This document shows positions 1 through 64,000 of a stretch of DNA of 64,000 bases, piece by piece. Below the pieces are notes generated by a model. That model was given only the letters and a program-made list of their open reading frames with translations, made no database searches and had not been told where the DNA came from. The position numbers and the translations under genes are program-made. The DNA lies in the NCBI GenBank assembly GCA_964019055.1, contig OZ025208.1:12335597-12399596 (forward strand), given 5' to 3'. The DNA comes from Anthopleura xanthogrammica (lineage: Eukaryota > Cnidaria > Anthozoa > Actiniaria > Actiniidae). How positions within the stretch are numbered: position 1 is the first letter of the stretch; every line of letters starts with the position of its first letter.

Positions 1-1470
1 AGAAATGTCAGCAATTTTGCCGTTGGCTGAAAAATAATGGAAGAAAAGATATCGTTGAAGCACTTAGAGATGAATTGCCTAGTGGAATGACAGGTGAGAG
101 CGGATGTAACGGATCTGGATGTTATATATCATACCTCTCTAAGATCGGCGTACTTGATCATGATTTGACCAAAAATCAAGGAATTCATCTTTTAATTACA
201 ATTAAAATCATGCCATTTTTCTTTTCTTTTTTTTCTTCCTTTAAATGTTTTACGTCGTCTTGATCCGCTTTCCGAATTTTTCCATCTGTTTTTTCTACTT
301 TAGGGCCTATTTCGGGAATAGTATACGTTCGAGAACATACTTCACCGAGTTTAGCCTTTTTCAGGTTACCTTAACGCCAGCTGAAAAAAAAATTACAAAG
401 AAACACCGATCATACTAAGTCTGCGTTGTTTCAAGGGAGTTAATCTTTTAAATAATAAACTAATTGAAATATATCCTCACAGGTCCACTTTTGGATGGAA
501 ATATCTTGGTCAAGGATCTGAACATAAAAACGAAATTGAAATTGTCTAGAGCTTTATCAGGTAAGATTACGGTGTGTGTGATGGTTAGAGCAGTTTTCGT
601 ATGACTTCGAAAAGTTCGGTGCCGCAAGTATACGTGCTTTGTCGCGACCTGATGTTTATGACGACCTGAATTTTGATTGGCTATTTTTTCTCGCGCATTG
701 TGATTGGTCTGGTAGTGCCGTGACCGTGTCTGCGCCGTGTCCGTGCCGTGTTTCGGGCATTTGATTGGATGGAGCGTAAATTCTAACGCAATGTAAATGG
801 TCTGGCGGCAGTGCCTTGCCGTATCACGACATGCGTTCGTGCAGCAAGCTTTTTACAGTCATACAAAAACTGCTGAAGAAATGTCTTCCATGAAACGTGG
901 ACCTCGACGTTTTAACTGTACGTTGCAATTGCAATTTGTAATTTCGTTGTGGTTAGCCGAAATTAACCAGTTGGTACTTCTTACTCTTTTGATTGGCTGT
1001 CATGGGTATCATCCATCCACCCACCCACCCATGCATCCATCCTTCTCCTGCCATTCCATCCAACATTTGATTCGCGCACCCATCACATTTCATCCACCCA
1101 TTTTAGTACATCCATCCATCCATCCATCCATCCATCCACCCATCCAACATACGCCGTCCATCCATCCATCCATACATACATCCCTTTTCATCCATCTAAT
1201 ATCTGAGGTGTCAATAATTTTTGTCAAAATTCCTCCAAATTTCCTTTATCAATGTAACTTTTTTGTTTGTTCGTTTCAGTAAGAGATGAATGGCAAATTT
1301 TTGCAGAAGAAATCGACGACATAACACAAATTGATATCCGATTTTATTCAGAGAGAACAAAAAACCCTGTTTTGGAAATATTGAACGATTACTGTGACAA
1401 CATGGAGATTGACACACTGTACAGACTTCTTGTTGAAAGTGGAGCAAATGCTTTCGCTGATTTCCTTTGA
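1..1470 (+). CDS. C-terminal part of a Death-domain protein (5' end outside window)
   Basis: Three exons join in phase: 1-93 (partial), 483-560 and 1280-1470, each with a GT donor and AG acceptor and all joins in phase 1. The first encodes a helical end ([16 protein letters not shown]) that resembles the last helix of a DED or CARD. The next two give a six-helix Death-domain pattern: [10 protein letters not shown] with the conserved Trp, then LEILNDY, then [17 protein letters not shown] and a TGA stop. Death domains recruit adaptors and caspases by homotypic contacts in the cytosol. The gene lies 3.7 kb upstream of gene A in the same orientation, and a decayed copy of its last two exons lies at 34086-34430, beside gene B, so it probably belongs to the same sensor family. 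The 5' domains cannot be seen; the first exon's fold assignment is weak. Confidence 0.7.
1004..1192. repeat. CATC(CA) microsatellite
   Basis: The tetranucleotide ATCC and its variants (catccatccacccacc) recur imperfectly through this stretch of the intron before the last Death-domain exon. The plus-strand ORF across it (797-1282) is a by-product of the repeat. Confidence 0.8.
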
Positions 1471-2700
1471 TAGTGCTATGACGGTGTACAAGGAGTTCGA
1501 AGATTATGAAGGCAAACTGAAAACCAAGCATTTGATATCAAGCTAATATATAGGCATGCAGAGGTTTTATTTATTGGCTGCTATCAAATAGGCATGAGGA
1601 GGGTGTCACCAAAGACAGACGGTTCTACAATCCAAGAGATTCTAAATCAGCTAGTTGGATATCTCAGTATAAATGTTTAACCCTAGATAGTGTGGTTGGC
1701 TTGGTTGGATTGGCTTGGTTGAGCTGTTGTGTTGTGCGGGAGATCGTGGGTACTTATCCTGACATACACTGACAAGGTGGTGTAAGGAGAAAGAGCTGCG
1801 TTGCTAAATCTATCTGCAATTGGAAACACTCTCGCGTCTTCTCAGATGGGGACGATAAACCGTCCTTGGTCCTTAGAAATCTCAGTGTTCTCTATTGAGC
1901 AAATCGTATCACGGTCTCACAACTATTCCCTAATAATTTTTTTTTAAAGTGAGGACTTTTGTATCTGCAAATGAATACATCCTCACGTCTTCTCGACCGT
2001 GGAGGAATGGAACGAAAACTAAAAACGGCTGCTAAGGAGACTATCTCAGATGACGATAAACTGTCGATGATCCTCAGAAATCTTTTTAACGCACTTTAAA
2101 AAAGTGTTCTGGAATGAGGAAATCGTATATTCATATGGATTGATTCCCCTTGCCAGTTAATTTAATTAATTAATTAATTCTAATTATAGCTAGGACAGTG
2201 ACATATAATTTATTTTATATGACGTTTTCCGATAGTTATTTCAATTTTCCATCGAATATTAATTTCAATAATATAAGTGCGATTTCATAGGTTTAGATTT
2301 CACTGATTTTCAATAGTTTCACTCTAATAATGTCTAAATAACGTCTAGTTGGTCAAGCATCTAAGCATCTAGTTAGTTAATATTCTATATATATATATAT
2401 ACTGTAGGTTTTTTATATTTTATTGTAATTTCATATTTGAGGGCCACAAGTTTATGAGTGTTTCACTTTTAAGTGTTACCGTCGCGAAATAAAGACCGCT
2501 TGACATCACATCACACATCACATCAAACTTTCATGATTACAGTTCTTTGATGACTATTGGTCGAAAATAGAAACTTTTGCATCGCTTATTTTGCTTTCAC
2601 TGATTGCGAATCAGAAAAAATTTAGACATGGAAACTCGTTTCCAAAAATCATGAGATTATCACCGGGAAAGTAAATTTCATTTAATGAATTAAATTCCAG
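1471..2700. other. Intergenic stretch with dispersed repeat pieces, no gene seen
   Basis: Follows the Death-domain stop. Two related segments occur at about 1835-1890 and 2045-2095 (both contain a 'cagatg..gacgataaac.gtc' core). The stretch ggaacgaaaactaaaaacggctgctaaggagac at about 2007-2040 recurs near 45952-45987 beside gene C. An AATAAA at 2488-2493 may be the poly(A) signal of the upstream gene or the tail of a SINE-like unit. Confidence 0.5.
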
Positions 2701-2967
2701 ATGCGTTCTGGCATCTTAGGAACATTTGGCGTATTCGTTGTTATATATCTTGACAAAAAATCGCTAGAAATTGTAATCCATGCCTTTATTACCAACAAGC
2801 TGGATTATTGCAACTCTTCTAATGGACTTCCAAAGTATCTCATCAAGCGTCTTCAAATTGTGCAGAATTCAAACGCAGCGGCACGTTTGATAAATGGTTC
2901 TCAAAAGTATGATCATATCACGCCAGTCTTACGGGACCTTCACTGGCTTCCAGTCGAAAGGCGTTAA
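2701..2967 (+). mobile_element. Non-LTR retrotransposon (LINE) fragment, end of reverse transcriptase ORF
   Basis: The 88-codon frame carries the pattern found after the catalytic RT motifs in CR1/Jockey-type LINEs: HAFITNKLDYCNS, LPKYLIKRLQIVQN, AARL and YDHITPVLRDLHWLPVERR. Only this C-terminal slice is present; the catalytic part is missing and a stop follows at once. It is a dead 5'- and 3'-truncated copy. A piece of the segment that normally follows lies at 63095-63205. Confidence 0.8.
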
Positions 2968-3064
2968 TAAGAGAGGAGTTGGAATTCCCTACCTCCTTTT
3001 CTTTCTTCTAGCATCATAATCTGTACTAGCAAATTGAAATTATTATGCTAGAACTGATCAAATT

Positions 3065-3330
3065 GATTTGAATAGAGCCTTGATCGAAGAAATGCCCACT
3101 GAAACCATGACATCCGAGACGTCCGCGTTGGACGTTCAAAATCAAAGGTATGGACATAACCGTTTGGCCTCTGTTGGCCGTTTTGTATCAAAATGCAAAT
3201 TAAAAGATTCGCCGGAAAATTGTACACTGGATCGAAGCAAGTTGATTCACACCGCTATGCCTGATCTTTTCTCTTAAATCGTTTATTACCTCAGATCAAA
3301 GAGCATCTACTTGCTCTATTCATTATAAAA
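3065..3330. repeat. Dispersed repeat, copy 1 (copy 2 at about 4290-4565)
   Basis: The block ending taaatcgtttattacctcag-atca (3276-3300) and the internal stretch around 3148-3205 recur in the same order and orientation at 4380-4560. Neither copy has a conserved reading frame, so the small ORF at 3068-3277 is not supported as a gene. Probably an unclassified transposon piece duplicated locally. Confidence 0.55.
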
Positions 3331-3724
3331 CAAACCAGGCATGGACCCGTCACGTGACATATTTTGAAAATTGTCAACATATAGTGTATAAAGTTCGTGG
3401 TATCTTTGTTAATTCATTTGAATTATATAGATTGATGTTTCTCTGGAATATTTAACATAGACTTTGCAAAAATTAAAGAAAATCCCATAAATAATTAATA
3501 AATAAGCCCCTCAATAATTTTGGATGTACTGTATATTGAACACTGAAAATTTTAGGTCTGTTACTAATACATAGGGCGTTTCAGAATGTAACACCCCCAA
3601 TACTTCTGATTTACATTCCAAACACTAAGCAAACTGATCGCCTGTGATCACGTGCATAATGTGACACCTATCACTCGGTAGCCACACAATTATTTAATGG
3701 CAAAAACAATCATTTATTTGACCG

Positions 3725-3840
3725 ATTAGTAGATTTATACTAAAACGATTAGACTTCTCGCCCCTATTGTCTACGAGTCAATAGCCCATTCGGCCTTCGG
3801 TCTCGACCTCCCAATCATCGAAGCTAAGACCGAAGGGTGT
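3725..3840. repeat. Inverted-repeat element fragment, same family as 62440-62542
   Basis: The sequence gattagacttctcgcccc...tctacgagtcaatagcccattcggccttcgg matches, with few changes, one arm of the inverted repeat at 62440-62542. Here only part of a palindrome is left. Confidence 0.55.
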
Positions 3841-4620
3841 TCTGGTTAAACAGTTACGGAGAGGCTTATATTATGCATATTGCAGTTTTGCAGCTCTTGA
3901 ACATTCCCAAAGTTTCCAAACAAAGCATTTTGTCACTCTTCATGCATGTGTCTGTATGCTTGCCGAAACACTCTAAAGCCGATCGACTACTCAGAATACC
4001 CATCTGTATTAAAGGAGTAGAAACGAGTTATTGTAAGGTGTCTGAGAATGGCTGAATATAATCATTCTTAGACACTGCCAAAACACAAAAGACAGTACAG
4101 AAAGTAAAGCTATATTTTGAATTATTATCTAATTATCTCATTGTAGTTTTTCAGACGAAAAAAGGAGGAAAATTCCCTCATTTAACCGAAGCAGGAGATG
4201 ATGTTACACACAAATTGAAATGATTCAACTAAGGCTGAGATGGCCGAAAGCTTGGTTCAAGAAATAAATCATTTCGCAGAAGACACATAGTCAAATATTA
4301 AAACTGAGTTGTTCGATCAAAATAATTCGAATGGAAGCAAGGAACAGAAGAAATCCCCAAAACCATTATATCCTCGAATGTTAAAAAGTGTAGACATAAC
4401 TGTTTGGCGTCTTTCGTTGTGCTAACCTATTTTGTACCAAAATACAAATTGTGCATTAGAAACCCGTAATTGCATCATCCATACCGTTAAACGTGGTCTT
4501 TCTTTAAATCGTTTATTACCTCAGATCAAGAAGCATCAGCTTATTTTATTTATCATAAAACCTATTGCAATTTTAATTTAAAAATATATATGTATATATA
4601 AAATATTTAATATTTATTTT

Positions 4621-4774
4621 ATAGTATAGTCTAGATTAAAGAAGAGACATGTTCTCTGTTACTCCGAGTTTCATGCTTGCGCACTCATCAGACAGACTTT
4701 AATCTGATGAGTGCGCAAGCATGAAACTCGGAGTAACAGAGAACATGTCTCTTCTTTAATCTAGACTATACTAT
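4621..4774. repeat. Perfect foldback: 72-bp arms, 10-bp loop
   Basis: Positions 4621-4692 and 4703-4774 are exact reverse complements by eye, with loop 4693-4702. There is no open reading frame and no obvious terminal transposase motif, so it is either a young foldback/MITE or an inverted duplication. It lies 0.4 kb upstream of gene A. Confidence 0.85.
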
Positions 4775-4884
4775 ATTTATGCTCTGCACTTCTGTGTATC
4801 GAGCACTGTTATGCAGCATAGACAAGACATACTGTGATGTAATATTTATTTTTATATTTAATGTTCAATCAAATCACGAACGCG

Positions 4885-5183
4885 TCAGCGGTCAAAATGT
4901 AGACGGAACTAGGTCATTCTTGACCACCTACAGTGGATGATGTAATGTTTCTTAATTAGAAATCAATACTTACGAAGATGAAGGTGGGGCTACTGCATGA
5001 AATTGATAAAAATGCGAAATCAAAAGTTTCAGGATAAATAGATCAGGACGCGTCTCGGCGACGCAAACTGAAATTGTTATTCATGTAAATGCGAGATGGC
5101 GCGCAAGGTTCAGTAATCGTAAGACTGAAAACATTACAGATACAAATTCTAAGATGTAAATGTGTGATTCAACTGTACAAAAA
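4885..5183 (+). promoter_or_regulatory. Upstream block conserved among genes A, B and C
   Basis: Segments agcggtcaaaatgtagacgg...gaccacc, gtggatgatgtaatgtttct and agaaatcaatacttac match the sequences upstream of genes B (33240-33460) and C (45330-45545). Coding sequence cannot explain the match, so this is a duplicated promoter/5'UTR region. In B and C the core holds a short inverted repeat, GGTCAT...ATGACC. No TATA box is evident. Confidence 0.5.
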
Positions 5184-6799
5184 ATGGCAGAAATTGTCGT
5201 CGTTCCTTCATCACTCAACTCGCTTTTAGGTCAGACTTCTAAGTTTGATCAAGCCGAAGCAGCGGATATCATAGATGAAGTGAAAAGACTATATCCAAAC
5301 AGAAAAGATTCCTTCGATCAAAATGACGTATGTAGAACCTTGCAACAACTCTATGTACTGGGAGCGATTGATGATGACGGAGATCAGAAATTATTGGAAA
5401 TCTTGGCTGGGAAAACGTCGAAGAACAGCGAAATTGTGAATTTGCTTAGTGACTACAAGGAAGGTTCTTCGTCACGCAAAGATGATTTTGTCGGTAGAGA
5501 TGTTGATGTGGATAACATTCTAAAACTTGTGACGAATCCTCGTGTACCTGGAGTAAACTTGTTCGGAGACTCAGGAGTGGGAAAGACGACTTTGGCAAAA
5601 GAATTAAGTTTCAAAACGTTTGAAAAGTTTTGATACTGTGTTTATTGATCTGAGAGAAATCAAATCTTTAGACACTCTATATTTTCATATTTTACAAGCA
5701 CTCCATCTCCCAGCCTGAGGCGACAACAAGAGAGAGCGGATCTATAAGCATCTAGAAAATTTAAGCAGAAAAACGGTTTTAATTCTGGACAGTATTGAGC
5801 AGGTTCTCTCAAACGAGAGTCGGGCTGAACAAGAAACAAGAGCAGATTTCTTGGAATTTCTAAAGGTCCTCATCAGCACTGAAGCAAGTAAAAAAGGACA
5901 CTTGAAGGTCATTCTTACCTCGACCACAAAATTGAATGGATCAGAGTTGAAACATACATTGTTCACAGAATACAATGTTAAACCATTCAGCGAGGATATC
6001 TCTAAAGATTTCATCAGTAAAAGAGTCAGAGGCAATGTTTCAGATTATCAGGAGGATGAAGCAATGCGTAAAATCGCTCACCTGTGTCGTAGTAATCCAT
6101 ATCTTCTTCAAGGAGCAGAACAGCTGACGAGGAAAAGTTTTGCTTCTCCTACAGATGTGCTGCGAAAAATAACTGCACAAACAGAAAAGGGAGTACCAGA
6201 ACGATTTGCTTCTATCAGTGCATTGTTTGATTCTCTACTAAACGATCACCTGAAACAAGTTGCTGTAAAGATTTCTTTGCTCCGTCGTCCTTTTTCTGTG
6301 TCCACTGCAATGAAAATTGCTGAAATCTTCTCAGATTATGATGCAGAGCTTGAGCTTGAAATGTTAGCAATACACAAAATCATCACAGCAGAAGACGTGG
6401 CGGAAAAGAAATCAAACGAATCGAAGAGGAAGTATGACATCCATGCACTGTTCAGGGACTTTGTCACTTTACATTTGTGCAAAGAAAATCCTGTCTACAA
6501 AGTACAGTTAAAACAAGGGGAGAAACAGTTCTTTAAACATTTTTCTGGGAAGTTAACATAGCTTGCAAATAACTTGGAAAGTGAATTTGTGAAAACTTAT
6601 TCCAAACTGGAGATCAACAGAGCAAACTTTGAGTTTGCTATTGACTTATCCGAGGAAAACAAAGAAACCTTAGACCTTCTGCTTCATACTGATGACCACA
6701 ACCAGTTTGCATTGATGGGAATTCTATTTGAAGTTTTAAAAGAAGTGACAGAAAGACGAGAACGTTTTGGAAAATGGGCTGTTGCAGCTGAAGAGCAAG
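5184..6799 (+). pseudogene. Gene A exon 1: NB-ARC NTPase domain, broken
   Basis: About 100 helical residues precede FVGRD, a P-loop GDSGVGKTT, a Walker B LILDSIEQ, a winged-helix region (SLLRRPFSVSTAMKI) and the DIHALFRDF motif that stands where plant and animal NB-ARC proteins have MHD. These are the switch elements of a STAND NTPase. The reading frame is broken by TTAA at 5604-5607, TGA at 5716 and TAG at 6559, while B and C are open at all three places. The donor CAAG/GTAAG at 6799 is kept. Confidence 0.8.
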
Positions 6800-7070
6800 G
6801 TAAGATTACGCTAAAATGACGTAGTTTACCTATCTGAGATATTGCCTTGATTTTCTCTCCTCTTTAGACTCCTACACCTCAATCGATCATTCGAAATTGA
6901 AATTGAACATGAATGTAAATCAGACTATAAATTTCCATGGCTGTTGTACGGAGTTTTGTTTCAATTTTACAGTAATAGAATTTGAGATTAACCTTTTAGA
7001 CCTTCAATTTTTTCACGTATCTTAAGCAGTTCAGTATTAAAAAAAAATCTATATTTAAATCCTTTAATAG

Positions 7071-8049
7071 GAAAATGGCTTGCTAGCGCCATGCTGCATT
7101 GCTGGGAATCAGTAAGTACATATGATTCAGAAGCAAGCAAGGCCAAGTTAGCACTTGATAAGGCAGAGAGTTCATTCAAGAAAGCCCAAGAATCTGGAGT
7201 CTCCTACAGTTATAAGCTACTAAGAGCTGCAGAGAGTCTGTATAAATTTGCACACGGACGACTTCATCTTCTGATTGGAGAAAAGGCAAACAACACAAGA
7301 AAAAAAGAAAAAAAACATCTCCAAAAAGGCATCCTTGATTTAGAAGAATCGTTAACCATCAACCGTGATATGTATGGAGATCACACCTTAACAGCACGGA
7401 ATTTGGCTCTTCTTGGAGATTGTCATTTGAGACTCCATGGTCCTGAGAAGGCTGCTCCATTTTACCAACAGGCCATGGATATGAAAATAAGACTTGTTGG
7501 AAGTGAAAATCATTGGGAAATTCCTACTTATTACAATCAAATGGCTCAAGTTTATGAAATGCTTGGTCGAGAAGAAGAAGAAAAGTGGTACAACCCCTTT
7601 TTTGGTTCGAAGAAAAAAGCAAGAAAAAAATATGGGAAAGCAGTTGAGTGGATGGAAAAAGCATTAGATTTCACGGCAAAAAGAGCTTGGAGTAAGCGAC
7701 ACAATTCACACTGCAATATTTCAAAGGAACCTTGCAAATATTCTTATCGGACTTGGAGAGTATGACCAGGCTCTTGAGTATGCCCAGAAATCCTTTGAAA
7801 TAAGAAATGCCAACCTTGGTAAACATCCAGAGACCGTGAAGATTTTGTACCTGATTGGGATCATTCATGAACACAAAGAAGACATTGAAGCAGCTCTACA
7901 GAGTTATGAAGAAGCTTTTGAAATGGAGGATGTGAGAATACAGTGATGTGAGAAAACTAGTGTGTGACAGACTTGAAGAAATGTGTAAGAAACTGAACAA
8001 GAGAGACAAACTGGGAGATTATGGACCAAGGATCCATTCGATAATAGAG
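7071..8049 (+). pseudogene. Gene A exon 2: TPR region, broken
   Basis: The acceptor at 7069-7070 and the first residues (GKWLASAMLHCWES) align with exon 2 of B, C and D. Kinesin-light-chain-like TPRs follow (DHTLTARNLALLGDCHLR; AAPFYQQAMDMKIRLVG). A 4-bp gain around 7670-7690 shifts the frame inside a TPR, and near 7925-7945 part of a helix is lost with another shift. The end of the exon is still recognisable up to the donor at 8050. Confidence 0.8.
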
Positions 8050-8128
8050 GTAAGATTTATTTTCAAAATTTCTTTTGACTCGTTTTTGAATATTTGTAAA
8101 TAGTCATATATATATATATATATATATA

Positions 8129-8329
8129 TGTAGGTAGGAGTAAAGACTTCGGAAGGCATATGTTGTTGTATATTAATTGGTTTTAATCCAAACGTTTCGC
8201 CTGTCACGGCTTCGTCAGTGAATGCTCTTTGAGCGTACAACGTAAAGTCAGCCGTGACAGGCGAAACGTTTGGATTAAAGCCAATTTACAACAATATATG
8301 CCTTCCGAAGTCTTTACTCCTACCTACAT
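8129..8329. mobile_element. Foldback/MITE-like element flanked by (TA)n
   Basis: The arms 8129-8212 and 8249-8329 are nearly exact reverse complements (gtaggtaggagtaaagactt...; cgtgacaggcgaaacgttt). (TA)n runs lie at 8105-8128 and about 8368-8390. The core TCCAAACGTTTCGCCTGTCACGGCTTCGTCAGTG is of a kind common in cnidarian repeats. It sits in the intron after the TPR exon of gene A and has no coding capacity. Confidence 0.8.
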
Positions 8330-9057
8330 TATACTCAAGGCATGGTACCAAACCACTTTACTTCACATATATATATATATATATATATACAGCGATTTGC
8401 AAAAAAATTGCAAAAATTAGATACATCAATATATCGATATATCGGGTGCATTAAGTGTTAATAATAAGCTTTTTTGAAAGAATATTATAATATAGTGCAG
8501 AATAATTGTTGCTTGGTATTTTGTTCAACTTTCCAGCGAGAAAAACAGCATTTTAGAAAGAATTAGAGAATATGTAAATTTGTATATATCGATTTATAAC
8601 CCAACGATGAATTTTCGCGCGCTGTCATTGGTTCAAATGAGTCACGTGCAGGACGGGTATCAGGTGATATCCCCGTACGAAGTGATATTCGTCCAGCGTT
8701 TGTAAAAACGTTACAAGTGAGAGTAAAATACAAAGACTGGTTGAGAAAACTACGCCAGGAAACACGAAAAAATTAACAAAATATACTGTAAATGTCTTCA
8801 ATGGTAAGCATCCATGTTTCGTGAATGAAGATTTTGGTTTCTTTTCGAAGTTGTCTTTATAAACTACTAAAAACCAACAAACAATTCGACAACAAATGTC
8901 AAACAATAGAATAATTCAACGTCAAACAGCTTTCATTTACCAAAATAATTGTTTTTATATCCAGCTTGGAGACGAGAGAGAATTATTTTTTGAAAACTCT
9001 GGAGATGATGAGTCGATGCAGTTTGCTGAATTCATTTCAGTGAAGTCGTTGGGTTAT

Positions 9058-9241
9058 AAATAAACCCCCTCTGGCTCACTGGAATATCGGCTGATAATGT
9101 CCTTGGATGAGAAATGGTCCTCAAAATATCACATTTGCCCTCGAAGCTTCGCTTCTCGGCCAAATGTTCTTTTTTCGGACCATTTCTCATCGTCGGACAT
9201 TATCAGCCGATATCCCAGCCGCCAGGAGGGGTTTATTTACT
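9058..9241. mobile_element. Foldback element with ~65-bp imperfect arms
   Basis: aaataaaccccctc..tggctcactgg-atatcggctgataatgtcc (9058-9125) is inverted at 9173-9241. No ORF. It lies in the same intron as the foldback at 8129-8329. Confidence 0.75.
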
Positions 9242-9498
9242 AAATATATACAGCGATATGCAGAAATTATGATCCTCTCCTGATATATATACAAGTATAT
9301 CAAAAGTGTATCAGAAATTATGGGATATCATCGCTGATATTTTTTCGAGTTGCCTATCACTAGGGCTTGCTGGAAAAAAAAATCAGATATCATTTTTCTT
9401 TTAGATGTAAATTGGTACAGTATCAATCAGTATGTTAAATTTCATGTTGACTAGTAATTTGTTTGAAAACCCTTTCTTTTTTTCGTTTCCTCTGCTAG

Positions 9499-9914
9499 AT
9501 AAGATCACCACAAGCGTCACCAACAGAGAGAGAGGAAGAGGATGATACCATCAGTGGTGAGTCTGTCACGGTTTCCCCTTCTAGTGTTGGTCATCAGAGA
9601 GAGGAAGAGGAAGATACCGTCAGTGTTGAGTCTGTCAGGGTGTCCACTTCTATTGTTGGTCATCAAAGAGAGGAATTGGATGATACCATCAGTGGTGAGT
9701 CTGTCAGGGTACCCCCTTCTAGTGTTGGTCATCAGAGAGAGGAAGAGGATGATACCATCAGTGGTGAGGCTGCCAAAGAGGATGTTGATCCTGCCCCTTC
9801 TAGTGCTGGTTATCAGAGAGAGGAAGAGGAGGATACCATTAGTGCTGAGTCTTGTTTAGGTCATCAAAGCATGGATGAGAATGTTGCATGCAGGGAAATT
9901 CTGATCAACTTATC
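9499..9914 (+). CDS. Gene A: exon with acidic 23-residue repeats
   Basis: Acceptor at 9497-9498, donor GTAAGT at 9915; opens in phase 0, closes in phase 2. The encoded segment repeats every 69 bp: EEEDDTISGESV, then a Pro/Ser stretch, then SSVGHQRE, about five times with an insertion before the last. It is acidic, low in hydrophobic residues and probably disordered. It takes the same place as the 32-residue array of gene B, between TPRs and the middle module, but is unrelated in sequence. The other two frames also stay open over part of it, which is an effect of the repeat. Confidence 0.65.
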
Positions 9915-10043
9915 GTAAGTAAAAAATGATGATAATGCTACTACTGATCATGATGATGAATATTTTTGCTCTGAGCATGGATTTATTAATATAGTTGCAA
10001 CTTTGTAATGGCTAATATCTAAAAAACACTCCTTTTTCAACAG

Positions 10044-11515
10044 CTGTGTGAAAAAATCGAAAACCATTCTACCATCACCAGGTAGATTGGATGGCCAAGA
10101 GCCTGTCTGCATTTCTTATACAATCTTCAAAAAGGTCGTTACCAGCAACAAACCCATGCAAATCAAATTGATGGGTAATAGATGCAACGAGGAAGCCCTA
10201 TCAGAATTTGAATTATCACGAGGTAAAACCTATTTGATCGAAGTTAATATTTTTTATTTCAAGTATACGTCCCGGCCATACTTTCGTATCAGTACCAGTA
10301 CGCTATTATATCAGCTAACCTTGTTGTTATTATTATTATTATTTATTTCCAAATTGCTTAACGTTTTGCTTACAAAATTCTTAGCTTACCGAGTCCAATC
10401 CTTGAACCTTGGGAAAACTAGAATGTATTCACTTTCACAATTGAAAGCGGATTAAATAAAAAAATAAAAATAAAAAATAAAAAAAATCAATTAATCATAA
10501 GAGTTCTCCTGATGATGTGAGCAGTTCCTAGGAGGGCAATCTTCTGCATTTCTGCGATAGGAATGTCTCCTTGTAGTTTATTGACATACTGTTCAAGTAT
10601 TATTATTATTATTATTATTGTTAAAGGTGGTTATACAAAGGTAGCACGTTCTAAAACAGAAGTTAGCGTGGAAAGAGAAGAGATATTGAAATTAGATGCA
10701 AGCATTTACAAAAAAGGGCAAAAAAGGATCTCAATTCTACAGCTGGAATGGTAATTAAGTGTTACCATCTAAAAACTAATACTCTCAATAACGACGTGAC
10801 TAACAAAATATTTTATTCACATTTACATACTTTTGTTGTAGGAAAATTAAAAATCAGTTAATATGGGAAGACGAGGTGTTGTTAGACAATCAAGGCCGCA
10901 ACCTATCTGATGAGAAGCTCCAACTTTGCCTCTCGTTGCATGATCAATCAGAGAATCTACTGTTTAAGAACACACATCCTATTGATATGACGGTATGAAT
11001 CTTCCAATAGTTTTCCCTTGCTATCATCCATAAAGTATGCAATAAATACTGCAGCACATGTACAAAGACATTCTAACTGCTTATATTAAATCTGCTGCGC
11101 GTCTCCGCATTTGGATATTATCTTTGATTTCTGTAGCATTCGAAATTGCACTTGATTGGACAATGGTATGATTCTTCGCAGTCTTGTCATTTGAAATAGA
11201 GTTACTAGCTTCTGTGTTAAGTATAGCAGGCAACCTCCATTAATAATTTGGATGCTCAACTAAGCACAGAAATTTAGATATATTTTTTGAAAAATTTGGC
11301 CAGTATTAATCCAAAAATGGGCCTTTATCTGGGAAAACAGAAAAAGGAAGAACCTTTGTGAGTAGTTATTAGAATAAGAAACAAATTATACGTAAATAAA
11401 AAGTCACAACGTCATATACATTTATAGGCATTTATTTCTCCACAGGTTCCGAATGAGTGGAAGGGACTGGGTTACGGTGGCAGATCCACAGATCCATCAT
11501 TACACTCAAGCAAAT
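10044..11515 (+). CDS. Gene A: unrecognised middle module (four exons)
   Basis: Exons 10044-10222, 10627-10750, 10842-10992 and 11446-11515 chain without a stop, and the last joins the HEPN exon in phase 1. About 175 residues, with alternating hydrophobic patterns suggestive of beta strands (PVCISYTIFKKVV; EEILKLDASI; KLQLCLSLHDQ). I do not recognise a family. It stands where genes B and C have ZU5-ZU5-UPA, but I see no HFS motif and no residue pattern that would justify that name. It may be a diverged UPA-like domain or something new. Confidence 0.55.
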
Positions 11516-11668
11516 GTAAGTGAATACAACATTAAAGGAGAACTCAGGACTCTTCTATCTTGAATTATATGTAAAAGAGATGTTTTTGACAAGAGTCGAT
11601 CCCAACAACCATTCTCTTTGTCATCACACTTGGAAGTCATTTATTTATGGAATTGTTTTTCTTCTTGC

Positions 11669-11887
11669 AATACTCCCGTTTTGAGTTCTCTTTTACGCTG
11701 TGTTAGCCTCAATTGTGCGTAAATTATGCAGAAATTTAGATAAAACTCGTGAAATTTCAAAGTATTTTTAATATCTTCTTTACACACAGATCTCTTGAAT
11801 TTCCACGGGCTGTTACTGAATAAAAGAATATATTACACGGTTTTGAGGCTAACACAGCGTAAAAGAGAACTCGAAACTGGAGTATTT
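11669..11887. mobile_element. Foldback element with ~43-bp arms
   Basis: 11669-11711 (aatactcccgttttgagttc...ttagcctcaa) is inverted at 11843-11887. The arms are nearly exact, the inner 130 bp unrelated. It lies in the intron before the HEPN exons of gene A. Confidence 0.75.
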
Positions 11888-12102
11888 CATTTGTTTTGTA
11901 GTATTATTCAGCATTATATAATTTGCTCTGGATTCATTTTCTTCTTTTTTTTTTCCACTAATAAATTTTGTTGTCCACGCTGTATCCTTTCCAGACCCTC
12001 TACATTTGTTCATGACTCCTGGCGTTTCTATAATACTAGTAAACAAAATAGAGGGCCGAATAATAGAAATAAAAACAACCGTTTTTCTTCTTTCAATTGT
12101 AG

Positions 12103-13723
12103 TGACACCGAATTTTAACCTTAGTGACGAACAAAAGAGATGGCTTGTGGTTGGAATTTGCCTGAATAAAACTCTTTTGCCACCTTTACGAGCTTTCCTC
12201 AATAAAGAAATGGAGACACATTACAATGATATGAAAACCAGGCACAACATCCACAATCAAATTCATGGGGTGCACTTAAGTGATGATCATGGAAGGCGAT
12301 TGAATTATAAGAGCATTAATAACAATGAAACAAGAAGGAACTCTCATCTCTACGACTACAATGTGACTTCTGCAGAAGATTTGGGCAAGTTGTATTTGAT
12401 GCCATGCATGGCGAAATTCACAGGTGAGGCATCTTCAGTCACTTATGTTATATAAAACATTTAGCCTGATCGTTCGATTATTCGTTAAGATAATTCTTTA
12501 ATTCTTAACTGCATTACATGAGCTGTGCTCTTGCCTTGACGTAGATCAGTCGAAAATAATAGACCCTGGTGCTGCAGGATCTGAAAACGGATTGATGCTT
12601 GGTTTGTTTTGAAGTTATTTTCTTCCTTTTGTTTCTTATTTCAAACTTAAGGGAATGAAGGGTGGGGTAGCGGTAGTGCACTCGCCTCTTGTGTTCAATT
12701 CCTGAGTTTGTTAGTTCGTCTGCTCAGTGTATCGCTAGATTTGAAGGTTTTCCAAATAATTTGCCACATATTTTAAATAAAATGTAAGTTAAACGAAAAC
12801 GTGGGAAAAAAACTTTTTTCGTCATTACTGGCTAAAATGTTAATCTTGATATTTGTCATTCCAGGTTTTGATGATACTTGTGACATGTCTGCTGTTCTTG
12901 GTATTCTCTCATCTGCTAGTGTATTTTCTCCTGACGTCCAAAAACTGGCAAAGGCCGTACGAAGTGACGTCAGAAATCCTTGGGGTCATTGTAACTTTCA
13001 GGAGTGGACCGACACAAAGTTGAAAAGCTGCTTTAAGTTGATGAAAGACCTCGTTCAAGCTTTAACCTTGCCTGCAGATGATGAAAAACGAATAACAGAA
13101 GAGCTAGGAGAGTGGGAAACCAAAGGTAAGCTGTTTCCAATGAAGTATATATGTGATAATTTGGAAGATAGACCGTGATGCTTGTGATTTTTGGTGATAT
13201 GAGTAATTTTGCTGATTCATGGTAATCTTGGAGATATTTATGAACATAATGATGCTGAGACGATGCGTGTATTGCTGTAACTGACGTTCTTGTTAAATAC
13301 TCATGTGACCATGGTAATTTTCATTCTTCGTGGTATTCTTTTTTATGCCAATCTGCTGCAATCTACTTGTAAATTAGATGCGGAAATTGCCAAAGAGTGA
13401 AATATTACCCCAAATTTTTTTGCAATAAAATTGCTATTTACTGAGTCAGTATATTTTCAGGTATGGATCTTTGTGTGGATGTATATTACGAAGCAAATGC
13501 CTTGTTAAAGTTTTTCGAGATGGGCGAGGAACAAATTTCTCGGTTGTTAAAAGAAGTCCAAAAAGAAGAAGCCGAACAAAGAACCAAAGCCTTAGAGATT
13601 ATTCAGAAAGCTTTGGAAAAGGACAAAGAAGACGTGCTCAACCAGATCAAAGGCATGAAACAGCAATTAGATCGCCATGAAGAAGAAATCAAAGCTCTTA
13701 AATTAGCTAGTGAAAATAAGTAA
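12103..13723 (+). CDS. Gene A: DZIP3-type HEPN domain and C-terminal coiled coil
   Basis: Exons 12103-12423, 12545-12601, 12865-13125 and 13461-13723 are all in phase 1 and end with TAA. The first gives LSDEQKRWLVVGICLNKTLL, typical of the DZIP3-like HEPN family in animal immune proteins. The third contains RNPWGH (12972-12989), which fits the R-x4-H signature of RNase-type HEPN domains, so RNA cleavage is a reasonable inference. The last exon is a Glu/Lys-rich coiled coil (KKEEAEQRTKALEIIQKALE). The exons, introns and 3'UTR match 36083-37690 of gene C, and the homology starts right at this exon. The 57-bp exon 12545-12601 preserves frame here, whereas in gene C it is 55 bp. Confidence 0.8.
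12661..12775 (+). mobile_element. SINE-like tRNA-derived element (internally deleted)
   Basis: GGTGGGGTAGCGGTAGTGCA resembles an RNA polymerase III A box and GTTCAATTCC a B box. The same element in the same intron of gene C (about 36888-37130, other strand) is longer by some 120 bp, so the gene A copy has an internal deletion. Its place in both paralogues shows that it was inserted before the HEPN block was duplicated. Confidence 0.6.
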
Positions 13724-14419
13724 CAAGCTATAGTGCCCTCTCTTGATAGCTTTTCTAGTGACAATCTGCATGATGATGGAATTTTTACAGTAGTCATATA
13801 ATAATAATGACATAACATGATTGGATTTATTTACTCCTAAAAACTTATGGAAAATTCCGAAGAAGAGAATAAATGTGCAGTGTTGACCAAATAGCTAGCG
13901 TCTCCTAGAAACAAGAACTTATAGATTGCATCAAAGGTAACTTTCCCTAGTAAAGGATCTGGCCCAGGATCGGGGCGTTTCGGCTCTCAACTAACCCTTG
14001 AGCTAGTATAGCTGAGAAGTTTCTAGCCGAGAGATGGCCCATTGGCTAGTGGTTCTCAAGTTGTACTAGCCCAGAGACAATTTTCACCGGCTACCGCTAA
14101 GGTCGAGCTGCACTAAGTGAGGGTACAACATTTCCTCGATAACAGAGTCCCATCGATTATTTATTACTAATACAGTGAAACATAGTAAGAACAATGGGAT
14201 TTTACTGTTTATTGGTGGTATAATGATCGGATTTTAATTTTGATAAAAAGTGAATGATAAGCAATTATAAATTAATTGTCAACCACCTTGGCCAGCTTTG
14301 CTTTAATTTGCTTCCACCATCTAATTTACAGTCAATCGAATCATTGGACTAGATTTTGAACCATGCTTCAAATTGCAGGGTTTCTACTTTACTAAAATTT
14401 GTTTTCTGGAGAAAGATCT
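13724..14419. other. Convergent intergenic region between genes A and B
   Basis: It holds the 3'UTRs. AATAAA at 13868-13873 serves gene A (+). TTTATT near 14158-14163 would give AATAAA for gene B (-). No ORF of note. An unclassified GC-richer stretch lies at 13960-14110. Confidence 0.6.
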
Positions 14420-16853
14420 TCAGTCATTCAAACTGCTGCATTCCATGTCATTATAAATACTCGTCCCAAAATCAATTCCTGGCCAGAAGTACAGGTGTTT
14501 TGTCAGGGTATCATTATGGTGGGGCATTTGCTTTTTTTCTAAATGCTCGCTTTCACTAACTATTTTCTTGACCTTCGTGATCAGTTCTAAAATGTGGTGA
14601 CGATAGGCATATTTTCTGAAAACCTTTACGATACTCTGAATAAAAGGGGAACCTGTAACACCGTAAATATATGCGGTGAAATTTTCGTAACAAGAGTAAA
14701 ACTCTAGAATGTCAGCGGTTTCTGGAATCTTATTTGACTCTGATGATGCCTGAATGGTTGCTGCCGTCGTTACATCTTCTGGAGCATCAGTAAGAGGTAC
14801 CCCACGATCCTCCTTTTTCCCTCGACATCCTTGGAAAAAGAACAGCTTGGGCTTGCCTGCCAGACTTTTGCATTTGGAGCTCCAAAACAAGGAAACGATT
14901 AACGAAGGGGGAAGTTGTTTTCCGTCTGAGGCGTAGATACAGTTTTTTGTTCCGTGGCTCATAATGCAGAAAAAAAAGCAATCATACGCAATGAAATCGT
15001 CATCATCTCTGATGGAAATCCTATATATTTCCTCAAACAGGTCATCCCCAGAAGTCTTGTCGATCGTTTCAACATCGAAACCCAAATGTCTGAACAAACG
15101 GGTAACATCTTTTTCATCCTTTTTTGATCCAACACGGTCGCGCAACTTCCCATGCATCTGATGAGTAGGATCAATAGTGAAGTGTTCTATGTTGACAATT
15201 ACTGCAAAACCCTTTGGATGGTTGGTCATCTTGTAGACGTTATCTGTTCGATGTGGCCTATTGTATGAAGGAATCTCATCCATAATTGTTGGACGAACAA
15301 AACTGGCCTAAGAAGAGAAGATAGAAGCATAGTAATTGCAACATCAATTATGTAAGATGAAACAGGTTACTTGTTTTTACTGCATTCATTTGATAAAGCA
15401 TGTGAGCCAGTGGAAAAGGAATTTGATTTTGTTTCCAAATTTTCTTAGTTGTTTGGATAGAGAAGGTTCGACCTGTTTCAGACCTCTTACCGTTTCCCGT
15501 ATATATTTTCATTGTTGGATAAATAAAAAGGAAAGATGTGTTACCTCATCTTCATCTTCATCTTCATCTTCATCTTCATCTTCATCTTCGTCAAAGCTTT
15601 CCAACTCTTCCGTTCTTTCTGCTGATTGAAGAGAATTCCTGAATGTTTAATGTTATATTTTCTTGAACAATCAACTTATGATTACCCATTGTAATCACAT
15701 ATACTATATATCTTGAGCACAATCCAATAGCCCCTTTGACAGTTCCCCGTGCCAACTTGATAGGTAGCCGAGACATGTGGATAATTGCCCAAAGCGTTAA
15801 AAAAGGTCTCTATCATTGCATGATCACCGTTTGTCTCGCTTCGATGCAACGGTCCGGGTACCTTTCAAGATGGCGCAGGGAACTGTGAAGGGACTATTTA
15901 TTCATTTATCGATAAAACCTTAACCGGCGAACGTCTGAAATATACAAATTATGAAGTCATCTATGCTTAAAGAGATGTTATCTCAACTCATTCATTCATT
16001 TACTAATCATGGCCTCCACAATCACCTCTTCATAATATATCAAAATATCTCTCTGTGAATCTCTCTATATCTATATATATAACTCTGGGTACAACGTACA
16101 GCATTTTGCTGGAATTTCAAATGACGTGTTTACGTCATGTAATGTAATGTGACAAAATGTAATAGCAAAGTTGACTTCAAACAATTGCTTTAAATCGTGG
16201 CATTTGGTCAGTTGTTTTATATTTACTGTATTAATTGTTGACGAAATGCCTCAACTTGAAACAATTGTTTGAAGTCAACTCTGATATCTGCTATATATTT
16301 TATTTTATTTTATTTTATTTTATTTTACATCCAACACTAAATAATGTTTGAATTTTTATGCGGCAGTAGAAATGCTTTTGAGCTGCAAGATAACAAACCT
16401 TCGTTTTCTTCTTTCTCGTGTTCCGCCGACAATAATGTCGGATTGGCCACTGCGCCTACAAAATATAATGAATAATAAAATATGTTAGCAACTCGTTTCT
16501 CTTATCCATTTAAACCGTGCGGTATTTTGGTTGCTCTTAATATCAGACGTTCTTTTTCTTCTTTTGTTTCGTTCTTTAGACAATATCTAAGTACACATTT
16601 ATCCATTGGTAAATATATTTGAAACTAACTGTTTTAGAATACTTTGAAATCTTGAGAAAACATCTTTTTCCCTCATGTTTATTTTTTCAAACGTAGAGCT
16701 CTCCATTAGTTTGAGTGTAGAATAAATGCGCCGGCTAATACAAGATGTGCTATTGCATTACAACAAAATAGTAACTAGAATGGAAAGTTTTGATCTGTAA
16801 AAACCTTCTAATGTCTGAGCTTGTTCTTGGACTTCCAGTTGACGATGATGAGG
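14420..16853 (-). CDS. Gene B exons 10-13: acidic linker and caspase domain
   Basis: Three small exons (16805-16853, 16399-16455, 15545-15621) encode a charged linker ending in a run of Asp-Glu. The 888-bp last exon is a caspase (peptidase C14): GFAVIVNIEHF, a GSKKDEKDV-LFRHLGF pattern, the catalytic His in MSHG (codon 14954-14956), KPKLFFFQGCRG with the catalytic Cys (codon 14825-14827), and a small-subunit region with GSPFIQSIVKVF. QGCRG replaces the usual QACRG. Asp-rich residues between the subunits (PLTDAPED, PETAD) could be processing sites. No DED or CARD prodomain precedes it, which fits a domain activated by the chain it is fused to. If it is a separate gene its start would be the ATG at 15281-15283. 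Confidence 0.85.
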
Positions 16854-19800
16854 CTACAAATTGAATTTATAATGGTAATTGAACTAAGTGGAGTGCAATT
16901 TGGTCTGATATCAAACGCACGATAACAAAATCACACGACCTTGTAGCGGGAGTGTGATTTGTAATCGCAAGTTTGATATCAGACCAAAATTGCACGACAC
17001 GAAGTTCAATTATCACTTTATTATATCCATTTTGAAATCATACTAGATAGACACTAAATTTGTGATAAATACAAAAGTATTTATTAACAAATAGCCGGTA
17101 TTTTGTTTCTTTTTGTAACAAAAAATTGCGGTCAAACTTGAAAAAAGCTACATTTTATGTTCCTCATTTGCTGTAATCTGATTGGCTGATTACATACAAT
17201 CCTGTAATCTGATTGGTTACCTTTTCTAGTGTTGCATTGTGATTGGCTGACAAAAAGATGCGATTCGGACTCAAAATAATGCGATTCATGCTTGAATCAA
17301 TCTACTGAGAGCCAATCAGATTACAGGATTTGCTAGTGATTTCAAATTAAAATGGATATAATAAAGGAAGTTATAAACATTTAGTAAACTACAATGGATT
17401 AAAATATATTACTATCAGCTTAAGTTTTACTTGTCGAAAACGTCGAACGATGATTAAGTAAGACGTCTCCTGGTTATTCCTCTTCTCTTTATTCGCGCTT
17501 TAATCACAGTACAGATACATGTTCTCTGGGCCTCAAGTGTAACATAATCTCATCACTCTATATACATGGATACTTATACTCTCACTGTCACACCCTTTCC
17601 GTCACACAATATGACCTAATTAATTACTGTTTCCAACACACTCCCCCCATATGACTTGACATATGTAGAATGAGGAAACTGCTAAACAAAACGATGAATA
17701 TACTAATAAATGTTTTATAGAGTTCTATAAAGGCTCGTTGATATGTCTTCTGATCAATCTTGATCCTGTGCAATATCTTGAATGCGTAATTGAGCGGCAG
17801 TTGCAGCGTCCCGTCTTGGGCGTGGCACTGTTACTTCTGGATTGCCATTCTGTACTGGCTTGACATCGCATGACAGCTCAAGAGGGTAAAGATGCTGAAT
17901 TGGTCGCTCGATGTGTCCTTTGCCTTTGCGCAACTTCACTGCTCGCACGATACCATCTCGGCCAGTGTACAATTCGGTTATCACTGCCAAAGGCCAATGG
18001 TTACGGTTACGCTCGTCTGACTTTACGAGGACGACATCTCCTACTGCTAGGCGGTTCTCCTTAGTTCCATGCTTTATGAGATGTCGCTCTCGTAAAGCTC
18101 TCATATACTCCCCCGTCCAACGACGCCACATGGCATCCTTCGTGGATTGAATAAACTTGGCCCGTTTTCTGAGATCTCGTGCATCTAAGTGATAGGGTTG
18201 AAGGTCTGGAAGTATGTTGTTGTTAAGGAAGAGTAGTGAATGTGGTGTCAAGGTGGGCAGCTGGTGGTCTTCCTCCATATAACACAATGGTCGGTTGTTG
18301 AGGGTGACCTCGATGTCAAGGACAACGTCGCACAATTCATCCCAGGTCAGATGCCCTTGCCCAACAGTCTTGTAGAATGCAGACTTGAACAGGTCAATGA
18401 GACGTTCGAAATGACCTCCCCACCATGGTGAACGACTCGCGTTGAACCGCCACGTGATGGTTTGCTCACTCAAGAACTCGTGGAACTTTTCATCTTTACG
18501 CACGGTCTTCAGCCACTTGGATGCTGCAACGAACGTCGTACCATTGTCAGAGTAGACTAAGGATGGACGACCTCTCCTTGCAATGAATCTTTTTAGACTC
18601 TTGATGAACTCATCTGTCTCTAGGCTAAATAGGACTTCTAGAAACACTCCTCTTGTTAGACAGCATGAATACAGTATGATGTAGGCTTTCTCTTCGGTCT
18701 TTCATTCACCTTTGTACTTGATTGGACCTGCAAAGTCCACTCCAATGACGTTAAATGGTGTTGTGCCTTGGGTCCGCTCTACGGGTAAGTTTCCTGTTGG
18801 TGGGGCGCTTAAAGGTACTGCGTGAAACCGTTTGCAGCCCCAGCAATTCCTAATCACGTTTTTAGCTAGCCTTCGCAGGCGTGGCACCCAGAATCGCTCT
18901 CGTACTTTAGCCATGGTCAGACTTACTCCCCCATGAAGTGTCGATAGATGGGCGTGTCTCACTACCTCACTCGTAAACGTTGAGTTGTCAGGCAGGAAAA
19001 TAGGCAATTCACCTTGAATGCGACCATGGCACTTCCACACTCCATCTTGGTTCCGCTGTAGATTTAACTGCCCTTTATCATCTGCGAACCTTGATGATTG
19101 TGCGCTCTGTCGTTGTGCATGTCTAATCATCCTAAGTTCTGTCGTCAACGGTCCACTGATTCTCAGTTTAGAAGGATGTCGAGAATTGTGTGTGAATCGC
19201 AAGACCCATGCACAAATTCTCATGGCTTTACGCAAGCCGAACTTTTCGAGTACGTGATCGAAGCAATTGTTTGCTTCAACCCCGACTGCGAAAAGCTCTC
19301 GTTGTACCTTCCTCTCCCCTTCACTGCTAGTACACGACTTGGTGACTATCGTTGGTGGCCATCTCTCAGGATAGGGAAGCCATGCTGGTCCAGACCACCA
19401 CATTTCTTTATTACTTACAGAACCTCCACGACTGCCAAGATCAGCTGGATTGTCCGTGGTTGGAACATGACGCCAACGCGCTTCCTCGTGACTTTGTATT
19501 TTTCTCACTCGATTTGCCACAAACTGTCGATACTCGCCGTTATCCTGTATCCAGTGCAGTGCCACTGTGCTGTCGAGCCAGCATTGTGTATTGCTTGTTA
19601 GCGGAAAGCCCTCTAGCGCATTGCGCACGTTAGACGCTAGGTTTACCGCCATATGTCCCGCTACGAGCTCCAAGCGAGGGATAGTAAGTCCTTCTTTGGC
19701 GAGACGAGATTTCGCTGTGATAAGACCTTGTGAAATTCCCGACGCTTGGGACACTACGGCGTAGACCGCTGCACACACTCCATGTCCACTAGCATCTCCA

Positions 19801-22800
19801 AACGCGTGAAGCTGGATCTCCTTGATAGGTTCTTGGTAGATAGGTATGCTGCGCAACACAGAGACAGAGTCAGGGACACTCTGTTCCCATCTCCTCCACG
19901 TCTTCGCTAAACTATCAGGAAGGGGCGTGTCCCACCCAAGCTTCTGTAGGCACATCTCTCTGTAGAGGCGTTTCCCCTCTAGAGTTACAGGTGACACTAA
20001 CCCTAGAGGATCGTACACCTTAGCGAGGTTTGTGAGAACTCCACGTTTGGTTTCTCTTGCAGGCTCAGAGGGAAAGTTCACTTGAAGTGTGTCTGTGTCC
20101 TTCTTCCAGGTTAATCCAAGGAGCTTAGTTTCTAGTGTAGAGGTTCCTTCAAGTTGTTCTTTTGCATACGTCACTTCATGCTTTTCAGCACAGTCCTCAT
20201 TTTCAAGCTCATTCACGTTGGATCCCCATTTGTGTAGCGTAAATGTCGCATCGCTGAAGATTTTCACAGCTTCATCCTTTAACTGCTTAGCTCCTTGGAC
20301 TGTCGATGCCCCCGATATCAGATCATCTACGTATAAACTTCGCTGGTATTCATCTACACTTGTTGGATATTCAGCTTGCATTGAACTCAAATGCTGTTGA
20401 AGAACTCCGTTTAGAAGAAATGGTGATGGCGCAAGTCCAAATACCACTCTAGTAAACCTCAGTACTTCCACTTCGCGCGACGTTTTGTCCACCAGCCAGT
20501 GAAACCTCAACGCATCTCTATCCGCCTCTCGTACTCTTATTTGTAAGAACGCACGTCGCAAGTCGCCTGTAAGCGCGACGGGGTGGAATCGTTGACGCGT
20601 AATGACTCCCCACAGCAGGTTGTTGAGCGAAGGTCCCGTATGTAGACATTCATTCAACGATGGCACTCCATCTCGCTCACGTGCAGAAGCATCGTACACA
20701 ACACGCATCTTTGTAGTCTCGGCATTCTCTCGTATTACTGGGCGATGGGGAATATAGCACTCCTTTCCTTTGACTTCTGTTGGAGCTCTCTCGACTACAC
20801 CGTCCCTTATTTGTTCTCTAATTATGTTATCGTAATCATCTAACATGTCAGTGCGTTTTAGCTTCCTAACAAGTGCGCTAAGTCTGCGCACACTACCGTC
20901 ATAATTATTAAGTAATTCAGCGCAATTATCCTTCCATGGCAGTCCTGTTTCGTACCATCCTTCGGGTGAACGCTCTAGTTGTTCCTTAAACTCATCATAG
21001 ACATCTCCTTGATTCACGTGTTGTTTGTCAGCTAAACCGAGAATATCCAATGCACACAGTTGCTCGTAATCCACAGTGGAATTAACAGCTACGTAAGCGT
21101 TTGACATACCAGGCTCAGCTCCGGGAGACATAATTGACCATCCAAAACGTGTAAACTCTGCTACTGGGTCTCCGCGACGTCCAACACGTAGACGCTCTCC
21201 GGTACGTATTTTCGCGAAGTCATTCGCTCCAATTATTAAATGAACAGGCAATTCATCTTTGTCATCTGTGTCGTCCATTTGAACTCCTTTCAAATGTAGG
21301 TGGTTGCTAAGTAACTCTTTGTATTTTGGATTGTCTAAAGTCAACAACTCTCGTCGCTCTACTTTAGTAACATTGACATTCAACGTAAATTCTCCTTTCA
21401 CAGATTCCATAACAACGTCAAAAGTTTGCATTGTTCTTGTCGTAATTCCAGTTAACATGGCAATTTGTCGTAGACTCGTAGACTTTGGTGTCGCCTTTAT
21501 AAGGTTGATAGCCGTTGAAGATGCATATGAATGGCTTGCGCCACTGTCCAACAGCGCTCGAAATTTGAGCCCGTTAATTTTCACTACCACAACAGGATGA
21601 ACGACGGTTGTCTTACCAATATGATTAGCTGTCATTCCTGGTTCTTTGTTGAGTGTCTCCTTGTTACAGATTGAAGTATGGTGCCTAGCTCCGCACCTTT
21701 GACAAACTGATTTACTTTTGCAGTCTGCGGCTCGGTGTTTGGCTCCAGTGCAATTGAAACATAGACGTTTTTCTGCTATGATACGTTTCCGGTCGTCGGC
21801 ATTTACAATTCGATCGCAGTTGATGGCCTTGTGGTCTGGTTTATCGCAAAACAAACACGTCTTTGTCTCGTGTTTACATTCCTCTTTAGCGTAGAACATT
21901 TTTCCAGTACGTGGCGCTGGTCTTGGTTGTGGTGCTTTTGACGATACTTTCTCTTCTACAGGATTGATATCCGTCCATCGTCTTAACTCTTCTAGTAGAT
22001 CCTCAAATCCCCAGTCACGCCATTTGTCATGTCCACGCACTAAGTCTGCCTTGATAGCCTTTAGCTTATCTAAAGTCGCTCTCACATTACCCTTCACGTC
22101 ATTTAGTCGGCCAAGAGTTTCTAGGCTTTGAACATTAAACCTCAATTGCTTGTAAAATTCTTTTACTTTACGAGGATTGACTTCGCTAATGATTGGTAAT
22201 TCCATTATATTCCTTGCGTAAGCATTAATTATGTCACTCTCGTTTCCATATTCGGCTTCTAGGATTGCCTTGGCGTTGTTATATCCCTCGTCGGTGAAAG
22301 GCAACCCATCGATATCGTTCCTTACATTCACTTCTAATAGTTCCTTAAGGTAGCCAAACTTTGTGACACTTGGCAGATTGGTCTTTTCGATCTCAGTTTT
22401 AAACTTACCCCAAAAGGGAAGCCAGTTCTCTACTTTACCATCGAACTTGGTAATTTGAAGTTTTGGAAGTTTAGCGGAGGTAGTTGACCTTTGCTCGGAG
22501 GCTTTTTCTTCTTCGCGGTGCTTCTCAAAAGCGGCCTTTTGTTCTAGTAGCTCTCGCTCAAACTTCATAGTTTTCTCGTGCTTCTCGCCCATCTCCCTAT
22601 CTCGTTCTTCCCGGTCAAAAGCCTGTAGTTGATCGGTCAGTTTTGACCTTTCATCGTCGGCTCTCTCAAGCTCTTGATCAATTGTCGCGCTCCATTCGCT
22701 TACGGCTTCTTCACTTTCACCTTTGCCAAACTTCTTCTCCTCTATCGCCTCCTTTAGTTCGTGCACTGCTGTGACTGTCCCAGCGATGGATGTGATCTGT

Positions 22801-25800
22801 CTCTCAGATGCTTGGCGGTCATTTTTGGATATCACTTCGTCAGTTTTGTGCAATCTAAACTTCAGCGTCTTGAGTTTGCTCTCAAGATCGGCGAGTTGTT
22901 TATCCGTCATGTTAAATCCGGTATTCTTGTCCCTTCGTGGTCGCCACTGTGTCGAAAACGTCGAACGATGATTAAGTAAGACGTCTCCTGGTTATTCCTC
23001 TTCTCTTTATTCGCGCTTTAATCACAGTACAGATACATGTTCTCTGGGCCTCAAGTGTAACATAATCTCATCACTCTATATACATGGATACTTATACTCT
23101 CACTGTCACACCCTTTCCGTCACACAATATGACCTAATTAATTACTGTTTCCAACATTACTTTACTGACAGACGTTGTTTTTGCAGATTCAAAATTCATC
23201 CATTTACATTTGCGAAACACACCTGAATTTTTTTCATTTGATTTGCAAACACAGTCCAAGGAAGATTTGACGATGAAAGATGTTAGATCTGATTTAAGTA
23301 TTTACACGTTTTCGCTTAGTGTCCTTTTGTTCAGTTTTGAAGTATCTTAGTCATTGTTCTATTCGTCACATTCTTTAGTATTTTTTGTCATTGTTAGTTG
23401 TCCCTACGGAGTTCGTACTGCTTTATATACGCCCCATATGTTAATCTTTAGTCAGTTGGTGCTTGTCGTTCATCCCGTCCTACACAAATGTAAGTTCTTC
23501 GTTATTCCTTTTAGATCGTTTTTACAGTTTCTTATAGTCCTGTGTTTCTTGTTATTTCACTTTACTTACTTCTTAATTAATTTATTATTTATAGTCTATA
23601 CCTTACTTGTAAGAGTATCGAATTAAAAAAGGAATTTGGGATGTAGCATCGACAAAAGACATAGAAATCATCTTCGGCTGCTATTAGCCATTTCGATGAT
23701 GACTTGATGACTCGTAAATGTGCATGCCGGCGCAGTGAGTGAATGAGTTATACCGTACCAGGACTAACGCGCTCCAAAAGATGTTCCATATTTTCAAGTG
23801 GCCACGTTTTACTAATATTTTTCTCAGCCGGATATCCAACTGACTTTTATGCCAATAAAATTGGATGATGCGCAGAGAGGATGTCAAAGGCGGACAAACG
23901 TGGTTTGAACTGTTGGAGTTCCTGTGATTTAGTGGATCTTAGAATTTACTACTCACCAGTGGGTTTCTTTGTCTCTCTCGGTCTCTTCTCGAAAAGACCT
24001 TGTTCTTGCTCATTTGTAGAGTACCCAAAAGTAAGTCGAAGTTTTCTTCAATTTGTGGGAAAAAATTAAGGACCAGTTCTTCGAGGTTCTCTTGGTCTTG
24101 CCCTGTTTCATGTACACAAAGCTCCTTTCTACAGGGTTCATCGTTCGGCAAGAATCTGAAAAAAGTAAGTAATATTAATGATTTTGTTAAAATCTGCATA
24201 ACACGAGCTTAAATACATTTTTTCTTAGTAACCCTTGCAGAATGTGTTTAGTTAGAATGCAATTTTGCAGGCAGTGTGAATATTTGCAACAGCTGACAAC
24301 TACATCAACAGCAATACCAACAGCAATAATAAAAACAACAGTGACAACAACATTATACACAGTTAGTAGTATCGTACACTAGCAGGGTTAAACAATAGAA
24401 AGAACATAAGCTGCTACGAAGGACATAAAGTGAAGAACAAAAATTGCAAAACGCATAATGTTGGTAAACTAAAAAATAATTAAATGATATATTTACTAAC
24501 TCTAGAAAAAAACTTTCAATTTTCATGTCAGCACCATTGATCTTCAGGTAGGCTTGATCATTTGGCCGCATTCTTCGATCACCAGTAGCTACTGCAAGTT
24601 TGGAACAGCCCTCATCTTAAAGCAAATAAGCACTTTTTAAGAGTCATGGATGAGTCATTGGTCAGTCGGTCAGTAAGTCAAACAGTAAATACTACATATG
24701 TGGATTGAAATTTTAACGCAGCACTTGGTATTTTGAAACACTAAATATTCCTTTACCTTTCATTTTAGATATGGTTTCCCACTGCTTGTGGTTTGCAACA
24801 CACACTAACGTTAACTTTGGCAATAAACTTGCTTCTTCGTTATCCTTGAAGGCAGCGAAACAGACAGCTCGAGGCGGTGAACGTAAATATCGAAATATCG
24901 TAGAAGCAAATTTGATTTTTGCTCCGAACATCCACGGCCACAGACTTAAAGATACAAAAGCAATAGAGGTATGTCACTCAAAATCAGTTGTATAAATAGT
25001 ATGTATTTGACCCTTTAGCCATCGCTTTAAGCGATCGAGCAAGAGCCAAACTAAGTGTCCAAATTAAAAAACTGGAAAAAAATCGTGTAAACAGAAAATG
25101 AAAACTTGTTCACGCAACAACAATCATGCAGTGAAGCAATTTTGGGACCGAGTATCTAGCTCCTTGCAAAGTGGTCGCGACCGATATTTCCCAGATGGGA
25201 ACTGCATGCAAAGCATTTAAAAAAGACAATAAAAATCAAAGCATCGACTTACCAGGAGAAGTGCTTGACATGAAATTCTATGTGGGTCTTGGACTTTGAA
25301 ATATGTGCTTCATGTGTTACATCTCCCCATGCGTTATCTTCCCATTTATCATCCTCCAAGAGAAGAAGCCGGATTTTTGTTGTTGAGTATTCTGCTGTGT
25401 TATTTGGTATGGGCATTTTTACGATGACAGGCTTTGAAAAGGTAATACTTGAAAAACCATCAATACAGAGTATTGGACAAGCATCTTGGGCATGATGGAT
25501 GTTTTCAGGCATTAACATCAACTTTAAAAGGACAAAAAGACTGAGATTAGATATATAATCACTCTTTATTCATTGCAGCGGGCTGAATCCCGGGGAGATG
25601 GGGGTATTTGGGCTGGGTTCTAATAGGAGTGTCCCGCAGAAGCCCTAAAACCCTGAGCCTATCTTAGACAACGATATATTGAAAATCCATGCCATATTCA
25701 ATTCAAGAATGGACCCTATCTTAGACTCAAGGGTAAATTGTATACTGTATACAATAACAACTTACAACTTAGAGGTAATCCCGCCAAGGCGTCGTTTCGA

Positions 25801-28800
25801 AAAAGTCAAAATTTAATAAAAAGTTAAAATTACGATATTTACCAGACCCTATTCAAGATAAATTAAGCTGAAATTTATACCCTATCTACGACAAGAAGCT
25901 CAAAAATCATATCCATCGGCACATACCCGTAAAGCGAATATATGGGAGTACCCCCATATATCTGATCAGCCTTCTCACGGTTCCCATGTAACTTTATGTA
26001 CTCTAACAATTTTATTTTGATTCCAATTGGTCTATTGTCCATTAACCTATTGCGAGAGTTTGTTTCGATCAACGAGTAGCAATGAAAACAATGGTTTGCA
26101 AAATTAATGATTAGGAATATAACTTTTTGAGAATTACTGACTTGTCATTGCTGTGCAGTGATGGACAAGGAAGATTCGTGATGTATGTTCTTAAAACTAT
26201 TGCTATGTTAAACGTAGAAAAAATGTATGATATCCAAACCTTCATAGTTCCTTCCACGGTTTTGTCAACGGTTCCTTCAACGAACTTAACTGTGACATCA
26301 TCACATACAGAAGACCTGACAACACATCCTCTGGGTGTGACTTGGAATCGATCTGTGATGAGTCTGGTGACAACTGCTAAGATAGTCAGCTTACTGATCT
26401 GTACTTGAATGAAATCTTTTCTACAATGTGCTGATACCTTCACTTGTCTGCGATCTAAAACTGCATTCAATAGAAAAGCCTTCAAATTTTATTGGTACCC
26501 CTGAAACAACCTCTGGCTAACTCAAAGAAGAGACCCTAAAACACCTCTTGACTGAACTAAGTCAGTGCACGGCTAGTAATTCACAGGTCAAACCCTGAAA
26601 CAACCTGTTGGCATTCAAAGTTAGGTCAATCAATTTGCAACCTGAGTTAACAATTTCAGTAATTCCATACCTTCTGGCTCTTCCCATCTTCCCTTGTCCT
26701 GATTGAAAGCCTTCACAATAGTTTCGTAACCATACCCCTTTCCTGGCCCAGAGTGCATCAGACTGATCGGCCTATTCAGTTGAACAGTACTGGGTTCCAG
26801 TCCCACGATGTAACTTACGACAGTTTCGCCTTTCCTAGCGGGGGATGTCACGGGTAAGGATTCTTCCGTGTATTTCCTACATATGACAGTAGTAGCTTGC
26901 GTGACTGTGTTTGGTGGGATATCGAGACAAATACCAATCATTGGGATGTCAAGACTTCCACCTTCTGGATTTCTGTTCAATGAAAAGCAAAAACAGTATC
27001 TATTAGAAAAATGGATGAAAAAAATGAATGCTATGCAAATCAAACGATTGTAACATCGACAACAACAAACCATTGACTATTTTATTCTTACATCGTAATG
27101 CACTGTTGAGAAACTTCATCACTTATTCCAGTTACAGCTGGAGAGTTTTCCTCATCAGGTTCAGTTTCAGCTATTCCTGGAGTGACAGGAGCATCGTCTG
27201 GTGGTAATGGAACATCAGGCAGGTATTCTTGGACAGCAGGCATGTGTTCTGTGTCAGTTATTCCTGGTTCAGTAGGAGTGAAAGGAGTATTATCTGCTGG
27301 TAATGGAACATCAGGCAGGTATTCCTGGACAGGAGGCATGTGTTCTGTGTCAGTTATTCCTGGTTCAGTAGGAGCGACAAGAGCATCGTCTGGTGGTAAT
27401 GGAACATCAGGCAGGTCTTCCTGGACAGCAGGCATGTGTTCTGTGTCAGCTAATTCTGGTTCAGTAGGAGTGGCAGGAGCATCGTCTGATGGTAATGGAA
27501 CATCAGGCAGGTCTTCCTGGACAGCAGGCATGTGTTCTGTGTCAGTTATTCCTGGTTCAGTAGGAGTGACAAGAGCATCGTCTGGTGGTAATGGAACATC
27601 AGGCAGGTCTTCCTTGACAGCAGGCATGTGTTCTGTGTCAGCTAATTCTGGTTCAGTTGGAGTGACAGGAGCATCGTCTGATGGTAATGGAACATCAGGC
27701 AGGTCTTCCTGGACAGCAGGCATGTTTTCTGTGTCAGTTATTCCTGGTTCAGTAGGAGTGACAAGAGCATCGTCTGGTGGTAATGGAACATCAGGCAGGT
27801 CTTCCTGGACAGCAGGCATGTGTTCTGTGTCAGCTAATTCTGGTTCAGTTGGAGTGACAGGAGCATCGTCTGATGGTAATGAAACATCAGGTAGGTCTTC
27901 CTGGACAGGAGACACGTGTTCTGTGTCAGCTATTCCTGGTTCAGTAGGAGTGACAGGAGCATCGTCTGATGGTAATGAAACATCACGTAGATCTTCCTGC
28001 ACAGCATGCATGTGTTCTGTGTCAGCTATATCTGGTTGAGTGGGAGTGACAGGAGCAACGTCTGGAGGTAATGGAACATCAGGCAGGTATTCCTGGACAG
28101 CAGGCATGTGTTCTGTGTCAGTTATTCCTGGTTCAGTAGGAGTGAAAGGAGTATTATCTGCTGGTAATGGAACATCAGGCAGGTATTCCTGGACAGGAGG
28201 CATGTGTTCTGTGTCAGCTATTCCTGGTTCAGTAGGAATGACAGGAGCATCGTTTGGTGGTAATGGAACATCAGGCAGGTCTTCCTGGACAGCAGGCATG
28301 TGTTCTGTGTCAGTTATTCCTGGTTCAGTAGAAGAGACAAGAGCATCGTCTGGTGGTAATGAAACATCAGACAGGTCTTCCTGGACAGCAGGCATGTGTT
28401 CTGTGTCAGCTAATTCTGGTTCAGTTGGAGTGACAGGAGCATCGTCTGATGGTAATGGAACATCAGGCAGGTCTTCCTGGACAGCAGGCATGTGTTCTGT
28501 GTCAGTTATTCCTGGTTCAGTAGGAGTGACAAGAGCATCGTCTGGTGGTAATGGAACATCAGGCAGGTCTTCCTGGACAGCAGGCATGTGTTCTGTGTCA
28601 GCTAATTCTGGTTCAGTTGGAGTGACAGGAGCATCGTCTGATGGTAATGGAACATCAGGCAGGTCTTCCTGGACAGCAGGCATGTGTTCTGTGTCAGCTA
28701 ATTCTGGTTCAGTTGGAGTGACAGGAGCATCGTCTGATGGTAATGGAACATCAGGCAGGTCTTCCTGGACAGCAGGCATGTTTTCTGTGTCAGTTATTCC

Positions 28801-31800
28801 TGGTTCAGTAAGAGTGACAGGAGCATCGTCTGATGGTAATGGAACATCAGGCAGGTCTTCCCGGACAGCAGGCATGTGTTCTGTGTCAGCTAATTCTGGT
28901 TCAGTTGGAGTGACAGGAGCATCGTCTGATGGTAATGGAACATCAGGCAGGTCTTCCTGGACAGCAGGCATGTTTTCTGTGTCAGTTATTCCTGGTTCAG
29001 TAGGAGTGACAAGAGCATCGTCTGGTGGTAATGGAACATCAGGCAGGTCTTCCTGGACAGCAGGCATGTGTTCTGTGTCAGCTAATTCTGGTTCAGTTGG
29101 AGTGACAGGAGCATCGTCTGATGATGATGGAACATCAGGCAGGTCTTCCTGGACAGCAGGCATGTGTTCTGTGTCAGTTATTCCTGGTTCAGTAGGAGTG
29201 ACAAGAGCATCGTCTGGTGGTAATGGAACATCAGGCAGGTATTCCTGGACAGCAGGCATGTGTTCTGTGTCAGCTATTCCTGGTTCACTAGGAGTGACAG
29301 GAGCATCGTCTGATGGTAATGGAACATCAGGCAGGTCTTCCTGGACAAGAGGCACGTTTTCTGTGTCAGCTATTCCTGGTTCAGTAGGAGTGACAGGAGC
29401 ATCGTCTGATGGTAATGAAACATCAGACAGCTCTTCCTGCACAACATGCATGTGTTCTGTGTCAGCTATATCTGGTTTAGTGGGAGTGACAGGAGCAACG
29501 TCTGGAGGTAATGGAACATCAGGCAGGTCTTCTTGGACAGGAGGAACGTGTTCTGTGTCAGCTATTCCTGGTTCAGTAGGAGTGACAGGAGCATCGTCTG
29601 ATGGTAATGAAACATCACGTAGATCTTCCTGGACAGCAGGCATGTGTTTTGTGTCAGTTATTTCTGGTTCAGTAGAAGTGATAGGAGCATCGTCTGATGG
29701 TAATGGAACATCACGCAGATCTTTTTGGACAGGAGGCATGTGTTCAGTGTCAGTTATTCCTGCTTTTGTAGGAGTGTCAGGAGCATCGTTTGGTGGTAAT
29801 GGAACGTCATGCAGGTATTCCTGTGAGGAGTACAAAATGACTACACATTATTCAAAAAAGTAACTTTACTTGGAATATCTTCAATCTAGCAAAAAAACAA
29901 AAAAAAGGATAAGATATAGAATAAGGTATTCCGTTAATGGGAGAGAAAAAGTTTGAAACTATATCAAACAATTGTTATCTAAATATCTTAATCGCCTCTC
30001 AAAAGCCTCAAAAGTGTCATACTGGGAGTATGCACTGAAAAATGCTTTTCTCATAGAGGAATGAAGATCCAGCTCAGTAACAGGGCTGATGAACACACGT
30101 GTATATCTACCAATTTAGATACGTTTAAGATATAAATCGTATTAGTATTTGAAGTATCCTCACCTTTCGCATCTTTGTCACCCTTGGTCCATACTCTTTC
30201 AATTTGTCTTTCATTTTTAGTTTCTTACACATTTCTTCAAGTCTGTTGCACAGTAGTTTTCTCACAACACTGTGGTTGTCTTCAGATAAAGACTCCTCCA
30301 TTACAAAAGCTTCTTCATAACTTCGTAGAGCAGCTTCAGGGTCTTTTCTCCATTCATGAATGATTCCAATCAGGTAAAGAATCCTCACAGTCTCTGGGTG
30401 TTTACCAAGGTTGGCTTTTCTTATTTCAGAGGCCTTTTGGGCATACTCAAGGGCCTTGTCATACTCTCTAAGTCCGATAAGAATATTTGCAAGGTTTCTT
30501 TGAAATATTGCAGTATGATCTGTGTCGCTTACTCCCAGTTCTTCTTGCAAAGCCAGTGCTTTTTCCATGCATTCAACTGCTATTTCATATTCTTTTCTTG
30601 CTTTTTTCCTAAAACCAAAAATGCGTTTATACCACTTTTCTTGTTCTTGGCCAAGCTTTTCATGAACATGAGCCATTTGATTGTAATATGTTGGAATTTC
30701 CCAATGATTTTCATTTCCAACAAGTCTTATTTTCATATCCATTGCCTGTTGGTAGTGCTTCTTGGCTTCTAAAGGATCTTCAAGTCCCATGTAACAATTT
30801 CCAATGAGATTTAATGCACGTGCAGTTAAAGTGCTATCTCCATTCAACGGTTTTCTCCTTTCTATTGACTGCTTGAAATGCCCGATTCCTTCTTCGAGAA
30901 GCTTCTTGCCATGTTTCCTTGTTCTTTGTTCTAAAATCAGTCTCTTTGCTTTCATCCACTTGATTTTCCCTTGACAATGCAAAAACAAACTTTTGACCTC
31001 ATTCAACTTTTCAGGACTGCTAGATTGCAGTTTTTCCATAGACGTATTTGCCTTTTCCAATATCTCTTCGTTGACTGTCCCTTTCAAATCCGAGCCTTGA
31101 ATGGACTGCCAGCATCTCATCAGTGCACTGGTAAACCATTGTCCTGATTTGATCAAAACGTAACAGTAAATAACCACTAGAGAAACTTAAACAGTGTTGG
31201 ACTGATAAAAAATAGAAGAGGAAGAAGAAACTGACATGTAGAGAATTTACAAAGTATGAAAATCCTTAGCAAGAGTACTTCATTTGTTTGTTTGTTTGTT
31301 TTTCTTTACTTTTTAAAATTTGAACAGATGTGATAGAAAACTTGTTCAGTAATCACTAGCTTGTACAGGGGCTTGGAATAAAATCCAAGTCCACCTGACA
31401 GTAATCGAACTCGTGACCTTCCGGATACCGGTCGGATGCTCCACCACTGAGCTACATGTGGCTGTGGTCACTTTACTGAGTTGATATGACAGACGGCCTG
31501 CATACTGCTAGGCTCAAGCTGTCCGCGTTCAATTCAGAACGCAAAAAAAATTTGGTAGGTTTGTCGCCAACAAAATATCCAAAAAACTGAGATAAGAAAA
31601 AGTTTATCTGCATACCTTGTTCTTCGGCTGCCTCGGCCCATTTTCCAAAAAGTTCTCTTCTTTCATTTTCATCTTTTAAAACTTCAAATAGAATTCCCAT
31701 CAATGCAAACTGGTTGTGGTCATCAGTGTGAACCAGAAGGTCTAAGGCTTCTTTGTTTTCCTCGGATAATTCGATAGCAAGCTCAAAGTTTGCTCTGTTG

Positions 31801-33230
31801 ATCTCCAGTTTGGAATAAGTTTTCACAAATTCACTTTCCAAGTTATTTGCAAGGTTTGTTAACTTCCCAGAAAAATGTTCAAAGAACTGTTTCTCCCCTT
31901 GTTTTAACTGTTCTTTGTAGACAGGATTTTCTTTGCACAAATGTGAAGTGACAAAGTCCCTGAACAGTGCATGGAGGTCATACTTCCTCTTCGATTCGTT
32001 TGATTTCTTTTCCGCCACGTCTTCTGCTGTGATGATTTTGTGTATTGCTAACATTTCAAGGTCAAGCTCTGCATCATAATCTGAGGAGATCTCAGCAATT
32101 TTCATTGCAGTGGACACAGAAAAAGGACGACGGAGCAAAGAAATCTTTACAGCAACTTGTTTCAGGTGATCGTTTGCTAGAGAATCAAACAATGCACTGA
32201 TACAAGCAAATCGTTCTGGTACTCCCTTTTCTATCTGTGCAGTTATCTTTCGCAGCACATCTGTAGGAGAAGCAAAACTTTCCCTCATCAGCTGTTCTGC
32301 TCCTTGAAGAAGATATGAATTATTACGACACAGGTGAGCGATTTTACGCATTGCTTCATCCTGCTGTTCAATTGAAACATCGACTTTGACACTTTTACTG
32401 ATGAAATCTTTAGAGACATCCTCGCTGAATGGTTTAACATTGTACTCTGTGAACAATTTATTTTTCATTTCTGAATCATTCAATTTTGTGGTCGAGGTAA
32501 GAATGACCTTTAAGCGTCCTATTTTACTTGCTTCAGTGTTTATGATAACCTTTAGAAATTCCAAGAAATCTGCTCTTGTTTCTTGTTCAGCCTGACTCTC
32601 GTTTGAGAGAACCTGCTCAATACTGTCCAGGATTAAGACAGTTTTTCTGCTTAAAGTTTCTAGATGCTTATAGATCCGCTCTCTCTTGTTGTCGCCCCAG
32701 ACAGGAAGATGGAGTGCTTGTAAAATATAAAAATATACAGTATCTACACATTTGATATCTCTCAGATCGATAAACACAGTATCAAAACTTTCCAAACGTT
32801 TTGAAACTTCTTTGGCCAAAGTCGTCTTTCCCACTCCTGAGTCTCCGAACAAGTTTATTCCAGGTACACCAGGATCCGTCACAAGCTTTAGAATGTTATC
32901 CACATCAGCATCCCTACCCACAAAATCAACTTTGGATGGCGAGCAAGCTTCCTTGTAGTCACTAAGCAATTCCATAATTTCCTTGTTCTTCGATGTTTTA
33001 CCAGCCAGGATTTCTAATATTTTCTGATCTCCATGATTATCAATCGCTCCTAGTACATAGAGTTTTTTCAAGGTTCCACATAAGTCATTTTGATCAAAGG
33101 AATCTTTTCTGTTTTGATAGAGTCTTTTCAGTTTATGGATGACATCCGCTGCTTCGGCTTTATCAAACTTTGTAGAAATCTGACCTAAAAGCGAGTCGAG
33201 TAATGCAGGAACGTCGAAAAGTTCTGTCAT
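14420..33230 (-). CDS. Gene B: NB-ARC-TPR-repeat-ZU5-ZU5-UPA-caspase protein, ~2562 aa
   Basis: Thirteen exons in transcription order: 31616-33230, 30164-31143, 27092-29820, 26671-26972, 26240-26460, 25253-25521, 24757-24944, 24501-24615, 23957-24155, 16805-16853, 16399-16455, 15545-15621, 14420-15307. Every join has a GT donor, an AG acceptor and matching phase, and the total of 7689 bp is an exact multiple of three. The product reads as a cytosolic sensor (NB-ARC switch, TPR), a long disordered spacer, a PIDD/NLRP1-type autoproteolytic ZU5-UPA unit and a caspase. The least certain points are the donor GTTAGT at 24500 and the joining of the caspase exons across the 7-kb intron that holds the BEL element. 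If that join is wrong, the caspase (from about 16853) is a separate neighbour. A mini-exon like 42078-42117 of gene C survives near 29865-29887 but has lost its donor and is left out. Confidence 0.65.
15545..15602 (-). repeat. Hexanucleotide microsatellite coding the Asp-Glu linker
   Basis: TCATCT/TCTTCA units (GATGAA on the coding strand) run through most of the exon, encoding alternating Asp-Glu just before the caspase. Length changes in multiples of 6 bp would keep frame. Confidence 0.85.
16866..17367. mobile_element. Two nested inverted repeats in a gene B intron
   Basis: The first has arms 16866-16940 and 16949-17025 (gcaatttggtctgatatcaaac and its complement). A second pair, ttattatatccatttt (17018-17040) and aaaatggatataataa (17337-17367), encloses 300 bp containing two repeats of gtaatctgattggct. 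No coding capacity. Likely a MITE inserted in or next to another. Confidence 0.65.
17432..17638 (-). repeat. 3' LTR of the BEL/Pao element
   Basis: 207 bp, same sequence as 22950-23156 by eye. In element orientation it begins TGTTGGAAAC and ends GTTTTCGACA. Confidence 0.92.
17754..22910 (-). pseudogene. BEL/Pao Gag-Pol polyprotein, one in-frame stop
   Basis: From the N-terminus: a coiled-coil Gag part; a DUF1759-like capsid region (KLQITKFDGKVENWLPFW); CCHC zinc knuckles; an aspartic protease with LLDSGAS (DSG at 21540-21548); reverse transcriptase with YVDD at 20322-20333; the Pao/A17 region and RNase H (HAFGDASGHG); the integrase HHCC zinc finger; and the integrase core. A TGA at 18702-18704 falls inside the core, just after its first Asp (GVDFAGP). 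The same frame then runs on with SDNGTTF and WWGGHFERL, which hold the other two catalytic residues, and ends in a DUF5641-like tail. As it stands the copy cannot make full-length integrase without readthrough. Confidence 0.9.
22950..23156 (-). repeat. 5' LTR of the BEL/Pao element
   Basis: 207 bp. Contains a TATATAG stretch and AATAAA in sense direction, so it carries promoter and polyadenylation signals in the orientation of gene B. Confidence 0.92.
23162..23956. other. Gene B intron sequence beyond the BEL element
   Basis: No convincing exon. A plus-strand open stretch at 23186-23350 follows an acceptor-like ttgtttttgcag but has no partner. The ORFs at 23354-23626 (+) and 23684-23887 (-) show no domain. 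Confidence 0.5.
23957..26972 (-). CDS. Gene B exons 4-9: ZU5-ZU5-UPA module with HFS self-cleavage motif
   Basis: Exon 26671-26972 is the first ZU5 (EGGSLDIP, then ICLDIPPNTV, then GETVVSYIVGLEP and WEEPEG). Exon 26240-26460 ends it (SKLTILAVVTRLI) and opens the second ZU5 (VTPRGCVVRSSVCDDVTVKF). Exon 25253-25521 closes with KHFSC, whose HFS (25255-25263) matches the cleavage motif of PIDD and of the FIIND of NLRP1 and CARD8, cut between Phe and Ser. The first ZU5 has KLT at the comparable place and is probably not cut. Exons 24757-24944, 24501-24615 and 23957-24155 carry the UPA (SPPRAVCFAAFKD onward). Cleavage would give a non-covalently held C-terminal part of about 525 residues. Confidence 0.75.
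25560..26100. other. Gene B intron with degraded repeat
   Basis: Between exons 25253-25521 and 26240-26460. The phrase 'ccctatcttagac' occurs at about 25708-25722 and in variants nearby, as in an old transposon. The 65-codon ORF at 25875-26072 has no recognised feature. Confidence 0.4.
27092..29820 (-). CDS. Gene B exon 3: ~28 tandem copies of a 32-residue Pro/Asp repeat
   Basis: A single 2729-bp exon encodes a 96-bp repeat, consensus DLPDVPLPSDDAPVTPTEP followed by G/E-I/L-T/A-DTEHMPAVQE. Acidic, proline-rich and almost free of aromatic residues, so it should be disordered. Units alternate in two types (PSDDAPVTP..ELADTEH and PPDDALVTP..GITDTEH), giving a 192-bp higher-order pattern, and blocks near 27230-27360 recur near 28080-28220. 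Gene C has only two mini-exons here (42078-42117, 41635-41683), the second with a similar DIPDIDDD stretch, so the array probably grew from such a seed. The opposite strand is also open through the repeat, which is a shadow. Confidence 0.8.
30164..31143 (-). CDS. Gene B exon 2: TPR region
   Basis: About 327 residues in paired helices, with kinesin-light-chain-like TPR signatures about 42 residues apart: STLTARALNLIGNCYMGLED, AKKHYQQAMDMKIRLVG, IFQRNLANILIGLREYDKAL and EAALRSYEEAFVMEESL. In this family TPRs follow the NB-ARC in the place of LRR or WD40 repeats and are presumed to sense ligand or hold the protein inactive. Opens in phase 1 after the SINE-bearing intron and closes in phase 0 at GCGAAAG/GTGAGG. 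Confidence 0.85.
31285..31465 (-). mobile_element. tRNA-derived SINE in intron 1 of gene B
   Basis: On the minus strand TAGCTCAGTGGTGG (31441-31454) is a pol III A box and GAGTTCGATTAC (31401-31412) a B box, spaced as in a tRNA. A non-tRNA body and an (AAAC)n-like tail follow, ending near 31285. The same element is in the same intron of gene C, so it predates the B/C duplication. Gene A's intron 1 lacks it. Confidence 0.75.
31616..33230 (-). CDS. Gene B exon 1: NB-ARC NTPase domain
   Basis: Starts at the ATG at 33228-33230 (MTELFDVPALLDSLL), in the same position as gene C. About residues 1-100 are helical and unassigned. FVGRD is followed by the P-loop GDSGVGKTT (about 129-136), Walker B LILDSIEQ (about 199-206), the sensor-like ILTSTTKL (about 243-250), a winged-helix segment and DLHALFRDF (about 418-426), the equivalent of the MHD motif. 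All nucleotide-binding residues expected of an active STAND switch are present. Very close to exon 1 of gene C by eye. The exon ends in GAACAAG/GTATGC. Confidence 0.85.
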
Positions 33231-33465
33231 TTTTCGTGCCGTTGTATCACGTATTTACATGATAAAAATTATATTCTTGAAGTTTTGGGGTCTTACTGAA
33301 GGCCAAGGATTAACGTTGAGTAGTACGATCTTGCATTTTGTATGAGACAACAACTTCAGTAGACGCGTCTTATGATCTATGTAAATATTGATTTCTAAGG
33401 AACGTCACGCCATCCACTACACTCGGGTGGTCATGATCTATTTCCGTCTACATGATCTCTGACAA
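33231..33465 (-). promoter_or_regulatory. Conserved upstream region of gene B
   Basis: Nearly identical to 45319-45545 upstream of gene C, apart from about 50 bp around 33375-33425 that C has lost and gene A retains in diverged form. The core catgtagacggaaatagatcatgacc has GGTCAT/ATGACC-type symmetry. Presumed promoter and 5'UTR of the sensor family. Confidence 0.55.
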
Positions 33466-34085
33466 GACAGTGTTTCGCTCGACTAGCAAATGATGAATTG
33501 CTGGCTTTCAATTACGTCATCATCAATTTCAAAAGCATAAATTCGCATTATCATAAAATAAGAATTTTATTATCTTGTAAAGCGGTCAAAACTACATATA
33601 CTGGTCAAGTTTCTAGGCTGTAGGTCATTTGGTTGTGGAATTATGAGCGAGCAAACATGACGCGATTTTTGGTTAAAATGTATGGAGCGGTCATATTGGT
33701 GTTCCACTCTGGTGCACCAATATGGCGGACGAAACTTCGACGGCTGAAAATGATAGAATATTTAATATTTTCGATTAGATTCCACTGAAATAGACTTGAA
33801 ATAGAGATTATAAACGTACACAAAGCAAAATCTTTCACCTAGGTTAATTATTTTTGATTTTTATCGTTCTTCAGATACACGTGACGTTATTGCGTGTTAA
33901 AACTAATTTGGGTGCAATAGTTATCTAATTTAATAGGGTAATTTATGATCATTCAAATTAAAGTGCACCTACCCCTTGATACGATACTTCCATTATTGGT
34001 TCTACATGAAGTGATCATGACTGATATTTGAATAGTTAAATATTTCTTCATTTGAGTGTTGCGTCATTGAAATATACCATCACAG

Positions 34086-34430
34086 GTCCACTCTTGGATG
34101 GAAACATCTTAGTCAAGGATCTGGACCATGTAACGAAATTAGAATTGTCTAGAACTTTATCAGGTAAGAATATGTTGTTGGTTACTGCCTTTGATGATAC
34201 GTGGACTTGATTACCTGTATTAAGATTATTGTCTATATTTTTTATTTCAGTAAAATATGAATATGGAGAATTTTTGCAGAAAAAAATCGACGGTATTACA
34301 AATATTGATATCAAGTATTATGCAGCAAGAAAAGATAACCGTGTTTTGGAGATTTTGCCATCAATGTAGCAACATGACGATTGATACACCTGCACAGACT
34401 TCTTGTTGAAAGTGGAGCAAATGCTATCGC
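34086..34430 (+). pseudogene. Decayed Death-domain exons, copy of 483-1470
   Basis: 34086-34163 matches exon 483-560 ([11 protein letters not shown]) with both splice sites kept. 34251-34430 matches exon 1280-1470 but loses the conserved Trp, then 2 bp near 34355, bringing a TAG at about 34366-34368. The upstream exons are absent. It lies 0.85 kb from the start of gene B, on the opposite strand. Confidence 0.8.
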
Positions 34431-36082
34431 AAAGATAGCAGTGTGTGGGGACTAGGGACAGACTGCTCTATTATATTCATTTATATAAAAAGGCCATCAC
34501 CAAGGAAACCAAATAAAAAAAAAAAAAGGGAGTGCAGGGGAGGGGAGCCTGACGTCAGCATCGTTCAATATCAACAAACGCACTGGCAAATAACAAAAAG
34601 GGTCAAATGTGAGTTTAAAAAGTTTTTATTTAAGAACAATCAAAGGAAGCCTGAGTTAAAAATAATACTAAAAAAATCTAATCCGGTAAAGATTGAATTA
34701 TACAGGGCTCCTGTTGATAGCAGAGGCGTAAAGCCACTGACTGGACTATAATGTAGTTTATTTCTTTTTAAATGAAAGTTTCTATCTAATTAAGTTACTG
34801 AATTAAGTTGGCTGGCTAATTCTGAAAATTTGATTTGAGCCCACGAGCTTGTGTGCTCAAAACCGCTGAATTATCTTCAAAGTTGCCGACATGTAAGAAT
34901 AAATTGGCATGAGCACAGCCAATCACAGCCTATTATATATAATCGTGCAACCAGAACAAAGAATCTTGCGCTGAAGCTATTTTCAACACTAGAATTATAC
35001 AATGTCCACCCATTGTGATCACATCTATAAGATAAGATCTCCTAAAAAGAGACAAGTTAACACCCGTTTGCCTTGAAACAATTATTTTTCAATAATCATG
35101 AAACTAATGATTGAAATTGTCCGGGAAACATTTTCCCAATACCGATTAAAAAAATTGGAACAAGCTTTAAAAACATCTTAACTATTGTTATGTTGGAGAG
35201 TTCCTATTAAAATCGAACTAAAAGAAGCGTCGCGTTAGGATAATGATTAGGTTGACATATGTTTAGGTCGTGTATTTATCACTGTGAGAGGTCAAAACTT
35301 GTGTGTTATTGGACATGGGCCCAAAAAAATCCAATCATTTCCAGTGGCGGATCCAGAATTTTACAAAGGGGGGTTCCATTTCATCTTCACTCTTTCAACA
35401 ACTGATACGTAAAACTTCATTGCAGGACGCACTCTCATTATTTCATATACCCCTTTTCAAAGGGTCTGATGCCCAAAGGGGGGTTCCGTGGAACCCATGG
35501 AACCCCCTCTGGATCCGCCACTGATTTCAACGTCGGTAAAAATAAGCACTTTGCTCGTATATAGGCACAGTATAAAGATCTACATAAATCTACATAATAT
35601 CTACATAAAGAAACGCTTAGCAATAATTCTAACTTTTGATGTATCTTGATTATTCTGTCCAGGGGCGAATTTAGTTGAATAGGGAATCGGCACCGTCCTT
35701 TCTTCTATGAGGGATTTTTCTAAAGAGCCTTGCCTTTGTTTTAACATAAGTTACTGTGCGGTCTAAGGAGAAATTAGTTCATCAAGACTGCATCTTTTCT
35801 ATTTTTGAAATTCCCTGGTTCCGCCCTTGGTGTTTATTTCTACATATTAAGGTTTTAGAGTAAATAAAGTCAATCTTGTTATACTATAATAAGGCAAAAC
35901 TATCCTACTTTCTAGCGCGCTTTACTCTCTAGTGGGCTTCTGCCAACGGAACGCGAGAGTACTGATATATTCGTTCCCAGACTCCTAAAGAGATATATAA
36001 GAGATATAGAGAGATGCCTGCGGAGGAGGCTATGCTATTATTATATGCCCACTGAAAAAGTTCCATCAAGCTATCTAGCTTG
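34431..36082. other. Intergenic region between Death-domain remnant and gene C 3' end
   Basis: Holds a terminal-inverted-repeat element (35342-35523). TTTATT near 35830 would give gene C (-) a poly(A) signal. The ORF at 34443-34751 has no domain and poor composition. Nothing else seen. Confidence 0.5.
35342..35523. mobile_element. MITE with CAGTGGCGGATCCAG terminal inverted repeats
   Basis: CAGTGGCGGATCCAGAA with GGGGGTTCC at the left and the complement CTGGATCCGCCACTG at the right. ATTTC flanks both ends (35337-35341 and 35524-35528). The CAGTGGCGG end is typical of non-autonomous hAT elements; the 5-bp duplication is shorter than the usual 8 bp, so the superfamily is tentative. Confidence 0.8.
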
Positions 36083-37671
36083 CTACTTATTTTCACTAGC
36101 TGATTTAAGAGCTTTGATTTCTTCTTCATGGCGATCTAATTGCTGTTTCATGCCTTCTTTGTCCTTTTCCAAAGCTTTCCAAATACTCTCTAAGGCTTTG
36201 GTTCTTTGTTCGGCTTCTTCTTTTTTGCCTTCTTTTATAAACCGAGAAATTTGTTCCTTGCCCATCTCGAAAAACTGTAACAAGGCATCTGCTTCGTAAT
36301 TTACATCCGCACAAAGATCCATACCTGAAAATATACTGACTCAGTAAATAGCAATTTTTTTGCAAAAAAGTTGGGTAATATTTCACTCTTTGGCAATTCC
36401 CGCACCTAAATTACAAGTAGATAAATATCTCCAAGATTACCATGAATCAGCAAAATTACTCATATCACCAAAAATCACAAGCATCACGGTCTATCTTCCA
36501 AATTATCACATATATACTTTATTGGAAACAGCTTACCTTTGGTTTCCCACTCTCCTAGCTCCTCTGTTATTCGTTTTTCATCATCTGCGGGCAAGGTTAA
36601 AGCTTGAACGAGGAGTTTCATCAACTCAAAGCAGCTTGTCAACTTTGTGTCGGTCCACTCCTGAAAGTTACAATGAGCCCATTCATTTCTGACGCCACTT
36701 CGTACTTCCTTTGCAAACTTTTGGACGTCAGGAGAAAATACACTAGCAGATAAGAGAATACCAAGAACAGCAGACATGTCACAAGTATCATCAAAACCTG
36801 GAATGACAAATATCAAGATTAACATTTTAGCCAGTAATGACGAAAAAAGTTTTTTTTCCACGTTTTCGTTTAATTTACATTTTATTTAAAATATGTGGCA
36901 AATTATTTGGAAAACCTTCAAATCTAGCGATACACTGAACAGACAAGTCCTGGGCTGATCTAAGTCAGGACGCTGTCGCCCGGCCTCACAGAATTGGAAT
37001 TTAGCTGGTCTTGGGCTTTGAGGAGAACCGGAGACCCTCACTGAAATCAAGCTAAAGGGAAACGAACTAACAAACTCAGGAATTGAACACAAGAGGCGAG
37101 TGCACTACCGCTACCCCACCTTTCATTCCCTTAAGCTTGAAATAAGAAAATAAAAAAAGGAAGAAAATAACTTCAAAACAAACCAAGCATCAATCTTTTC
37201 AGATCCTGCAGCACCAGGTTCTATTATTTTCGACTGATCTACATCAAGGCAAGAGCACAGCTCATGTAATGCAGTTCAAAGAATTATTTTAACGAATAAT
37301 CGAACGATCAGGCTAAATGTTTTATATAACATAAGTGACTGAAGATGCCTCACCTGTGAATTTCGCCATGGATGGCATCAAATACAACTTGCCCAAGTCT
37401 TCTGCAGAAGTCACATTGTAGTCGTAGAGATTTGTCTTCTTTTTTGTTTCATTGTTATTTATGCTCTTATAATTCAATTGCTTTCCATCATTAATCAAAT
37501 GCTTCGTATGACTTTGATTGTGGATGCTTTGCCTGGTTTTCAGATCATCGTAATTTGTCTCCATTTCTTTCTTGAGAAAAGCTCGTAAAGGTGGCAAAAG
37601 AGTTTTATTCAGGCAAATTCCAACCACAAGCCATCTCTTTTCCTCATCACTGAGGTTAAAACTCGGTGATA
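36083..37671 (-). CDS. Gene C: DZIP3-type HEPN domain and coiled coil
   Basis: 37354-37671 encodes the first HEPN half (EEKRWLVVGICLNKTLLPPL); 36537-36797 the second, with RNEWAH (36673-36690), an intact R-x4-H signature; 36083-36324 the coiled coil, stop TAA. Predicted RNase effector by family (HEPN domains of RNase L, Las1 and animal DZIP3-like proteins), not shown here. The coiled coil is 7 residues shorter than gene A's. Confidence 0.8.
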
Positions 37672-40600
37672 CTGCATAAAAAAAAAAGTTCAAATTTAGT
37701 TTTCATCATTAGCACACAAGCAGTTACCAGAGTAAGGCCCAGTTCAGACGTCGAACTTTGCCGCGTCGAATCTAATAGCATTTGAGGTCGAGTGCTGTTT
37801 TCCCTTAAACTATAGTAGAAGTATATGTATACTAGACCAATGTCTTATAATGTCTTATATAGTACTTCTCGGCGTTTTCTTAGCCGCTGGCTTCAAAAGC
37901 AATTAGATTCGATTCGGCAACAGTTCGACGTCTGACTAGGCCTAAGGCCCAGTTCAAACGTCGAGCTTATCATGAGCCGAACCTAAGAAAAAGTTATGAC
38001 GACGGTCTAAAATTGAACCTAGCCATTTGACGCTATAAAGCATTGAGTGCGTCATAACTTTTAATTTTCTGCCCAAAATTTGGCATCCAAAGAAGATAGA
38101 TGAAAAGATTATGAAACTTACAGAAAAATCGTACATGAGAATGAGGAGGGAAAAAAAAACTAAAAATATAATTGTTTGATTTTTAGGACATTCGAATTAC
38201 AATATTGCATGCATCGTGCTTCTTCCAACACTTTTCTTGTGTTCTTCCAATCCCCGCGTGCTTTATAACTGCACACAGCGTGCGTTTTCTTTTTCTTCAT
38301 CCATACCTCTGTTTGAACGTGTCAAAGTCGATGGAATATCTTTAGCCTAAGAAAACAATCATTAAAGAAGGAAAAACAATTACCATCATCATTTTGTCTA
38401 TATTTATTGATTACTTGTCAGCCCGAAGACTTATTGTTTTATGCTTGTGAGGCAAATATAAATTAGTGTAGAAAAAAACCCACATCGTTAAAGTATGATA
38501 GATGTTGACATTATTCTCACCTTGTAAGAAAGTGCGCATAAGCGAAGCTCTTGATTTTCGTGGTGGAAAATAACTTTGAGCATTTCATCACCCCTTTTAT
38601 CTATTCCTTCCCTTTTGCAAATATAAACGTATTTTTTACAATCTACATTTCCTAAATACCTGAAATGTATTAAATCAAATAACACACGATTAATAAACAA
38701 GGCATGCATGTAATATGTTGTGGAATCGACCTTCACACCCGTGTGCGAGTAAAATTTCAGTGTTGGTTCTCTCCTATGCTTCGTGGGCTTTTCTCAGTAT
38801 TCTCCAGGGTCTTTTCCTCCCTTGCAAAATTCAACTCGTAAATTCCATTCGGAGCTGGCGCCGAATGCTCTTAGTCTTTAGCTCTTGGTTCGGGGGATAA
38901 TATAACCACCACTTCCCACCTTATCCAAGTAAAGTAAATTGCAACATTTTTATTTGCGTAATTAGTAATATGGTCAGCTGTGAATGTCTGAAATGATTAG
39001 CACTATGAGTTACAAACTCGATGTGTTGAGAACACATCTATGTTATATGACTTACTGAACAAAAACGGGTTGGGCTTCTGTTTCCTCCTGCCTAAAATCT
39101 CCCTCTATTTCAACGTAAGCCTTGTCATCTTTTCGCATTTTTCCGTCTCCTGTTTCGGGACTTAGTTCTGAGTAACCTAAATAACAGTAAAAAGCCTTTC
39201 AAAGAAATGTAAGTTAATTAAACAAATTAGATAGGCGCCACAGGAAAATTTCAATTGTTTGTTTTCTTGCAACTAAACTATATATATACTGTGTATATAT
39301 TCTGTTTTCACCTTTTCTTACTGACTTGAATTGATCAATGAAGTTCCGTTAGCGTCGAAACTTCGGATCTATTAATTTTACGGTTAACGTTTTTTTTTTT
39401 TTTTTTTGTAGATTGTAATGGATTTCAATATCTCCTTCTTATTAACGAGTAATTTTGGAATCAAAATATTCAACAAATCTCTTTTATTAAATGATTTCGA
39501 AAGTCGTTCTCAAAAGCAGTCTTGCATCCCTACGTCGCCTCGCGGTAAAACGCGGCCTTTTTTGCCGTAGTGGAATCGTCGTCGAAGTATGTTTTTGTAG
39601 ACGTCAATCAAGACGTTTCCATAACATTCCATAAGCTTGCGCCCTTGAAAACTTTGTGTTTTCAGACAATGTCATGAAAAAATTACTTTGACATCCACTA
39701 AAAAGGAGGGTTGTCCCTTATAATATATAAACATGACAACCTTTCTCCTTGTAAAAGGCCTATAAACATACCATACCTTTCAACTCTTTTATGCTGTGAA
39801 GCCGTTTGTTATCAACGCACAACAGTCCTAATTTAAAGTCGTCGAAGGAGTCTATTTTATCTTTAAAGGCTGCAAAACAGACTTCTCTTGGTGGTGACCA
39901 AAGATAGTTGTAGACCGAAGATACATATGTAATGGGTGGGATGTCTTTCCATTTCCAAAAAGAAAACCTTTAAGCAAAGAAAGGAAAACTAATAACTGAA
40001 TCAGAAATTCAAAACTACAGGCTAGGTTTAAGAAATGTCAAAAATGATTCAAAGAAAAACTTTGAATACATTTGATAATGCAAATTTGATAATGATATTC
40101 TGATGATGTTGTCGTGATGACAACGAAACGTTGCATGTCTCTTGCAATACTTCTTTCTGATTGGCTGATGAATGGTGAACTTCTCTTAATCCGTGCAATT
40201 AATTAATTGCACACATCCGGGAACTTTATACCTTGTGTTGTTGTTCAGAAACAAGTATTTTATGTAGATGTATTATTAAAAGGAAATACCACCTAAGTTC
40301 TCGAAGAATTAATGAGAAATACCACTTGTATTTGATGAAAGATGATTAATACCACTCGTGCTAAGCAACTTTCATCAAATACGCGTGATATTTTTCATTA
40401 ATTCTTCTCGAACGGTGGTATTTCCTATACAAATGGTATCTATAAAGTAACTTTTATCAATAATTCATATTTACCAGGAAAAATGTGTCACATGCAATTG
40501 TATAAAATATTCACTCTCTTCTATGTGTATTTGCTCTGTGATGTCTGTCCACTGGCTTTCTGTTTCACCTAGTGTTTTGCTATTCTCCAGGCACAGCACG

Positions 40601-43600
40601 CAGATCTTACTTTCAGAATATTTTTCTTGAGACGGTTGAGGCAGTGTTATGGTTGGCAATTTCAGAAATTGAACTCCATCAAAGCCATCTACGCACAGTA
40701 TTGGGAATGGATAGCCCTGTTCTTTCTTTAAGAGGTTTGTATCTACTTGTATCACCTGTAGACAATAAATGGTAACACTAAGAATGATACTGGCATTCAC
40801 CATTAATGAGGTCTGCCGAATATAAAAAAAAACGAATTAAGTTAAGTATCTTAAAATATGCCACAAACCTTCAAGGTTCCTTCCATGGTCTTCTCAACAG
40901 CTCCTTCGGGGAATTCAATTGTGACATCATCACACACAGAAGACCTGACAACACATCCTCTCGGTGTGACTTGGAATCGATCTGTGATGAGTCTGGTGAC
41001 AACTGCTAAGATAGTCAGCTTACTGATCTGGACTTGAATGTAGTCACATTCGCAGTGTTTAGGAAGATGTGACTTATCTTTAAGTTCTGAATTCAAAATA
41101 TGTACATATATATTCATAAACGGCCTTAAAAGCAGCAGATGAACTAGAATTATCAATGAACATATATATTTATGTATGTGCCTTTCTTTCTTTCTTTCTT
41201 TCTACTGAAGAAACTTAGACAAAGGTAAACAAATAAATTGAAAACTGACCTTCTATTTCTTCCCATGCGCCTTTGTCCTGGTTGAAGGCTTTCAGTACCG
41301 ACTCATAACCAAGATCTCTGTCAGGCCCAGAATGCATCAAAGCCACATTGATTGGTTGACGTATATCTACATCATTAGCACCCAGTTCCACGATATTACT
41401 TACAAGAGTCTCACCAGTACCAGCAGGGGAGGGTGAGTAGTCTTCTTGCCGAACAGTGCACTTGACTAGCGTGTGTTCAGCCACAGCATTCGGTGGAAAA
41501 TACAGAAAAACGCCGATCCTCGAAATAGTATGTGAACCTCCCATTTCGCTTCTGTAGAAGAGAACGCAATATAGTGTGTTTAAAAAAACCATCAACAAAA
41601 TAAAAATCGTCAAACAAACAAATATGATATTTACATTGAAATCTCAGCTACATCAAGATAATCATCATCAATGTCTGGAATGTCTACGAAATCAATGCAA
41701 TTAGAATAAAGATATTTTTTATTAATGAAACATGATTAAGAAATAATTATTAGACAAAGTTGAGGAAAATATCGCGATTTGTTAGTAGCGAGAAAGCAAT
41801 TATTTGCCAATCCTGAAGGCAGAGTTATTTGCAGTTCTCTCGGCTAATTAAAACGATGGGGGGGAAAAGATAATATCACTTAATAATTTTTTTGAAATGT
41901 AAATATTCATTATTAGAGAGATGCTTCACCATAACCATGAAGAAGATGATGCGCCAACGATGATGGCGATGATAATAATGATTTAGATGAAGATCATTTA
42001 GTAAAACTTCTTTAAATTTTGATTTGTGAGGAGGCTCCTAGTTCAAAACGGCCACATACGAGGCAATCAAAAAGTACCTTTACTTGAGTGCTGTGAACTC
42101 AATGGAATATCTTCAATCTAAAACAAAAACAGCAAAAATCAGTGACAACCAGAATAAGGTATTTTGTTCATGCGAGATATTAAAAAGAATGAAGCTATAG
42201 AGTATGAAAATACTAGTACTCTTCCCGTAAAGAAATGAAGACCCAGCTTCCAGGGCTGATTAACAGACATGTCTATTTACATCTTTGTCAATCTTGGTCC
42301 ATACTTACTTTCCGTTTGTCTTTCTTGTTCAGTTTCTTACACATTTCTTCAAGTCTGTCACACAGTAGTTTTCTCACATCACTGTGGTCATCTTCAGGTA
42401 AAGACTCCTTCATTGCAAAAGCTTCTTCATAACTCTGTAGAGCTGCTTCAAGGTCTTTTCTCCATTCATGAATGATCCCAATCAGGTACATAATGCTCAC
42501 AGTCTCTGGATGTTTACCAAGGTACGCTTTTCTTATTTCAAAGGATTTCTTGGCATAATCAAGGGCCTGTTCATACTCATCAAGTCCGATAAGAATATTT
42601 GCAAGGTTCCTTTGAAATGTTGCAGTGTGAATTGTGTCGCTTACTCCCAGCTCGTCTTGCAAAACCAGTGCTTTTTCCATCCACTCAACTGCTTTCCCAT
42701 ATTCTTTTCTTGCTTTATCCTTAAAACAAAAAACGCTGTTGCACCACTTTTCCTGTTCTTTACGACCAAGCATTTCAAAAACTTGAGCCATTTGATTGTA
42801 ATATGTTGGAATTTCCCAATGATTTTCATTTCCGACAAGTCTTATTTTTATATCCATTGCCTGTTCGTAGTGTATCTTGGCTTCTGAAGGATCTTCAAGT
42901 CCCATGACACAATTTCCAATGAGATTATATGCCCGCGCAGTAAGCGTGCTATCTCCATTCAGCTGTTTTCTAATTTTTATGGACTGCTTAAAATGATTGA
43001 TTCCTTCTTTGAGAAGCTTCTTGCCATGTTTCCTTGTTCTTTGTTCTGGAGTCAGTCTCTTAGCTTTCATCCACTTGATTTTCCCTTGACAGTGCAAAAA
43101 CAAACTTTTGACCTCATTCAACTTTTTAGGACTGCTAGATTGCAGTTTTTCCATAGACGTCTTTGCCTTTTCCAATATCTCTTCGTTGACTGTCCCTTTC
43201 AAATCCGAGCCTTGAATGGACTGCCAGCATCTTATCAGTGCACTGGTAAACCATTGTCCTGATTTGATTAAAATGTAACAGTAAATAACCACTAGAGAAA
43301 CTTAAACAGTGTTGGACTAATAAAAAAATAGAAGAGGAAGAAGAAGCTGACATGTAGAGAATTTACAAAGTATGAAAATCCTTAGCAAGAGTACTGCATT
43401 TGTTTGTTTGTTTGTTTTTCTTTACTTTTTAAAATTTGAACAGATGTGATAGAAAACTTGTTCAGTAATCACTAGCTTGTGCAGGGGCTTGGAAAAAAAT
43501 CCAAGTCCACCTGACAGTAATCGAACCCGTGACCTTCTGGATACCGTTCGGATGCTCCACCACTAAGCTACAGGGAGACTCATGTGGCTGTGGTCACTTT

Positions 43601-45318
43601 ACTGAGTTGATATGACAGACGGCCTGCATACTGCTAGGCTCAAGCTGTCCGCGTTCTGTTCAGAACGCGAAAAAAATTGGGTAGGTTCGTCGCCAACAAA
43701 ACATACCTTGTTCTTCGGCTGCCTCGGCCCATTTTCCAAAAAGTTCTCTTCTTTCTTTTTCGTCTTTTAAAACTTCAAATAGAATTCCCATCAATGCAAA
43801 CTGGTTGTAGTCATCAGTATGGAGCAGAAGGTCTAAGGTTTCTTTGTTTTTCTCGGATAATTCGATAGCAAGCTCAAAGTTTGCTCTGTTGATCTCCAGT
43901 TTGGAATAAGTTTTCACAAATTCACTTTCCAAGTTATTTGCAAGTTTTGTTAACTTCCCAGAAAAATGTTCAAAGAACTGTTTCTCCCCTTGTTTTAACT
44001 GTTCTTTGTAGACAGGATTTTCTTTGCACAAATGTAAAGTGACAAAGTCCCTGAACAGTGCATGGAGGTCATACTTCCTCTTCGATTCGTTTGATTTCTT
44101 TTCCGCCACGTCTTCTGCTGTGATGATTTTGTGTATTGCTAACATTTCAAGGTCAAGCTCTGCATCATAATCTGAGAAGATCTCAGCAATTTTCATTGCA
44201 GTGGACACAGAGAAAGGACGACGGAGCAAAGAAATCTTCACAGCAACTTGTTTCAGGTGATCGTTTGCTAGAGAATCAAACAATGCACTGATAGAAGCAA
44301 ATCGTTCTGGTACTCCCTTTTCTATCTGTGCAGTTATCTTTCGCAGCACATCTGTAGGAGGAGCAAAACTTTCCCTCATCAGCTGTTCTGCTCCTTGAAG
44401 AAGATATGAATTATTACGACACAGATCAGCGATTGAACACATTGCTTTATCCTGCCGTTCAATTGAAACATCGACTTTGACACTTTTACTGATGAAATGT
44501 TTAGAGACATCCTTGTTGAATGGTTTAACATTGTATTCTGTGAACAATTTATGTTTCATTTCTGAATCATTCAATTTTGTGGTCGAGGTAAGAATGACCT
44601 TCAAGTGTCCTCTTTTACTTGCTTCAGAGCCTATGATGAACTTTAGAAATTCCAAGAAATCTGCTCTTGTTTCTTGTTCAGCCTGACTCTCGTTTGAGAG
44701 AACCTGCTCAATACTGTCCAGAATTAAAATAGTTTTTCTGCTTAAAGTTTCTAGATGCTTATAGATCCGCTCTCTCTTGTTGTCGCCCCAGACAGGAAGA
44801 TGGAGTGCTTGTAAAATATAAAAATATACAGTATCTACACATTTGATATCTCTCAGATCGATAAACACAGTGTCATAACTTTCCAAACGTTTCGCAACTT
44901 CTTTTGCCAAAGTCGTCTTTCCCACACCTGAGTCTCCGAACAAGTTTACTCCAGGTACACGAGGATTCGTCACAAGCTTTAGAATGTTATCCACATCATC
45001 ACGCCTACCGACAAAATCATCTTTGCGTGGCGAGCAAGCTTCCTTGTAGTCATTAAGCAATTTCATAATTTCCTTCTTCTTCGAAGTATTCCTAGCTAGC
45101 ATTCCTAGTATTTTCTGATCTCCATGATTATCAATCGGTCCTAGTACGTAGAGTTGTTTCAAGGCTCCACATAAATTATTTTGATCGAAGGAATCTTTTC
45201 TGTTTGGATAGAGTCTTTTCACTTCATGTATGACATCTGCTGCTTCGGCTTGGTCAAACTTTGTAGAAATCTGACCTAAAAGCGAGTCGAGTGATGCAGG
45301 AACGTCGAGCTCTGTCAT
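36083..45318 (-). CDS. Gene C: NB-ARC-TPR-ZU5-ZU5-UPA-HEPN-coiled-coil protein, ~1587 aa
   Basis: Fourteen exons in transcription order: 43707-45318, 42309-43258, 42078-42117, 41635-41683, 41250-41551, 40869-41086, 40475-40755, 39777-39967, 39056-39176, 38521-38659, 38307-38346, 37354-37671, 36537-36797, 36083-36324. All have GT-AG borders and matching phase, total 4764 bp. The sensor front is nearly that of gene B and the middle is a homologous ZU5-ZU5-UPA, but the effector is a DZIP3-type HEPN shared with gene A. A further exon-like segment at 37184-37238, equal to gene A's 12545-12601, is 55 bp instead of 57 and would break the frame; skipping it keeps the frame, so it is left out. The gene is head to head with the adhesion GPCR, 1.3 kb apart. 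Confidence 0.75.
36888..37130 (-). mobile_element. SINE-like tRNA-derived element in a gene C HEPN intron
   Basis: On the minus strand GGTGGGGTAGCGGTAGTGCA and GTTCAATTCC form an A-box/B-box pair, and the body runs on to about 36888. It is the full-length counterpart of 12661-12775 in gene A. Confidence 0.6.
37734..37945. mobile_element. MITE with GGCCCAGTTCAGACGTCGAA ends
   Basis: ggcccagttcagacgtcgaac at 37736-37756 is inverted at about 37921-37943, and a related start, ggcccagttcaaacgtcgag, follows at 37946, suggesting a second, partly decayed copy to about 38075 with its own aagttatgac inverted repeat. In a gene C intron. Confidence 0.65.
38521..41551 (-). CDS. Gene C: ZU5-ZU5-UPA module with HFS motif
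   Basis: 41250-41551 (302 bp, same length as in B) is the first ZU5 (IGVFLYFPPNAV; GETLVSNIVELGA). 40869-41086 ends it with ISKLTILAVVTRL and begins the second (SSVCDDVTIEFPEGAVEKT). 40475-40755 ends in VTHFSW, with HFS at 40477-40485 (residues 1148-1150), the predicted Phe-Ser cut. 39777-39967 (SPPREVCFAAFKD), 39056-39176 and 38521-38659 form the UPA, ending ELRLCALSYK. Cutting would leave about 438 residues, UPA plus HEPN, as the released fragment. ZU5-UPA families with this motif include PIDD, NLRP1 and CARD8; ankyrin and UNC5 have the fold. Confidence 0.78.
38735..38935 (+). mobile_element. SINE body without tRNA head
   Basis: Order and phrases (gttctctcc, gggttttcctc/ggtcttttcctcc, aaattc.aactcgtaaattccattcg) match the body of the SINE at 52896-53165. 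The tRNA-like start is missing. Confidence 0.5.
40281..40425. mobile_element. Foldback with ~60-bp arms in a gene C intron
   Basis: aggaaataccacc..ttctcgaagaattaatgagaaatacc (40281-40342) is inverted at 40367-40425. Lies 50 bp from the exon that encodes the HFS motif. Confidence 0.75.
42309..43258 (-). CDS. Gene C exon 2: TPR region
   Basis: About 317 residues of TPR-type helix pairs matching exon 2 of B: STLTARAYNLIGNCVMGLED, AKIHYEQAMDIKIRLVG, FQRNLANILIGLDEYEQAL and AALQSYEEAF. Closes in phase 0 at GGAAA/GTAAGT, and the 40-bp exon 42078-42117 follows. Confidence 0.87.
43395..43590 (-). mobile_element. tRNA-derived SINE in intron 1 of gene C
   Basis: Minus-strand A box at 43556-43571 (GTAGCTTAGTGGTGG) and B box GGGTTCGATTAC at 43517-43528. 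Orthologous insertion to 31285-31465 in gene B. Confidence 0.75.
43707..45318 (-). CDS. Gene C exon 1: NB-ARC NTPase domain
   Basis: ATG at 45316-45318. P-loop GDSGVGKTT at residues 128-136, Walker B LILDSIEQ at 198-205, ILTSTTKL at 242-249, winged helix (SLLRRPFSVSTAMKIAEI) at 363-380 and DLHALFRDF at 417-425. Leading 100 residues helical and unassigned. Complete and unbroken. Differs from gene B at scattered sites, so these are recent duplicates or have been homogenised by conversion. Ends GAACAAG/GTATGT. Confidence 0.88.
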
Positions 45319-45545
45319 TTTTGGTGCCGTTGTATCAGCTATTTACATGATATAAATTATATTCTTGAAGTTTTGGGGTCTTACTGAAGGCCAAGGATTA
45401 ACGTTGAGTAGTACGATCTTGCATTTTGTATGAGATACAACTTCAGTAGACGCGTCTTATGATCTACTACAGGTGGTCATGATCTATTTCCGTCTACATG
45501 ACCGCTGAAGAGTGTTTTGGTCGAATGATAACCGCGTCTGTTGGT
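45319..45545 (-). promoter_or_regulatory. Conserved upstream region of gene C
   Basis: Matches the region upstream of gene B base by base over most of its length, with one ~50-bp deletion near 45465. Contains cagcggtcatgtagacgg and gatcatgaccacc, also seen upstream of gene A. Confidence 0.55.
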
Positions 45546-46656
45546 GGGGATCAAGTAATTACAGTCTAGCCTTTTAGTACGATTCGCAGACGCATTTTTT
45601 AAATATTGCATTAAAAAAGAAAACACGTTAGCACAACTTAAGACGCCAAACCGTTCTGCCTACACTTTTGAGCGTCTACGAACGTAATGCCATATTTTTA
45701 GGCGTTTCTTCTGTTTCACAATTTTCCAATTTTTCTCTATGGCTATAGTTTTACCCGAATGCACTTTTACGCTCTGAGCCAGAAGTAGTACAGAAGAGCC
45801 ATTTTCACTGAATCAACTAATCTCATATCGTAAGATGGATGCAAGTAAAACTTCCTCGAAAAAAGTAGGACAGTTTCATAAGTAGAACCATACAACATGG
45901 TCGTTTGCAAAGATTTTTTCCCCCAAGAGTGCACGTGGGGGAATGGACAGATGGAACGAAAACTAAAAACGGCTGCTAAGGAGACTAATAGGTTCGCAGG
46001 CGCGTTTTTGGGTTAATATTGGTACAATGGTTATCTACCCAAGAAGGTTGACCATTTCGAAATATATAATTTTATCAGTTATGTAGACAGTAGTGTTTTA
46101 CTGGGAAATACGCCACTCGAACTACATCCGGGACTTCAGTGACATATTTTCCATATCCTACACGTAGTGAAGAAATCGATGACGTCACTTCCAATGCTTT
46201 CCAGCTCACTTTAACGAGTTTTTTTTGTGGATAAGAGATGTGTCTATATAATAGAAAGAAAATTACACGTTGGCTTGAAAATAAGAAGTTTATCTTCTCG
46301 TGTTGAAAAATATTTCACCACTCCAAAATTACTTCATTTCTTCAAGCCAACGTGTAATATACAAACGTTACATAAATTCGATTCCTATCACGTGATCATG
46401 TTAAAATGTCGCATTTAAAAGCCCTCTAAATTTACTCACTAGGGAATTTAGTAGCACCCACTATCTTAATCGATACTAAGAAATTGGTTCCTATATTGGC
46501 CATGGACCATTGTTTTGACCTTGCCCATAATGTATGCAAATAACTCATGTCTGTGCCAATCAAAATCAAGCTCGCAGTACTCGTCGGCTGACTCGTAAGA
46601 TTGAACAAAAACGTACATTACATATTCTTGGCCTACCATCTTTAAAGTCCAAAGGT
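45546..46656. other. Head-to-head intergenic region, gene C / adhesion GPCR
   Basis: Contains a repeat piece shared with 2007-2040 (about 45952-45987), a piece related to the 3065/4290 repeat (about 45625-45675) and an inverted repeat attacacgttggcttga (46261-46279 with 46342-46358). No coding region supported. Confidence 0.5.
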
Positions 46657-46729
46657 ATGATGGAACACAGGACAACTCGATCACTAAGCTTGGTGATAAT
46701 CTACCTTGCTTTATTCCTGTTAATTGCAA
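46657..46729 (+). CDS. Adhesion GPCR exon 1: signal peptide
   Basis: MMEHRTTRS, then a 15-residue hydrophobic core ending LLIAS, donor GCAA/GTAAGT. It joins exon 2 in phase 1. The choice of first or second ATG (46657 or 46660) is open. Confidence 0.65.
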
Positions 46730-47259
46730 GTAAGTAATTCAAAGTTTGTTCAATATTTCATTTACAAGTCGAATTATTAGCCTTTTTAATGTCTTAAATT
46801 GAGTTATTTTTCAAATATTTTTGTTCTTTTTCTTTTTTTCTTTTTTTTTCTTTTTCGTTGACTCAACTACTGTGTACTGCAATTCTTTCCTTCTAGGTTT
46901 TTACAATTGCTTTATTTTCCCAAAGAGACAAAATAATCCCTAAAACAAATATCAGACAACTGATGAAAACAAATGTAGTTCGGTGGGAGCAAACAGAGAC
47001 GTGCTAAAATATCATTCTTTCCACAGTAATTTTCAAACCACTATACTGGTCTCAGAGGAATGATTATATATGACAATATTTTTTCTTTCTTTTCCAAGGA
47101 AGAAGTAACTTGAGATGTAACCTATATATATATAATAATGTCTCAGAAGGTTATGATATAATTGCAGATGCCCGCATGTCGTGTATTGTCTTGTTTATAT
47201 TTCTCTCGTTCTCATTCATATTGTCGTTTTTCTTTTTCTATTTTGCTTTTCTATTGTAT

Positions 47260-47290
<31 letters not shown>

Positions 47291-50200
47291 GTGACCTTAC
47301 GATTTAATATTAATTTCTGAGAAAAATATTATATTAAAAAAAATAAAGTTATAATTTTTCGGCCGCCATGTTTTTCATTATTCTCTTTTTCCGTTTCGGC
47401 CGTTTTCTAAATAAACAAAATACAAAAAGTCGGAAACCTTTCAACTATCTTGAGAGGTGTAACAATAAATTTGCTGTCTTTAGGAAAACAGAGTGTCAGA
47501 GAATTCTACGTTAAAGTAAATAGAAAATACCGGAATCGAAATTAAATTTTCACCGTTTAAAGAATGTCACGGAGTAATGTACAATGCTTGTTTTTCAGCA
47601 CAATTTTTTTTCTTCATTTTTTTTACAATAGAGTATCTTACAGAGGCCAGTGCTTACCTATTGGAGACTTGGTATTTCCATGATCCATTCAACTGATCAG
47701 ATTTAGTTGCTACCAGATTACAGTTTCGACTCAAATAAACTTATCAACAGCTGCCAAATGGACGCAGTGTAAACCTCAATAGTCATTCTTTATTAAGCGT
47801 AATCACCTTCTCAATCTATTTTAAACTATTGCTGCGTGAATTTTTTCATTCGCTTCGTTTTGTTTTGTTTTTAAACGTGCTTGTTTTTGTTTTGTTTTTA
47901 TTTTTTTTAGCAAGTCATTTATTTTCAGGCTTAATACTTAGAGGCAGTGAGGTCATCCTCTAAAGCAACGAACACCTTTATAAACATTCATAAATCCATT
48001 CAGTGCAATTATTTTGAATTTTGAATTTTAACTCCCTGGTAATGCAGAAGGGTGAGCTTGTCCTGCTACGGATTGAAGAAACAGTGCCGAGCCCTATTTA
48101 TAGCTACTTTACGTAACGTCCCCCAGAACACTTTCCACAAAGGAAACGCTATTTTCAACATACATCCTAACGTTTCTTGGTCATTAAAGCTGTCTCCAAG
48201 TTTTATTGAATCCTAAAACAACCTTAACTCAGATGGAATTACTTACTTGTTTGGTCTTTTTTGCAGAAGGATGAATTTTTGAGTTTCCCTCAAAGCCAAA
48301 TATTTATCCCGTGCTTTGGTGTTCCATGATAAAAAATCATGAGTTAATTAAAAAGTCATAGACAGTTGTCAATAAACTCCTTCTCTCGCACTACATTAGT
48401 TCCTAGGATCAAATAACATTATCAATTCAATGCCTTAAACTCAGAAAAGTAAATTATAGCGAAAATGCGAGACGCCAGTCAATTTCAAACACTTTACAGA
48501 GATGCTGTCAACGGAAGAAGAGTAGACGAGGAAATTAAAGTTGTCAGACATTTTGATTTGTCAAATGTACATGTTAATTCCGACTGTTCTAATTGTTGTT
48601 TTTTAACTTAGTACTGAATTGCTAAAAAAAATATTGAATTGTCAAAACTGGTTTTATTCTTTTGGATTTATTGAATATTATTTTGTAATATCACAATTCA
48701 ACAAACTCAAGTTGAATTTGAGAAACTAGAACCCCGTTCGTTTTGAAATTGGACACTTTCTCCGCTTAAAGACTTTGAATTTGTGTGGTATAAATTTGTA
48801 TCTTTTAGATGTAACCATTTTTTTCCTTTGAGGTACGAAAGCTTGGAGGAAGATGAAGGCAACAGAGAATTCGACATCTTTTTCTAATGGTATTATGAAG
48901 ACTGATAGAACTACTGGAGCTACAAAAGATGTTACAAACTCGACATTTTATTTCAGTAAAAGAATTTTCAAAAATATCTTAAAAAGTAAAACTATAATAC
49001 TTAAAAGAAGTATCGAAATGAAAAAGGTGGAGAGTACGAAGAAACCGAAGCACTCGAGTCCTAAAAAAAAATCAACCAAAGGCAAAAGTAAACCGAACAC
49101 CAAAGGAACAAAGCCAAACAAGACGACCAAAAGTACGAGACCGACCATCAAAAGTACCAAAGGGACCAAAAATACAAAGCCGACCAAAAGTACGAGACCG
49201 ACCATCAAAAGTACCAAAGGGACCAAAAATACAAAGCCGACCAAAAGTACAAGTGCGACGTCCGCCAAAAGTACAAAACCGACCACATTTCCCAAGAAGA
49301 CGACCAAACCCACCACATCTACCAAGAGGACGACCATACCAACCACATCTACCAAGAGGACGACCATACCAACCACATCTACCAAGAGGACGACCATACC
49401 AACCACATCTACCAAGAGGACGACCATACCAACCACATCTACCAAGAGAACGACCATACCAACCACACCTACCAAGAGAACGACCATACCAACCACATCT
49501 ACCAAGAGGACGACCATACCAACCACAGCTACCAAGAGGACGACCATACCAACCACATCTACCAAGAGAACGACCATATCAACCACATCTACCAAGAGGA
49601 CGACCATACCAACCACATCTACCAAGAGGACGACCATACCAACCACATCTACCAAGAGAACGACCATACCAACCACACCTACCAAGAGAACGACCATACC
49701 AACCACATCTACCAAGAGGACGACCATACCAACCACAGCTACCAAGAGGACGACCATACCAACCACATCTACCAAGAGAACGACCATACCAACCACATCT
49801 ACCAAGAGGACGACCATACCAACCACATCTACCAAGAGGACGACCATACCAACCACATCTACCAAGAGGACGACCATACCAACCACATCTACAAAGAGAA
49901 CGACAATACCAACCACATCTACAAAGAGAACGACCATATCAACCACATCTACAAAGAGAACGACAATACCAACCACATCTACAAAGAGAACGACCATACC
50001 AACCACATCTACCAAGAGGACGACTACACCTACCGACAGGAAACCCAAAACGTCATTTTCGAATAAAAAGGTATTTATATTACCATTACAACCAAGAAAG
50101 GAGTACTTTTGATTTTCAGAATTATTTTTGAATCTTGGTAAATTATTAGAAAAATTCGTGGAAGAAACAAATTAACGTAAACAATATTTTTTGCTTGTTT

Positions 50201-53200
50201 ATTATATTAAAGGTGCGTGCTTATGCGATGAAGTTGAAAACTATTGGAGTGCAAGACTCGAAATCTTTAGAGGTACGAAGCCAAATAATAAAAATAAAGA
50301 CATGCAGCATCTGATGTCAAATCCCATGCCATGCAGTAGTTCCTGTTGGTGTCGTTGCTTTTGTAGCTACTGCTGCTCATTCAGGGCCCGCGAAGGGGGA
50401 GGGTCTGCTAAGGCTATAACCCTACCACATTTTTGTGCGCAGGCTGTATAATTTCTTAAGGAAAAAATGCATGCTATCTTGACCCTTGTACGAAATTTTT
50501 AGCCCCACCACCTTTAAGCTTGCTTTGCGGGCTCTGTCCTGTGGTTGTTATTGTCATTGTAGTTTTATTATATAAACTGTCATGTATATTTCATATATAT
50601 GCTTTGTACTCGTAGAAAGTAGCCAACATTACAGAAGTGTTGCTGAAAAATCTGAGAACAGAGACACAAAACTACAAAAATCAAAGCGAGACGGATGCTA
50701 TCTTGACTACAACTTTATACTTCGAAGATTTTGCAAAGCAGTATGCAAGATATCATCTCAAGGACCCGACAGTCAATTCTGTTACAATAAACAGAACTAG
50801 TTTTGGTAAATCATACATCCTTTGTCATATTACAATTACGTTGATGTTATCCAAGTCCGTCCATGGTGGGTTTCGTACAACTGCAGAACCTCCATACAGT
50901 CTATAGCAACATTGCTGGCTGAGGTTTCCTTGAGCCTGTAAGCAAAAGTTGATCGTAATTACCTTCTAAAGAGGATTAACGGTTATTTCCATCCATAATT
51001 TTTCGAGACTTGTTTGTTTGTTTGAATTTTAGTTGACACTAACATCACTACTATCAAAATTCCTCGGAAAATAACACGTCTTAATATATGGACTTAGCTG
51101 TTAATACTTGCATGACCTCTTTTGCCTCCTCAGTCCTAAGCATTTTCAAAGTCCCCAGAAAAACCAAAGTGGATTTCTATTTTCCACCAAGAGGAGATAA
51201 AGGTGTCGACGCCGCGAGCTCGATATCAAAAGTGGAAACATTTATTACATTACCTTCCAAACTATTCGCCGATAAAGGTAAGAACCGGCCTTACAAAATA
51301 CTAATTTAGAAGCAGAACCGCTTTATGCACAAACTTTGTGGAAAAAAGTTTTTGGCGCGCGTTTTGATATGTTACTATCAGTAGAGTACAATAGACCTTC
51401 TTAGCTTGGTTGTTTACGTTGTGCCTATTTCAGACCATGTGATGCCACTCGTAGGAGCTGATTCTTTCATGTGTAAATATTTTAACAAGAGAACAGGGAA
51501 TGTCATGTTGTCTGAAATAGGCAATTTGCATACGAAGCTAAAAATGTCTATTCTATTTAGCTTGGATATAATTTTTTCTACTACAGGAAACTTTTGATGT
51601 CTGACTAAGACTTTTTTTACTGATACCATTTTTTGAATTTTAGATCGTATTGTCGTGAGTGCTATTTATGTTGGTATGAGCACGTATATGTCTGCTTGCT
51701 TGAGCAACAACAGGTACGTCTTCTTTAGTGCCATTGCCAAGTTGATGTATTGCTAATGGTTGTGGGCTCGATCGATTCCTATATAGACCCCTTTCACGCA
51801 ACGTCAAGGCAGCTCAATCTGGAGGACAGAACAAAAGAATTTCAATCTCCTGAGAATTGGAAATCTATTGTTTTGTCCTCCAAATTGAGCCACATTCCGA
51901 CGTGCTGCAAGGGGTCTATAGTGTCTCTTTTTTAATTCCTTTTCAGGGCTTTCATTTCGTTGAGAACTTTGCCTTAGTTTCCTTAATAACATTACCAGGC
52001 TTTGCAATAACCTAATATGAAAATTACGAATGGATATGATAACCAAAGATGGAATGACGTCCACAAATTGATGACCTTTGCATAATCATGATTGAAATAA
52101 TGAGTGTTAAACAACGAGAAATATTTCCCTAATATAATCGATCCCTTAAACTTGTATTTCAGTATCATCAAAGAGGCTGGTAGAAAACACAAGATAAACA
52201 GTGACGTTATTTCCAGTACGTTGGACCCCAGTCCAACAGAGGGTGTTCTACCAGAAAATGTGACCATAAATCTGCGGAATATTCACGAGGTAAGAAGCAA
52301 CATCAAGGCGCATAATATAATTTTTCGCTATTTATATGGCAGAGACAAATCTATGCAGGCATATGAAGATAAGAAGCATCTGATAAAGTAAACGCTTAAC
52401 ATGCTTAGCAAAGCACAAGCAACAAAAGGAGAAGACGATGATAGCGACAACAAGTTATTGGCAAATGTTTCTCGTTAAACGAAAGATAATTGCGTTAATC
52501 AAGATGATGATGTTCTTGATGATGACAACGATGATGATGATAATGGACATGATGAGGGGGATAACGGTTGATAATTCTCGTGTCAACAATGATTACATGT
52601 GATGATGATGATGATGATTATGTTAATGTTGATATCAATGGTAAAAATCATGGCGGCAGTGCTGTTGCTGTTGCTGCTGCTGATAATGATAACGATGGTG
52701 TATAACCATATAATAAGGATGAGGATTTGCTGATGGCATGATAACAATTGCTATAGTTCATTAATATGCAATGGGTTTACAAAGTGAGTTGTTTAATATG
52801 ATATGCATTGATCTGTAGTTATCACCTGCAAACGAAGGAATCCATTGTGTGTTTTGGGACGCTCGTGAAAGGTGAGTATACGTACCTCAAAGTATGGGTG
52901 GCGTAGTGGGGAGAGCGCCCGCCTCTCACCAAGGCGACCCGAGTTCGAGTCCCGCCGGGCTTGGTGTTGTATGTGAGTAGAGTTTCTAGTTAGTTCTCTC
53001 CAGACCTGTGCTTTGAGGGTTTTCCTCCTCCCACGAAAATCAACTTCTAAATTCTAATTCGATCGTGGAACGAGGGCCTGACAGGTTTGTTAGCCACTGG
53101 CTATTAAGTGCTACCCTCGTAAAACAAGGACGGTCTTCGGATCCAAGCGGATCATCTTTATCACTGAACCAACACCAGTAACCCCCCCCCCCCCCCCCCC

Positions 53201-56200
53201 CCGGGGTAGCGACTATCTCTTGTTTTGTACATTTGAATGTTTTCCCTTAGGAATGATTTGGATGGCATATGGTCTAACTTCGGTTGTACTTTGGTCAAGA
53301 CCAACAAAACCATGACCATTTGCACCTGCAATCACTTAACAAGCTTTGCTCTCTTGATGCAAGTCAAAAAAGAAAAACAAGTAAGACTGGTTTCTTTACT
53401 TGTAAGTAATGACTAGCGGTAACTAGTTTGGACTGTGTGGGTGTACACGAAACGGCCGACACCTAGGTGCAGTTATTACTTTTTTAATTTTGGTTTCTAT
53501 CAACATTCCTATGTGGCGTGTAGGGCCGACACTATGGACTTCTTGTCCCTTGTGTTGGTTTCCGTAGGAATATTTACTGAGGTAGGGTTCCTGGCCCCAC
53601 GCACATTACCAGAGCCCTATTAACCGGCGTTACCCTTTACCAGTTTGGCTTCTACTTGCAGATAAATTGTGTTTATTTGGCTACTATCGGTGTTTCCACG
53701 CAGAACATCAGGGAACATCAGAGGAAGGGGCTGGGAGGAGGGGTAGCAGGAGCCACTTCTTATTGCTTAAGTCTGAGTTCCTCAATTTTCGTCTTATACC
53801 TAATCCACCAACACTTTTGACGTTTCTCGGATCAAAGTCCTTGAGGTCTGACTTTGTGTGCTTCTTTTGCAACAAACCCAAATATCTCACCAATTTCTTC
53901 AATGATTTCCCAGATGGACGAAACACACAAACTAGCATTAAGTCACATTACGTATATTGGCTGCACTTTCTCACTTCTTGGCGAAGCACTCACAGTTGTA
54001 GTCTACATGACATTTATGTAAGTATTTTAATTAGATACGATGGTACAATGTCCCAAGGAAAGCTAGGTTCGCGGATTTACCCTGGCACATAGTAAAGAAT
54101 TGGCCCGTGTAACTATATATACTAACTAGTCTGTGGAAATTAGACAACGTTAACATCACATCGCATTGCATTTGTTTGCTCAAGGGCTACCACATGATAT
54201 ATCTATTTAGATTTCCCACGTTTGCACTAGATGCTTTGATGGTAAAAAATGTAAGACCAAAAACAATCTATTGCTGCAATGTCAAACAAAGTTCCTTCTT
54301 AGATACGTCATCTCATGTCAATCAGCGCGCGAATTTATAATGAATTATGGGATTCATTATCCAATCTGTATCCTTCAAAGAAATAAACCAACTAATATCT
54401 TCCTTTTCTCTCTCATTTCTTTGGTTTAATAAACCAAAATACAGGAATATCTGGCTAGAGCAGTCTCAAATAAGAGTTAATCTTGCTGTTTCACTTGCCT
54501 TGGCTCAAATTTTCTTTTTATCAGGAATCACCTCCACAGAAAACAAGGTAAATGATTTACAATTTATCTTTAAATGTAAGAAAAATGACACCAAAATACA
54601 ACAACATTTTCTTACAAAACTCTTTTTGTGGAGCGCTGTTTTACTTATATAGTTCCAGATCCATTTAGTTTTTTTAAGTGAGAACAACTTTACACCACGA
54701 CGCGTAGGTCGCAGCTTTCGCAGTAGTTTGGTAGCAGACGCCAACAAAAGTGTTTACAAGACATCATCGGAAAACATAATAAAGCAATTTTCTTGAAGGT
54801 TTATTCGCCTAGATTGCCATGAAAGCGCCCTAATTAAATTGGCATCACGCAACAAAACCAACTTTGTCGGGAAGGCAAAATGTACACTCGCGTACGTCCA
54901 TGTCCTTGCTCTAATATTTTTTTCTTATTTGGATAGAATGTTTGTACGTCTGTGGCTGTCATGATCCATTATTTCTACCTGGTAGCTTTTGACTGGATGT
55001 TGTTTGAAGGGGTTTATCTTTATCTTATGGTTGTCAAAGTTTTCAATACTGTGGTCAAGATGAAGATTTATTACGCTTTTTCATGGGGTAAGATTGCTAT
55101 CATTGCAATAAAATCTAGACTTAGGAAATATTTGTTTTAACCCCAAGATTGGGAAATAATGCAAGGGGTCTAATATGCTTCGCATCATTTGATTAAAATG
55201 TCACTTGCTACAAAAGTTATAATCACTAAAAGGATACCGGAGCGGTTGGTCACATTAAATCATGCGCATGTATGCCATGTTGCAGGACAAATTTCGTACT
55301 AGCACGCACGTTTTCCTTTGTTTGTTTGATAATTGATAATAAATATAAAACTGATAAATTGTACATTGATAATATGATATTTTTCTAGGTTTTCCATTGG
55401 TTGTGGTCCTGACATCCCTTGGCATCGCGTCTTTTTTCGCAAATGGGCTTCACAGTTACACTCAGCAAAACTTGTGAGTAAATTACTAACCGACCATCGA
55501 TACTGCTGTACTTGTGGTGGATCCGGAGATTAGCGATAACATCAGCGTTTTTAACAAATGCCTTACAATAGCCCAATTTCGAAATTCAGGTTGAGTGATT
55601 ACGCACAAAGCAATTCAAGACGAGGCTCCGGGGAAACAATGCAGTAATCCTAATATATTCCTTTGCTTCCCCGGAGCCTCGTCTTGAATTGCTTTGTGCG
55701 TGATCACTCAACCAGAATATCGAAAATGAGCTATTTCCATTATAACCCTTTTTGTTGTTGAATTTTTATGTTTTAAGATCATTTTTTAATGACACAAAAG
55801 TCGTTGCTCTTAGATTATCTTGGGTCAAATTTATTGATATATTTTCCGCAGTTGCTGGGTTTCTTTTTCTAATGGACTAGTTTGGACATTCGTAGCTCCA
55901 GTTCTCATTATTTCATTGGTATGTAGCATGCATGTATGTCTTGCTTAGCTCACGTGAGCTGTTTAACTTTCGTCATCAAATATATATGATAAATAATGAT
56001 AATCAGGATGATGATGATGATGGCAATGACGGTGGTGGCGTTGGTGATGAGTTAGTTTGTAATATCTTTTAGATCAATGCAATTATCCTTGGTTGGGTTG
56101 TACGCGAATTATCAATGTTAAACAAGACGAATTCACAGAACGCAAGTTCCTACATGTGAGTATGGCTTCGAATTCTATAATGTGCTACTATTATAATCGT

Positions 56201-57164
56201 AGCTTTCGTGTAAGTCTGGCATATTTAAGAAATAATGTTGGCTTTTGCGCGTGCGGAGAAGGAAAAAATGTAACGCAACTTGAGAAAATTTCCGATGACA
56301 CGCAGACAAGAAAAACTTTCTAGATGGTGACAGCGTAAACTGGATTCTGTTAACCCCTGTACATCACCAGTTGTTATCACCCTCAATTTTTTCTTTTTTC
56401 GGCCAAAAGTCAACGCTAAATTTTACAAATTGTTTGTGGTGATTAGGCCACGAAAAACCTCTGCAACACCCACCCACATCGATCACCATTGCTATCTTTT
56501 ATGTCAATGTAGGAAAGCTATGTCAACGTGGGAAAGTCCTACATGTATTGGTGAAACAAACAATAACTAATTGATGCTATTATATTTCCACAGACAAAGT
56601 ATAAGGGCTTGTGTGGTATTGTTCCCCTTGCTTGGCCTGACATGGGTGTTTGGTATACTCATGTTTACAGACGCGGGTCTTGTCTTCCAGTACATTTTTA
56701 CGATACTTAACTCATTCCAGGTCAATGCAAATTTACTGTTTACGTAATGTGTCCCTTCTTTGATTCGTAGGTTGAAGCTTCATGCATTTAATTTTCGCCC
56801 CTGAAAATGACTATGGCTCTTACTTTTGCCACGTCTCTCTTTCTTTTAGGGTTTTCTCATATTTGTGTTCCACGTCTTAAGAAGCGGAGACGTGCGCGCC
56901 GCCTTCAAAAGAAAACTTCAGCGTTGGCAATTGACAAGAAGAGTAAACTTCAGTGTTTCGAAGTTCACGACGGATAGTTCAGCTAAGTACAGTGAAAGGT
57001 ATCAAATGAAACAGTTCAAGAGTACAGATAGCTTACAGGAAGGCCTCAAAAGACACAACAGGATACTACCGTTACCCTTGAACGACGAATTTGACATCAA
57101 ATCAACAGCATCTTGTATCACGCCTGTTGAAGACCTTCGTAGCACAGTCTTGGCAGATCCTTGA
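46657..57164 (+). CDS. Adhesion G-protein-coupled receptor with mucin-like stalk, ~1039 aa
   Basis: Seventeen exons: 46657-46729, 48833-50070, 50213-50272, 50616-50805, 51134-51277, 51644-51713, 52163-52289, 52819-52871, 53251-53380, 53914-54017, 54445-54547, 54937-55087, 55389-55473, 55852-55918, 56073-56155, 56594-56720, 56850-57164. All phases match; 3120 bp in total. Exon 1 is a signal peptide ([17 protein letters not shown]). Exon 2 is a Thr-rich, probably O-glycosylated stalk. A GAIN region leads to the GPS (CVFWDARE, then [12 protein letters not shown] at 53333-53341, cut between Leu and Thr). Seven TM segments follow: TM1 in 53914-54017, TM3 with [15 protein letters not shown]5 [15 protein letters not shown]6 [16 protein letters not shown]7 in the last two exons. 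No extra adhesion domain is seen. Additional exons could lie in the 2.1-kb first intron. Confidence 0.85.
47262..47290. repeat. Poly(T) tract
   Basis: About 29 T in a row in the first intron of the adhesion GPCR, the end of a pyrimidine-rich run from 47205. Confidence 0.9.
49291..50040 (+). repeat. 30-bp coding minisatellite (25 units) in the adhesion GPCR stalk
   Basis: Each unit encodes [10 protein letters not shown] with few changes. Four consecutive units holding the rare ACACCT and ACAGCT variants (about 49441-49560) recur at about 49651-49770, a shift of 210 bp or 7 units, so a 7-unit block was duplicated. Just upstream a ~57-bp unit encoding [19 protein letters not shown] is repeated twice (about 49130-49240). 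All six frames are largely open, which is a shadow effect. Confidence 0.92.
51782..51920. mobile_element. Palindromic element with TATAGACCCCTT ends
   Basis: tatagacccctttcacg at the left and gcaaggggtctata at the right, with inner arms gctcaatctggaggaca/tgtcctccaaattgagc. In a GPCR intron. No ORF of its own. Confidence 0.75.
52430..52740. repeat. GAT-rich imperfect microsatellite
   Basis: Runs of gatgat/gatgaca over 300 bp of GPCR intron, with pure (GAT)5-6 near 52600-52618. Confidence 0.8.
52896..53201 (+). mobile_element. tRNA-derived SINE, followed by poly(C)
   Basis: GGGTGGCGTAGTGGGGAGAGCGCCC (A box) and GAGTTCGAGTCCC (B box), 30-40 bp apart as in a tRNA, then a body ending ...ggacggtcttcggatcc near 53150. 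A run of about 22 C follows at 53180-53201. Between the two GPS exons of the GPCR, in sense. Confidence 0.8.
55590..55712. mobile_element. Foldback with 46-bp arms, one mismatch
   Basis: 55590-55635 and 55667-55712 are reverse complements except for one base (gattacg/gatcacg). Between TM4 and TM5 exons of the GPCR. Confidence 0.85.
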
Positions 57165-57237
57165 GAAGAGGAAGTCAACGCATATATAAAAGAGGCGCGC
57201 AGGGAAAAATATCTAAGCAAAACTAGAACTGTTCCTT

Positions 57238-57243
57238 AATAAA
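57238..57243 (+). terminator. Poly(A) signal of the adhesion GPCR
   Basis: AATAAA 74 bp after the stop codon at 57162-57164. Confidence 0.7.
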
Positions 57244-58234
57244 GCAAAGTGCACACCTATGAAAAGGATATTTCGTTCATTGAATAATTAAACGCGCCCT
57301 ACAGTGAAATCGTGGATGCTCAGCTCCAACTTGCACTGTTAAGGGATTGGGTTCCCTGTGTCTTTCAATTGTTGCACATTTCGACACGACGTAATTCGAT
57401 GAATTTATTTAGGATGGGCAATCGGCATCGCATTTTCCTTCCAATTCAGTCTACTTTGTTCAGTTCTTAGTTATTTTGTTGAGTTTTAAAGTAAATCCTG
57501 TAAGCTTAATAAATTGATGTTCGAACTTCAAAAGATTTAAGACAACTTTGATAAGATAAGATATTTCAAAGAAATTAATACTGTCATGTCATATCTAATA
57601 TTTTGCTGTCATACAGAGCTAATGATGTCGCAATGATGCTGCAACGAAATTTGGAAGTGCGGAATGTTCATCAGCTGAATCACAAGTTTTCAATAGAATT
57701 CTTTCTGGCTGACAGCACATGGTGGTCAGTGTTTGACCACCATTTGGAGCAGATAATGAGATTCAAAGACTTTTATCAGCTGTTTGAAACCCAGCTATAT
57801 CCCCAAACCCACCCTAAGGCCGAGTGACTGATTACCTAGGCCTATTCACTTCTTTAGGCCTTTTGAAATAGTAAAGCCCTGGGAAGCACTGATGTAAAAA
57901 CCCAATCAACCAACTGATTTTCAAAAAGAAAAAGAAATAGAAAATGCAAAAGCATTGGCAAGAAATGCACTATACTACAAGATCCCGGAAGTAACTGAAA
58001 CTCATTTCCGATAAGCGGCGTGGGGTTCCTGTGTTTTTTTACCCGTGAGGTTATGCGAGCATCTAAATTCTTTGAAAAGTTTGTATGCAGCAAGTGCATA
58101 AGATCTTATTATGTATGATTTTAATGAATGAATCTTTCTTTTATCATGGATTTGAAGGGTGCAGAAAACATTTATTGGACTTCTAACTGCCCACACTTAT
58201 TCTTTAAGCAATTTTAAGTGTCAAAATCTACGGA
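57244..58234. other. Intergenic region with a possible orphan exon
   Basis: An acceptor-like ctgtcatacag at about 57610-57620 opens into a frame ending TGA at 57825-57827 (LEVRNVHQLNHKFSIEF; WWSVFDHHLEQIM). Composition is protein-like, but I recognise no family and see no partner exon; it may be the last exon of a lost gene or transposon. Nothing else seen. Confidence 0.3.
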
Positions 58235-61200
58235 ATGGCTCCCAATATTGGCCCCCTTTTGCAGGAACTCCCAACATTATTCACAGAACGCGAAGCAGCT
58301 AAAGCAAAAGGAACACTACAAAGAAGTCGACCAGACAACAGACAGGATTCTAGCGACTCTACTGGGATTCAAGAAAGTTTGTATGAAGGTTTAAAAAAAC
58401 TCGACGAGGCTGGAGACATAGACATTCAGGATGGAGATACGAAGTTATTGGAAATGTTAGCTGAGGGAACAAAGAAAAAGGAAGAAATGCTAGAGACAAT
58501 CCAAAACTTTAAATCTAAGTTTCCAAGGCCGGAAAAAATCGTTGGAAGAGGAAAAGATATGGAGAAAATTCACAGATTTTTGTCTGACGTTCGTGTTCCT
58601 GGAGTAAATTTATTTGGAAAATCAGGAGTTGGAAAAACAACTATAGCCAAAGAGGTTTCTAATCAGATGAAAGGGTTTGTAACTTTACCTATTGATGTGA
58701 GAGGCACACAAGACATAAACAGTGTTTACTTTAAGGTTCTAGAAGCATTTAATTTGGCCAAATCAGACTATTATAAAGAAAGAATATACACACATCTTCA
58801 AAATTTAACCAGCAATACACTTCTCTTTCTTGATAATGTTGAACAGTTTATGTCCAAGGAGAGTGAAGCTGACCAAGTAACAAGGAGGAAATTTCTGGAA
58901 TTCCTGAAAGCCATCATACTGTCTGCTGCCTGCAAAAATGGACACTTAAAGGTTTTACTCACATCCAGAATCCAAATAGATGAACCAGGATTTAAGCATG
59001 CTCGTTTTGTTGAATATAAACTTGAAGCATTCAGCGAGAAGGACTCAGAAGATTTTATTAGAAGAAGAGTAAAAGATGTAGATTCAGATAATATGCGAGA
59101 GGAAGCTGAAGCTGCAAAGAAAATTCCAAAGCTTTGCAAGCATAGAATCTATTTACTGCGTGAAGCTGAACAGTTAAAGAGAGCACATCGTTCTACTTCT
59201 GTTCAAGTGTTGGAAAAAATAACTGCACAGATAGAAAAGAGGGTACCAAAAAAGTTTGCTTGTATCAGTGCATTGTTTGAATCACTACCAAGTGATCACC
59301 TGAAACAAGTTGCTGTAAAGATTTCTTTACTCCACCGTCCTTTCTCTGTGTCCACTGCAATGAAAATTATTGAGATGTCTTCAGAATTTGATGCAGAATG
59401 GGATCTGGAGATGTTAGTGTCACAAAAAATAATCACAGCCGAAGATGTGAATGGGGAAAGGAAATATGATGTTCATGAATGTTTCAGGGAGTTTGTCACT
59501 TTGTATCTGTGTAAAGAACATCTTGTCTACCAAGAACACGTCAACAAAGGGAAAGAAAAATTTGCTGAACATTTTTCTGAGGATTTGATAAAACTTTCAG
59601 GAAAATTGGAAAATGACTTTGTTAGAATGTTCGCAATGCTGGAAGAAAACAGGCCAAACTTTGAAAAGACAATTGATATCATAATTGAAAATGCATCATT
59701 TGATCTCCTTTTTTATTCTGATGATCTGAAAAAGGCTGGCCTTCTCTCAATGTTCTTCGAGTATGTGGTTAATAACCAAAAAAGAAAGGAGCTATTCAAG
59801 AGCTGGGCAGAAAGTTCAGAGAAAAAAGGTAAAAACCAATAGACCTCTTGATCTTGAACATGTTTTCCCATTTCAGACCAAGTATCACTCTCTTGAGAAT
59901 AAGATTCTTTGTTTGAGTTTTATCCATACAATTCATCTATCTTCTCATTTGCAACCATTAAACAAAGAAATGATACTCTATGGGAATGACACAGAGTCTG
60001 AAATAGGAAAACATGCCCAATCTGAAAAGGTCCATTAATAAAGTGTGATTTACTCACATCTATAGCCAAATCCAAAACCTGAGACCCCTGAGGTGAGAGT
60101 ACACTTATAGTGCATCCTACATCACCTTGGGTTCTGCAATTAATTACATGTACAATTACATGTACAAGATTAATGATGATTAGTATAGGAAATCGCACGA
60201 CCTCGAGTACAATTTGGAAATTAATAGGTACGAGTAATGTTTTGAAAGTTCTTCTTATTGCATGAGCCTTTAGGCGAGTGCAATTAAAGAACTTTCAAAA
60301 CATTACGAGTGCCTATTAATTCCAAATTGTACGAGAAGGTTGTGCGATTTTTTATTTATAGTTCACTCGACAAAATTTTATAAAACATGCGAAGCGAAGG
60401 CATTCATCCATCTTCATTGCTTTTGCTATAACCGACCCTTCTCCAAGAACGCTAAGTCAAGAACAGCATAGAAAGTGTTAACGTTGCTGTAAAACCTTTT
60501 TAGATTAGTATTTTATGTATGATTTGAACTACAAAATACTAGAAAATAATTTCACATCTCAAGTAAAAAGCCATTTTAATGCATGTTTACAACTATTGAA
60601 TGACAGTACTGACAGCTAAACAGCGAATCAAGAAGCGACTTTTCTTTGAAAACGTACTGTGTGAAAACTAAGTGAAAGTTGAGAGTTTACAGTTCGCTAA
60701 TATAAGTTTTTTTCCTCTTAGCATTTGCTAATAACTGCAAAAACACAATTTCAAAAATACTTTCTTTGAAAACAAGTTAGCTGGACAACATCAAAAGGGA
60801 TAAAAGTGACAAATATGTCGTTCAAGTTAAAAGTTTTGAAGTACAGCTTGCCGTGAACGAGTCGTCAGTGATCAGACCATGTGCTTTGGATATTATTCCC
60901 TCCTGTAGCTTGAAGAATTTCGCTGCTATTTTCTTTGAATGGTGAATTATCTGAAGATTTTATTACTTCAAGACTGGATTGATAACTTAGGATCAATTAA
61001 CTTGTGATAAATAGCTGAATTCGTCTCTCTACAACTACTCGACAGTTTGCCGGTAAGATTTGATCTTAACTATTTTCAAAACAAACAAAAAACAAAAAAT
61101 CAAGCCTCTACTGGCTGTGTTTTTTTCGCTAAACGGAAAGAAATTTGCTTTAAAACTATTGTTAGCTGTTTTCTACATATTGTACAATTATTTTAGTTGT

Positions 61201-64000
61201 GGTGTTGAATTTATTTTTCGAGAAGACCACAGAAGACAACAGGTAGTAAAACGAGAACATTCAAAACTCCAACTCAAATTGTTTGGTGAAAACTAGAAAG
61301 AAAAAACGACTTTCTACTACAAAACATGATTTATTAGGTCTTGAATTTGTCTAGTTATCATGATTTGAGGCCTTCCTATGTGTGTATTGAACAGTTTTCT
61401 GAAATTTTTCCATTTTAATCTATAAAACACTGATTTTTTTTGGAATTTCACTCATTTCACTGGGGAAATTTGCCACTTTTGGCCGTGTTTCCATAGCGAC
61501 CTAATTGGTACTCCCGCGGAGTACCAATTAACGCTCTAATTGTACTCCTCTAGACCAATCAGAATCGAGTAATTTTGTCGAGTGTACTATAATGATAGTA
61601 ACTAATGTATTATGTAAGCCCATTCTCTTTCACTACTGTACATGTACAGTAGCTCACCCTAAACACAGGTAGCCCAAATTAATATATCAGTTATGATTAT
61701 CCTATTGACTGAATGCCAGTATATATGGCCGCCACTTCATTATCATAATTTTTTAATTCATATTTTAGTTGACCGCTACATTAAAATTATAGATTAGAAT
61801 GACATCAACATAGTTAGAAAGCGTGAGACAAAAATATTAAATTCTTGAGAAGTTATGGGAATTTAAGCTAATTTTAAAAACGTGAAAAACACCACAACAA
61901 GGCTAGCAAGGAAACAGATCACTGAACACATACAAATCTCTGTAATTTTGATTCCAAATAGCTTCACTTGAATTCAGTTTACAGCAATGAAGCTTTCCAA
62001 AAATACATATTTCTGTTTGCTCTTTCTGATGGTGGTGCTTATTTTTTAAGATTAGGTTTTTATTTCTACGTGTAAAAGTCAATGGTGGCCATATTGAAAA
62101 GTATGAAAAGTAGTGTGAAACAAATTGTCATGGTCATGATCTATACATTCAGACTTGTATTGTAATATCATTTTAAAGTGCTCTGACTCATTCTTTTAGT
62201 GCAGTGGGGAGCTGGACAGTTTTTTTATTATTTTTTTATGCACTAGTTGGGAGATCCCTGTTGTTGGAACTATTTTAAGAGGCAGGAATGCGAGAATTTT
62301 ATACATGTAGCAATATTTGAGGAAAGAAATGGGTGATATACCATTGTACTGTATAACCATTTTATCCTACACCATAGAAAATACAAATGTGTAGATACAA
62401 CATGCAGTGCATGATGGGATGTTGGAGAGAAATATTTAACAATTAGTCCTCGAGTCCGAATGGTCTACGCGTCAATAGCCCATGAGGCCGAAGGCCGAAT
62501 GGGCTATTGACTCGTAGGCCATGAGGGCAAGAGGTCTAATTGTTTTAGTAAAAACCTACTAATCGGTCCAGTAAAAGGATGCAAAAAGTTTTGGATTTTG
62601 CTTTAAATATATATTTTTTGGTTTTCAAAACCGGCGCTTTTCGCTACTAGAGGTCTATCACTAATAGACCCCTAGTAGCTCAGCCAATCACAGGGCTCGA
62701 TTGGTGATTGACCATTAGTAGGTTTTTTCTAACATCAAATATATGTGAATGGCTTTACTGCTTTCTAATTGGCTGTATTTTCTATGGTGTAGGATAAATA
62801 AAGATATGGTAGAGGGAGTACAGTATATATATTTGTAACTGAGCTTACACATCCAAATGTACAGTCTAGTTTGTGCAGTCTGAGGGATTCATGGTTCTGA
62901 CTCCCCTATTGTATCTTGCACAAGCTCAAAAAATTGCCTCACAATCCTTACAGTACATGTAATTGTACTGCTCTTTAAAAATCAGATACTAATTACGTAG
63001 TTGTTTAAGGGACAAAAATTTAATTCCACTGGGAAAAACTTCTGCAATGTTGATTGGCTTACTATTGTCTGAGTAGGAACCATGAATTTTCATTGCGGCC
63101 CCTAAATTATGGAATTCTTTACCTATAGATCTGCGTCGCATTACAACAATTACTATATTTAAACGTCAGTTAAAGACATATCTTTTTAGGTTGGCTTATT
63201 GTTAGCCACTTTCTGATTAATTATTAGTTATTATTATCATTTTCTAGAATCTTCTTCTATCATTAGACTTTTTTATTAGTTTTTATTTTTTCGTATTTTA
63301 ACCTACAGTCTGTATATAATATTTTTATAAGTCGATTTTACATTTAGCATATGTTATGCGCGATTGATCATTTTTATGAATATCGCGCAGTATAAGTGAT
63401 TAAATATTATTATTATTATGAATTGCCAAACTCGTATTTGACATTTACATGTACATTTACCATCAAGTTATTACTTTTTTCATAGGAAATTTGTTGATAA
63501 GTGCATACATAAAATGCTGGGAGGCTCTTCTTTCAGCAGACATGGAAGGAACATCATGTGGTTTTAAAACACTAAATCAAGCAACATTGTTATTGGATCG
63601 AGTTGATAGTACATCATCAAATCAAGTACTATTTGGTATGGTACAAGGCATGTACCGGTTTTGTAGAGGACATCTAAGATACAAAGAGTGTGAAAACCTC
63701 ACTGACCAGTCATCTTCCAGAACCAAAAAGATGACTAAAACGCTTCTTCAGGAGGCACTCAGCGACCTACAAAAGTCACTAGATATACATCAGAAAGTCT
63801 ATGGTGACCATAGCCTTACAGCAAGGTCCTTGGATCTAATGGGTAATTGCTACATGCTACAGTTTGAACCAGAAAAGGCAGAATCTATCTACCAAGAGGC
63901 TATGGACATGAAGATGAAGCTTGTTGGCAGTGAGAAACATGACGGCATAGTTCATTTCTATAACCAGCTTTCTCAAGCACACCAAATGATGGGAGACAAT
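58235..64000 (+). CDS. Gene D: NB-ARC/TPR sensor (continues beyond window)
   Basis: Exon 1 is 58235-59828 and exon 2 starts at 63486, running in phase to the window end. Exon 1 holds a charged N-terminal stretch, IVGRG, P-loop GKSGVGKTT (residues 128-136), Walker B LLFLDNVEQ, LLTSRIQ, the winged helix SLLHRPFSVSTAMKI and DVHECFREF (MHD position). Exon 2 begins GNLLISAYIKCWEA, aligning with exon 2 of A, B and C, and reads into TPRs (SLTARSLDLMGNCYM; AESIYQEAMDMKMKLVG). No breaks seen. It is the most diverged of the four and lacks the conserved upstream block. Its middle and effector parts lie outside the window, so which effector it carries is unknown. Confidence 0.8.
60190..60351. mobile_element. 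Foldback with ~63-bp arms
   Basis: aaatcgcacgacctcgagtacaatttgg...attaatag (60190-60252) is inverted at 60288-60351. Its plan resembles the element at 16866-17025, which also pairs aatcgcacg-like ends with an 'ataatt' flank. Confidence 0.75.
62440..62542. mobile_element. Inverted repeat, same family as 3725-3840
   Basis: caattagtcctcgagtccgaatgg..tacgcgtcaatagccc at left, with its complement at right ending gaggtctaattg. The arms meet at about 62493. Confidence 0.7.
63095..63205 (+). mobile_element. LINE fragment, 3' end of ORF2
   Basis: Frame reads AAPKLWNSLPIDLRR and FKRQLKTYLFRLAY then TAG, the usual last 40 residues of CR1/Jockey-type ORF2. The rest is absent. AT-rich sequence with TTATTATTATTATG follows at about 63405-63420, as at a LINE 3' tail. 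Confidence 0.75.

Follow-up and report, generated by a model that had tools for sequence, protein, structure and literature searches.

A predicted sea anemone receptor that would join a STAND-TPR sensor, a ZU5-ZU5-UPA-like cassette and a caspase

Release modules and receptor-caspase fusions described so far

PIDD1 possesses two ZU5 domains followed by a UPA domain, with an HF/S motif after the ZU5s (PMC3210808), and the PIDD1 complex activates caspase-2 (PMC8385073). NLRP1 and CARD8 undergo self-cleavage in a ZU5-UPA unit, the FIIND, and the released UPA fragment clusters (PMC7483925, PMC7794386). For rNLRP1, a catalytic His located 27 residues ahead of the Ser has been described (H942, S969) (PMC8081665). 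Studies of self-cleavage name several His residues and weight them differently (PMC8081665, PMC3210808); the counterpart of H942 in CARD8 is H270. In the TRADD-N families of marine invertebrates, cnidarians included, UPA-ZU5/FIIND units are fused to many partners, and it has been predicted that they self-cleave, which may matter for effector deployment (Kaur et al. 2021, PMC8195603). However, these proteins are built around TRADD-N, and no STAND-ZU5-UPA-caspase order is named in the passages of that paper which deal with them. NACHT with ZU5 is already known in cnidarians and sponges (PMC8260672, PMC12909245).

Another group of proteins places nucleotide-binding sensors or receptors close to caspases. 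NB-ARC proteins of the APAF1/CED-4 family in which TPR replaces WD40 have been described for a set comprising sea urchin, amphioxus and Nematostella, and the word ZU5 is absent from that text (PMC2246300). Amphioxus has LRR-caspase and TNFR-caspase 'shortcut' hybrids, in which receptor and caspase are part of one protein and the adaptor is dispensed with (PMC2575513), and the caspase-X proteins of corals join caspases to unusual partners such as a glycosyltransferase (PMC4715348). ZU5 does not occur in the texts on the amphioxus hybrids and the coral caspases, nor is a ZU5-UPA release module described there. Searches of an open-access literature library returned no report of a STAND-ZU5-UPA-caspase or ZU5-UPA-caspase fusion. 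Receptor-caspase hybrids, NACHT-ZU5 proteins and UPA-ZU5/FIIND fusions are prior art, and the STAND-ZU5-UPA-caspase order would be a new twist on the release principle of PIDD, NLRP1 and CARD8.

Exons and domains of the window gene

The window is the whole stretch of 64,000 nucleotides that was analysed (C3:12335597-12399596). Its central gene, gene G, runs from 33230 to 14420 on the minus strand. A base-by-base rebuild gave 13 exons, all with matching phases and AG/GT borders from the ATG of exon 1 onwards, and 2562 codons, open up to a single final stop, which bears out the sequence-only reading of 13 exons in exact frame to the caspase stop. Several exon borders have alternatives, and those that hold the frame were retained. 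The exons and the retrotransposon between them are as follows.

Exon 1, 31616..33230, minus strand: helical N-terminus (residues 1 to about 100) and STAND ATPase, Walker A GDSGVGKTT
Exon 2, 30164..31143, minus strand: tetratricopeptide repeats (TPR_12, 1.6e-28)
Exon 3, 27092..29820, minus strand: 27.6 tandem copies of a 96-bp unit coding for an acidic, Pro-rich 32-residue repeat
Exon 4, 26671..26972, minus strand: first ZU5 domain (5.6e-9)
Exon 5, 26240..26460, minus strand: end of the first ZU5, which lacks HFS, and start of the second
Exon 6, 25253..25521, minus strand: second ZU5; its end is HF|S, where self-cleavage is predicted (Ser is residue 2038)
Exon 7, 24757..24944, minus strand: UPA-like 1, within the ankyrin-B alignment
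Exon 8, 24501..24615, minus strand: UPA-like 2; 84% identical exon in gene J
Exon 9, 23957..24155, minus strand: UPA-like 3; donor CTG|gtgagt; 68% identical exon in gene J
LTR retrotransposon, 17432..23156, minus strand (the strand of gene G): 5.7 kb, inside intron 9
Exon 10, 16805..16853, minus strand: linker, similar by eye to that of the Actinia tenebrosa protein P0001
Exon 11, 16399..16455, minus strand: linker, like that of P0001 (GAVAN...) and weakly like gene J (E 0.003-0.004)
Exon 12, 15545..15621, minus strand: acidic linker (DEDEDE), acceptor at 15621 or 15618
Exon 13, 14420..15307, minus strand: caspase and stop codon; His in SHG, Cys in QGCRG (Peptidase_C14, 6.2e-49)

The ATPase of gene G matches AAA_22 (1.6e-11) and passes the NACHT profile of Pfam (8.9e-8, 32.6 bits against a cut-off of 26.7), and as a P-loop ATPase with a STAND profile above its cut-off it is a STAND NTPase. 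The sensor had been read as NB-ARC; in gene G the NB-ARC match (2.3e-4, 20.9 bits) falls below its cut-off of 23.5, but its paralog gene E passes both profiles. Gene G has TPR and no LRR match beside its NACHT match, and is not an NLR of the NACHT-LRR kind. About 100 residues lie ahead of the ATPase (32931-33230, minus strand); they were modelled as five helices and are conserved among the STAND genes of the cluster described below (eight aligned, 67-83% identical to gene G). A death-effector domain was considered for this region but not adopted, as profile searches with eight of the nine cluster N-termini returned no Death-fold family.

Once the exons were joined, Pfam detected ZU5 in two stretches of gene G (8.2e-11). 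In the joined ZU5-UPA part, residues 13-324 of 431 also match the ankyrin-B ZU5-ZU5-UPA-DD structure (6.5e-9), in an alignment that extends past HFS. Because of the two stretches and the tandem match, gene G is taken to have two ZU5 domains, as PIDD and ankyrin do, and not the one ZU5 unit of the sequence-only reading. TPR, ZU5 and caspase were all recognised by Pfam, as expected from that reading; its UPA was not, and neither gene G nor gene E has a UPA profile match. The HFS motif directly precedes the UPA-like part in gene G and in its paralogs D and E. By eye, genes G and E have no His 27 residues before the HFS Ser, and HFS itself includes a His. Counted from that Ser, 525 residues remain to the C-terminus, the size that had been estimated for a UPA-plus-caspase fragment. 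The absence of Death and CARD domains claimed earlier holds by profile search, with the caspase occupying the C-terminal place; it is qualified by the helical N-terminal domain, for which no convincing family match was obtained.

Gene G is like PIDD1 in its two ZU5 domains, the UPA-like part that follows and the HF/S motif. PIDD1 differs by its LRRs and its terminal Death domain, and it depends on the linker CRADD/RAIDD for access to caspase-2; gene G has an ATPase-TPR front and a caspase end. NLRP1 shares a nucleotide-binding sensor, and both NLRP1 and CARD8 share ZU5 with a UPA or UPA-like part, but these two have one ZU5, SF/S and a CARD end that recruits caspase-1 or ASC, where gene G has two ZU5s and HF/S. 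The APAF1/CED-4 family shares the NB-ARC-type ATPase and differs in its N-terminal CARD, DED, Death or TIR connectors.

A search of 5.8 billion proteins returned one ZU5-bearing relative, Actinia tenebrosa LOC116293177 (P0001, 919 aa), which is 62% identical over 57% of the query (ZU5-ZU5-UPA-linker) and shares HFS. The closest named relative is therefore from a sea anemone (Actiniaria), not from the corals in which the sequence-only reading had placed the gene, and judging from this best match the genome too is likely that of a sea anemone. Unlike gene G, P0001 begins with a helical region that gives no STAND or TPR match, and a Death-like domain (20.0 bits against a cut-off of 22.6) takes the place of the caspase at its end. 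The structure model of P0001 had a mean pLDDT of 42.7, with the UPA part below 50, and the second ZU5 was its only usable part. The other matches were seven TPR proteins, of which the named ones are bacterial, and 11 caspase-domain proteins, nine of them with PF08477 (Roc). Among the matches, drawn from candidates of 0.55-1.75 times the query length, no protein had ZU5 plus caspase; as had been supposed, no described protein of the full order was found here or in the open-access literature. In the first of the protein searches, scores were computed for the 7980 candidates with most words in common, a set that the acidic linker may have taken up.

A direct splice from exon 9 to exon 13, skipping exons 10-12, would keep the frame too. 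P0001 and, weakly, gene J have linkers like exons 10 and 11 after UPA and then a Death domain, so these two exons belong with UPA and not with the caspase. No supporting counterpart of exon 12 was found in the paralogs. The element in intron 9 has two 207-nt LTRs that are identical at 207 of 207 positions, a 5-bp target-site duplication (TTACT) and an AATAAA in each LTR on the strand of gene G. From the look of its pol frame it is presumably of the BEL/Pao type, and this long frame is broken by one stop between two listed frames. The element, which does not belong to gene G, is young and could end the gene G message early.

The tandem cluster and its caspases

The in-frame chain was compared with chance. 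With the transposon left out, the intron between exons 9 and 13 can be bridged in frame by one additional exon in nine ways; the 50 block-shuffled versions gave between 0 and 8 such ways, on average 2.9. In-frame chaining was not accepted as proof of a gene, since such paths also arise in shuffled sequence, though fewer. Because the chain of gene G was unconvincing by itself, relatives were sought elsewhere in the genome, which comprises 125 contigs and 290 Mb. The caspase profile was found at 20 or more places, NB-ARC at 36 or more and ZU5 at 16. Several of these places are no more than 150 kb away from the window. The surrounding region was mapped exon by exon over C3:12209001-12519596, minus a 1.6-kb gap, and holds at least nine tandem STAND-TPR genes (A to I), of which seven have ZU5-ZU5 behind them, B and F being the two that do not. 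Gene G is thus not the one-off gene it had been taken for, and the ends of the tandem genes differ. The members needed here, together with a locus on another contig, are listed below.

Gene B, C3:12263014-12269279, plus strand: STAND-TPR, then caspase; broken frames
Gene D, C3:12291861-12300754, plus strand: ten exons, 1600 codons, no internal stop
Gene E, C3:12302973-12311410, plus strand: ten exons, 1588 codons, no internal stop
Gene F, window 5184-13723, plus strand: STAND (frame break near 5608-5630), TPR, HEPN-like and coiled-coil-like end
Gene H, window 36086-45318, minus strand: STAND-TPR-ZU5-ZU5(HFS)-UPA, then HEPN-like and coiled-coil-like exons, no caspase
Gene I, window 58223-64000 and beyond, plus strand: STAND-TPR-ZU5-ZU5(HFS)-UPA, HEPN-like exons further on
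Gene J, C3:12444144-12462706: ends in Death-like exons
C18 locus, C18:2096245-2113313, minus strand: HEPN_DZIP3-NACHT-LRR-ZU5-ZU5(HFS)-UPA exons upstream of a caspase

Genes D and E repeat the order of gene G, that is, STAND, TPR, acidic exon, ZU5, ZU5-HFS, UPA and caspase, with identical phases at the shared exons. Only 239 bp of intron in D (between 12299756 and 12299996) and 785 bp in E (between 12309824 and 12310610) separate the final UPA exon from the caspase, a phase 0 junction in all three genes. The third UPA exon closes with a GT donor in each (gtgagt in G, gtatgg and gtatac in D and E). The caspase is the sole searched domain between this exon and the next STAND gene in D, and neither D nor E has a Met ahead of VYKM in the caspase frame. 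As one chain, gene E lies above the Pfam cut-offs for NB-ARC (27.3 bits), NACHT (31.2 bits), TPR_12, ZU5 (2.8e-10) and Peptidase_C14 (7.1e-42). Genes D and E are evolving under constraint, with a dN/dS of 0.32-0.71 in all seven folded segments (0.49 in the caspase). For their acidic exon (23 codons) the value is 1.36.

This acidic exon between TPR and ZU5 varies most in length. It stands at the place of exon 3 with the same phases and codes for about 27 residues in E and about 39 in D, against about 910 in G. It may be speculated that an acidic, repeat-prone exon serves as bait for foreign proteases or as an entry point for degradation. The second ZU5 ends in HF followed by S or C in all nine copies of the cluster (seven HFS, two HFC), and its exons in the other eight copies are 32-79% identical to that of gene G. 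Exon 5, at the border of the two ZU5s, is 80-89% identical to that of gene G in six of the other eight cluster copies and 58-61% identical in the remaining two. Between G and either D or E this exon is 80-84% identical with a dS of about 0.2-0.3, and the flanking exons are 37-45% identical, a pattern that looks like gene conversion or exon exchange.

Gene H is close to gene G (91% identical in STAND, 82% in TPR). Gene I has a first-ZU5 exon 88% identical to that of G, yet its STAND is only 48% identical. Gene J is likely the counterpart of P0001. Gene F lies tail to tail with gene G, has its own 69-bp tandem repeat at 9527-9852, and no ZU5 was found in it. Nor was a ZU5 found between STAND-TPR and caspase in gene B, where the ATPase and TPR matches are split between frames and a stop lies inside the caspase match; gene B is probably decaying. 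HEPN-like ends were recognised by eye in genes A, F, H, I and partly C. They were not adopted as HEPN, since the end put to a profile test, that of gene H, reached 21.1 bits with HEPN_Swt1, under the cut-off of 27.5.

The window holds further features. Two sets of Death-like exons resemble the P0001 end. The set at 3-1467 (plus strand) looks like the closing part of an upstream gene outside the window, and that at 34079-34357 (plus strand) is apparently an orphan, on the opposite strand to gene G and just upstream of its start. At 49278-50024 there are 25 copies of a 30-bp repeat with a long open frame (TTSTKRTTIP) and strong strand skew.

The caspase of gene G has caspase-8 as its best match, and the whole Peptidase_C14 profile is covered in gene G, gene E and the C18 locus (1.1e-49 for the last). 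Caspases from 12 of the 20 genomic places found were aligned. All 12 have the catalytic His (SHG) and a Cys of the QACxG type, for which gene G has QGC in place of QAC. The arginine of the p10 [YFW]R motif, presumably a substrate-pocket residue of caspases, is present in ten of them (D, E, B, C18 and six others) and is Ile in gene G and Gln in one further caspase. The Ile makes ordinary Asp specificity appear less certain, for the window copy only. The caspase closest to that of gene G is from gene B, with a dN/dS of 0.46 for the pair. In the tree of these 12, G and B stand apart from D and E, and 1% of bootstrap trees unite them. Several independent caspase captures were considered and not adopted, as the test left a single origin standing (p-AU of 0.133 for G, B, D and E and of 0.383 when C18 is included).

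On contig C18, a ZU5 at 2105417-2105680 (minus strand) is followed 8.3 kb downstream by a caspase, likewise on the minus strand. HEPN_DZIP3 (1.4e-48), NACHT (3.2e-29), LRR_6 (1.9e-7) and ZU5 (1.3e-8) match in that order. Next come a second ZU5 that closes with HFS, two UPA-like exons and, after roughly 3.5 kb, the caspase. In-frame splice junctions span NACHT to the second UPA exon, directly before which there is a long repeat coding for (PSIH)n. If it is one gene, this would be an NLRP1-like receptor with a caspase at the position of the CARD of NLRP1, and a closer parallel to NLRP1 than gene G.

One self-contained receptor and its alternatives

The exon order repeats in D and E and, less completely, on C18, and for this reason the chain of gene G is taken to be above chance. 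The frames, phases, motifs and homologies given above make it reasonably probable that the exons of G, D and E are joined in one mRNA and form a single predicted protein, STAND-TPR-ZU5-ZU5-UPA-like-caspase, likely a self-contained death receptor of the PIDD/NLRP1 kind. The claim that sensor and caspase are fused, and that UPA leads to the caspase without an intervening recruitment domain, is supported, more by D and E than by G. Since the sensor, ZU5-UPA and caspase exons share one frame, the proteins of G, D and E likely carry their own cell-death enzyme and recruit it through no adaptor.

Judged by its sequence, gene G is the weakest of the fused copies, and the 5.7-kb retrotransposon of intron 9, together with the changed residue of its caspase, may have impaired it. 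It is possible, if on the unlikely side, that the window copy is decaying and only D and E are intact, the LTR element truncating the gene G message and the caspase being altered or dead. The identical LTRs, the perfect target-site duplication, the AATAAA on the strand of gene G, the Arg to Ile and QGC substitutions and the broken state of gene B, the nearest caspase, are what such decay would leave. However, introns often harbour LTR elements harmlessly, and the frame is open throughout, the whole caspase exon included, with no stop or frame break. This open frame and the G-B dN/dS indicate that any decay of gene G is recent.

Whether such a protein would cut itself is a separate matter. The ATPase could oligomerise like APAF1 and activate a tethered caspase by proximity in a whole, uncut protein, with ZU5-UPA as a mere hinge. 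Ankyrin ZU5-UPA domains, the nearest solved relatives, are not known to self-cleave, the first ZU5 lacks HFS, there is by eye no His at the position of rNLRP1 H942, and in gene B no ZU5 was found separating STAND-TPR from the caspase. This is considered rather unlikely, as HF with S or C is kept in every second ZU5 of the cluster despite the low identity of those exons, and HFS is kept on C18 and in P0001 too. Improbable to a greater degree is a pair of genes, a STAND-TPR-ZU5-UPA receptor ending after UPA and, just behind it in the same orientation, a separate short caspase gene, a reading for which an in-frame ATG near the start of the window caspase exon (MDEIPSYNRP), the retroelement parting the halves and the bridges in shuffled sequence may be cited, but which is opposed by the short, phase-matched introns of D and E, their caspase frames without a Met, the GT donors, the lone caspase behind UPA in D and the recurrence of the pattern on C18.

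For the single self-cleaving receptor, the most likely mechanism proceeds in three steps. The second ZU5 would cut itself at HF|S, with the halves staying together non-covalently as in PIDD, NLRP1 and CARD8. Sensing by the TPR/ATPase part, followed by loss, rearrangement or destruction of the N-terminal half, would then free a UPA-caspase fragment of 525 (G), 435 (E) or 425 (D) residues. UPA would cluster these fragments, and the caspase-8-like domains would switch one another on by proximity, needing neither a CARD nor a Death-domain adaptor.

In PIDD, NLRP1 and CARD8 the released CARD or Death piece must find a caspase; in these genes it would be the caspase itself that is set free. The broader proposal, that one self-cleaving ZU5-ZU5-UPA cassette sits between swappable sensors (STAND-TPR, NACHT-LRR) and ends (caspase, HEPN-like, Death) and yields an adaptor-free inflammasome with sensor, switch and executioner in one molecule, is about evenly balanced. 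If the piece set free is indeed the caspase, a self-cleavage switch can drive an enzyme directly, and these genes would provide a minimal single-gene system for asking whether UPA clustering alone switches on a caspase. It would also place ZU5-UPA release and STAND sensors together in cnidarians, and the cluster, in which a single cassette is followed by Death, HEPN-like or caspase ends, is a natural series on output swapping by death receptors.
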